DNA of 35,562 nucleotides from a virus: positions 1-35,562 of the IMG/VR virus record IMGVR_UViG_3300034018_001613; one strand, written 5' to 3'. The notes under the pieces were generated by a model, which was given only the letters and a program-made list of their open reading frames with translations, did not search any database and was not told where the DNA came from. The position numbers and the translations under genes were made by a program. Below are positions 1 through 35,562 of the stretch, piece by piece. Every line of letters begins with the position of its first letter. Within the stretch, counting starts at the first letter, position 1.

Positions 1-318
1 AGCTCTGTCAATCAGTGGATTTTAAAAGAAAGTAAGTGGTTTAAAATTTCTTATTCTTTAGCGGAAGATAAATTTAAACAATTGTATTTTGCTCGTAAGA
101 GTGATAGGTTTACTAAACCAGCTGAATCGCTTCGTAAAGAAAATGAAGAGAAATTCAGTCTACAAGCAATGGATCAAAAGTTGTGGGGTATACTTGATAA
201 GTATGTACCAAAATTTGCTATAGAAAATTCATTTGTTTTACCCAAATTAAAAGCACTTAATACAACAGAAACTAAAGAAGAACAAAAGATTGTTCTGCCA
301 AAACTAACGATGTTATAA
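1..318 (+). CDS. C-terminal part of an unidentified protein, possibly a glycosyltransferase (5' truncated)
   Basis: The frame is open from the first base of the window to a TAA at 316-318, giving about 105 residues, so the start lies outside the window. An internal TTG at 82 could be read as a start but nothing supports it. The visible part is hydrophilic and Lys/Glu-rich, with no catalytic motif. It ends in two related short segments, LPKLKAL and LPKLTML, that look like a small terminal repeat. The next gene starts one base after the stop, so it belongs to the same transcription unit as the glycosyltransferase genes. A glycosyltransferase tail is a guess from context only. Confidence 0.5.
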   Translation, partial: SSVNQWILKESKWFKISYSLAEDKFKQLYFARKSDRFTKPAESLRKENEEKFSLQAMDQKLWGILDKYVPKFAIENSFVLPKLKALNTTETKEEQKIVLPKLTML

Positions 319-319
319 T

Positions 320-967
320 ATGTTTGTATCATATCTAGTCACAACACATAATGAAACTGATTGTTTGGACTCATTGTTGTCTAAATTAATGAGTTTTAAA
401 AAAGATAACCACGAAGTTGTTTTATTGGATGATTATTCGGATAATCCAACTACAATTTCTATAATTGAGAAGTATAAATCCTCTGTTAATTTTCAACAAA
501 AGAAATTACAGAATGATTATGGCGCTCATAAAAATTATGGTATTAGTTTGTGTAAAGGTGAATGGATATTTCAAATCGATGCGGATGAATTACCAACCGA
601 TGTTCTTCTTGAAAATATAGATATATTGTTACAATCTAATGCAGGCAATGAAGCATTGTGGTTACCCCGACTAAACTATTTTGTTGGGGTAACACAAACA
701 GACATTCAAATGTGGGGTTGGAATTATCACGATGGAATGATTAACTTTCCTGATTATCAATCTCGTCTTTTTAAAAATCTTCCTCATATTAGATACGAAC
801 GAAGATTACACGAAAAGGTTGAGGGTTATACGTCTTATGCTTTTATACCTGCTCAGAAAGATGTTGCTTTGATTCATAACAAAACAATGGAAAAACAAAG
901 AGAAACAAATATGAAATACAACAAAAACTTCAGCCTTGATGAAAACAAGGGTTACGCTGTAAAATAA
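320..967 (+). CDS. Glycosyltransferase family 2 (GT-A fold)
   Basis: This 215-residue protein has the usual GT2 layout. The N-terminal strand SYLVTTHNE is followed by the nucleotide-binding acidic pair in LLDDYSD (Asp37-Asp38), and a DxD metal/sugar-nucleotide motif sits in FQIDADE (Asp87, Asp89). It should transfer a sugar from a nucleotide-sugar donor in the cytoplasm; donor and acceptor cannot be read. The segment with SRLFKN and RYERRLHEKVEG resembles the acceptor region of SunS/WaaE-type GT2 enzymes, from family knowledge. It is short for GT2 and has no membrane segment, so it is likely soluble. It starts one base after the upstream stop, with no Shine-Dalgarno. Confidence 0.85.
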   Translation: MFVSYLVTTHNETDCLDSLLSKLMSFKKDNHEVVLLDDYSDNPTTISIIEKYKSSVNFQQKKLQNDYGAHKNYGISLCKGEWIFQIDADELPTDVLLENIDILLQSNAGNEALWLPRLNYFVGVTQTDIQMWGWNYHDGMINFPDYQSRLFKNLPHIRYERRLHEKVEGYTSYAFIPAQKDVALIHNKTMEKQRETNMKYNKNFSLDENKGYAVK

Positions 968-968
968 T

Positions 969-1544
969 ATGACTATCGACGAACTTTTAAAAGATATACC
1001 GGATAAATTTGAACATAGCACCACTACAAGTCATAAATTTAAACGTGATGTATTTGAGTTTTTTGACAAGCCTGAATTTAAACAAAGTGTTTGTTTAGAA
1101 ATAGGATCTAATTTAGGATACTCTACTAGAATTTTAAGTTATTTGTTTAAAGAAGTGGTAGGTTTCAATTTGGAAAGTGCAAAAGAAGCTATTGTGTTTA
1201 ATAAACATCGTACAAATGTAAGATATTATACACAAGACGTATATAATACTCAGTTACCATTGGACTATGGAGATGTATTTTTTATAGATGCGCAACATAC
1301 TTATTTCGCCGTTATTGATGATACCATTAGATCTCTCAAGTTTAAATCTACAAACGGATTAAAGAAGTATTTCATTTATGACGATATTGGAGCATTTCCA
1401 GAATTAAAACAGGCTATGGACGATTTAATAAAAAATGAATACATTAAAATAGTAAAACCAATTGGTTATAGTCCAGATGAAACTTTTATTAGTAAACACC
1501 CAAAATTAAGTGCTTACGAGGGATATATTTGCGTTGAGGTATAA
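969..1544 (+). CDS. Class I SAM-dependent methyltransferase-like protein
   Basis: This 191-residue protein has a Rossmann-like motif I, CLEIGSNLGYSTR (about residues 40-52), and a motif II/III acidic stretch ending FFIDAQHTYFAVIDD, as in small Methyltransf_24-type enzymes. A second acidic YDDIGAF follows. Together these suggest SAM binding. It sits between a GT2 gene and another methyltransferase-like gene, so sugar O- or N-methylation of a glycan intermediate is the most reasonable role, but that is inference. The ATG is one base after the upstream stop in the context AAAATAATATG, with no Shine-Dalgarno. Confidence 0.7.
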   Translation: MTIDELLKDIPDKFEHSTTTSHKFKRDVFEFFDKPEFKQSVCLEIGSNLGYSTRILSYLFKEVVGFNLESAKEAIVFNKHRTNVRYYTQDVYNTQLPLDYGDVFFIDAQHTYFAVIDDTIRSLKFKSTNGLKKYFIYDDIGAFPELKQAMDDLIKNEYIKIVKPIGYSPDETFISKHPKLSAYEGYICVEV

Positions 1545-1547
1545 TTT

Positions 1548-2195
1548 ATGAATAACATTGAACTAAGAAAAAAATACGGCGATCATCCTGAGAATCCGAT
1601 ATATGCATATCCAGATCATTATTTTGCTAATAAAGATGGATTCACTATGCACATCACAAACTGGTTGACATTTTTATCAAAATTTGAAAATGTTCCCAAT
1701 CTTCAATTTTTGGAAATAGGCACAGGAAATGGTAGATCGTCTGTATGGACATTTGAAAATATTTTAACACATCCGAGTTCCAAGTTAATAACTGTTGATA
1801 TAACAGAAAATCTACATTACAAAAAAGGCGCTAAATTTAAAGGGATGGAGTTGGAGGAAGATATACTAGTATCAGTCAGACAAAACTTACAGCCTTATAT
1901 AGATCAAAATAAATGTGAATATGTTTTGGAAGATTCAAAGTTATTTTTGAAAAAATTCAATCCAAATATGGAAAAAATTCTAGATTTTGTTTATATAGAC
2001 GGATGTCACGAACCGGATCATATAATCTATGAATCTTGTTTATGTTTTGAAATGTTAAAGCCTGGCGGATATCTTTTGTTCGATGATTATGGTTGGGGAA
2101 ATTGTAGATATGGAATAGAATCTTTCTTATTATGTTATCAAAGCAAAATAAAAGTATTATATAAAGACTGGCAAGTACTAGTGGAGAAATTATAA
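1548..2195 (+). CDS. Class I SAM-dependent methyltransferase (Methyltransf_24-like)
   Basis: The 215-residue product has a clear motif I, LEIGTGNGRSSVW (about residues 55-67). The strand LITVDIT carries the acidic residue expected to contact the SAM ribose. A post-motif DFVYIDGCHEPDHI is followed by LKPGGYLLFDDYGWG, which matches the typical LkpGGxxxxDD pattern of Methyltransf_24 proteins. The substrate is unknown; a sugar hydroxyl in the glycan built by this locus is plausible. It is the most canonical of the four methyltransferase-like genes in the cluster. The three-base gap upstream shows it is co-transcribed. Confidence 0.82.
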   Translation: MNNIELRKKYGDHPENPIYAYPDHYFANKDGFTMHITNWLTFLSKFENVPNLQFLEIGTGNGRSSVWTFENILTHPSSKLITVDITENLHYKKGAKFKGMELEEDILVSVRQNLQPYIDQNKCEYVLEDSKLFLKKFNPNMEKILDFVYIDGCHEPDHIIYESCLCFEMLKPGGYLLFDDYGWGNCRYGIESFLLCYQSKIKVLYKDWQVLVEKL

Positions 2196-2199
2196 TATT

Positions 2200-2757
2200 A
2201 TGAGTAAATATGGATTATTAGACCCAGGAACGTGCATACCAGTATTAGAAGTTGCATTTGCAGTATACCAAATAAATTCGGTATTGGAATTTGGATGTGG
2301 TATATGGAGCACTGGTTGTTTTGTTAGAAATAGCAAACAGACTACATCTATCGAAAATGTAGAAGAATGGGTAAAATTTGTAAAACAAGAATACAGTCAC
2401 AAAAATAATTTGGATGTTGTTCATTATACAAAACCAATGAATGAATACTTCACAGAAAATAAAGAAAGTTATGATCTAATTTTCATAGATGGAAATGACC
2501 GAAAAGAATGTTTACAAGCCGCATTTTATAGAAGTCCGTTAATTGTTTGCCACGATATGCATACTAACGAGTTTAAATGGCAATCAGTTAATGTTCCAAG
2601 TGACTATAATTTAATGTTATATACAGGATGTGAACCTTATATAACAGGCATATTTGGACACAAAGATATACTCCTAAAAGAAAACATCTTGAATCGTAAA
2701 AATTACAAACATAAAAACACATATATCGACGAAAACTTTTGGGTAACAAGAAATTAA
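2200..2757 (+). CDS. Class I methyltransferase-like protein
   Basis: This 185-residue protein has motif I VLEFGCGIWSTG near residues 28-39, then TSIENVEEWVKFV (beta2 acidic residue) and YDLIFIDGNDR. This is the same arrangement as the 185-residue product at 7696-8253 (ILEFGCG, SIEHNMDWL, YDLIIVDGPNG), so the two are probably paralogues of one small methyltransferase-like family. The fold is well supported; actual methyl transfer is family inference. It lies four bases after another methyltransferase-like gene, giving three in a row. The Cys in GCG and the short C-terminal half are features of this subfamily. Confidence 0.7.
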   Translation: MSKYGLLDPGTCIPVLEVAFAVYQINSVLEFGCGIWSTGCFVRNSKQTTSIENVEEWVKFVKQEYSHKNNLDVVHYTKPMNEYFTENKESYDLIFIDGNDRKECLQAAFYRSPLIVCHDMHTNEFKWQSVNVPSDYNLMLYTGCEPYITGIFGHKDILLKENILNRKNYKHKNTYIDENFWVTRN

Positions 2758-2763
2758 AAATAT

Positions 2764-3486
2764 ATGAAAAACGTAATAATATTTCAAGATTTCGTTGACA
2801 CTATCACATACGGTCGTAATTATAAAATCGAAGAGTTGTATAAATATTTCCGTGCACAAATTGATAATAGTTTAAGATTTGGTTGGAATCCCAGTGATAT
2901 CGTAGTTGTAACCAATTTGGATTTTTCTTATAAAGATGTTACTATTGTAAAAACAAATAGACTGTGTAGATACAACAGATATTTCAATAAACAATACGGA
3001 ATCTGTGAGTTATTAGAAGAAAATTTAATAGACGATGATTTTTGGTTTCACGATTTCGATGATTGGCAAATTAATAAATTTGAATTTCCCGAATTCGACG
3101 GTGTAATTGGTATGGCAAAGTATATCAATGATACACAGTGGAACACAGGATCAATTTTTATTAAAAAATCAAGTGTTAATATTTGGAGACTGATCGTAGA
3201 TTTTATGGATGCAAATAAAGAACATCTTAAAAATCAAGGTGATGAAAATATAGTTAACTATGTTTATCAACAATATTTAAGCGAACTTCACCCATTCTTT
3301 TCACATCTAAATACCAAATACAATGTTGGTGTAACTGGATTTAAATATAGATATGATATGGCTGAAAAACCAGTGTGTATATTGGCATTTAAACCAGATG
3401 ATGCTGTTGGATATAATCTGATGTTAAATAATAACTTGATTGATACTGAATTGCAGAGTATATTTACTGAACATAAATTAATATGA
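2764..3486 (+). CDS. Predicted GT-A-type nucleotide-sugar transferase
   Basis: This 240-residue protein has no textbook signature but fits a GT-A fold. An N-terminal beta strand (VIIFQDF) leads to a central acidic FWFHDFDDWQ near residues 91-100 that could serve as the metal/nucleotide-sugar site. A later WNTGSIFIKKS resembles the NGGVLFFNKSH of the product at 6196-6960 and the NSGVLILNKNH of that at 6957-7709. That shared pattern argues for a common glycosyltransferase-like family. Donor and acceptor are unknown. Its stop overlaps the next start (3483-3486, ATGA), suggesting translational coupling. Confidence 0.55.
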   Translation: MKNVIIFQDFVDTITYGRNYKIEELYKYFRAQIDNSLRFGWNPSDIVVVTNLDFSYKDVTIVKTNRLCRYNRYFNKQYGICELLEENLIDDDFWFHDFDDWQINKFEFPEFDGVIGMAKYINDTQWNTGSIFIKKSSVNIWRLIVDFMDANKEHLKNQGDENIVNYVYQQYLSELHPFFSHLNTKYNVGVTGFKYRYDMAEKPVCILAFKPDDAVGYNLMLNNNLIDTELQSIFTEHKLI

Positions 3487-4469
3487 TCATTCAGAATAAA
3501 TATGCAATTGGTGTACACGTAATGTTCTATGAAATAGAGATGTTATCAACATACGTCGATGGTTTGTTGAATCTTTTATCAACAGTAGATAACAAAGAAA
3601 ATGTTTATTTAGATTTTTCTTTTAATACATCACAGTTTTTTGAAAAAATAGATACTTCGAAAACATCCAAAGACGATCTTACAGATAGATTTGAGATTGA
3701 ACTGTCTAAATTAAAACAACTGCCTAATTTACATTATAAAATCATAGATAATGATAATGAATTTTATACCCAAACAAATTACCGTAGAGAATTTAATACT
3801 AAATATTGCGAAAAAGTTAATTATTTAATCTGGGGAGAAACTGATAGTTTATTTCCAAAGGAAGCTATTATATCATTAGAACAATTAACGCCTGTAGTTA
3901 GAAAACAAGGACTATATAGGTTCATAGCTTGTTTCGCTGATAGAAAACTATGGGATAATAGTTGGGACGTTACTGTACATCCTAAGTTTATAAATCATAG
4001 ATACGATGATAAGGATGTTGATAACATCAATCAGGCCAAATCTTGTATGTCAATCGAACAAATGAATCTGATTAATTCAGAAATAAAAGAAATTGATGTA
4101 CAGACGATCAATTATCCAAAGATCGATGGTTCTTGTTTGGTATTGACCTCGGATTTAATTAAAAGTGGAGTTAATATACCCCCTTGTTTTATTCATAATG
4201 ACGACGAAAGTTTGTCAATGACGGCACAAAAAATACTAGGAGATAAGTATTTACAAATAGTATTTAAAAATGTATTGAAAGTACACGCTCGTAGACATCC
4301 GCATAAACGTATGTATATTGCAAATGAAAATAATCCCAGAGGATTTTGTGGAAACGAAAAAGGAGATTGGTGGCAAGTTTTCAAACAAATGTCACAACAC
4401 AATCTAAATACACTTTTTAATAATACCGGCAAATTTTATACTTACGAAGATTTTAAAAAGAATATATGA
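3483..4469 (+). CDS. Predicted glycosyltransferase-like protein
   Basis: The 328-residue product starts in a four-base ATGA overlap with the gene before it and ends in another with the gene after it. It begins IGVHVMFYEIEMLSTYVDGLL, like a GT2 N-terminus. It has an acidic loop LIWGETDSLFPKEA where a GT-A protein would carry DxD (here ETD), and a later FIHNDDESLSM typical of the acceptor-side acidic motif. No membrane segments are visible. It may act on the same glycan as its neighbours. The assignment rests on general architecture and context, so the family is uncertain. Confidence 0.5.
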   Translation: MIIQNKYAIGVHVMFYEIEMLSTYVDGLLNLLSTVDNKENVYLDFSFNTSQFFEKIDTSKTSKDDLTDRFEIELSKLKQLPNLHYKIIDNDNEFYTQTNYRREFNTKYCEKVNYLIWGETDSLFPKEAIISLEQLTPVVRKQGLYRFIACFADRKLWDNSWDVTVHPKFINHRYDDKDVDNINQAKSCMSIEQMNLINSEIKEIDVQTINYPKIDGSCLVLTSDLIKSGVNIPPCFIHNDDESLSMTAQKILGDKYLQIVFKNVLKVHARRHPHKRMYIANENNPRGFCGNEKGDWWQVFKQMSQHNLNTLFNNTGKFYTYEDFKKNI

Positions 4470-5419
4470 AAATTTGTTTTGTTAGTCAAAATGGCCACTC
4501 TGGTAAATTGTCCAGAGATTTTCCTAATTGTCGTACAGAATTTGCTTGGCAACTTGCACTTAATGCGGATCATTTTCCTATTCAATCTCTTCTTGATAAT
4601 AAAGATAACGTTTCTGGGTATGATGTCGTTATTGTAATACTACCAAAAAAATTGGAAACTATAGATACAGTAAGATTATTGGGTGTGGTGAAAGCTATTG
4701 GTAAAAAAGTAACAGTGATGCAAGAAGGTCCAGCTTGGTATTATCAAGACTATAATTATACAAACCAAGTTAATTATATTAATTTCCTAAGTTCGATGGA
4801 CTTTCTGTTAACTCATAATAAGAGTGATATTTCCTACTTCAAGGGTATATTTAAAATGCCAACGTTCAATCTTCAATCGTTAATGATAGAAGATACAGTT
4901 AAAAATGTACCCCGTGAAAATAATGGTATGCCTATTATAGGCGGTAATTTTTGTAGTTGGTATGGTGGCGTAGACAGTTACTTTGTGTCACAAAACTTCA
5001 ATAAACCAACTTTCATTCCCAGTATGGGTCGTAAAATAGAAAATGAAGAACAATTTCCTAGCTTACATCATCTACCATATATGATGTGGAATGAGTGGAT
5101 TAAAACACTTGCCAATTTTAATGTGGGCGTACACTTAATGCGTACGCATGCGGCGGGTACATTCGCTCTTAATTGTGCTTATCTGGGTATACCTTGTATC
5201 GGATATAAAGGATTAGATACACAAGAAACTTTACATCCTGACTTGAGTGTTAATATAGGTGACATTGAAAAAGCAAACGAATTGGCAATTAAATTGAGAG
5301 ACGATAAATCTTTTTATAATCACTGTTCAACATCATCTAAGGATTTATATCAAATATATTATACAGAAGAAAAATGGTTGAGTGATTGGAATAGAATTTA
5401 TGAGCAAATTAAAAACTAA
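4466..5419 (+). CDS. Predicted GT-B-fold glycosyltransferase
   Basis: This 317-residue protein begins MKICFVSQNGHSG, a Rossmann-like strand-loop typical of GT-B enzymes. Near its C-terminus it has MRTHAAGTFALNCAYLGIP, then CIGYKG. That is the usual donor-binding region, where a small-residue loop is followed by an A(Y/S)LGIPxIG segment. No membrane helix is seen. It should use a nucleotide-sugar donor in the cytoplasm. Translation is coupled to the gene upstream by ATGA and its last bases overlap the sugar dehydrogenase gene that follows. Confidence 0.65.
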   Translation: MKICFVSQNGHSGKLSRDFPNCRTEFAWQLALNADHFPIQSLLDNKDNVSGYDVVIVILPKKLETIDTVRLLGVVKAIGKKVTVMQEGPAWYYQDYNYTNQVNYINFLSSMDFLLTHNKSDISYFKGIFKMPTFNLQSLMIEDTVKNVPRENNGMPIIGGNFCSWYGGVDSYFVSQNFNKPTFIPSMGRKIENEEQFPSLHHLPYMMWNEWIKTLANFNVGVHLMRTHAAGTFALNCAYLGIPCIGYKGLDTQETLHPDLSVNIGDIEKANELAIKLRDDKSFYNHCSTSSKDLYQIYYTEEKWLSDWNRIYEQIKN

Positions 5420-6203
5420 GATAGGAATTGTTGGTAATGGATATGTAGGTAAAGCATTCTACAATTTTTTTAAGAATCACTACGAGGTTTTTATATATGA
5501 TCCGGCATATGATTCATCAAACACTAAAGAGGACATCAATAAGTGTGATTTAGCAGTAGTTTGCGTTCCTACGCCAGAAAATGAAGACGGTAGTTGTAAT
5601 ACAACAATTGTTGAAGAAAGTATAAGCTGGATTCAAACTCCTCTGATTCTTTTAAAATCAACAGTTGAGGTTGGTACCACTGATAGATTGATTGAGAAAT
5701 TTAAAAAGAATATTGTGTTTAGTCCTGAATTTGCCGGTGAATCCAAACACTGGACTCCTGAATCTTTCACGAATGATGTTAAACAAACACCGTTCTTTAT
5801 TTTTGGTGGTAAAAAAGAGCTTTGTTATAAAATCATTGAAATTTATACACCGATTACTGGTCCAAGCAAAACCTATAGAGTTACCGATCCAATAAACGCA
5901 GAATTAACAAAGTATATGGTAAATACTCATTTAGCTTTGAAAGTTGCTTTTTGTAATGAAATGTACGATTTATGTGAAAAACTAGGTACAAATTATTACG
6001 AAGTTAGAGATATGTGGTTATTGGATCCCCGCACAACAAAATCTCATACAGCTGTGTTCACAGGTGAACGTGGATTTGGCGGAAAATGTTTTCCAAAAGA
6101 TACTAAAGCTCTTGTAAAATTAGGCGATAAAGTTGGTATGGATTTGTCTGTGCTAAAAGCAGCAATTACAAGCAACGAAAAAATGTTGAAATTGAATGAA
6201 TAA
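5400..6203 (+). CDS. Short UDP-glucose/GDP-mannose dehydrogenase-family protein
   Basis: An NAD-binding motif IGIVGNGYVGKAF (GxGxxG, residues 12-17) is followed by family signatures VVCVPTPENEDGS, LLKSTVEVGTT and FSPEFAGES. GFGGKCFPKDT carries the catalytic Cys at about residue 230. These enzymes oxidise C6 of a nucleotide sugar to the uronate. At 267 residues it keeps the NAD domain and central helical domain but lacks the C-terminal UDP-binding domain of typical 400-plus-residue enzymes. I chose ATG 5400; an in-frame GTG at 5382 would overlap the upstream gene more and adds six residues that are not family-like. The end overlaps the next gene by eight bases. Confidence 0.85.
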   Translation: MSKLKTKIGIVGNGYVGKAFYNFFKNHYEVFIYDPAYDSSNTKEDINKCDLAVVCVPTPENEDGSCNTTIVEESISWIQTPLILLKSTVEVGTTDRLIEKFKKNIVFSPEFAGESKHWTPESFTNDVKQTPFFIFGGKKELCYKIIEIYTPITGPSKTYRVTDPINAELTKYMVNTHLALKVAFCNEMYDLCEKLGTNYYEVRDMWLLDPRTTKSHTAVFTGERGFGGKCFPKDTKALVKLGDKVGMDLSVLKAAITSNEKMLKLNE

Positions 6204-6960
6204 AAATTGTATAGTAATGGTAGCAATTCAAGATGAAGGGTCTAAGTTTGATCATCAGAAATATTTCAATGTATCAAAACAGTGCTGGCAAGCTTATTGC
6301 AAAAAAAACAATATTGATTTTATTGTCATAGATAAAAAATTACCAGATGTAAAATTCTGCGTATGGCACAAAGAGTTCGTTTTTGACTTTATAGGTGACA
6401 AATATGAAAAAATAGCATTGGTAGATTTTGATACATTGGTACATTGGAATGCACCAAATTTCTTCGATTTGTATGAAGATGAATTTTGTGGAGTATTAGA
6501 AAATGAAAATTTATTCTGGATAGATAATAGTCTAAGAGCATTCAAATCTAGTTTTTCCGAGTTAAAAGATGTGGAAATTAAATTATCAGAATATATCAAC
6601 GGCGGCGTTTTATTCTTCAATAAATCACATAAAGAATTTTTCAATAAACTCAAAGATTTTTATACGAGAAATAAATCTACATTTGATAATTGGAACGTTC
6701 CACACACAGGAAAAGAACAAACGATATTAAATTTATATCTTAAAAAAGAAAATATTAATAAAAAATACCTTGATTTTAGATTCAATACAATGCGGTTAAT
6801 TAAAAACGACTGGTTACAACATAACTGGCAATTGAAAGAAGACGAAACGCCTTTTTTCATAAAATACTCTTATATCTGGCATTTCACAGGTTGTTCTATA
6901 GAAGAAAGAAGTTCATTAATGTTAAACATTTGGGATCAAACAAAACATCTTTACGTATGA
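6196..6960 (+). CDS. GT-A-type glycosyltransferase, first of a tandem pair
   Basis: This 254-residue protein has an N-terminal strand NCIVMVAIQ and then IALVDFDTLVHWNAPNFFDL, where DFD is a DxD-type metal/nucleotide-sugar motif as in GT8-like enzymes. INGGVLFFNKSHKEFF provides the usual substrate-loop Gly-Gly. The next product (6957-7709) matches it in order and spacing: LIVDADTIVHPNAPNLFDI, NSGVLILNKNHKDFF. The two are therefore tandem paralogues. Donor and acceptor are unknown. It overlaps the preceding dehydrogenase by eight bases and the following gene by ATGA. Confidence 0.7.
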   Translation: MNKNCIVMVAIQDEGSKFDHQKYFNVSKQCWQAYCKKNNIDFIVIDKKLPDVKFCVWHKEFVFDFIGDKYEKIALVDFDTLVHWNAPNFFDLYEDEFCGVLENENLFWIDNSLRAFKSSFSELKDVEIKLSEYINGGVLFFNKSHKEFFNKLKDFYTRNKSTFDNWNVPHTGKEQTILNLYLKKENINKKYLDFRFNTMRLIKNDWLQHNWQLKEDETPFFIKYSYIWHFTGCSIEERSSLMLNIWDQTKHLYV

Positions 6961-7709
6961 ATGTAGTCTATATAATTAACATTGCTACTGATAAAAAACC
7001 CGGTAGAACAGTTCCATATAAATTTGGAATTGAATCTTGGAGACGATATTGTAACAAGCACAATGCTAAATTGGTTGTATTGGAAGAACCAATTCTTCCA
7101 TATGAAGACTTACGACCCAATTGGCATAAAGTCTTTATCTTTGATTTGTTAGAACAATCAAACATTGAGGTAGATAAAATTTTAATCGTGGACGCTGATA
7201 CTATTGTTCATCCAAATGCACCCAATCTCTTTGATATCGCAGAAGACAAATTTTGTGTGGTCAATAATATAGGATCTTACGATTGGTTATTTAGAAGTGT
7301 TGAAAATTATAAAAAATACATCTTCAATAATTATGAATTCGATATAACCAAGTACTTTAATTCTGGGGTATTAATTTTAAATAAAAATCACAAAGACTTT
7401 TTCAACAAAGTTAAAGATTTTTATTTTTCAAATAAAGACAATTTGATAAAGATGCAAGAGACATTTTTTACAGGTACCGATCAACCGGTATTGAACTTTA
7501 TGTGTCAGATTGAAAACATCGATATGAAATTCTTGCCATATGAATATAATATGCAAGATTTACATCGTAGAGAAGCACTAAATGAAAATATGCCATACTT
7601 GGATATGGGTTATATATTTCATTTTAATGCTATACCAAATAACGGCGATAATTCCAAAACTATGTATTGGATGGAAGCTACATTTAATAAAATATATGAT
7701 ACAAATTAG
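6957..7709 (+). CDS. GT-A-type glycosyltransferase, second of a tandem pair
   Basis: The 250-residue product starts at the ATG of an ATGA overlap (6957-6960). An upstream in-frame start at 6891 would run deep into the preceding gene and adds a basic, unrelated leader, so I reject it. It has VYIINIATDKK at the N-terminus, the DxD motif LIVDADTIVHPNAPNLFDI and NSGVLILNKNHKDFFNKVKDF, each with a counterpart in the gene before. FTGTDQPVLNFM is a typical acceptor-side acidic motif of this fold. Duplication followed by divergence probably gave two enzymes adding different sugars or linkages. Confidence 0.7.
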   Translation: MNVVYIINIATDKKPGRTVPYKFGIESWRRYCNKHNAKLVVLEEPILPYEDLRPNWHKVFIFDLLEQSNIEVDKILIVDADTIVHPNAPNLFDIAEDKFCVVNNIGSYDWLFRSVENYKKYIFNNYEFDITKYFNSGVLILNKNHKDFFNKVKDFYFSNKDNLIKMQETFFTGTDQPVLNFMCQIENIDMKFLPYEYNMQDLHRREALNENMPYLDMGYIFHFNAIPNNGDNSKTMYWMEATFNKIYDTN

Positions 7710-8253
7710 TCAAAAATATCCAACATTAATCAAAGGATCAATTGGAGAAAAGGCGGTAGATTTAATAAGATCTTTATTACCCCAAGGTTCTTCCATTTTA
7801 GAATTTGGATGTGGGGTTACCACCAAGTTGTTATTAAATTGGTATAACGTATACTCAATTGAACATAATATGGATTGGTTGAATCATCCCAATGCATATC
7901 ACGTGTCATTAAAACAATACAATGATACTGATTTTAAAACTCCAGAAGATATATCGTGTCTTCCATTTTATGAAAAACAAGTTGCTTGGTATGATCCAGA
8001 TAAACTATCCAGTGTATTAAAATTGGTACCCAAATACGATCTAATCATTGTAGACGGACCAAATGGCAACTATGGTAGAGGTGGATTTTATACGCATTTA
8101 AATTTATTTAATACCGACGCTCATATGGTATTTCACGATCTAAATAGACAGGCTGAGATGGAGTTGATCAAAAAAGTATCTGCGAAGGTTGGTAGACCAG
8201 CTTTTATTTTGGATGATGACGACAAAACAGGAGTTATAAAATCTAACAATTAA
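7696..8253 (+). CDS. Class I methyltransferase-like protein
   Basis: This 185-residue protein has motif I SSILEFGCGVTTKLLL, then YSIEHNMDWL and YDLIIVDGPNGNYGRGG, and a late HMVFHDLNRQ. It resembles the product of 2200-2757 in length and motif order. I place the start at ATG 7696, which overlaps the end of the glycosyltransferase gene by 14 bases. An in-frame start at 7582 would put 38 extra residues over that gene. The substrate is unknown; modification of a sugar in the glycan is a contextual guess. It is followed by a 41-base gap, the longest in the + strand train. Confidence 0.68.
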   Translation: MIQISQKYPTLIKGSIGEKAVDLIRSLLPQGSSILEFGCGVTTKLLLNWYNVYSIEHNMDWLNHPNAYHVSLKQYNDTDFKTPEDISCLPFYEKQVAWYDPDKLSSVLKLVPKYDLIIVDGPNGNYGRGGFYTHLNLFNTDAHMVFHDLNRQAEMELIKKVSAKVGRPAFILDDDDKTGVIKSNN

Positions 8254-8294
8254 AAAAAATTTCATAGTGAATTCTATAGTAGTTATAATAAACT

Positions 8295-9158
8295 ATGAGA
8301 AAATATAACTTCACAAACAAAACATTTTTAGTTACAGGCGGCAGTGGGTTTTTAGGCAAACCACTTGTTAAACGCCTTTTAAACGATGGCGCAAAGGTCC
8401 GTGTTTTATCCAGAAATGAAGGTAAATTAATCGACCTAAAACAATCTTTTCCTTCTATTGAAATATTGACGGGTGATGTTTCGGATCCATTTGAGGTGCG
8501 TCAAGCTATGAAAGGTGTTAACGGAGTATTTCATTTAGCCGCATCAAAACACATTGGCATTGCGGAAAAACAAGTACGTGAATGTATCAAATCAAATACA
8601 CTAGGATCGTTGTACATTTTGGAAGAATCTCTTAACCACGAATTGGAATTCGTAATTGGTATTAGCACCGACAAAGCTGCGCAAGTGTCTGGTGTATATG
8701 GTGCTTCTAAACTATTGATGGAACGATTGTTTAAACAGTTTGAACAACTCAATGCAAATACAGATTATCGTATAGTTCGATATGGTAACGTATTATATTC
8801 AACAGGATCCGTTTTATGCAAATGGCGAGATTTGATCAGCGAAGGTAAAGATTTAATTGTCACTGAACCTGAAGCTACTAGATTCTTTTGGACGGTTGAT
8901 CAAGCAATTGATTTGATTTATAACTGTTTGGAAAACTGCACAGATTCTTCTCCGTATGTTCCAACTATGAAGGGAATGAGCATAGGAAATCTATTGGAAG
9001 CACTTATTCAAAAGTATGCACCAGTTGGCATCCGACCAAATGTTAAAGTTATTGGATTGCAAGCGGGGGAAAATAAACACGAAAAAATTCTTGAAAATGG
9101 TCTATACAGTAACGAAGTTGAACAGTATACCATTGAAGAAATTAAACAACTCATCTAA
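8295..9158 (+). CDS. NAD(P)-dependent nucleotide-sugar SDR, CapD/PseB-like dehydratase/epimerase
   Basis: The 287-residue protein has the extended-SDR motif TGGSGFLG (residues 14-21), a conserved ISTDKAA (123-129) and the catalytic YGASK (Tyr135, Lys139). STDKA followed by YGxSK, and the later TRFFWTVDQA, are hallmarks of the Polysacc_synt_2 group (CapD, PseB, FnlA), which act as UDP-GlcNAc 4,6-dehydratases or 5-epimerases. It is shorter than PseB or FnlA, so the exact reaction is unsure. Together with the DegT aminotransferase two genes downstream it could make a 4-keto-6-deoxy sugar for transamination. A TATAAT at 8284-8289 is too close to the ATG to be a convincing promoter. Confidence 0.82.
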   Translation: MRKYNFTNKTFLVTGGSGFLGKPLVKRLLNDGAKVRVLSRNEGKLIDLKQSFPSIEILTGDVSDPFEVRQAMKGVNGVFHLAASKHIGIAEKQVRECIKSNTLGSLYILEESLNHELEFVIGISTDKAAQVSGVYGASKLLMERLFKQFEQLNANTDYRIVRYGNVLYSTGSVLCKWRDLISEGKDLIVTEPEATRFFWTVDQAIDLIYNCLENCTDSSPYVPTMKGMSIGNLLEALIQKYAPVGIRPNVKVIGLQAGENKHEKILENGLYSNEVEQYTIEEIKQLI

Positions 9159-9973
9159 TGAAAATATTGGTTATAGGTGGAAATAGATTTGTTGGTAAAA
9201 AAGTCGCATATGAGTTAAGTAAATTGGCAAGTGTGAGTGTACTCAATAGATCTGGAACTGGTCCTGATAAAGTTAAAGTAATCAAATGGGATCGTAATGA
9301 ACCATTGACAATTGAAAATGATTATAATGTTATTTTGGATTTCTGCCTTTTCAAACCAACTCAAGCACAACATCTTAAAAATTGGTTAAAACCTAATCAA
9401 AAATATATCTTTATCAGTAGCGCAGCTGCGTATAAAGATGCAAATTGTTTGTCGTATAACGAAGATATGCCTATTGGTGGTTTATCTGGATTTGGCGAAT
9501 ATGGTGTTGAAAAGGCGGACTGTGAGAATATAGTTAAACAAATAGATACTAACTATATGATTATTAGACCGCCCTACATTGTTGGCCACGATTGTCCAAG
9601 ACCCAGAATAAGTTACTATATCAGAAATATAATCAATAATAGACCAGTAGAAGTTGCCGGTGATGGAAATAAATTATTGAGTTTTATATGGGTTAATGAT
9701 ATTGTTAATACACTAGTGGATATGTCTACTACTAATAAATATAATATTAAAGACAGTTATAATATTGTAAATGAAGATGTTTATAGTGCCAAAACTCTAA
9801 TTGAAGAAATAAGTATGTTTTTAAATAAAAAAGCAAATGTCATTAAAAATGGTACTAGTTCTCCATTTATCGATGAACATCTATTGTTATCTCCTTTAAA
9901 ATTAGGAAGAAAGTTTAGTAGCACCAAACAAAATCTACCTGGATTTTTCGATTATATTAAAAATACGTTATGA
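9158..9973 (+). CDS. Extended SDR, NAD-dependent epimerase/dehydratase-like
   Basis: This 271-residue protein starts with a Rossmann motif LVIGGNRFVGKKVA (GGNxFVG, residues 7-13), then ISSAAAY, then YGVEKADCE as the YxxxK catalytic pair (Tyr115, Lys119). IRPPYIVG follows, as in extended SDRs. The GGxRFVG variant is seen in SDRs related to plant CSP41 and some reductases, so the reaction could be 4-keto reduction or epimerisation of the nucleotide sugar made next door. Its first base is the last base of the upstream stop (TAATG), and it ends in an ATGA overlap with the aminotransferase. Confidence 0.78.
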   Translation: MKILVIGGNRFVGKKVAYELSKLASVSVLNRSGTGPDKVKVIKWDRNEPLTIENDYNVILDFCLFKPTQAQHLKNWLKPNQKYIFISSAAAYKDANCLSYNEDMPIGGLSGFGEYGVEKADCENIVKQIDTNYMIIRPPYIVGHDCPRPRISYYIRNIINNRPVEVAGDGNKLLSFIWVNDIVNTLVDMSTTNKYNIKDSYNIVNEDVYSAKTLIEEISMFLNKKANVIKNGTSSPFIDEHLLLSPLKLGRKFSSTKQNLPGFFDYIKNTL

Positions 9974-11112
9974 ATAAATTGTCAAGAACAAAACCTTATA
10001 TCCCCAAAGAAGACCACAAAGAAATATTGGATAGAATTGCGGATATTTTAAATACAGAGTCATTAGTTCAATCAAAGTATGTAGCTGAATTTGAAAATTT
10101 ATTCGCTAAATATTGTGGAACAAAATATGCAGTTGCAACTTGTTCTGGCGGAACGTGTTTGGAAGTAGCTCTAAGAGCATCTGGTTTAGTTGGTAAAAAG
10201 ATTATTGTCCCAACCCAAACGTTTATAGCAAGTGTAAGTGCAATTGTTCGATCCAACAATATACCCGTAATTGTAGATATAGATGAAAACACTCATTGTC
10301 TGAGTGCAGATATAATCGAAAGAAGTTTAGACAAAGATGTAGCCGGTGTAATGTTGGTTCATATGGCAGGATATATCACGCCTGACTATTACAATATTAA
10401 AAAATTATGTGATAAACACGGTCTTTTATTGTTTGAAGATGCTTCTCACGCATTAGGAGCTACTATTGATAATATTCACGCTGGAAACTTAGGATACGCT
10501 GGTTGTTTTTCATTATTTGCTACAAAAATTATAACCACAGGTGAAGGTGGAATAATCACTACCAATGATGAAAAATTTGCAGAAACTTGTAAGACATTGA
10601 GAAATCACGGCGCTGTCAGAAATCCAACACCAGTAAATGGTGTAGATTTTGGTGTAAGTTGTGAATTTATATCATCCAACTATAAAATGACAGAAATGGT
10701 TGCAGCACTTGGTATCAGTCAATTGAAACGGGTTAATGAATTTGTAGAAAAACGAAATGTTATAGCAAAAAGATACAAAGAAAAAATTACAAATCCAAAG
10801 ATTAAATTTATAGACGTTCCAGATAATATAACCAATACTTGGTGGCACTATATTATAGAATTACCAAGGTCTACAACTTTAAATGAAAGATCAGAAATTT
10901 GTAAAAAACTATTCTTAGAATATAACATACCCACAGCAAATGCTTATTGGCCAGCTTGTCATCAACAAAAGGTGTTTGAACCATACACTGTAAATCAAAC
11001 ATATGAATTAGCCGATGGACTTTTATCTAGACATTTATCCATTCCTATGTACGTAGAAATGACTATGGATCAAGTTGATTATGTTGCGGATGTAATTAAT
11101 AAATTTGTATGA
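9970..11112 (+). CDS. DegT/DnrJ/EryC1/StrS-family PLP-dependent sugar aminotransferase
   Basis: This is a full-length member at 380 residues. CSGGTCLEVAL (residues 58-68) matches the phosphate-binding loop, VPTQTFIASVSA the PLP-ring strand, and LFEDASHALGA carries the Asp (157) that pairs with the PLP nitrogen. CFSLFATKIITTGEGG contains the Schiff-base Lys186. The family transfers an amino group, usually from glutamate, to a keto-sugar nucleotide. The two SDRs directly upstream and the WbqC and PIG-L genes downstream fit amino-sugar synthesis. It is joined to both neighbours by ATGA overlaps, so the module is probably translated as a coupled set. Confidence 0.93.
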   Translation: MNKLSRTKPYIPKEDHKEILDRIADILNTESLVQSKYVAEFENLFAKYCGTKYAVATCSGGTCLEVALRASGLVGKKIIVPTQTFIASVSAIVRSNNIPVIVDIDENTHCLSADIIERSLDKDVAGVMLVHMAGYITPDYYNIKKLCDKHGLLLFEDASHALGATIDNIHAGNLGYAGCFSLFATKIITTGEGGIITTNDEKFAETCKTLRNHGAVRNPTPVNGVDFGVSCEFISSNYKMTEMVAALGISQLKRVNEFVEKRNVIAKRYKEKITNPKIKFIDVPDNITNTWWHYIIELPRSTTLNERSEICKKLFLEYNIPTANAYWPACHQQKVFEPYTVNQTYELADGLLSRHLSIPMYVEMTMDQVDYVADVINKFV

Positions 11113-11798
11113 TTGTAAGTATTCATCAGCCAAATTATTTACCGTGGATGGGATTTTTTGATAAAATAGCCAGAAGTGATGTATTTGTTATTTTTGACAA
11201 TGTTCAATTTCCCAGAGGAAAACAACATTTTGGACACAGAAATTTAATTAAGACAGACGGAGAACCTAAATGGTTAACAGTTCCATTAAATGGAAAAAGT
11301 GAATTGAAATCGTTTAATGAAATTGAAATTAATTACAACGGTTGGAGTGATAATCATTTAAACTTAATAAAAAACTTCTACAGAAAGTCAAAATACTTCA
11401 ATGTTTATTATGGCGATTTAGAATCAATTCTTAAAGTTAACTACAAAACGTTGTCAGAATTAAATAGTGCTTTAATTAAATATTTTTTAAATGTGATGGA
11501 TATCAAAACACAGGTTGTATTTTGTTCTGAAATATGTCCCAATGAAGTTTCTGGTGGTGATCGTATAATGTATTTGTTGAAAAAATTAAATGCTACAAAA
11601 TACATTTCTGGTACTGGACCAGGCTCAATGCGATATATCAACGAACAAGAATTTAAAGACAATAATATAGAATTGGTATGGCAACATTATACCCACCCTA
11701 AATACACACAATTATATGGTGACTTTAAACCGTATATGTGTATACTAGATTTATTGTTTAACGAAGGAACAAATAGTAAAAATATAATTTTAAATTAA
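11109..11798 (+). CDS. WbqC-like family protein
   Basis: The 229-residue protein begins VSIHQPNYLPWMGFFDKIA, which is the hallmark of the WbqC-like family (HQPxYLPWxGFF). FVIFDNVQFPRGKQ and the later GGDRIMYLLKKL and YISGTGP segments also fit. WbqC-like proteins occur in O-antigen and other surface-polysaccharide loci, commonly next to DegT aminotransferases, and are thought to help modify amino sugars; their chemistry is not firmly known to me. Here it directly follows the DegT gene with an ATGA overlap and precedes a deacetylase. Confidence 0.88.
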   Translation: MIVSIHQPNYLPWMGFFDKIARSDVFVIFDNVQFPRGKQHFGHRNLIKTDGEPKWLTVPLNGKSELKSFNEIEINYNGWSDNHLNLIKNFYRKSKYFNVYYGDLESILKVNYKTLSELNSALIKYFLNVMDIKTQVVFCSEICPNEVSGGDRIMYLLKKLNATKYISGTGPGSMRYINEQEFKDNNIELVWQHYTHPKYTQLYGDFKPYMCILDLLFNEGTNSKNIILN

Positions 11799-11799
11799 T

Positions 11800-12450
11800 A
11801 TGAAACGTGTAATGGCAATAGGCGCTCATCCTGATGATATTGAATTTGGCTGTGGTGGAACACTATATAACCACAAATTAAAAGGCGATTATGTGGTATA
11901 TGTATGTATGACCAATACAGAATCTGTAGACGGTACCAATGGAATATTATTGAGAACAGCTGAAGAAAATAGATTGGAAACTATTAATGCTGCTACAGTA
12001 TTGCAATGTGACGATGTAGAATTCTTACCATTTAAAGATCTACACATACCATTTAGTTTTGATTCAGTGAGTAAGCTTGAGAGCTTGATCAAAAAACATA
12101 AAATAGATACAATTTATACACATTGGGCAGGAGATGCAAATCAAGATCACATTTCCACATTCAGAACCACAATGGCAGCTGCACGATATATTCCTAATGT
12201 GTTTTGTTATGAACAAATACCAATTTCCAGAATGACAGAAAATCAAATGGACATTAATTATTATGAAAATATAGATAACTCATTTGATAAAAAAATCGAA
12301 GCATCTATGTGTCATAAAAGTCAAATTTCAAAATATGAAAAAGTTGGATTAAATGTAAAATCTAATTTGGAAATATTAGCGAGATTTAGGGGTATACAGG
12401 CTCAATGTAAATATGCAGAATCATTTAAAATACTTAAAATGGTAAATTAA
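11800..12450 (+). CDS. PIG-L family deacetylase
   Basis: The 216-residue product opens VMAIGAHPDDIEFGCGGTL, the zinc-binding (H/A)HPDD motif (residues 9-13) of PIG-L/LmbE hydrolases. THWAGDANQDH supplies a downstream metal-ligand His of the family. PIG-L enzymes remove the N-acetyl group from GlcNAc-type sugars. Beside a DegT aminotransferase and WbqC-like protein, it likely exposes an amine on an amino sugar so that another acyl group can be put there; that step is inference. The length is normal for the family, and the start is one base after the upstream stop. Confidence 0.88.
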   Translation: MKRVMAIGAHPDDIEFGCGGTLYNHKLKGDYVVYVCMTNTESVDGTNGILLRTAEENRLETINAATVLQCDDVEFLPFKDLHIPFSFDSVSKLESLIKKHKIDTIYTHWAGDANQDHISTFRTTMAAARYIPNVFCYEQIPISRMTENQMDINYYENIDNSFDKKIEASMCHKSQISKYEKVGLNVKSNLEILARFRGIQAQCKYAESFKILKMVN

Positions 12451-12452
12451 TT

Positions 12453-13397
12453 ATGATACTCAAAGTGAATCCTGAATTTGGCATCGAACTTGCATTAGCA
12501 ATACCATTTGCATATTGGTTACATCAAAACAATCAATTGGATGGTGTGGTTACTAGCAAAGGAATGAAACCATATTATTTCTTTTGTAATAATGTAAAAG
12601 AAGAATTTTTATCTAGGACAGTAGATAACGACGCTGCTTTGGTCGGAGTACCAAACAATTGGATACATCATAACGCATTATCAATAACAGGCAAAGAATA
12701 TCATCATTTGACTGCCGATGAACAAGAACAGGTTAATGGTGTATTGGATTTTAGTAAATGGATTTGTCCGCCATTCAAAGAATATTATCAAAATGATGAA
12801 TATAAATTTGATAAACCCGTAGTATTTATCACCAACAAATATAATATGGAACACAATGAAATTCCATTGGGTTATTTTAATATTCCATGTTTGTATGAAA
12901 TGTTTGATTATTTTAAAGAAAAGGGATACACTGTAATATACAAACGAGCTACTAATAAAGAAAAAGAATTTACTATAGATCAAAATGAGTATAATTCATT
13001 ACAATTAGGATATCACGATATTAAAGCCAACGTAGAAGGTATAGGCGTTATAACGGATTTTGAATTATGTAAGTATTTTGACAATGTGATATTGATAGAT
13101 GATTTGGTTAAAGAATCAAAGTATAATTACAATGAAACACAATTAAAAATAATGGCAAATTGTAGTAGATTTGTTACAGTTTGTGGCGGAAACTCAATAT
13201 TATCATCACTTTTTGGAGGCACAGTTCTTAGTTATATACATAAGGGAAAAGAATTACGCCCTAATTACTTTGGACCTAATAGTTATTTTCGTAAGCTTTC
13301 AAATGCTAACATCATTCCTGTAATAGACAATAGTGTTGTAAAAACAGGAGTTCACGATTATAGTCAATTGATGGAACAAGTAAAAATACAGTTTTAA
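12453..13397 (+). CDS. Unknown protein, possibly GT-B-like glycosyltransferase
   Basis: No catalytic signature is certain in this 314-residue protein. The C-terminal third has SRFVTVCGGNSILSSLFGG, then a loop with YIHKGKELRPNYFGPNSYF. This resembles the donor-binding half of GT-B enzymes, where a GGNS-type loop follows a hydrophobic strand. The N-terminal half contains NPEFGIELALAIPFAYWL, and FDKPVVFITNKYN lies in the middle. It lies between the deacetylase and a GT2 gene with gaps of only two bases, so a role in the same glycan pathway is likely. An alternative is a scaffold or modifying enzyme of unknown type. Confidence 0.45.
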   Translation: MILKVNPEFGIELALAIPFAYWLHQNNQLDGVVTSKGMKPYYFFCNNVKEEFLSRTVDNDAALVGVPNNWIHHNALSITGKEYHHLTADEQEQVNGVLDFSKWICPPFKEYYQNDEYKFDKPVVFITNKYNMEHNEIPLGYFNIPCLYEMFDYFKEKGYTVIYKRATNKEKEFTIDQNEYNSLQLGYHDIKANVEGIGVITDFELCKYFDNVILIDDLVKESKYNYNETQLKIMANCSRFVTVCGGNSILSSLFGGTVLSYIHKGKELRPNYFGPNSYFRKLSNANIIPVIDNSVVKTGVHDYSQLMEQVKIQF

Positions 13398-13399
13398 AT

Positions 13400-14602
13400 A
13401 TGAAAATTAGTTTTATTCAACCAAGCAGAAACAACCTAAAATATCTTAAATGGAGTTACGAAGCTATTCGTAAAAATTTAAGTCACAAAGAACATGAAAT
13501 CTGTGTTGCGGACGACTTCAGTAATGACGGTACATTGGAATGGTGCAAAGAAACGTCGGAAAAAGATCCACACTTCAAATTTATCCGCAACGAAGGTCCA
13601 ACCAGATTGGGTCATACAATTCTATATGACCGTCTTATAAACGAAGTAGCTACTAACGATGTGGTAATGATCTATCACGCCGATATGTATGCGTGTCCCA
13701 ACTTCGATAAATATATAGAAAAGTATATTCAACCAGGTACCATTGTTAGTCTTACCCGCATCGAACCACCTCTACATCCGCCAGGACCAGAAAAAATTGT
13801 ACAAGCCTTTGGCACAGAGACAGAAGAGTTTAATGAAGCTGGTTTATTGAAATGGTTCAATGATACTCGTCTGACAAGAAAAGACAAAACCACAGAAGGA
13901 ATCTTTGCGCCATGGGCCATTTATAAGAGTGATTTCCAATCTATTGGTGGTCACGATGATCTATACGCACCACAAAGCAAAGAAGACAGTGATATCTTCA
14001 ATAGATTCTTATTAAACGGATATAAATTTATACAAACGTGGGAAGGTTGCGTATATCATATGACGTGTAGAGGTAGTAGATATAATCCTACATTGACTAC
14101 AGTTGGAAAAGAAAGTGACGAATGGTTAGCTCAAAACAACCGCAGTGCTAGAAACTTCATTCGTAAATGGGGACATTTTGTTAAACACAATGATGTTATG
14201 AAGCCAATTGTACCTAACCGTTATGATGTAGGTTTCGTTGTACGTAACTGTGATGAATATAAACTAGCACTTTTGGAACCTTGGTGTGACACAATCTATA
14301 CAGATGTACCATATGACCGTTACATTAACGCTGAACAAAAAAATACAAAGTTTAATCTAACCAAAAAATTAAAGAGATATGAAGATCAAAAGTTGAACGA
14401 TGTTATTATCGAATTTGATGCAACTAAAATATCCAATGATAGCTTTGAATTCTTTAATATGATTCAATTAATGTTAGAAGATAGTGGTCAAGTAGGCACA
14501 CTTGAATATGATATATTCAAACTTAGCATTAATAAGTTAAATACTTATAACAAACAATTGATAGAAATAAAAGACGAATGGTATAATAAAAAATTGTTAT
14601 GA
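13400..14602 (+). CDS. Glycosyltransferase family 2 with C-terminal extension
   Basis: This 400-residue protein has a clear GT2 core: ISFIQPSRNN, the acidic pair in CVADDFSNDGT (Asp38-Asp39), then VVMIYHADMYACPNF with the metal-binding acidic residue at Asp95. APQSKEDSDIFNRFLLNG is the acceptor-side ED motif. About 120 residues after the core (from near residue 280) include VRNCDEYKLALLEPW and an Asp/Asn-rich tail, with no recognised domain. No membrane helices are visible. It is the last large gene of the glycan train and overlaps the start of a 55-residue ORF by ATGA. Confidence 0.85.
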   Translation: MKISFIQPSRNNLKYLKWSYEAIRKNLSHKEHEICVADDFSNDGTLEWCKETSEKDPHFKFIRNEGPTRLGHTILYDRLINEVATNDVVMIYHADMYACPNFDKYIEKYIQPGTIVSLTRIEPPLHPPGPEKIVQAFGTETEEFNEAGLLKWFNDTRLTRKDKTTEGIFAPWAIYKSDFQSIGGHDDLYAPQSKEDSDIFNRFLLNGYKFIQTWEGCVYHMTCRGSRYNPTLTTVGKESDEWLAQNNRSARNFIRKWGHFVKHNDVMKPIVPNRYDVGFVVRNCDEYKLALLEPWCDTIYTDVPYDRYINAEQKNTKFNLTKKLKRYEDQKLNDVIIEFDATKISNDSFEFFNMIQLMLEDSGQVGTLEYDIFKLSINKLNTYNKQLIEIKDEWYNKKLL

Positions 14603-14766
14603 AAAAACTACTTGATCTTTGGAAAAGTTTATTTATAAAATATTTTGATATTAATCAAAATGGCAAATTAGATAAATTTGAATTATTCATAATAATATCA
14701 TTTATATTTATATACAATATATTTTTTCAAATTTTAGGTAACTATATTTACGATCTTATAAAATGA
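14599..14766 (+). CDS. 55-residue membrane protein with an EF-hand calcium-binding loop
   Basis: This short ORF starts in an ATGA overlap with the GT2 gene and ends in another with the next gene, so its boundaries are fixed by both neighbours. Residues 17-28 read DINQNGKLDKFE. This is a textbook EF-hand loop: Asp1, Asn3, Asn5, Gly6, Asp9 and Glu12 in the correct spacing. A hydrophobic stretch follows directly (LFIIISFIFIYNIFF), long enough for one membrane helix. The N-terminus is basic (MKKLLDLWKS). A calcium-responsive membrane peptide is the direct reading. Function is unknown; it could regulate or anchor the glycan enzymes. Confidence 0.75.
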   Translation: MKKLLDLWKSLFIKYFDINQNGKLDKFELFIIISFIFIYNIFFQILGNYIYDLIK

Positions 14767-15140
14767 ACTTAACAGACTACAATATACCAATTATATTCGG
14801 AATAACATTTTTTATGGTTATTTGGTTAAATAGCGATATAGTACAAACGATTGCTAAATTAACAAACACACGGCGTTTATTTAAATTGGACGAATATCAA
14901 TTGTATAAAAGTAGTGTTGATCCAATGGGTACATATCCAAACTTTTTATATTCAGAGTATCCTGGCTATGTTACCAAATTATTAAGCTGTGTTATTTGTT
15001 TATGTTTTTGGACAACTTTATTTAGCATTGTTGTATTGTTATACACACTGAATTATCCACTGCGTTATATAATTATGATTATGCCAGTTAACTATATTTG
15101 CAGTCTGTTATTGTATTTATCAATAAATAAATTGTTATGA
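14763..15140 (+). CDS. Small membrane protein with a CxxCxCFW motif
   Basis: The 125-residue product has about three hydrophobic segments: IPIIFGITFFMVIWL near the N-terminus, a central one including CVICLCFWTTLFSIVVLLY, and a C-terminal one from IIMIMPVNYICSLLLYL. The CxxCxxFW-type motif inside the central helix resembles small phage membrane proteins of the DUF1360 kind, which I recall rather than can prove. It starts by ATGA overlap with the EF-hand ORF and ends by ATGA overlap with the next. The three genes are therefore likely made together and may form a membrane complex. Confidence 0.7.
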   Translation: MNLTDYNIPIIFGITFFMVIWLNSDIVQTIAKLTNTRRLFKLDEYQLYKSSVDPMGTYPNFLYSEYPGYVTKLLSCVICLCFWTTLFSIVVLLYTLNYPLRYIIMIMPVNYICSLLLYLSINKLL

Positions 15141-15418
15141 TTATAGGAAGTTACGTAGCATTTAATAATTTTGTATCAAAAGATAATATTGGCGCATTTG
15201 CTACACTAACAAATTGTATACAAACGTTTGATAAGATCTGTTCGTGTCAGAAGCAAAGAAAATCAATAAAACACGACGAGTGTGATAAAATCTATGTTAA
15301 TTTAGTCAGCACAGTTGTACCGTCATTGGTTGACTATTTTCGTACAAAGACCACAGATGAAGAAATTATATTCTATCATAATGGTCATAATTTAATTACA
15401 AAACTTAAATTGCGTTAA
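15137..15418 (+). CDS. Small protein of unknown function
   Basis: This 93-residue soluble-looking protein is the last gene of the + strand block. It has a Cys-rich segment DKICSCQKQRK followed by HDECDK (three Cys and one His within about 16 residues), which could bind a metal. The rest, including VNLVSTVVPSLVDYF and EIIFYHNGHNLITKL, has no recognised motif. It starts in an ATGA overlap with the membrane protein. Its last 14 bases overlap the end of the dNMP kinase gene on the opposite strand, so the two transcription blocks converge here. Confidence 0.6.
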   Translation: MIIGSYVAFNNFVSKDNIGAFATLTNCIQTFDKICSCQKQRKSIKHDECDKIYVNLVSTVVPSLVDYFRTKTTDEEIIFYHNGHNLITKLKLR

Positions 15419-16046
15419 TAATCTTTAATGATTCAATAACTTTTGCTGTAATATATGGATGATCGTCTAGTAGACATCCGTTTAATTTATCACTATAATC
15501 TTCCCATTCAAAAGCACAGTCAGCTTTTGATTTTACTTTTGGGTCATTTAACATTTCATGATCATTTGCAGCGGAATTATAAATCTTAACAATTTTGTTT
15601 TTACTGAACCGTCTGCCTGAAGGCATTGGTTCCTGTTTAAACTTTGTAATATGCACTAATTTCCCACCTTGTTTATTTTGTAACCAAGTACATTCATCTT
15701 CTGCATATACATCATATCTGATATCTGTAATAAAAATTACATCAGCATTGGACTGTTTGATCTTTTGTTCAATCTTGTTTGTCCAATATTTACCCATTGA
15801 TACTTTTCGCATTACGTCACCATAAGCAACTAATAGCGGTCTAATAATATTCTTTTCTTCGGTGTTCTCTGTAAAAACATCAATTCCAACTTTATTATGG
15901 ATAAGGTCTTTTAGATCGTTTTTTAACTCATATGCCAATGCATACTTTTCAATTTTAGATCCTTGTTTTTCCAAAACGTTTTGAGCAACTCTAGCAAACA
16001 AATCCTTGCCACTACGAGCAAAACCAGATACACCTATAATTTTCAT
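15405..16046 (-). CDS. Deoxynucleoside monophosphate kinase (T4 gp1-like)
   Basis: The 213-residue protein begins KIIGVSGFARSGKDLFA, with P-loop GFARSGKD at residues 8-15. The lid/acceptor side has LLVAYGDVMRKVSMGKYWT, and VIFITDIRYDVYAE follows, as in phage dNMP kinases of the T4 gene 1 type. It phosphorylates dNMPs from degraded host DNA to dNDPs. It should act with NrdA and NrdB in the same strand block to feed phage DNA synthesis. Its 3' end overlaps the convergent + strand gene by 14 bases. The start is an ATG in an A/T-rich, Shine-Dalgarno-less context. Confidence 0.88.
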   Translation of the reverse strand: MKIIGVSGFARSGKDLFARVAQNVLEKQGSKIEKYALAYELKNDLKDLIHNKVGIDVFTENTEEKNIIRPLLVAYGDVMRKVSMGKYWTNKIEQKIKQSNADVIFITDIRYDVYAEDECTWLQNKQGGKLVHITKFKQEPMPSGRRFSKNKIVKIYNSAANDHEMLNDPKVKSKADCAFEWEDYSDKLNGCLLDDHPYITAKVIESLKIINAI

Positions 16047-16047
16047 A

Positions 16048-16521
16048 TTATTTAAATAACTTTTCTACTTCTTTCTCACTATATCCAAATCCTTGAATTA
16101 GTTCACACAATTCTTTTAAATTAACATCACTTGACGTATATATGTTATAGTAATCTATAGCGTCACGATTTCCAATTTTATATTTCTTACAAATACAATC
16201 TAAAATTGTTTCATTGATCCCCTCCGTACTATTTTTAATATACTTGCAGAACTTTCTTCCTTTGGGTACCAAATCGATCAACACTTGATAAAATTGTTCA
16301 TCTGGTATATTTTGAAAATACTTTGAAACAAATGATATTTCTTCTATGATGTCAACATCCATACTAAGAAATCTGATTATCATATATTTGTTAAAAGACT
16401 TCTTTTCTTCTTCCGATAAACATTTATAATAGTCTTTTTTCTTTACCTCACGAATGTGATTTATATGATCAAATAAACCACGAACTTTAACTTTGTTTTC
16501 GGATGTGTTCTTTGCTTTCAT
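16048..16521 (-). CDS. Probable clamp-loader small subunit (T4 gp62-like)
   Basis: The 157-residue protein has no catalytic motif, as expected for gp62. The pattern YMIIRFLSMDVDIIEEISFV, then YFQNIPDEQFYQVLIDLVPKG and KFCKYIK, then ICKKYKIGNRDAIDYY resembles T4-type gp62. In that family a 'MiNR.LS' segment, a helical 'hLp...qf.fl....p..kRf.kw.k' segment and a 'yy.yS...A' helix occur in the same order. gp62 partners ATPase gp44 to load the gp45 clamp; neither is in this window. It is somewhat shorter than T4 gp62 (about 187). The start overlaps the upstream membrane-protein gene by 35 bases. The call is from remembered family pattern, so moderate. Confidence 0.6.
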   Translation of the reverse strand: MKAKNTSENKVKVRGLFDHINHIREVKKKDYYKCLSEEEKKSFNKYMIIRFLSMDVDIIEEISFVSKYFQNIPDEQFYQVLIDLVPKGRKFCKYIKNSTEGINETILDCICKKYKIGNRDAIDYYNIYTSSDVNLKELCELIQGFGYSEKEVEKLFK

Positions 16522-16738
16522 TATTTAATATTCTACTACGTTTATTCAATATTTCAATGTCTTTTGATATTTTATTATTTTTAATGTTGAGTAACTCTAA
16601 TGCGTCTACGGTTAGAATTTGGTGATCATCAAAATGTCTAAGCAATCTGATGAACAAATAAAAGTTTGCAAAAGTAAAAATGGCTACTATTATTAGTAGT
16701 AGCCACATCATTGTTTGATTATTGAAAATATAACTCAT
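16487..16738 (-). CDS. Small membrane protein with coiled-coil-like tail
   Basis: This 83-residue protein has one strong membrane helix, MMWLLLIIVAIFTFANFYLF (about residues 10-29). An amphipathic, Lys/Asn/Ile-rich tail follows with leucine/isoleucine spacing suggestive of a coiled coil (ALELLNIKNNKISKDIEIL). It resembles a type I spanin-like or scaffold subunit in shape only; no lysis gene is nearby. Starts at ATG 16738 or at the in-frame ATG pair 16711/16708 are possible. The first ATG lies inside a 14-bp hairpin (16732-16767), which could hide it. The 3' end overlaps the gp62-like gene by 35 bases. Confidence 0.6.
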   Translation of the reverse strand: MSYIFNNQTMMWLLLIIVAIFTFANFYLFIRLLRHFDDHQILTVDALELLNIKNNKISKDIEILNKRSRILNNESKEHIRKQS

Positions 16739-16767
16739 ATGCGTATAACTATCTACGTATATGAGTT
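16732..16767 (-). promoter_or_regulatory. Strong hairpin covering a start codon
   Basis: Bases 16732-16745 and 16754-16767 form a 14-bp stem with one mismatch and an eight-base loop. The stem contains the ATG (16736-16738) of the small membrane protein. There is no long U-tract after it on the - strand. It may terminate transcription weakly, block translation from the first ATG, or stabilise the upstream mRNA 3' end. It lies 14 bases downstream of the stop of the basic-protein gene at 16782-17102. Confidence 0.5.
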
Positions 16768-16781
16768 AACATTTATTTCAA

Positions 16782-17102
16782 TTAAGCCTTACGACAAACA
16801 GTGGACTTGCGGCCAGCAATTGCTGTACGCACATCCTTAACACTGTTAGTCTTAGCTTGAGTTGACTGTGCCGGTACAGCGTGGTCAATGACCGTACCGA
16901 CGGCACTATAACCAGCATTCAAGACTTCACGTAGTGCCTTAATCTGGCGACCATCTAGGTCAACGCGGGTCTTACCACTACGTAGTGTCAAGCGTGAAGC
17001 CTTCTTGGCCTTCGCTAGAGGAGTAGAGAGGTAAATCTCAACACCAGCGGTGTTATGGCCTACGAAGTTAGTCTTATTACGAGCATTTGTACGAGTATAC
17101 AT
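16782..17102 (-). CDS. Small basic protein, possibly nucleic-acid-binding
   Basis: I start this 106-residue protein at ATG 17102. A GTG at 17159 would add 19 Lys-rich residues with poor context. The product is strongly basic, with RNKTNFVGHNTAGVEIYL and then SRLTLRSGKTRVDLDGRQ, and IKALREVL after that. The T(L)RxGxTRVDLDGRQ stretch recalls small phage proteins of unknown function. The codons are visibly more G/C-rich than those of neighbours (GTACG, CTTACC and similar), which may reflect high expression. A near-consensus sigma70 promoter sits 70 bases upstream and a hairpin lies downstream, so it is probably an abundant early or middle product. Confidence 0.6.
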   Translation of the reverse strand: MYTRTNARNKTNFVGHNTAGVEIYLSTPLAKAKKASRLTLRSGKTRVDLDGRQIKALREVLNAGYSAVGTVIDHAVPAQSTQAKTNSVKDVRTAIAGRKSTVCRKA

Positions 17103-17171
17103 ATTATTTTTAATACTTTCTTTTTTTATTTGTTTTTTTTGTTTCGTTAGATTCTTCACTAACTTAAATTT

Positions 17172-17200
17172 ATCTTACCACCCATTGTTCAAACTGTCAA
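17172..17200 (-). promoter_or_regulatory. Sigma70-type promoter for the basic-protein gene
   Basis: On the - strand, TTGACA (17195-17200) and TAAGAT (17172-17177) are separated by 17 bases. The -10 is preceded by GTGG, as in two other promoters of this block. It lies in the 109-base gap after the UV endonuclease gene, about 70 bases upstream of ATG 17102. Confidence 0.75.
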
Positions 17201-17211
17201 CAACTTTTTAA

Positions 17212-18132
17212 TTATTTTTCAAATTCTTTTTCGAATCGATCAAGAGCATAGTCCTTTGCTTTGAATTCGAATTCAAAATCCACATCAAGATCAATATACT
17301 CATTTGGAATTACACGAACGTAATCGCCGTGTGCTCGTGGATTTTTATTGGTCAAATCATTGTCGCTAAAATGAAACAATGGACGATACTTACCCCACGT
17401 GGACATACACAACTTTACCGCTTCTTTAGCGGATAATTTACCTGGGTTACAACGAAAATGAAGATTGTCATACGTGATAGGAATGCCAGTGTTTGAATGA
17501 ATTAATTCATACAGCTCTTCTACCTTCCAACTATTTGGCTTGTCTTCATTCTCAAGTACCAATCGAGACTTTACATTAACAGGTAAATCATTGTATACAT
17601 CAACAAACCGTTTAGCAATTTCTTTAGTACACCCTTTATAAATATTCATATGAATGTTAATGGGAGACTCATATGTTTGTGGCAAACCAAACAAATCCAT
17701 AATAGATGCATGATTTTTTAGTTCCACAATGGACTTTTCTACAACAGTTTTTGTAGCACTCGCAGGCACAACAAATTGGTCAGGATGTGTACTACATCGA
17801 AGATTATTTTTTTTAATGATTTCTGCACCACGTTTGAACTCATTATAAATACGATCTTTGTCAGTAAGAATATCAAGTGATAGATTTGCTTCTGGTAAAG
17901 TAGCCAATGGAAATAAATCACTGCTGATTCGATAGTTCCATCCTTTAGTCACACACAAAGAAAAAGTGTTTACCGCAACATTTACATTGTTCAGTGTTCG
18001 TTGAGAAATAGTAGATAAAGCGCTTTTTCGTTCCAATGACAAGAACCTAGTCTTGGTCATAGTATTAGCTTTGAATCCTTTTTCTTGAAGTTGTAGAGAA
18101 ATGCAACACAATGATTTTTTCATTGCAGTCAT
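17212..18132 (-). CDS. uvsE: UV damage endonuclease (UvsE/UvdE family)
   Basis: This is a TIM-barrel DNA-repair nuclease that nicks 5' of UV photoproducts and other lesions. Visible family marks are the N-terminal SLCCISLQLQ, NVNVAVNTFSLCVTKGWNYR, RISSDLFPLATLP and CSTHPDQFVVPAS, the last containing a metal-binding His. Later LVLENEDKPNSWKVEELYEL and GIPITYDNLHFRCNP carry further Glu/Asp/His ligands, and PLFHFSDND closes the barrel. Length (306) is normal. ATG 18132 is chosen; ATG 18123 is equally possible, with GGTAAG nine bases before it. An in-frame TTG at 18159 is less likely. The presence of this gene suggests selection by sunlight. Confidence 0.9.
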   Translation of the reverse strand: MTAMKKSLCCISLQLQEKGFKANTMTKTRFLSLERKSALSTISQRTLNNVNVAVNTFSLCVTKGWNYRISSDLFPLATLPEANLSLDILTDKDRIYNEFKRGAEIIKKNNLRCSTHPDQFVVPASATKTVVEKSIVELKNHASIMDLFGLPQTYESPINIHMNIYKGCTKEIAKRFVDVYNDLPVNVKSRLVLENEDKPNSWKVEELYELIHSNTGIPITYDNLHFRCNPGKLSAKEAVKLCMSTWGKYRPLFHFSDNDLTNKNPRAHGDYVRVIPNEYIDLDVDFEFEFKAKDYALDRFEKEFEK

Positions 18133-18162
18133 CTTACCAACAAATTTATAATAAGTCAAGCT

Positions 18163-19332
18163 TTAAGTCCAAGGATATAGTGGCATCTTATATTTTACGC
18201 CACCTATCATAATTCCCACATAACCAGCGATTGGACTGCCAGCACCACTTATAAACATATTATTTGATCCTGTAATAGCACTGTGCAGTTGCAGCGATCC
18301 TTCTATAACCAAATTATTTTCAATTCTACCACTACTACCGGTTATTTCTGTAATAGATGCGTATCCGCCACTAATATTAGTAATAGATGCATGTCCACCG
18401 CTAATATTAGTAAAAGCGGCATATCCGCCACTAATACTTCCGGTAAATGAATTGGCGGTAAATCTACCAGTTATTTTGCCGCCACTACCGGTTATTTGTG
18501 TAATAGATGCATGTCCGCCACTAATATTAGTAAAAGCAGCATATCCACCACTAATACTTCCGGTAAATGAATTGGCGGTAAATCTGCCAGTTATTTTGAC
18601 GCCACTACCGGTTATTTGTGTAAATTTAGCTCTACTACCACTGATACTTCCAGTAAATGAATTGGCGGTAAATGTGCCAGTACGTATATTAGTAAAAGCA
18701 GCATATCCACCACTAATACTTCCAGTAAATGAATTGGCTGTTACTCTTCCGGTTATTTTAACATTACTACCGCTTATTTTAGTAAAATTGCCTTTGCTAC
18801 CACTAAAGCTACCAGTAAACGATCCTGTAAAATTACCTCTGACTTGTTTTGAATTAAATCGTGTATAACCGCCTACTGAAGGCGATCCTATTTGAATTGT
18901 GGTAGCTGAACTACCAAAACCTATTGTAGTGGGACTAGATAATAAAAGCGGCGAAAGATTTGTACTGTCTATATCACCGTCTGCATTAATGCTACCATTA
19001 GTGTTTAAAGTGTTTGAAGAAGCGTCATAATTTAATGAAGTGTCATAACCTATAGTTCTTTGTCCACTTCCGTCTGAAAATAACAAATATTTGGTACCTG
19101 TAGTACTTGATTGATTTTTAATAAAAGTACTGCCACTAAAACTGCCTGTATAATTTGTAGCAAGTACTTCACCTCTTTTTGAGACTTTAAATTTTGTGAC
19201 GGCTCCAACTTGTAAATCTATCAGTTTACTGCTATTATTCGACGGTCCTGCGTCCGATACATTCATTTTTATCGCAGTCTGATCACCAGACCCGAATGTA
19301 GCGGTCATTGCATTAATTGGGGTATTCGCCAT
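18163..19332 (-). CDS. Repetitive tail-fibre-like structural protein
   Basis: The 389-residue protein is rich in Gly, Ser, Thr, Ile and Asn, with no Cys. The N-terminal 80 residues include LIDLQVGAVTKFKVSKRGEV and YTGSFSGSTFI, a pattern seen in phage fibre and baseplate-associated proteins. From about residue 160 it consists of ten-residue units such as TANSFTGSIS, GGYAAFTNIS, GGHASITQIT and GSGGKITGRF, four of which make a 40-residue super-repeat. This suggests a beta-solenoid or trimeric fibre shaft. The end, GYVGIMIGGVKYKMPLYPWT, has no chaperone domain. No other structural gene is nearby, so its host-binding role is inferred. CTATTTATA lies 16 bases before the ATG. Confidence 0.7.
   Translation of the reverse strand: MANTPINAMTATFGSGDQTAIKMNVSDAGPSNNSSKLIDLQVGAVTKFKVSKRGEVLATNYTGSFSGSTFIKNQSSTTGTKYLLFSDGSGQRTIGYDTSLNYDASSNTLNTNGSINADGDIDSTNLSPLLLSSPTTIGFGSSATTIQIGSPSVGGYTRFNSKQVRGNFTGSFTGSFSGSKGNFTKISGSNVKITGRVTANSFTGSISGGYAAFTNIRTGTFTANSFTGSISGSRAKFTQITGSGVKITGRFTANSFTGSISGGYAAFTNISGGHASITQITGSGGKITGRFTANSFTGSISGGYAAFTNISGGHASITNISGGYASITEITGSSGRIENNLVIEGSLQLHSAITGSNNMFISGAGSPIAGYVGIMIGGVKYKMPLYPWT
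18421..18660 (-). repeat. 120-bp direct repeats in the fibre gene
   Basis: Bases 18421-18500 and 18541-18620 match with only a few differences at an exact 120-base offset (40 codons). Shorter 30-base units (10 codons) extend the pattern from about 18360 to 18760. The near-identity at DNA level suggests recent duplication, or gene conversion that could change fibre length. Confidence 0.85.
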
Positions 19333-19348
19333 AAATTACTCTTATAAA

Positions 19349-19357
19349 TATAAATAG
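19349..19357 (-). promoter_or_regulatory. CTATTTATA motif upstream of the fibre gene
   Basis: The - strand reads CTATTTATA here, 16 bases before ATG 19332. The same nine bases precede three other - strand genes. It could be a phage promoter element; see findings. Confidence 0.4.
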
Positions 19358-19390
19358 TATCTATAATAAGTAATTTATATTATAATATTT

Positions 19391-20575
19391 CTACCTACCC
19401 ACTTCTTTAAAATACATGTCTTTAGCTTCTTGATACGACATACCAAACATTTGGTTATAGAAATGTACCGTATTCTTTAAATTTGATTCACTCTTTAGCT
19501 TTTTATATCGGTCTACAGCCTTTGGTCGCCACCACTCAATTATACCTTGCATATCACGTTTAAAGAGGTCTTTCATCTTCAATTGATCAACATCAATTTT
19601 ACTTTGCAAAAACTCTTTGGTATTTTCATAAAAACAACTATAATATACACCTCGTTCATATCCGTGTTGATAGTTGGATTGTTTTATTCCACATTTACTA
19701 AATATCATACCGAGAATACGAGATTTAGCTCCAGTTACAGGTCCACTCACTCCTTCTTTTTGAGTAAGTGCTTTATCATAAGCAGTTACATCAATATCTT
19801 TTAACCAATTGTGCCAAGTTTCATAAATACCATCATCTGGTTTAATTGAAATTTTACCAGCACTAGATCCACATTTGTGCCACCATTTTAAACTATTATA
19901 CATACTGTAACTACCATATAAACTTGTAGTTGTCATACCCACAAGAGTTTGATCGTATAATTGTTTCCAAAGATCACGTACTGTTGACGTAGTAATCATA
20001 GCGGCTATTAATTTACCACCTAGAAAATTATAACCAATTGGCTGAGTACTCATAATACAACTGCCAATTGCGCTATATGCCAATCGTTTCTTTTCCATCT
20101 TATCAGATGTAGTCCATCCTAAATAATTGTCACGGTCAGTAATAGCAATTACATCACTAGAAACACTGATACAACCAATATACTTTGGGTTATCAATATC
20201 TCCATCGGTTACAAGAAATTTAATAAATCTACCAGGCGTTTGATCAAAAGTCATTGTATGACCAAAAATACGAAGAATTGTCCAATCTTCATTTTGTTGT
20301 TTTGATTCAACATAAACCAATTTTGGATTTATACTTTCAATTTCTTTAATAGTTAAAGATTCATCGTTAATATCGGTGGGTGTCCAAATTTTGGCTTTAA
20401 TCATATTAGCCTTATTTGAGAAACTTTCACACGTTTGTATTTCCATCCACTTTTTGTAAAAGGTCTGCTCTTCAACAGACATAGACTTCAACAAATTAAG
20501 ATTATCAACCAACTTTCGTTTATTTCCTTCAAAGTCAAACGATTCAATTCCAAAGTATTCTTGTAACGTATCCAT
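19391..20575 (-). CDS. DruA/DUF4338-like protein
   Basis: This 394-residue protein contains KYIGCISVSSDVIAITDRDN, then YLGWTTSDKMEKKRL, then AIGSCIMSTQPIGYNFLGGK, then LWKQLYDQTLVGMTTTSLYG, then LKWWHKCGSSAGKI. This order matches DUF4338 (DruA) proteins as I know them: 'lGc..f.sa...v..RD..IGWs...r', 'i.n.rfLilP', '...W...yg..pvl.eTf' and '...W...G.T.G'. DruA is part of the Druantia anti-phage system, and solo homologues also occur in phages. N-terminal 100 residues are helical and unassigned. No catalytic activity can be read. It starts one base after the upstream gene's stop. Confidence 0.6.
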   Translation of the reverse strand: MDTLQEYFGIESFDFEGNKRKLVDNLNLLKSMSVEEQTFYKKWMEIQTCESFSNKANMIKAKIWTPTDINDESLTIKEIESINPKLVYVESKQQNEDWTILRIFGHTMTFDQTPGRFIKFLVTDGDIDNPKYIGCISVSSDVIAITDRDNYLGWTTSDKMEKKRLAYSAIGSCIMSTQPIGYNFLGGKLIAAMITTSTVRDLWKQLYDQTLVGMTTTSLYGSYSMYNSLKWWHKCGSSAGKISIKPDDGIYETWHNWLKDIDVTAYDKALTQKEGVSGPVTGAKSRILGMIFSKCGIKQSNYQHGYERGVYYSCFYENTKEFLQSKIDVDQLKMKDLFKRDMQGIIEWWRPKAVDRYKKLKSESNLKNTVHFYNQMFGMSYQEAKDMYFKEVGR

Positions 20576-20576
20576 A

Positions 20577-20807
20577 TTATTCTGTTTTTCTTAAAATCAT
20601 TTTAAATTTTAACGTCAATTCGTTTTTAGATGACTTGACTTCTTTTATTTCCCACTTTTCTTTTAAAGTATCCAAATACAAATTAGTACCATTATCAATA
20701 TACTCTACAGGCAATTTAAGATCCAGTAAATCTTTTTCCTCATATACCAAGAAGTTTTTTCCTTTGTTATCTAAATATAGTAGTATTTTATCTCTTTTTT
20801 TTGCCAT
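20577..20807 (-). CDS. Small basic protein of unknown function
   Basis: The 76-residue product is rich in Lys, Leu and Glu (MAKKRDKILLYLDNKGKNF start, KFKMILRKTE end) with alternating hydrophobic/polar strands suggestive of a small beta-rich fold. No motif is recognised. It is tightly linked to the DruA-like gene downstream (one base gap) and preceded by a terminator and a CTATTTATA motif seven bases before its ATG. It may therefore be the first gene of a new unit. Confidence 0.6.
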   Translation of the reverse strand: MAKKRDKILLYLDNKGKNFLVYEEKDLLDLKLPVEYIDNGTNLYLDTLKEKWEIKEVKSSKNELTLKFKMILRKTE

Positions 20808-20814
20808 AATATGG

Positions 20815-20823
20815 TATAAATAG
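20815..20823 (-). promoter_or_regulatory. CTATTTATA motif before the 76-residue ORF
   Basis: The - strand reads CTATTTATA ending seven bases before ATG 20807, directly after the hairpin at 20829-20854. It may be the U-rich tail of that terminator or a phage promoter element. Confidence 0.4.
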
Positions 20824-20828
20824 AAACA

Positions 20829-20854
20829 CCGTATATCAAATCAAAGATATACGG
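20829..20854 (-). terminator. Hairpin terminator after the winged-helix-like gene
   Basis: A perfect nine-base stem (20829-20837 with 20846-20854, CCGTATATC/GATATACGG) and eight-base loop lie 25 bases downstream of the stop of the gene at 20879-21250. On the - strand the stem is followed by GTGTTTCTATTTATA, a moderate U-rich tail. Confidence 0.65.
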
Positions 20855-20878
20855 CACATCTATTATATTGATTTTTCT

Positions 20879-21250
20879 TTAAACATTAACAGAATTGTTC
20901 TTTGTTGTATCAACATTGACTATAACAATCGACTCCTTGTTGGAAGATGAATTGATGTTCACCATTTCAACCAATAGCTCACGATTTAAATGTACTCCTT
21001 TGTTCTTAGCTTCATCAATAACCGATTTGGTAATCGGTCCAAATACGTGTACCAAAGTTGGACGACCTTTTCCGTTAGGTAAAACGCCAATTACATTTAG
21101 TTCACCTCGATTAATTGCTTTCTTAACCTTGTCTCGTAAACTAATAGTTACGATATCAGTGTTAATATCATTTAGTTCCTTAATTGTAAAAATACAACTT
21201 GGATATTTTACTGTTTGATTTGTCTTATTCTTACGATCTGTCTTTTTCAT
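20879..21250 (-). CDS. Small protein with winged-helix-like domain
   Basis: This 123-residue protein has a basic N-terminus and a core: CIFTIKELNDIN, then ISLRDKVKKAINRGELNVIG, then GKGRPTLVHVFGPIT. A 'FT.kel......is...lr.ki...i..Ge' helix-turn-helix followed by a 'GkGRPt.vy' wing is a common plan for small phage DNA-binding proteins. A transcriptional role is inference. It has one of the best promoters in the window (TTGACA-16-TATAAT) and a good Shine-Dalgarno AGGA at 21257-21260, six bases before the ATG. A terminator follows, so it is expressed as its own unit. Confidence 0.6.
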   Translation of the reverse strand: MKKTDRKNKTNQTVKYPSCIFTIKELNDINTDIVTISLRDKVKKAINRGELNVIGVLPNGKGRPTLVHVFGPITKSVIDEAKNKGVHLNRELLVEMVNINSSSNKESIVIVNVDTTKNNSVNV

Positions 21251-21297
21251 ACTTTATCCTTTCTTGTTTATGTTGTTATAAATCTAACCGTTAATAT

Positions 21298-21325
21298 ATT
21301 ATATCATCTTTATATTATATGTCAA
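21298..21325 (-). promoter_or_regulatory. Consensus sigma70 promoter for the winged-helix-like gene
   Basis: On the - strand, TTGACA (21320-21325) and TATAAT (21298-21303) are both perfect hexamers, 16 bases apart. The -35 lies within the final codons of the VWA gene upstream. Transcription would start about 40 bases before ATG 21250. Confidence 0.85.
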
Positions 21326-23399
21326 TAGAATCCATCATCTTTTTATTAATAGTCTTAACAATCTGATTTAGATTCTCGACGTTAATAAAATTAGAGTCTA
21401 CACCATACATTGTTCTGAAATTAGCACGTAACGTTTCGGCTCCAAATCCATCATATTCCGTTACAAAATACGAAATGATGTTATATCCAGTCTCCCGTAT
21501 TTTATTTACTTGTGTACGAGTGTGATTCAAAGCAGTTGCGCCATTATATGAAAACCCAATACCTCCTGTACTATGGTAGTTGAAACACGGTTCACCATCA
21601 CTAATATTAACAAAATAACTGTTTGTGTTGTTACTAGCTTTAGGCAAATATCGTAACAATGCTTCAAAACATAATCCTTCTGGAGTTGTATGTGTTGGCA
21701 AAAGATATGAGAACATATTCTTTATCTTACTAAATTTATCAACCTTAGAATCATACGCGACTACAATGTATGGACTGTTACCCATCGATGTACGAAAACT
21801 AATCGTCAGATCCACATTGTCAATCATAGACGTAGCCTTTGCTAGTGCAACACATAGTTTAATTGTACGATTCCACTTTTTGCCTTGCATACTAGCACTA
21901 GCATCTACACTGATATGAAAGTTAATTTTCTTATATTTGGTGACAAATGTATTATAAAAGATATTGCTATCGGTTTCAAATCCGAGTTCATGCATCAAAC
22001 GTTTATCAATCTTACCAATATTACGACGGGTAAACTTATCAACGTTAATTTCATTACGAATTTGAAGACGGCGGCCTAACTTAGCTCCTAACACAATGCC
22101 GTCATCCACGTTCTTCTGTAACATAGTACGAGCTCCAATGTCATCTTTTGCAATAGACATTGGAAATTCATCTGAGAGGATCAATTCTTTTGTCATATTC
22201 TTTACAAGAATACATTCAACGTTACCAACAATTCCGTTGTTCTTAAGAACATCACTTGCAACAGGTACTAGATCAATTTTACTCTTTTCTAGTACATCAA
22301 GCAATGTCTTTTCACGTCTAGAAACCTTTTTCTTTTTGATTTTACCAGCCAGAAAGTCTTTCTGTTTATCAAATGATTTAGCAATCTTAGTTTGTTTAGA
22401 CTTACTAATATTTGAATCAGATCCAATATTGGAAGTTACATCGCTACTGTCAGTTGTAACAGTAGACTCCATACCACCAAGTACATCACTAGCAGTACCC
22501 AATATAGTTGGGTTCGATGAATCATCTTCAACGGCGGATGAATCGCCATCTCCATCACCATTTCCATCCGTTGGTTGTGACTGTGCATTATCAGTTTTGT
22601 GTTCAGTAATATTCTTAAATACAATTTCGGAAATCTTATACGCTATGTCTAGACGATCTTTTGGAGTTGTCAGACGACAGATATTTGACAAATTCAATTC
22701 ACAAGCAATGTCATACAAACCAGGCAATGATTTCAAGCTTGTATCAGGATTCGTAAGATTAATAATACGAAACATATATGAATCGATACTAGGTGTACGA
22801 TATAGATTGCTTTTCAAGGCATCTGAAATTACTTTATTATTAAAGTATTCATCATACAAAGCATCGTAGTAACCACGATAACCAGGCGCGCTATTATGTA
22901 CAGTATAATCAATATAACGATCTTCTACATAATTTAGAATCTGTTGACTGGTCTTACCAACAATATCTTTTGAAATATTCAACTTTTCAGTGTAATTATA
23001 AATGTCACGGGGAACATTCATCCATACTGTCTTAAACATTTCAAAATCAGAATATTTAACGTGACTGCCTTCGTGTAAGGCTAGTCCAACAGCCACGTCA
23101 AAATTATCCTTCTTAGTAATATCGCTACTGATATAAACCACCTTACCATCAGTACAATTTACAGCACTGTCATTAAATACTACAGGAATGTTCTGGTTCG
23201 TCAGAATGCTAACATAATTAGAAATAGCACGACGAGCGGAAGACATACGAATCAGTCGAGATGTGTTTTCCGAAACACGGTCTTCTACGTCATCGTTTAA
23301 CGTGTTATTAGCGTCATCCGCAATAGCAGCATCAAGTTCATCTTCCCAATCCCAATCGTAATTGTTACCCTTTAACCAGAAATCACTGTAGTTGCTCAT
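21315..23399 (-). CDS. VWA-domain protein with N-terminal HExxH metallopeptidase-like region
   Basis: This 694-residue protein has two regions. The N-terminal one contains GLALHEGSHVKYSDF (His109-Glu110-His113, HExxH) and then ILNYVEDRYIDYTV, a plausible helix with the third zinc ligand. A low-complexity Asp/Ser linker runs from about 270 to 335. The C-terminal VWA domain has a MIDAS motif FHISVDASASMQGK (DxSxS, Asp499-Ser503). The plan resembles CobT-like and DUF2201-type proteins. It follows a MoxR AAA+ gene by 23 bases; such ATPase-VWA pairs usually remodel or load metal into partner complexes. Here cobalt insertion is unlikely, as no cobalamin gene is seen. Whether the peptidase site is active is untested. 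Confidence 0.8.
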   Translation of the reverse strand: MSNYSDFWLKGNNYDWDWEDELDAAIADDANNTLNDDVEDRVSENTSRLIRMSSARRAISNYVSILTNQNIPVVFNDSAVNCTDGKVVYISSDITKKDNFDVAVGLALHEGSHVKYSDFEMFKTVWMNVPRDIYNYTEKLNISKDIVGKTSQQILNYVEDRYIDYTVHNSAPGYRGYYDALYDEYFNNKVISDALKSNLYRTPSIDSYMFRIINLTNPDTSLKSLPGLYDIACELNLSNICRLTTPKDRLDIAYKISEIVFKNITEHKTDNAQSQPTDGNGDGDGDSSAVEDDSSNPTILGTASDVLGGMESTVTTDSSDVTSNIGSDSNISKSKQTKIAKSFDKQKDFLAGKIKKKKVSRREKTLLDVLEKSKIDLVPVASDVLKNNGIVGNVECILVKNMTKELILSDEFPMSIAKDDIGARTMLQKNVDDGIVLGAKLGRRLQIRNEINVDKFTRRNIGKIDKRLMHELGFETDSNIFYNTFVTKYKKINFHISVDASASMQGKKWNRTIKLCVALAKATSMIDNVDLTISFRTSMGNSPYIVVAYDSKVDKFSKIKNMFSYLLPTHTTPEGLCFEALLRYLPKASNNTNSYFVNISDGEPCFNYHSTGGIGFSYNGATALNHTRTQVNKIRETGYNIISYFVTEYDGFGAETLRANFRTMYGVDSNFINVENLNQIVKTINKKMMDSIDI

Positions 23400-23422
23400 A
23401 ATAATTTATTTTCTATATGTTA

Positions 23423-24397
23423 TTAAAAAGGAGGTTGAGTAGTATTGTTCAATGGATCATTAAACAACTTTTCCTTAGATTCTACCTTAATATACTTTTG
23501 TACCAACTGACGAATATATGTACGTTCACTGTCAACACCACCATCCTCAGTAAAGTTAGGATAAATGGTCGTCTCAGCAATTTCAAGCAAATTAAATCCA
23601 TCCACAATTAGTTCCGCAATTTCAACAGTACTACGTGTAGGAATAAAATTAGTAAGCTTACTATCTTCCTGCTTAATCTGTTTACGGGTATGATCAGCAA
23701 TTTCACAAACAGACTTTAGAACGTCTAGCTGTTCATTAGAGTTAATATTAAACCGATTCTTTAATAGAGAAAATTCAGCGTCCTTATCAAGCGGAGTCAC
23801 TTCAATCTTAACAGGAAAACGTGAAAGTAGAGCACGATCCATTACACGGGTAGCGGTATATTCATTACCTACGTTAGCAGTAGCGATAAAAGTTACACCG
23901 TCTGCAACCTTAACAACTTCACAATCATCCTTTTCATCCAATCGAAGATAACGCTGGAGATCATCAAGAACAGTCATTAGAATATTAACACCATCGTGAT
24001 GACTACGAGAAATTTCGTCAAGTAGAATGATGGCGTTAGGAGTACGAATAGCCTTGATAAAACTAGACTCCTTGAATAGAGTACCAGTCTTCTTATCAAA
24101 GTGAGTGTTGCCAATCAAAGCACTACGAGCATCTTGTGTAGCACCCAGATTAAAATAGAAGAAGTTATCTTCACGACCAATAGCCTTAGCAACAGTTTGC
24201 GCTGCTAGAGTCTTACCACAACCAGTTGGACCAAGAAGCAGAATGTTCTTGCCACGAATAGCACTACGTACCATATACTTCCACTTGAGATCATCCATAA
24301 TCAAAGAAGATGGACGTAGATTTACACAAGTGTCAAGATAAGCCTTGATATTGAAGTCCTTGCCAGTAACCAGATTAAACGAGTTTTTGTTTTTCAT
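23423..24397 (-). CDS. MoxR/CobS-type AAA+ ATPase
   Basis: The 324-residue protein has Walker A LLGPTGCGKTLAA (residues 56-63), Walker B AIILLDEISR (Asp127-Glu128), and sensor-like FIATANVGNEYTATR. ALLSRFPVKIEV carries the arginine finger region, followed by a small helical lid domain with IPTRSTVEIAEL. The size and motifs fit MoxR/CobS ATPases, which work with a VWA protein encoded next to them, as here. Phage members are often labelled CobS, but the context gives no cobalamin link. Its own promoter lies 20-50 bases upstream, and the VWA gene follows, so the two form a small operon. Confidence 0.88.
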   Translation of the reverse strand: MKNKNSFNLVTGKDFNIKAYLDTCVNLRPSSLIMDDLKWKYMVRSAIRGKNILLLGPTGCGKTLAAQTVAKAIGREDNFFYFNLGATQDARSALIGNTHFDKKTGTLFKESSFIKAIRTPNAIILLDEISRSHHDGVNILMTVLDDLQRYLRLDEKDDCEVVKVADGVTFIATANVGNEYTATRVMDRALLSRFPVKIEVTPLDKDAEFSLLKNRFNINSNEQLDVLKSVCEIADHTRKQIKQEDSKLTNFIPTRSTVEIAELIVDGFNLLEIAETTIYPNFTEDGGVDSERTYIRQLVQKYIKVESKEKLFNDPLNNTTQPPF

Positions 24398-24418
24398 AAG
24401 TTTTCTTACCGTAAAATC

Positions 24419-24446
24419 ATCTTACCACGGATATATAAGAAGTCAA
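24419..24446 (-). promoter_or_regulatory. Sigma70-type promoter for the MoxR-VWA operon
   Basis: On the - strand, TTGACT (24441-24446) and TAAGAT (24419-24424) are 16 bases apart, with GTGG before the -10. It lies just downstream of the terminator of the secreted-protein gene and 21 bases upstream of ATG 24397. Confidence 0.75.
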
Positions 24447-24460
24447 CTGGAAAAATAAAA

Positions 24461-24482
24461 AAACCACCAGTTACGGTGGTTT
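24461..24482 (-). terminator. Rho-independent terminator after the secreted-protein gene
   Basis: A perfect eight-base stem (AAACCACC/GGTGGTTT) with six-base loop is followed on the - strand by a T-rich run (TTTTTATTTTT after the stem). It separates the secreted-protein gene from the MoxR promoter. Confidence 0.8.
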
Positions 24483-24504
24483 GGGTTATATTAAAATAAT
24501 ATTA

Positions 24505-24822
24505 TTAATGATGATGATAGTGATATACTGGACGACCCCATCCACCATACACAACTACTGCTGGTTGGGGATGTACATATACAACAGGAGCAGGTTGATA
24601 ATATACTACTGGTTGAGGATGTACTACTACAGGCTGTGCATAAACCACTGGTTGTGGTTGTACATATACAACTTGTGTTGGGGGATTTACAATTCTATCA
24701 ATAACGTGAATTACTGCAACTCCGGTCAATACTTTACCAACTGTAGCCCATTCTCTATCGCCAGCAAATGTTTGGGAAGATAGAGTTGCACTCAATGCGG
24801 CGATAGTAATTAATTTTGTCAT
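24505..24822 (-). CDS. Secreted Pro/Val/Tyr repeat protein with His-rich end
   Basis: This 105-residue protein begins with a Sec signal peptide: MTKLITIAALSATLSSQTFA, likely cut after TFA at residue 20. A short segment with a weak hydrophobic patch (VLTGVAVIHVIDRIV) leads into repeated VVYxQP-type units (QVVYVQPQPVVYAQP, then VVVHPQPVVYYQP) and the end YHYHHH. Such exported repeat proteins are common in bacteria and of unclear function; the His tail could bind metal. It has a Shine-Dalgarno AGGA at 24828-24831, its own promoter and terminator. This bacterial-like, self-contained unit suggests transfer from a host. Confidence 0.78.
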   Translation of the reverse strand: MTKLITIAALSATLSSQTFAGDREWATVGKVLTGVAVIHVIDRIVNPPTQVVYVQPQPVVYAQPVVVHPQPVVYYQPAPVVYVHPQPAVVVYGGWGRPVYHYHHH

Positions 24823-24848
24823 ATTTATCCTTTTTTAGGTATACCTTT

Positions 24849-24877
24849 ATAGTATATCAAATTTGAGAAATTGTCAA
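24849..24877 (-). promoter_or_regulatory. Sigma70-type promoter for the secreted-protein gene
   Basis: On the - strand, TTGACA (24872-24877) lies upstream of TATACTAT. Spacing is 15 bases to TATACT (24851-24856) or 17 to TACTAT (24849-24854). The -35 lies directly downstream of the upstream gene's stop. Confidence 0.65.
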
Positions 24878-25513
24878 CTACTTCTTTTTGGCTTTACCTG
24901 CTTTTGTATATTTAATAACCAATTTTTGAAGATGTTTTGGTAATGTAGGTGGGTTATATTCCGCTTTCTTTGGTTTATGATCACCTTGTTTAGCGAATTC
25001 TCCAACAGCTTGCATTGGTTGAGTAGGATCATCTTTTGGATCGTTCATATTCTCGACCTTAACATTCTTTACAATTTTGAATCCTTTTTGTGGGTTAACT
25101 ACGTTTTCTTCAGATTCAGATTGTTTATCAGCTTTTTTACCACCTTGTTTATCTTTGGTATTTTCAACTCCCTTACCCAAAGCACTATCTACATAATTTG
25201 TAATATCAGATTTTAAGTATTCTTTTACGAATTTCTTAACATCTTCAAATTTCATAAAAAGTTTCTTTGTTCTATCACTTCCGTCTCTGAATGCTTGAAT
25301 ATCACAAATACCGTGTACTATTGGTCTAATACTAATGTGATGTGGTTCACAATCACATACATTGTAATTACCAGCATCATCGAGTTCAATAGGCTTCTTA
25401 ATTTCTTTTGATAATCCGTCGATTAAATCACTCCAAGAAGACGAAGCATTTGTATATTTTTGCTCCAATGTTTCTTTTACCAGTTTATTGACTAATTCTT
25501 TAGAAGACTTCAT
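24878..25513 (-). CDS. Hydrophilic protein of unknown function
   Basis: The 211-residue protein (from ATG 25513; ATG 25525 adds four residues) has an N-terminal helical region, SSKELVNKLVKETLEQKY. A compact central part holds NVCDCEPHHISIRPIVHG, with two Cys and two His, and then FMKFEDVKKFVKEYL. From about residue 115 it turns very charged and low-complexity (KDKQGGKKADKQSESEENVV), ending TKAGKAKKK. No domain is recognised. The disordered charged half could bind DNA or a head component. It sits just after the PAS gene and may share its transcript. CTATTTATA precedes it. Confidence 0.6.
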   Translation of the reverse strand: MKSSKELVNKLVKETLEQKYTNASSSWSDLIDGLSKEIKKPIELDDAGNYNVCDCEPHHISIRPIVHGICDIQAFRDGSDRTKKLFMKFEDVKKFVKEYLKSDITNYVDSALGKGVENTKDKQGGKKADKQSESEENVVNPQKGFKIVKNVKVENMNDPKDDPTQPMQAVGEFAKQGDHKPKKAEYNPPTLPKHLQKLVIKYTKAGKAKKK

Positions 25514-25524
25514 ATTAATATACA

Positions 25525-25533
25525 TATAAATAG
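25525..25533 (-). promoter_or_regulatory. CTATTTATA motif before the hydrophilic-protein gene
   Basis: The - strand reads CTATTTATA 11 bases before ATG 25513, overlapping an alternative ATG at 25525. No hairpin lies directly upstream, so here it is not a terminator tail. Confidence 0.4.
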
Positions 25534-25550
25534 TACTTGATGGTCAATTA

Positions 25551-26105
25551 TTAATCTTTTTTATCGTCTAATATTTCTATATGCCCAATGTACCCATGAC
25601 TATCATTTCTGGTAGCTACTGCTTTAACGTGGTATATAGTACCCTCTCTATCAATCATTCTGTATATAGTAATACTACTTCTTTTATCTTTAATAGATCT
25701 GTCCCATTCTTTTTCAACCATTTCCAAATCTTCACTAAAGATACCATTTTTCCACCCATTACCTAAGAAATAATCTACATCGTGTTTTAATAATTGACAA
25801 TATTTTTCATTTACCCACGTACATTTACCATCGGTATCACATTCAAATATTGGTTCCGGTCTATTATCTAATATCCATTTTTGTCGTGTGCATATAGTCT
25901 TAATCAAATTACTATCGTGACTAACCTGCTTGTTTATCTTATCTACATGGTCTTTTAACGATGTGCCCGAATTGGGTTTGACTTCTTTTAATATTTCTTT
26001 TACATTCCGATTCAATGTAAATACCCATTTGAATGCGCCGAATAAAACGCCGCCGGCTGCACTTATTACTAATATTTTTTCTAGGTATACAAAAATGGAT
26101 TCCAT
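25551..26105 (-). CDS. Membrane-anchored PAS-domain protein without output domain
   Basis: This 184-residue protein starts with one membrane helix, ILVISAAGGVLFGAFKWVF (about residues 11-29), then a charged helical linker to about 70. A PAS fold follows: WILDNRPEPIFECDTDGKCT, then WVNEKYCQLLKHDVDYFLGN, then FSEDLEMVEKEWDRSIKDKRS, then YHVKAVATRND and IGHIEILDDKK. PAS domains sense small ligands, light or redox state and usually pass the signal to an attached kinase or cyclase. None is present here, so it may act through a host protein or by dimer competition. A PAS protein in a phage replication block is unusual. It follows the NrdB terminator. Confidence 0.78.
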   Translation of the reverse strand: MESIFVYLEKILVISAAGGVLFGAFKWVFTLNRNVKEILKEVKPNSGTSLKDHVDKINKQVSHDSNLIKTICTRQKWILDNRPEPIFECDTDGKCTWVNEKYCQLLKHDVDYFLGNGWKNGIFSEDLEMVEKEWDRSIKDKRSSITIYRMIDREGTIYHVKAVATRNDSHGYIGHIEILDDKKD

Positions 26106-26127
26106 AATATAAATTGATCGAGATGGA

Positions 26128-26136
26128 TATAAATAT
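26128..26136 (-). promoter_or_regulatory. ATATTTATA variant motif upstream of the PAS gene
   Basis: A one-base variant of the CTATTTATA motif lies 22 bases before ATG 26105, directly after the terminator at 26144-26169. Confidence 0.3.
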
Positions 26137-26143
26137 AATAAAA

Positions 26144-26169
26144 AACGAGTACTCGTTAAAGTACTCGTT
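26144..26169 (-). terminator. Rho-independent terminator after nrdB
   Basis: A perfect nine-base stem (AACGAGTAC/GTACTCGTT) with an eight-base loop lies 22 bases after the NrdB stop. It is followed on the - strand by TTTTTTATTATATTTATA, giving a good U-tract. Confidence 0.82.
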
Positions 26170-26190
26170 ATATTTTTTAATTATTTACAA

Positions 26191-27249
26191 TTACAATTTG
26201 AAGTCGTCAAATGCACCTTCACTGATCGTGTTATCAACTCCTTTAACATAACTACTCAATTCAGTTTCTTGGGGGGCTACTTGAAGTTTTTTACTATCAT
26301 AGTAACTATCTAACCACCCAGATAGTAAATTGGTCTTAGCAGCTGGATACAATTTCTTATATCCCATACTTGTTAATCTGTTATTAGCCAACCATTCAAT
26401 ATAATGTTTCAAACTTTCCGCCGTCAATCCAACCAAACTACCTTTACTAAATAGATAATCTGCCCAATCCTTTTCAGCATTTACCGCCATTTCATAAGCA
26501 GCATATATCTTATCTTCATTTTTCTTAACAATATCTTGGAATCCTTCTTCCGGATTATTTATCCAATTCTTCATAATGTTCTGGGTAATAGCTACGTGAA
26601 GATTTTCATCTCTACTGATAAATTTAATAATCTTACTGTTACCCTCCATCTTTCCACGATATCCAAAGTAAAAACTACAAGCAAATGATACATAGAATAT
26701 CAACCCTTCAGTAATTTGAGTTGCCAATACAGCATCAAACAATTGTTGTTTAATATCATCCGACGGCGTTAATAGTTCATCATACTTCTTACTAATAGCT
26801 TTAGCACGTTTCACAATTTCTTCGTCTTCTAAGACACTATCAAAGAACTTGGTAGCATCTGGATAAACATTGTTAAGAATGTATGTATAACTGTTACTGT
26901 GAATAGTTTCAAAGAAACTCCACGCATTCATACAAATTTCTAATTCACTATTTGTAACGTGCTTCATTAGTTCGTGAATACTACGACTCAACATACTATC
27001 AGTCATAGTTTGAAACTTTAAATTACTGTCAAAAACAAATCGTTCCTCAGCAGAAAGATTCTTGTAATCACTAATATCCTTCACCAACGAAACTTCTTGG
27101 GGTCGCCAAAAGAAATTTAGTTGTTGATCGTACAAATCATAAAACTTTGGATATTTGATCTTATCATATCGCTGAAGTGATAGATCTTCTCCCAAGAACA
27201 TTGGGTTGCGCAACTGATCTATGTTTTTCTTATTTAGTACAGTTTTCAT
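26191..27249 (-). CDS. nrdB: Class Ia ribonucleotide reductase beta subunit
   Basis: This 352-residue protein carries the diiron and radical ligands at nearly E. coli positions: Asp84, Glu114 and His117 (FFETIHSNSY), with radical Tyr121 in the same motif, and later RDENLHVAIT. The C-terminus ends SEGAFDDFKL, the tail that binds NrdA. It makes the tyrosyl radical used by NrdA to reduce ribonucleotides. I start at ATG 27249; a GTG at 27288 would overlap nrdA and adds 13 unrelated residues. It follows nrdA by 13 bases and is followed by a strong terminator, so nrdA-nrdB ends the operon. Confidence 0.95.
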   Translation of the reverse strand: MKTVLNKKNIDQLRNPMFLGEDLSLQRYDKIKYPKFYDLYDQQLNFFWRPQEVSLVKDISDYKNLSAEERFVFDSNLKFQTMTDSMLSRSIHELMKHVTNSELEICMNAWSFFETIHSNSYTYILNNVYPDATKFFDSVLEDEEIVKRAKAISKKYDELLTPSDDIKQQLFDAVLATQITEGLIFYVSFACSFYFGYRGKMEGNSKIIKFISRDENLHVAITQNIMKNWINNPEEGFQDIVKKNEDKIYAAYEMAVNAEKDWADYLFSKGSLVGLTAESLKHYIEWLANNRLTSMGYKKLYPAAKTNLLSGWLDSYYDSKKLQVAPQETELSSYVKGVDNTISEGAFDDFKL

Positions 27250-27262
27250 ATATATTTTTTTA

Positions 27263-29548
27263 TTATAGAGCGCAAGCTCCGCTTTCACAATCGGATTCTT
27301 GTACTATTGGTTTTTCATCAACCGTTTTTGTTTCCATGGCTGTTTGTTTATCACCATCATCTGTATTAGCATAATATAGATTCTTCAATCCATACTTGTA
27401 TGCCAACAAAATATCTTTAATAACAACCTCTACAGGCACTTTGTTTTTCTCATAACGGGACGGAATATAGTACGTGTTGGTACTGATACTCATATCTGTG
27501 AACTTTTGAATAGCAGCAGCTACCTTCAAATATCCTTCATTATTTGGCATATCAAAAGCAAAAGTATAATTATCCTTGTACTTATCAATATTTGGAACCA
27601 CCACAGGCAAAATGTTACTCTTGCTTCCCTTGAAACTAATAGCACTACGGGGGGGTTCAATACCATTGGTACTACTTTGAATTACACTACTTGATTCTAC
27701 AGGCATACAAGCAGTAAGAGTAGAATGTCTCATACCATACTTCTTGATGTCTTCACGTAAAGCTTCCCAATCCATATGTAAAGGTTCAGTGATAAATTCA
27801 TCAATGTCCCGTTTATAAGTATCAATAGGAAGAATACCTTGACTAAATTTAGTACGATCAAACTTTTCACACTTACCAATTTCTTTTGCCATTTCAACAC
27901 TTGCTTTGATTAGATAGTAACTGGTCTTTTCCATCCATCTAGATACGAAATTTGGAGCTTTTTCATCCCAATACTTCAATCCTTCTTTAGCCAATAGAGC
28001 AGCCAAGTTACTTACACCCACACCAAGACTACGACGTTTAGTAGCAAAGTTCTTTGCTGCTGGTACGAAATATTCTTGGTGATCAATCAAAGCGTCCAAC
28101 ATTCTGACAATGATGTCACATACATTTTCCATTTCAGTATCATCTTTAATTTCTAACCAATTCAATGCTGCCAATACACAGACTCCAATTTCTCCTTTTT
28201 GATCATTAACGTCATAAATAGGAATTAACGGATGATGCACTTCAAGGCAAAGATTGCTTGTATCCACTTGATCCAACCAACTACCGTGTTCATTTGCGTG
28301 ATCCACGAACATTGTATAAATACGTCCAGTTTCAAGACGCTCTTTAGCAAGTAGACCCATCAATTCACGTGCAGGTACTTTCTTCTTGAACTTGAGATTC
28401 TTGTTAGCTTCAGCCTTTTCATATTTTTCTCTGAATCCTTCCATTCCAAATGTATTCCACAGTGAAGGGCATTCGTGATAACTAAATAGTGTAACGTCTT
28501 GATTCTTCAAGAAACGTTCAAAAATTAGTTTATCAAGACCCACGCAATAATCTAACTTACGAACTCGATTATCATCTGTACCTTGATTATTCTTCAATAC
28601 AAGAATATCTAGAATATCATAATGGAACCAAGCGAAATTTACAGTTGCGCTCCCACCACGAATGCCATTCTGGTGACAACTCTTTACTGTAGCTTCAAAT
28701 GATTTAGCAAATGGAATTGGACCTGTATGCATTACTTCACCATTACGAATTGGAGCGTTTGTAGCACGTAGTCTTGATAAATTCAATCCAATGCCATAAC
28801 GACTAGCTGTAGCAAACCCAACCGCACTATTGTTGCTGAAAATACTACGTAGATCATCATCGACTGTGAACAGTGAACAACTGGCATAACTCTTCATTGG
28901 AGTTCTTACGCCTGCCATAATTGGTGTGGGTAAATTGATCTTATGTTTACTAAAGTAGTTATAAGCTTTCTTTACATACTCAAGTCGGTTTTCTTTATAA
29001 TCTTTAAAGAAAGTCATTGCAATAAGCATATAAGCAAACTGAGGACTTTCATAAATTACCTTAGTAGCCCTATTTTGGACCAAGTACTTATCACACAACT
29101 GTTTGATACCAGCATACGTGAAATTAAAATCACGATCATGTCGTAAAAACTCATCTAGCTTGTCAAATTCTTGTTTGGAATACCAATTTAAAATATCCGA
29201 GTCATAAACCAAAGCATCAATATTAGTTTTAACTAAATCGTGTAACTTTGGGGGATTTTTACCACCCCAAACATTTTTTCGTAATTGATAATTTAATAAA
29301 CGTGATGCTACAAATTGATAATTAGGTTTATCTTCTGTGATTAGATTAGACGCGGCTTCAATCAACATCACGTGGATATCTTTTGATGTCATACCATCGA
29401 AGAACGACAAATGAGCGTTCATCGCTACTTCTTCAAATCCAACACCTTTTATATCTTCAGTAGCCCATTGTAAAATTTTATTGATTTTATCTGCATTAAA
29501 CTTCTCAGTGATACCATTTCGTTTCTTTATAAAAATTTCTTTATTCAT
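27263..29548 (-). CDS. nrdA: Class Ia ribonucleotide reductase alpha subunit
   Basis: This 761-residue protein has an N-terminal ATP-cone (FIKKRNGITEKFNADKINK) for dATP/ATP control. The catalytic barrel includes SYASCSLFTVDDDLRSIF, and LDQVDTSNLCLEVHHPLIP has the active-site Cys. The C-terminus ends CESGACAL, a CxxxxC redox pair at residues 754 and 759. Length and these positions equal E. coli NrdA. It reduces ribonucleoside diphosphates in the cytoplasm with NrdB, supplying dNTPs for phage DNA. No Shine-Dalgarno is visible before ATG 29548. No intein or intron interrupts the frame. Confidence 0.96.
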   Translation of the reverse strand: MNKEIFIKKRNGITEKFNADKINKILQWATEDIKGVGFEEVAMNAHLSFFDGMTSKDIHVMLIEAASNLITEDKPNYQFVASRLLNYQLRKNVWGGKNPPKLHDLVKTNIDALVYDSDILNWYSKQEFDKLDEFLRHDRDFNFTYAGIKQLCDKYLVQNRATKVIYESPQFAYMLIAMTFFKDYKENRLEYVKKAYNYFSKHKINLPTPIMAGVRTPMKSYASCSLFTVDDDLRSIFSNNSAVGFATASRYGIGLNLSRLRATNAPIRNGEVMHTGPIPFAKSFEATVKSCHQNGIRGGSATVNFAWFHYDILDILVLKNNQGTDDNRVRKLDYCVGLDKLIFERFLKNQDVTLFSYHECPSLWNTFGMEGFREKYEKAEANKNLKFKKKVPARELMGLLAKERLETGRIYTMFVDHANEHGSWLDQVDTSNLCLEVHHPLIPIYDVNDQKGEIGVCVLAALNWLEIKDDTEMENVCDIIVRMLDALIDHQEYFVPAAKNFATKRRSLGVGVSNLAALLAKEGLKYWDEKAPNFVSRWMEKTSYYLIKASVEMAKEIGKCEKFDRTKFSQGILPIDTYKRDIDEFITEPLHMDWEALREDIKKYGMRHSTLTACMPVESSSVIQSSTNGIEPPRSAISFKGSKSNILPVVVPNIDKYKDNYTFAFDMPNNEGYLKVAAAIQKFTDMSISTNTYYIPSRYEKNKVPVEVVIKDILLAYKYGLKNLYYANTDDGDKQTAMETKTVDEKPIVQESDCESGACAL

Positions 29549-29561
29549 ACGGGTAAAAAAT

Positions 29562-29580
29562 AACTATTGTTTAGATAGTT
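29562..29580 (-). terminator. Weak hairpin between the helicase and nrdA genes
   Basis: AACTAT (29562-29567) and ATAGTT (29575-29580) can pair with a seven-base loop. On the - strand the hairpin is followed by ATTTTTT. The stem is only six A/T-rich pairs, so it may attenuate rather than stop transcription into nrdA. The rest of the 101-base gap is A/T-rich with no clear promoter. Confidence 0.35.
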
Positions 29581-29649
29581 CATTTTGCGTTTAGTCTATA
29601 ACTTTTTTATTATTTTTTTATGTGTTTTTCGTCTGCTCCATACTATGAG

Positions 29650-31029
29650 TTATTCTTCGTCATTGTTATGAACATTCCATTTTGATTTTAGAACCTTTTT
29701 GACTTGATTTTCACCATCCATCATTTCATTCAAGATACTCATACCCTCACGGCTATTTTCACCATAAATTTCAATATCACCACAACTAGCATTCATCTTA
29801 CTTGGAAAGGTCAAACCATCCGGGCCGAAACGATTCTTAATTACGTGGAATCGTGCAGTATTTGCTTGTTTATCGTTAACTTTACGACTTAGACTAAGAA
29901 CAAAGTCAGCGGTCATAATCTTACGATAACTATCAGCAATGTTGTTAGCCTGAATAATGTCTTCATCCATAGCAGCCCGATTACTCTGTGAAGCACTCCA
30001 AATAGGAACTTGTAACTCACCAGCTACACCTCGTAGTTCTTCATAAATACCACCAGCTTCACTATAACTGTTACTATTACGTTCACTTTGCGATGGACGT
30101 AGAATATCTGCGTAATCTACAATAATCAGATCAACTTTAGTACCTAGTATAGCCAATCGTTCACAATGAGCTTTAAGGCTATAAGCACTTACTGTTTTAA
30201 TTGGAAAATATTTAATCTTCAATTTTCCAGGCACCTCTGCAATCTTCTTCTTCACGATGTCTACGTTATTACGAATATTCTGGAAATCAATTCCTGTAAA
30301 ACAAGCATCATAACGTAGTCCAACATAATTTTCATTCAATTCAAGCGTAAAATGAACTACATTTTTACCTTGTTTCATCGCTTCAACGCCTAGTTTAGAT
30401 AGTACCCAACTCTTACCACTACCAGCACAAGCTGTAATAATACCCAATTCACCCGCTGCCAATCCTCCGTCCATAATGGTATCAATTTCAGTCCAATTGG
30501 TTTTAACGCAATTACGACTCATTACACTCATTCGTTGTTCTACATCTTCGGTATAATCGTGACCAATATTACGTTCCATACCAGCTTTCATCGCGTGATC
30601 AACTACATTCTTAATTTTATCATATTGACCAAGTGCTAATAAATCAGCACTTTCAATAATAGCATTCTTTAGTTTCTGATTTTTACAGAATTCCAAGAAC
30701 TGTTCCTTAACAAACTTCAAATCGTTATCACTTACCTTTTGATAAACTAATTTGAGATTATCCACGATGCTTCTTTTAAGTAGTTCATCGTTTACTTCAT
30801 CAACTTTAATCTTGAATACAGTTAAAGTTGGTAGATCTTTATATTCGTTAAAATACTTTATACTTTCTTTTACGACCCATTTATTTGCATCACTTTCAAA
30901 GAAGTCTACTTCGATAATATCATTGATACGTTCAATAAATGAACGATCAGATATTAAACACGAAATACACTTGATTTGGAAGTCACGGCCGTATTTTGTT
31001 AATGAATCAATTGCTTTTTTGTTTTCCAT
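29650..31029 (-). CDS. Replicative DNA helicase (DnaB/T4 gp41-like)
   Basis: The 459-residue protein has a helical N-terminal half (SLTKYGRDFQIKCISCLI start). The RecA-like motor domain has Walker A ITACAGSGKSWVL (residues 200-207), Walker B DLIIVDYADIL (Asp305) and the later WSASQSNRAAMDEDIIQAN, then IADSYRKIMTADFVLSLSR. These are DnaB family motifs H1-H4. It should unwind the fork as a hexamer with a primase. The order gp32-UvsX-exonuclease-helicase-NrdAB puts the core replication genes together. A strong promoter lies 12 bases before the ATG (31041-31069), so the helicase-nrdAB set can be transcribed independently. Confidence 0.92.
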   Translation of the reverse strand: MENKKAIDSLTKYGRDFQIKCISCLISDRSFIERINDIIEVDFFESDANKWVVKESIKYFNEYKDLPTLTVFKIKVDEVNDELLKRSIVDNLKLVYQKVSDNDLKFVKEQFLEFCKNQKLKNAIIESADLLALGQYDKIKNVVDHAMKAGMERNIGHDYTEDVEQRMSVMSRNCVKTNWTEIDTIMDGGLAAGELGIITACAGSGKSWVLSKLGVEAMKQGKNVVHFTLELNENYVGLRYDACFTGIDFQNIRNNVDIVKKKIAEVPGKLKIKYFPIKTVSAYSLKAHCERLAILGTKVDLIIVDYADILRPSQSERNSNSYSEAGGIYEELRGVAGELQVPIWSASQSNRAAMDEDIIQANNIADSYRKIMTADFVLSLSRKVNDKQANTARFHVIKNRFGPDGLTFPSKMNASCGDIEIYGENSREGMSILNEMMDGENQVKKVLKSKWNVHNNDEE

Positions 31030-31040
31030 AAGATAACTCT

Positions 31041-31069
31041 ACTATACCACTGAATTTTGTGGTTTTCAA
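31041..31069 (-). promoter_or_regulatory. Sigma70-type promoter for helicase-nrdA-nrdB
   Basis: On the - strand, TTGAAA (31064-31069) and TATAGT (31041-31046) are 17 bases apart, with GTGG directly before the -10, matching two other promoters here. The predicted start lies only a few bases before ATG 31029, giving a very short leader. Confidence 0.7.
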
Positions 31070-31088
31070 CTTTTATTAACCGACGTTT

Positions 31089-32156
31089 TTATTCTACAAA
31101 ACTATTTAATTTGCCAAAACATTCTTGTAACCAAATGTGATAATTGGGGATATTATTCCACATTTTGTCTTCTGTAATCAATTTAGTAAAACTCATTTTA
31201 TCAATTCTACGTACAGGAGTTTTTATTATTTCTTCTATACGTAACTGTGTAAATGACTGTACTTGCGTATCTTTTAACTGCATCAACGTGTGATTACGTT
31301 CAAGTAGTAACTTGTTATCTAACACGGTCTGATATATTTTATACTTACCCTTGTTATTTTCTGCGTAATTATAAATCTCATTCAAATCATATTGACGTTC
31401 TTCTGACAAGAAAGGAAATGATTTAATTACCCGCTTCAAACCTACGCCATCCAGTCCTGGAATATTATCACTGACATCACCTTCCATAACTCTATATAAA
31501 ATATAGTTACTACATGTAACTCCATATTCATCTAATATTTCTTTACAACCAAATATTCTCTTTTTGACAGGACTCCAAATTTTGACTTTGTCATTTGCCA
31601 ATTGTAAAAAGTCTTTATCAGTAGACATAATTGTTATATTGCTGTCCTTAAAAGTTTCTGTAGCTAAATAAGCAATTGTATCGTCTGCTTCTATTTGATC
31701 AATTGCCATTATAGTAACAGGCAAAGTATCTAAATAATTTACAGTACGAATCAATTCTTTTTTAAAGTTTACAGATTCTATCTCAGATGAAGACAGTTCT
31801 TCATAATTACGATTGAGTCTGATATCTGTCTTTCTACCATTTTTGTAAGCTGGATAAATCTTTCTACGTTTCTGACTTCCTCCCTTACCATCAAATACAA
31901 TAATAACTCGGGTAGGAGAAAGCAATTTAATTGCATATCCAATGCTTTTTAAGAAACCCGCAATACCACCTGTGTGTAATCCATCCTCATTAAGTGACGG
32001 AATGGCCATAAAACTTCTAATGTAAGTATTAAGGCCATCAACAAGGAGGATGTCAGAATTAGTAGTCTTTTTGAGACCGTCACTTCCAACACCCTCCTTA
32101 ATGTTTTCAAACAAGGAGTACAGTTTCTTCTTTTCAAATGAACTGAATCCGCTCAT
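31089..32156 (-). CDS. 5'-3' exonuclease / flap endonuclease (T4 RNase H-like)
   Basis: This 355-residue protein has FEN/PIN-like nuclease marks: ILLVDGLNTYIRSFM, then RVIIVFDGKGGSQKRRKIYP with YKNGRKTD. AIDQIEADDTIAYLA and IMSTDKDFLQLAND carry the metal-binding acidic residues, and EGDVSDNIPGLDGVG supplies the helix-hairpin-helix DNA-binding region. T4 RNase H removes RNA primers and adjacent DNA from lagging-strand fragments. Its place directly after UvsX and before gp41 fits replication. It is slightly longer than T4 RNase H, with an extra N-terminal 30 residues (FEKKKLYSLFENIKEG). Confidence 0.9.
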   Translation of the reverse strand: MSGFSSFEKKKLYSLFENIKEGVGSDGLKKTTNSDILLVDGLNTYIRSFMAIPSLNEDGLHTGGIAGFLKSIGYAIKLLSPTRVIIVFDGKGGSQKRRKIYPAYKNGRKTDIRLNRNYEELSSSEIESVNFKKELIRTVNYLDTLPVTIMAIDQIEADDTIAYLATETFKDSNITIMSTDKDFLQLANDKVKIWSPVKKRIFGCKEILDEYGVTCSNYILYRVMEGDVSDNIPGLDGVGLKRVIKSFPFLSEERQYDLNEIYNYAENNKGKYKIYQTVLDNKLLLERNHTLMQLKDTQVQSFTQLRIEEIIKTPVRRIDKMSFTKLITEDKMWNNIPNYHIWLQECFGKLNSFVE

Positions 32157-32157
32157 A

Positions 32158-33297
32158 TTATTCTTCGCTAACCGAAGTTTCTTCTGACTCTACGACAGCA
32201 TCATCAATGATCTGACTATTAAAGTCTTTGTACTTCATAATTACAACATCACAAATCTTCAAGTAAATTTCTTCACTCAGTTCCTTGTCTGTTTTCATCA
32301 CGGTCACAAAGTCTTTGGATTGAAACTTCCATTCGGATCCATCATTCTTCTTGTATGTGTAATAAGCACCACCTTGTTTAATCAGACTTTGATCTTTTAG
32401 AACTTTAATCCAACTACCATAGTCAGCAATTCCGCTATCAAAATAGATATCAAAACTTGCTTGACGTTGTGGCGGACCCATACGATTCTTCACAACAACC
32501 GCTTTACATTCGTTACCAATAACTTCATCACCCCTCTTGAGTTTACCTGTATTATTTAAACGAACACGAACACTACAGTGATAAGCAAGTGCTTTACCAC
32601 CTGATACCACATACTGATCGCCAAACGCCATAGCCTTTAGATTCTGACGTAGCTGATTAGTAAACACTGTAAGTACCTTCTGCCGACCAATCATAGTAGT
32701 AATTTTACGCATTGCTTTGCTGATAATAATTGACTTACCAGTAGCGTAACCATCTTTACCGTGATCACTTTCAAGTTCTACCTTTGTAGATGCCGCTGCT
32801 ACGGAATCAACAATAATTGTTAGAATTCGATCCTTGTCACTTTTACGAACAATAGCGATCATTCGTTCCATCTGGGCAAAAATATCTTCAACGGTTTCAC
32901 ATTGAACATACAATAACCTAGACAAGTCTACACCTAAACTTTTCCAGAATTCAGGAGCAGCTGAGTTTTCTGTATCAATTACTACAGCAATACCACCTTT
33001 CTTTTGGGTGTCGGCAACAACGTGCGCGGATAACAAACTTTTACCAGTACCTTCAAGTCCGTTAAATTCTACCATTTTTCCAACCGGCAACCCGCCGTGT
33101 GGACGATTACTAATTGCCAAATCTAAAATAGAAGAACCAGTGCTAATCCAATCCGTGATTTCAGATGGATTGTCTTGTTCATCTAGAAAATGAGCAATCT
33201 TTCCACCCTCTTTATTTGCTTTATTTAATTCATTTGCCAACATTTCGATTAGTTCGTCACGTTGACCCGTATCTTTACTAACACTTTTTTTTGCCAT
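32158..33297 (-). CDS. uvsX: RecA/UvsX-type recombinase
   Basis: This 379-residue protein has Walker A EFNGLEGTGKSLLS (residues 80-87), the Walker B-like strand ILTIIVDSVAAAST, and TVFTNQLRQNLKAMAFGD with the Q-rich loop-2 region. The later GGKALAYHCSVRVRLNN is characteristic of RecA/RAD51 proteins, with KMVEFNG as in UvsX. It forms filaments on ssDNA and catalyses strand exchange for recombination-dependent replication. gp32, its usual partner, is directly upstream behind a terminator. The start ATG follows CTATTTATA by six bases. The C-terminus is acidic (VVESEETSVSEE). Confidence 0.93.
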   Translation of the reverse strand: MAKKSVSKDTGQRDELIEMLANELNKANKEGGKIAHFLDEQDNPSEITDWISTGSSILDLAISNRPHGGLPVGKMVEFNGLEGTGKSLLSAHVVADTQKKGGIAVVIDTENSAAPEFWKSLGVDLSRLLYVQCETVEDIFAQMERMIAIVRKSDKDRILTIIVDSVAAASTKVELESDHGKDGYATGKSIIISKAMRKITTMIGRQKVLTVFTNQLRQNLKAMAFGDQYVVSGGKALAYHCSVRVRLNNTGKLKRGDEVIGNECKAVVVKNRMGPPQRQASFDIYFDSGIADYGSWIKVLKDQSLIKQGGAYYTYKKNDGSEWKFQSKDFVTVMKTDKELSEEIYLKICDVVIMKYKDFNSQIIDDAVVESEETSVSEE

Positions 33298-33303
33298 AAC
33301 GTA

Positions 33304-33312
33304 TATAAATAG
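33304..33312 (-). promoter_or_regulatory. CTATTTATA motif before uvsX
   Basis: The - strand reads CTATTTATA ending six bases before ATG 33297, directly after the stem of the 33314-33345 hairpin. It may be the terminator tail or a promoter/start element. Confidence 0.4.
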
Positions 33313-33313
33313 A

Positions 33314-33345
33314 AAGCCGGTGGACTATAAAAACTCCACCGGCTT
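33314..33345 (-). terminator. Strong hairpin terminator after the gp32-like gene
   Basis: An 11-base perfect stem (AAGCCGGTGGA/TCCACCGGCTT) with a ten-base loop lies 12 bases after the gp32 stop. It is T-rich on both sides, so it could act in both directions. It is the strongest hairpin in the window and would limit read-through from gp32 to uvsX, giving more gp32 than UvsX. Confidence 0.85.
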
Positions 33346-33357
33346 ATTTTTTAATTT

Positions 33358-34188
33358 TTAAGAGTTAAACAAGTCATCAAATGCTTGATCTACACTATCT
33401 TTACCCTTAGCTTTAGCTGTACTTGGTGATTGAACGGCTTTTGCTTGGGATGTGACCACGGGGCTTGTGGGGAATGGAGCTTCATCGTCATCTCCACTTG
33501 CGGTTGGTTCTGTTACGATCTCAGAAGCAGCAGCTTCTGGATTTAACCATTTATCCATAACATCTTTTAGATCGTTATAGGATAGTTCTTCAAATAGATC
33601 CAAAATATTAACTTGGGACTTCAACGCTTCCATCAACTGTGCGTTTTTAGGATCTACCGCGAGACTTACATTTGGCTTAACACGAATGCTTGTTTCTGGG
33701 AAACTAGCTCCGCCTTCAGCTGTCTTGAATTCTACAACGATATCACGACCATTGGTTAGATCGGTAATATCACCAAAATCAGGATCACTGATGATTGATA
33801 GAAGTTCTTGATAAACTTGTTTACCAAATCCCCAGAACTTTACGCCTTCTCCTTCTTCGCCACGAATAATAGCTGGTACGAAAGTACGCATCTTGGGTTC
33901 CATCTTACGACCCATCTGCCAATCTTCTTTTGAACCAGTCTTTTTCAGACGATTAGCAAATTCAACGATTGGATCTGGACGACCAAAACTATCAGGAGAT
34001 AGATATGTCTTGTTGTTGATGTTGTAATGAAACTTTAGTTCAATGAATGGATTATCAGGTACATACTTGTACGGAACAATACGAACTACCTGTTTCCCAG
34101 GCTTTGGTTTCCAAATCAAGTTTGATTTCTGATTTGTGTTTGAGAGAGAGCTCAAACGGCTCTTTAGCCGACTTAGATCTAATGCCAT
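33358..34188 (-). CDS. Single-stranded DNA-binding protein (T4 gp32-like)
   Basis: This 276-residue protein starts with a basic helix MALDLSRLKSRLSSLS like the self-association segment of gp32. The core has NLIWKPKPGKQVVRIVPYKY, then FIELKFHYNINNKTYLSPDS, then DWQMGRKMEPKMRTFVPAII and EGVKFWGFGKQVYQELL, all typical of T4-type gp32. The tail (after about 215) is acidic and low-complexity, ending DSVDQAFDDLFNS, as needed to bind partner proteins. There is no Cys in the whole protein, so the zinc site of T4 gp32 is absent. Its own promoter and terminator make it a separate transcript. Confidence 0.92.
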   Translation of the reverse strand: MALDLSRLKSRLSSLSNTNQKSNLIWKPKPGKQVVRIVPYKYVPDNPFIELKFHYNINNKTYLSPDSFGRPDPIVEFANRLKKTGSKEDWQMGRKMEPKMRTFVPAIIRGEEGEGVKFWGFGKQVYQELLSIISDPDFGDITDLTNGRDIVVEFKTAEGGASFPETSIRVKPNVSLAVDPKNAQLMEALKSQVNILDLFEELSYNDLKDVMDKWLNPEAAASEIVTEPTASGDDDEAPFPTSPVVTSQAKAVQSPSTAKAKGKDSVDQAFDDLFNS

Positions 34189-34228
34189 AATTATTTAATA
34201 TTTAATGTTTAATTAGTTAATTAATTCG

Positions 34229-34248
34229 TCTGGTTCACTCAAACCAGA
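34229..34248 (-). terminator. Hairpin in the gap upstream of gp32
   Basis: TCTGGTT (34229-34235) and AACCAGA (34242-34248) form a seven-base stem with a six-base loop. It lies downstream of the 34314-34709 gene and of the predicted gp32 promoter, so it would be in the gp32 leader mRNA. The tail has no U-run, so it may be a leader structure or autoregulatory site rather than a terminator. Confidence 0.4.
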
Positions 34249-34275
34249 TTGTATAACCAACTCGAAACTAAGTCT

Positions 34276-34304
34276 ACACTAGGTGCAGACCAAAATCAAG
34301 TCAA
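34276..34304 (-). promoter_or_regulatory. Possible sigma70-type promoter for the gp32-like gene
   Basis: On the - strand, TTGACT (34299-34304) and TAGTGT (34276-34281) are 17 bases apart in the 125-base gap upstream of gp32. The -10 matches the consensus weakly. The leader would be about 80 bases and include the hairpin at 34229-34248. Confidence 0.5.
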
Positions 34305-34313
34305 AAATACATA

Positions 34314-34709
34314 TTAAATTTCAGAGATAGAAAACAATTTTAATGAAACTATTTTTACCCCAATTTCATTGGTTAAAATAATACTGTTTTTATATAAATC
34401 CCAATTTAATTGAAAGCTCTTATCAAATACACCATTGTTTTCATCAGCAATCAACTTATTCATTGCATTGAGCGTATATAGTGTATTTGTTTGCTTCTTA
34501 CGATGTATACTAATGGTGCCTTTGTATCTATTAATTTGTTCACGTTTTTCAACGTTGAATGTTAGATATAATTCCCGAAGATTATTTTCGTTAGCAAATA
34601 TAAAGATCTTATTATCTATAAGAGTATATTGCTTTGGTATTTCTTTTAATGCGTCTGTATATTGACTACTATTAGAAAATGTACAGAGTAATTGTTTTAA
34701 TTCGTTCAT
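34314..34709 (-). CDS. Small protein of unknown function
   Basis: The 131-residue product has no motif I recognise. It begins MNELKQLLCTFSNSSQYTDA and contains TLIDNKIFIFANENNLREL. Alternating strands such as GTISIHRKKQTNTLYTLNAM and SIILTNEIGVKIVSL follow, suggesting a compact alpha/beta fold. It starts in an ATGA overlap with the gene upstream (34706-34709), so the two are translationally coupled and probably act together. It is upstream of the gp32 promoter. Confidence 0.65.
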   Translation of the reverse strand: MNELKQLLCTFSNSSQYTDALKEIPKQYTLIDNKIFIFANENNLRELYLTFNVEKREQINRYKGTISIHRKKQTNTLYTLNAMNKLIADENNGVFDKSFQLNWDLYKNSIILTNEIGVKIVSLKLFSISEI

Positions 34710-35562
34710 AATGCTATTGCTGTGCCAGGTATTTTACCGTAAGGCATTACTAATATTCTACATCCCAATAACAATATTACTTTACCTTTTCTGGTATAAG
34801 AAAAATTTTCTACTTCTGTAAATCGAGCGTATAAGACGGGTCGATATTGTAAAATTGGATCTTCGGCGTTTTTAGGAGCTGGTAAATTTGGATTGAATAA
34901 TATATGACCTCGTTTGTCCGTGGAAATTTTTATGCCATTTGGCTCATCTTCACTATCATTGTGAAATTCTACGTTTAATTTTTCATTTGTTTGAATTAAA
35001 CATTGAACATTTTCAGGACCATAGTTGGAGGAATTAAGTTTAAAGTCCAATCCGTAAATTGACATTCCAGCGATTTGTCGAGACTCATCACTACCATCCA
35101 ACATATCTATCCAAACTGAAAATCCTCTTGGCAAAAAATATATTTCTTTATTTAAACCAGGATTATTTTTAAAAACAGTGTTAACAGATGACTTATTTGC
35201 TAATAATAGATCTTTTTCTTCTTGTGAGAACATCACATTTGAATCACTGGTTCTGATTTTTTTTGTTTTATCGTCAATTTCAAGTGACTGTCCGATTCTA
35301 ATTGTAGTAGGATCAGGCAATTGTTCCGTAGTTTTATCTAGAAAGTTTGCTATGATTTCTGCCCATTTACCCTTTTCACTACCAAGTTTACTATGAAGAT
35401 TTTTTATACTTCCATATTGTTGAAATGGTACCGCAGCTAAAGAGGTAGCAGCGCCTTCTTCGGACCAATAATTGCCGTGTTTATATGATATCCAAAATTT
35501 ATCTGTAGAATTTTCCGTCAGTGCTAAATCAGCTTTACCTACACCTTCAATTTTATGGGCAT
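34706..35562 (-). CDS. Protein with PD-(D/E)XK nuclease-like N-terminal region (5' truncated by window)
   Basis: The frame stays open from the window end to the stop at 34706, at least 284 residues, so the TTG at 35320 is only an internal codon. The first visible residues read KIEGVGKADLALTENSTDKF, then WISYKHGNYWSEE and VPFQQYG. A 'GKAD.xL...F.ISxK.G...FQQYG' order occurs in phage proteins likened to PD-(D/E)XK nucleases, with Asp and Lys as the catalytic pair; I recall this but cannot search. The rest includes FLPRGFSVWIDMLDGSDESR and a basic KGKVILLLGCRILVM end. A role in DNA cleavage or end processing next to gp32 is speculative. Confidence 0.6.
   Translation of the reverse strand, partial: AHKIEGVGKADLALTENSTDKFWISYKHGNYWSEEGAATSLAAVPFQQYGSIKNLHSKLGSEKGKWAEIIANFLDKTTEQLPDPTTIRIGQSLEIDDKTKKIRTSDSNVMFSQEEKDLLLANKSSVNTVFKNNPGLNKEIYFLPRGFSVWIDMLDGSDESRQIAGMSIYGLDFKLNSSNYGPENVQCLIQTNEKLNVEFHNDSEDEPNGIKISTDKRGHILFNPNLPAPKNAEDPILQYRPVLYARFTEVENFSYTRKGKVILLLGCRILVMPYGKIPGTAIAL

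Follow-up and report, generated by a model that had tools for sequence, protein, structure and literature searches.

The first 14.6 kb of the window, the 35,562-nucleotide stretch of a T4-like virus record analysed here, carry a train of sugar genes that appears to make up the right-hand part of a glycan locus, functional and exchangeable, in a lineage of uncultured T4-like phages. In the reading we favour, with a probability of roughly 0.55, an O-methylated oligosaccharide would be assembled in the cytosol on a soluble acceptor, for which a virion protein is the best candidate. As judged from sequence, the locus is functional and swappable, on the grounds of the genes present, their unbroken catalytic motifs, the purifying selection on them, their conserved order and the replacement of the cassette.

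Gene train and its T4-like setting

Positions 1-14602 hold 19 consecutive, tightly packed ORFs, all on the + strand, with five ATGA overlaps (3483, 4466, 6957, 9970 and 11109) and further short overlaps besides, in agreement with the initial annotation, which had described one + strand train with ATGA couplings. The extent proposed there was confirmed except for its start at position 1, since the train continues past the left edge of the window, which cuts through the partial gene g1. The left part of the train consists of the following genes.

g1, 1-318, + strand: C-terminal end of a GT-B glycosyltransferase; the gene continues to the left of the window
g2, 320-967, + strand: GT2 glycosyltransferase (PF00535, 3e-12)
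g3, 969-1544, + strand: class I methyltransferase with motif I (Methyltransf_24, PF13578, 1.1e-5, barely above the cut-off)
g4, 1548-2195, + strand: class I methyltransferase (Methyltransf_24, PF13578, 2.5e-13)
g5, 2200-2757, + strand: probable methyltransferase with motif I VLEFGCG (PF13578 sub-threshold)
g6, 2764-3486, + strand: putative GT-A glycosyltransferase, assigned solely from a DxD-like motif in FHDFDDW
g7, 3483-4469, + strand: putative glycosyltransferase, assigned from a DxD-like motif; WGE[TS]D invariant in the alignment
g8, 4466-5419, + strand: GT-B-like glycosyltransferase, from the alignment and weak BshA/WsaF C-terminal matches
g9, 5403-6203, + strand: short UDP-sugar dehydrogenase (PF00984, 4.2e-25; PF03721, 6.3e-11)
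g10, 6196-6960, + strand: GT8-like glycosyltransferase, aligning with g11 with DxD and HF invariant
g11, 6957-7709, + strand: GT8 glycosyltransferase (PF01501, 6e-7, scanned as 6891-7709); left edge of the swapped segment
g12, 7696-8253, + strand: probable methyltransferase with motif I ILEFGCG (PF13489 sub-threshold); absent from contigs L111-L113

The g1 fragment matched L021:16562-17887 (441 aa; phrog_2170 glycosyltransferase, 1.7e-14) at 41%, and the full-length gene encodes about 440 aa in relatives, of which the window has the C-terminal part only. The at least seven glycosyltransferase-like genes and four methyltransferase-like genes reported earlier were all present; three of the glycosyltransferases lie above the Pfam cut-offs, the others being weaker calls, and two of the methyltransferases exceed them, with g5 and g12 below. 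Neither g6 (Pfam and further profile comparison) nor g7 gave a family match, and the GT-B likeness of g8 reached E-values of only 0.02-0.09, which are sub-threshold. The dehydrogenase g9 (266 aa) is without the C-terminal domain and retains the catalytic Cys (GFGGxCxPKD); a 283-aa relative in contig L049 is similar to this short form.

The train adjoins a T4-like replisome, with gp62 and a dNMP kinase-like gene next to the sugar locus, and in relatives the locus lies beside the replication module wherever the flank is visible. The same synteny recurs in many viral contigs, which bears out the assignment of these genes to a phage, and gp23 is present in the relative G002. No tRNA was found in the window. 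Classical promoters and terminators were not in excess, sigma-70-like and terminator-like sites occurring at shuffle level, and Bacteroidota-type and T4-late promoter patterns were not above chance. Shine-Dalgarno motifs were likewise near the shuffle level in the window, G002 and G004, a level that is compatible with Bacteroidota hosts and no proof of them.

Predicted amino-sugar pathway

The right part of the train comprises a six-gene sugar-nucleotide core, g13-g18, and a terminal glycosyltransferase.

g13, 8295-9158, + strand: UDP-sugar 4,6-dehydratase of the FlaA1/CapE (inverting) type (Polysacc_synt_2, PF02719, 2.6e-59)
g14, 9158-9973, + strand: SDR sugar epimerase/reductase (Epimerase, PF01370, 9.1e-12)
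g15, 9970-11112, + strand: DegT-type PLP sugar aminotransferase (PF01041, 9.4e-94)
g16, 11109-11798, + strand: WbqC-family protein, function only predicted (PF08889, 2.4e-66)
g17, 11800-12450, + strand: PIG-L/Dac-type de-N-acetylase with AHPDD intact (PF02585, 1.6e-22)
g18, 12453-13397, + strand: GT9/heptosyltransferase-like glycosyltransferase, from its AlphaFold and Foldseek fold
g19, 13400-14602, + strand: GT2 glycosyltransferase, the last gene (PF00535, 2.1e-11); right edge of the swapped segment

The order SDR-SDR-DegT-WbqC-PIG-L noted earlier was recovered as 4,6-dehydratase, SDR, DegT, WbqC and PIG-L with catalytic residues intact, and the concern that most genes might have broken active sites was not borne out in the copies compared, which keep their catalytic motifs. 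The proposal of a modified amino sugar also agreed with the nearest solved relatives, which were FlaA1 (5e-40) and CapE (1e-38) for g13, perosamine synthetase (3e-46) for g15 and the N-acetyl-sugar deacetylase diacetylchitobiose deacetylase (9e-15) for g17. The g13 protein combines the Rossmann GxxGxxG motif with TDK...YxxxK including the Tyr, as in inverting UDP-GlcNAc 4,6-dehydratases. In all nine copies compared, STDK...YGASK of g13, GGxxFxG and YxxxK of g14 and the PLP lysine of g15 are kept.

Taken together, g13-g18 are predicted to make a UDP-linked 6-deoxy amino sugar. The g13 enzyme would dehydrate a UDP-HexNAc and probably invert its C5, g14 would epimerise or reduce the product, g15 would add an amino group and g17 would remove an N-acetyl group. 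The WbqC protein g16 probably forms an N-acyl or amino-acyl amide, and g18 is the candidate transferase for the finished sugar. A pseudaminic or legionaminic acid pathway was rejected: g13 scored 174.6 bits against the PseB cut-off of 407.75, g15 scored 252.6 against 423.5 for PseC, and Pfam detected no NeuB-type synthase or CMP-transferase domain in g1-g19. With g13 and g15 both scoring under these curated cut-offs, no specific sugar can be assigned.

The PF08889 match of g16 is full-length (residues 7-225 of 229), and its AF2 model (pLDDT 93) weakly resembles pantothenate synthetase (best Foldseek E 0.03). No functional information on the WbqC family was found in the literature, and g13-g18 offer a tractable setting for finding its function. 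The g18 model (pLDDT 75) matched 1psw (Foldseek E 3.7e-5, probability 1.00) and also WaaC and TibC. Profile searches of PDB sequences with g18, g7 and WbqC gave nothing usable, and the g18 profile had no match in 19 WbqC-carrying bacterial and archaeal genomes, which is uninformative.

Cassette exchange between near-identical phages

A comparison across related phages, suggested earlier as a check on cassette swapping, revealed such a swap between the window and contigs L111-L113, and in other relatives.

Exchangeable central cassette (g12-g18), 7709-13396, + strand: other sugar genes take its place in L111-L114, L118-L123 and L127-L129

The window and L112 share 97.8% nucleotide identity over 3468-7708 and 93% over 13589-16427, and the DNA between is non-homologous. 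The left junction falls at the exact end of g11 in all three of L111-L113, where the nucleotide match stops at 7708; on the right, the match resumes at 13396, the start of g19, in L113 and at 13589 in L111 and L112, so that the replacement in L113 is precise at gene boundaries. Between the same flanks, these three contigs carry a UDP-galactopyranose-mutase cassette. Across the relatives, the replacement cassettes hold UDP-galactopyranose mutase, a CapD-type SDR with an RmlD-like reductase, a C-methyltransferase, or asparagine-synthase-like genes, and some relatives have no cassette at all. The arrangement of the six-gene core itself is unchanged across 15 contigs, the window among them, with identities of 29-95% in distinct relatives. 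At least 285 viral contigs contain relatives of g8; a nucleotide search of phage records with the region gave no match, nor did g18 and g8 in 50,697 phage records.

Because near-identical phages have another sugar pathway in place of the central cassette, the locus behaves, at the level of its sequence, as a serotype locus. Bacterial O-antigen and capsule serotype loci likewise exchange a central sugar cassette within conserved flanks between near-identical genomes; the window locus differs from them in lacking Wzx, Wzy and priming membrane enzymes and in lying beside replication genes on a lytic-type phage. The gtrABC seroconversion clusters of temperate phages also have one sugar-specific gene that varies within a conserved frame. 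Their products are membrane flippases and transferases that act on the host O-antigen, whereas no gtr-type membrane gene was found here.

Among T4-like phages, the LPS gene clusters of the cyanophages P-SSM2, S-SSM7 and S-SM2 are likewise multi-gene trains of sugar-nucleotide enzymes and glycosyltransferases, described as being of unknown function in the relevant passages of PMC3037559. The P-SSM2 train (194.4-205.5 kb, + strand) resembles that of the window in its nucleotide-sugar epimerases, GT2, GT1, methyltransferases and overlapping genes. However, only two weak matches linked the cyanophage clusters to genes of the window and G004, and the positions differ, near hli03/phoH and tRNAs in cyanophages and beside gp62 and the dNMP kinase gene here. 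DegT, WbqC and PIG-L, all present in the window, are not annotated in the P-SSM2 stretches compared, and the cassette swapping between near-identical phages seen here is not described in the passages concerning those clusters. The Moraphages, large T4-like phages of Bacteroidota, are aquatic and metagenomic like the lineage of the window, with four core glycosyltransferase orthogroups and predicted Bacteroidota hosts (PMC12619734); the terms epimerase and aminotransferase are absent from the text of that paper, and the likeness is one of description.

Acceptor of the glycan and alternative roles

A hydropathy scan of about 175 ORFs from nine clusters detected no multi-spanning membrane protein of the flippase or polymerase kind, the contigs compared being fragments whose missing genes may lie elsewhere. 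The set expected of a Wzx/Wzy locus (flippase and polymerase with at least 10 spans, and a priming enzyme) was also not found in the nine. The glycan is most likely built on a soluble acceptor because a flippase, a polymerase and a membrane priming enzyme are missing from all nine copies. The flanking, mostly soluble GT2, GT8 and GT-B enzymes and the methyltransferases would work in the host cytosol, building the O-methylated oligosaccharide directly on a soluble acceptor and capping it, and a virion protein appears the likeliest such acceptor. Since neither lipid-carrier membrane machinery nor a dCMP hydroxymethylase was found in these incomplete genomes, the balance seems to tilt towards a soluble protein. 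More tentatively, a widespread aquatic lineage of uncultured T4-like phages may have a serotype locus to itself, in which a self-contained pathway in the cytosol would supply the phage particles with O-methylated oligosaccharides and the key sugar would be switched by cassette exchange, as bacteria vary O-antigens, with WbqC as an ATP-dependent amide ligase on the amino sugar. If the acceptor is the virion, the phages themselves would fall into serotypes, which would matter for recognition, for host range and for the ecology of phages.

Counting against this explanation, the lipid carrier and export could be provided by host enzymes. The locus would then alter the LPS or capsule of the infected cell, to exclude superinfecting phages or to protect against grazing, as proposed for the similar gene train of P-SSM2 in the part of PMC2984593 dealing with its LPS gene clusters. 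Cellular WbqC, DegT, PIG-L and SDR genes cluster in bacterial and archaeal glycan loci, and the synthesis of LPS and O-antigen typically involves GT9 and GT2 enzymes. We nevertheless regard such host-surface remodelling as rather unlikely: none of the nine clusters encodes a flippase-, polymerase-, phosphoglycosyltransferase- or Gtr-like membrane protein, and the repeated exchange of sugar type is not obviously explained by exclusion alone.

The neighbouring replication genes and dNMP kinase-like gene would also suit the attachment of sugars to modified phage bases as a defence against restriction, and sugar-modified DNA is known in T4-like phages (PMC6024577, PMC12838424). Such DNA hypermodification is improbable here, as a gene of the thymidylate synthase/hydroxymethylase family was absent from 11 of 13 records, the genomes being incomplete. 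dCMP hydroxymethylase belongs to the thymidylate synthase family with the characteristic Asn changed to Asp, and both family genes found in these incomplete genomes keep the Asn. This many glycosyltransferases, O-methyltransferases and swappable sugar pathways would moreover be excessive for a base.

Across the validly compared cluster genes, with a fused Gfo/FAD gene left out, dN/dS was 0.02-0.10, comparable to the 0.02-0.05 of UvsX, gp41 and NrdA. Non-functional filler for headful packaging, a possibility stated for the cyanophage clusters in the part of PMC3037559 that left open whether T4-like sugar clusters are functional or stuffer DNA, is thus scarcely credible and, as far as sequence can tell, is refuted in this lineage by these ratios, the intact motifs and the conserved gene order. 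In the present T4-like lineage, which is a different one, a functional and diversifying locus is indicated by the selection on its genes, by their catalytic motifs and order, and by the precision with which the cassette is replaced.

Content of the gene train and its six-gene core

The + strand from 1 to 14602 was filled by 19 genes (g1-g19), with ATGA common to five adjacent pairs, in agreement with the coupled train of the initial annotation. The glycosyltransferase-like, methyltransferase-like and sugar-nucleotide gene sets that it had described were also present, on calls of unequal strength. Pfam matches confirmed two GT2, one GT8, two Methyltransf_24, UDP-sugar dehydrogenase, Polysacc_synt_2, Epimerase, DegT, WbqC and PIG-L. 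Weaker calls were made for g10 (alignment with g11), g1 (a full-length relative), g8 (sub-threshold GT-B matches), g5 and g12 (methyltransferase motif I only) and g18 (predicted fold of E. coli heptosyltransferase II, E 3.7e-5, probability 1.00; model pLDDT 75), while g6 and g7 we only infer to be glycosyltransferases. The train extends left of the window, as relatives carry more glycosyltransferases upstream of g1. The UDP-sugar dehydrogenase (5403-6203, +) is short and without the C-terminal UDP-binding domain, which is likewise missing from a 283-aa relative in contig L049.

The nearest solved relatives of g13 were FlaA1 and CapE, both UDP-GlcNAc 4,6-dehydratases, and its signature STDK...YGASK was found in all nine copies compared; Tyr in this signature is the mark of inverting enzymes. 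The closest solved structure to g15 (DegT) was perosamine synthetase, with the PLP lysine in 9/9 copies, and the closest relative of g17 (PIG-L) was diacetylchitobiose deacetylase, with AHPDD kept. WbqC (g16) had no solved relative by sequence, and its model (pLDDT 93) came nearest, consistently but weakly (E 0.03, TM 0.34), to pantothenate synthetases, which are amide ligases using ATP. Given this weak likeness, an amide-forming role for WbqC is proposed as a hypothesis only. PseB and PseC identities were rejected, as both models were missed by a wide margin, and the core's sugar is thus left without a name.

The order g13-g14-g15-g16-g17-g18 was found again in 14 other contigs, in some of which g17 and g18 are separated by a radical-SAM gene (PF04055). 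This gene (L003:5057-6133) lies between PIG-L and g18 in relatives G002-G005 and L084, and is missing, with no scar, from the window and the near-identical contig G001. The side of the core on which accessory genes lay differed between contigs; these genes were g3, g7, g8, a Gfo/FAD fusion, the UDP-sugar dehydrogenase and a DUF2334 gene, read as a polysaccharide-deacetylase-like protein. Relatives of g18 occurred in 32 viral contigs and those of g8 in at least 285.

Cassette exchange and selection

Cassette swapping across related phages, a comparison suggested at the outset, was borne out. Contig L112 matched the window at 97.8% nucleotide identity over 3468-7708 and 93% over 13589-16427, with unrelated DNA between, and L111 and L113 showed the same pattern. 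All three had the left junction where g11 ends; the right one coincided with the g19 start in L113 and lay within g19 in L111 and L112.

Replacement cassettes in related contigs
L112, L113: g18-like gene and UDP-galactopyranose mutase (PF03275, 248 bits), replacing g12-g18
L111, L112: additionally, a further g18-like gene (33% to g18) and a DUF7487 gene whose start resembles a zinc finger
L122: single g18-like gene
L114, L129: g18-like gene, CapD-type SDR, RmlD-like reductase
L119: SDR, C-methyltransferase, RmlD-like gene
L121, L128: glycosyltransferase/asparagine-synthase-like set
L116, L125, L130: almost nothing

Cassette exchange in this phage locus follows the same logic as in a bacterial serotype locus. 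DUF7487/zinc-finger-like genes lie where swapped cassettes border g19 (L112:15158-15922, L128:18014-18610); these are possibly homing endonucleases and might promote the exchange. Two small genes 3' of the train (14763-15418), one for a membrane protein with three spans and one for a Cys-rich protein that matches COX6B weakly, hold their position beside the swapped cassettes.

Between the window and G002, dN/dS of g12-g19 was 0.02-0.09 at dS 0.7-1.5, and that of UvsX, gp41 and NrdA was 0.025-0.05. Between G003 and G004, cluster genes gave values up to 0.10 where informative, and g3 had no amino-acid change; the fused Gfo/FAD gene was left out, its value resulting from a frame error in the coordinates. 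Within the cluster, dS between these two jumped from 0.06 to 1.5, a sign of recombined segments. The initial annotation had named broken active sites in most genes as grounds against its reading; catalytic motifs were unbroken in the copies compared. Judged from these sequences, the cluster appears functional, not filler.

In T4-like cyanophages, large LPS gene clusters are already known and surface alteration has been proposed (PMC2984593). P-SSM2 has a similar train, but does not share the core. Moraphages, T4-like phages from aquatic habitats whose predicted hosts are Bacteroidota, have four core glycosyltransferase groups (PMC12619734). Within reach of our searches, what is new is the six-gene core, not found in cultured phage records searched with g18 and g8, together with the selection evidence and the precise cassette replacement.

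Probable acceptor of the glycan

The most economical acceptor would be a virion protein. When about 175 ORFs from nine clusters were scanned for hydropathy, proteins encoded inside the cluster had at most two membrane-like segments each, and those elsewhere on these contigs had at most five. No Wzx/Wzy-type export or polymerisation was thus encoded, which argues for a soluble target rather than self-sufficient surface polysaccharide synthesis, although the glycan could be built on host carriers. T4-type DNA glycosylation finds no apparent support in these incomplete genomes, as only two of 13 records had thymidylate-synthase family genes and both look like true thymidylate synthases.

For a virion protein, Ser/Thr-Gly-rich repeat proteins in the window and in G002 are possible acceptors, as a lead only:
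18163-19332, -, repeat protein with ANSFTGSISGGYAAFTNI-type units, 34% over 184 aa to the G002 protein
G002 118823-120313, Ser/Gly-repeat tail-fibre-like protein

Phage lineage and replication module

The window is the 35.6-kb record of a virus, and its right part carries, on the - strand, a T4-type replication module (gp32, UvsX, 5'-3' exonuclease/RNase H, gp41, NrdA, NrdB, gp62 and a dNMP kinase-like gene). In the relative G002 (132 kb), whose WbqC is 94% identical to the window's, a capsid gene of the T4 gp23 type was present. By UvsX, the closest cultured phage was Microcystis phage Mel-JY01 (50%), in which DegT and g18 had no match and the stretch around UvsX held no such glycan cluster. 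Shine-Dalgarno motifs were near background level, compatible with Bacteroidota hosts.

Further genes were observed in this part:
17212-18159, -, UvdE-type UV endonuclease within the module, 71% identical to G002 versus >90% for adjoining replication genes
19391-20575, -, single DruA-like protein (PF14236, 1.1e-23), kept in G002-G005
21315-24397, -, 694-aa protein containing a DASAS motif like that of vWA domains and adjoining a MoxR/CobS-like AAA ATPase (PF07728), the two resembling a CobS/CobT-like or MoxR-vWA pair
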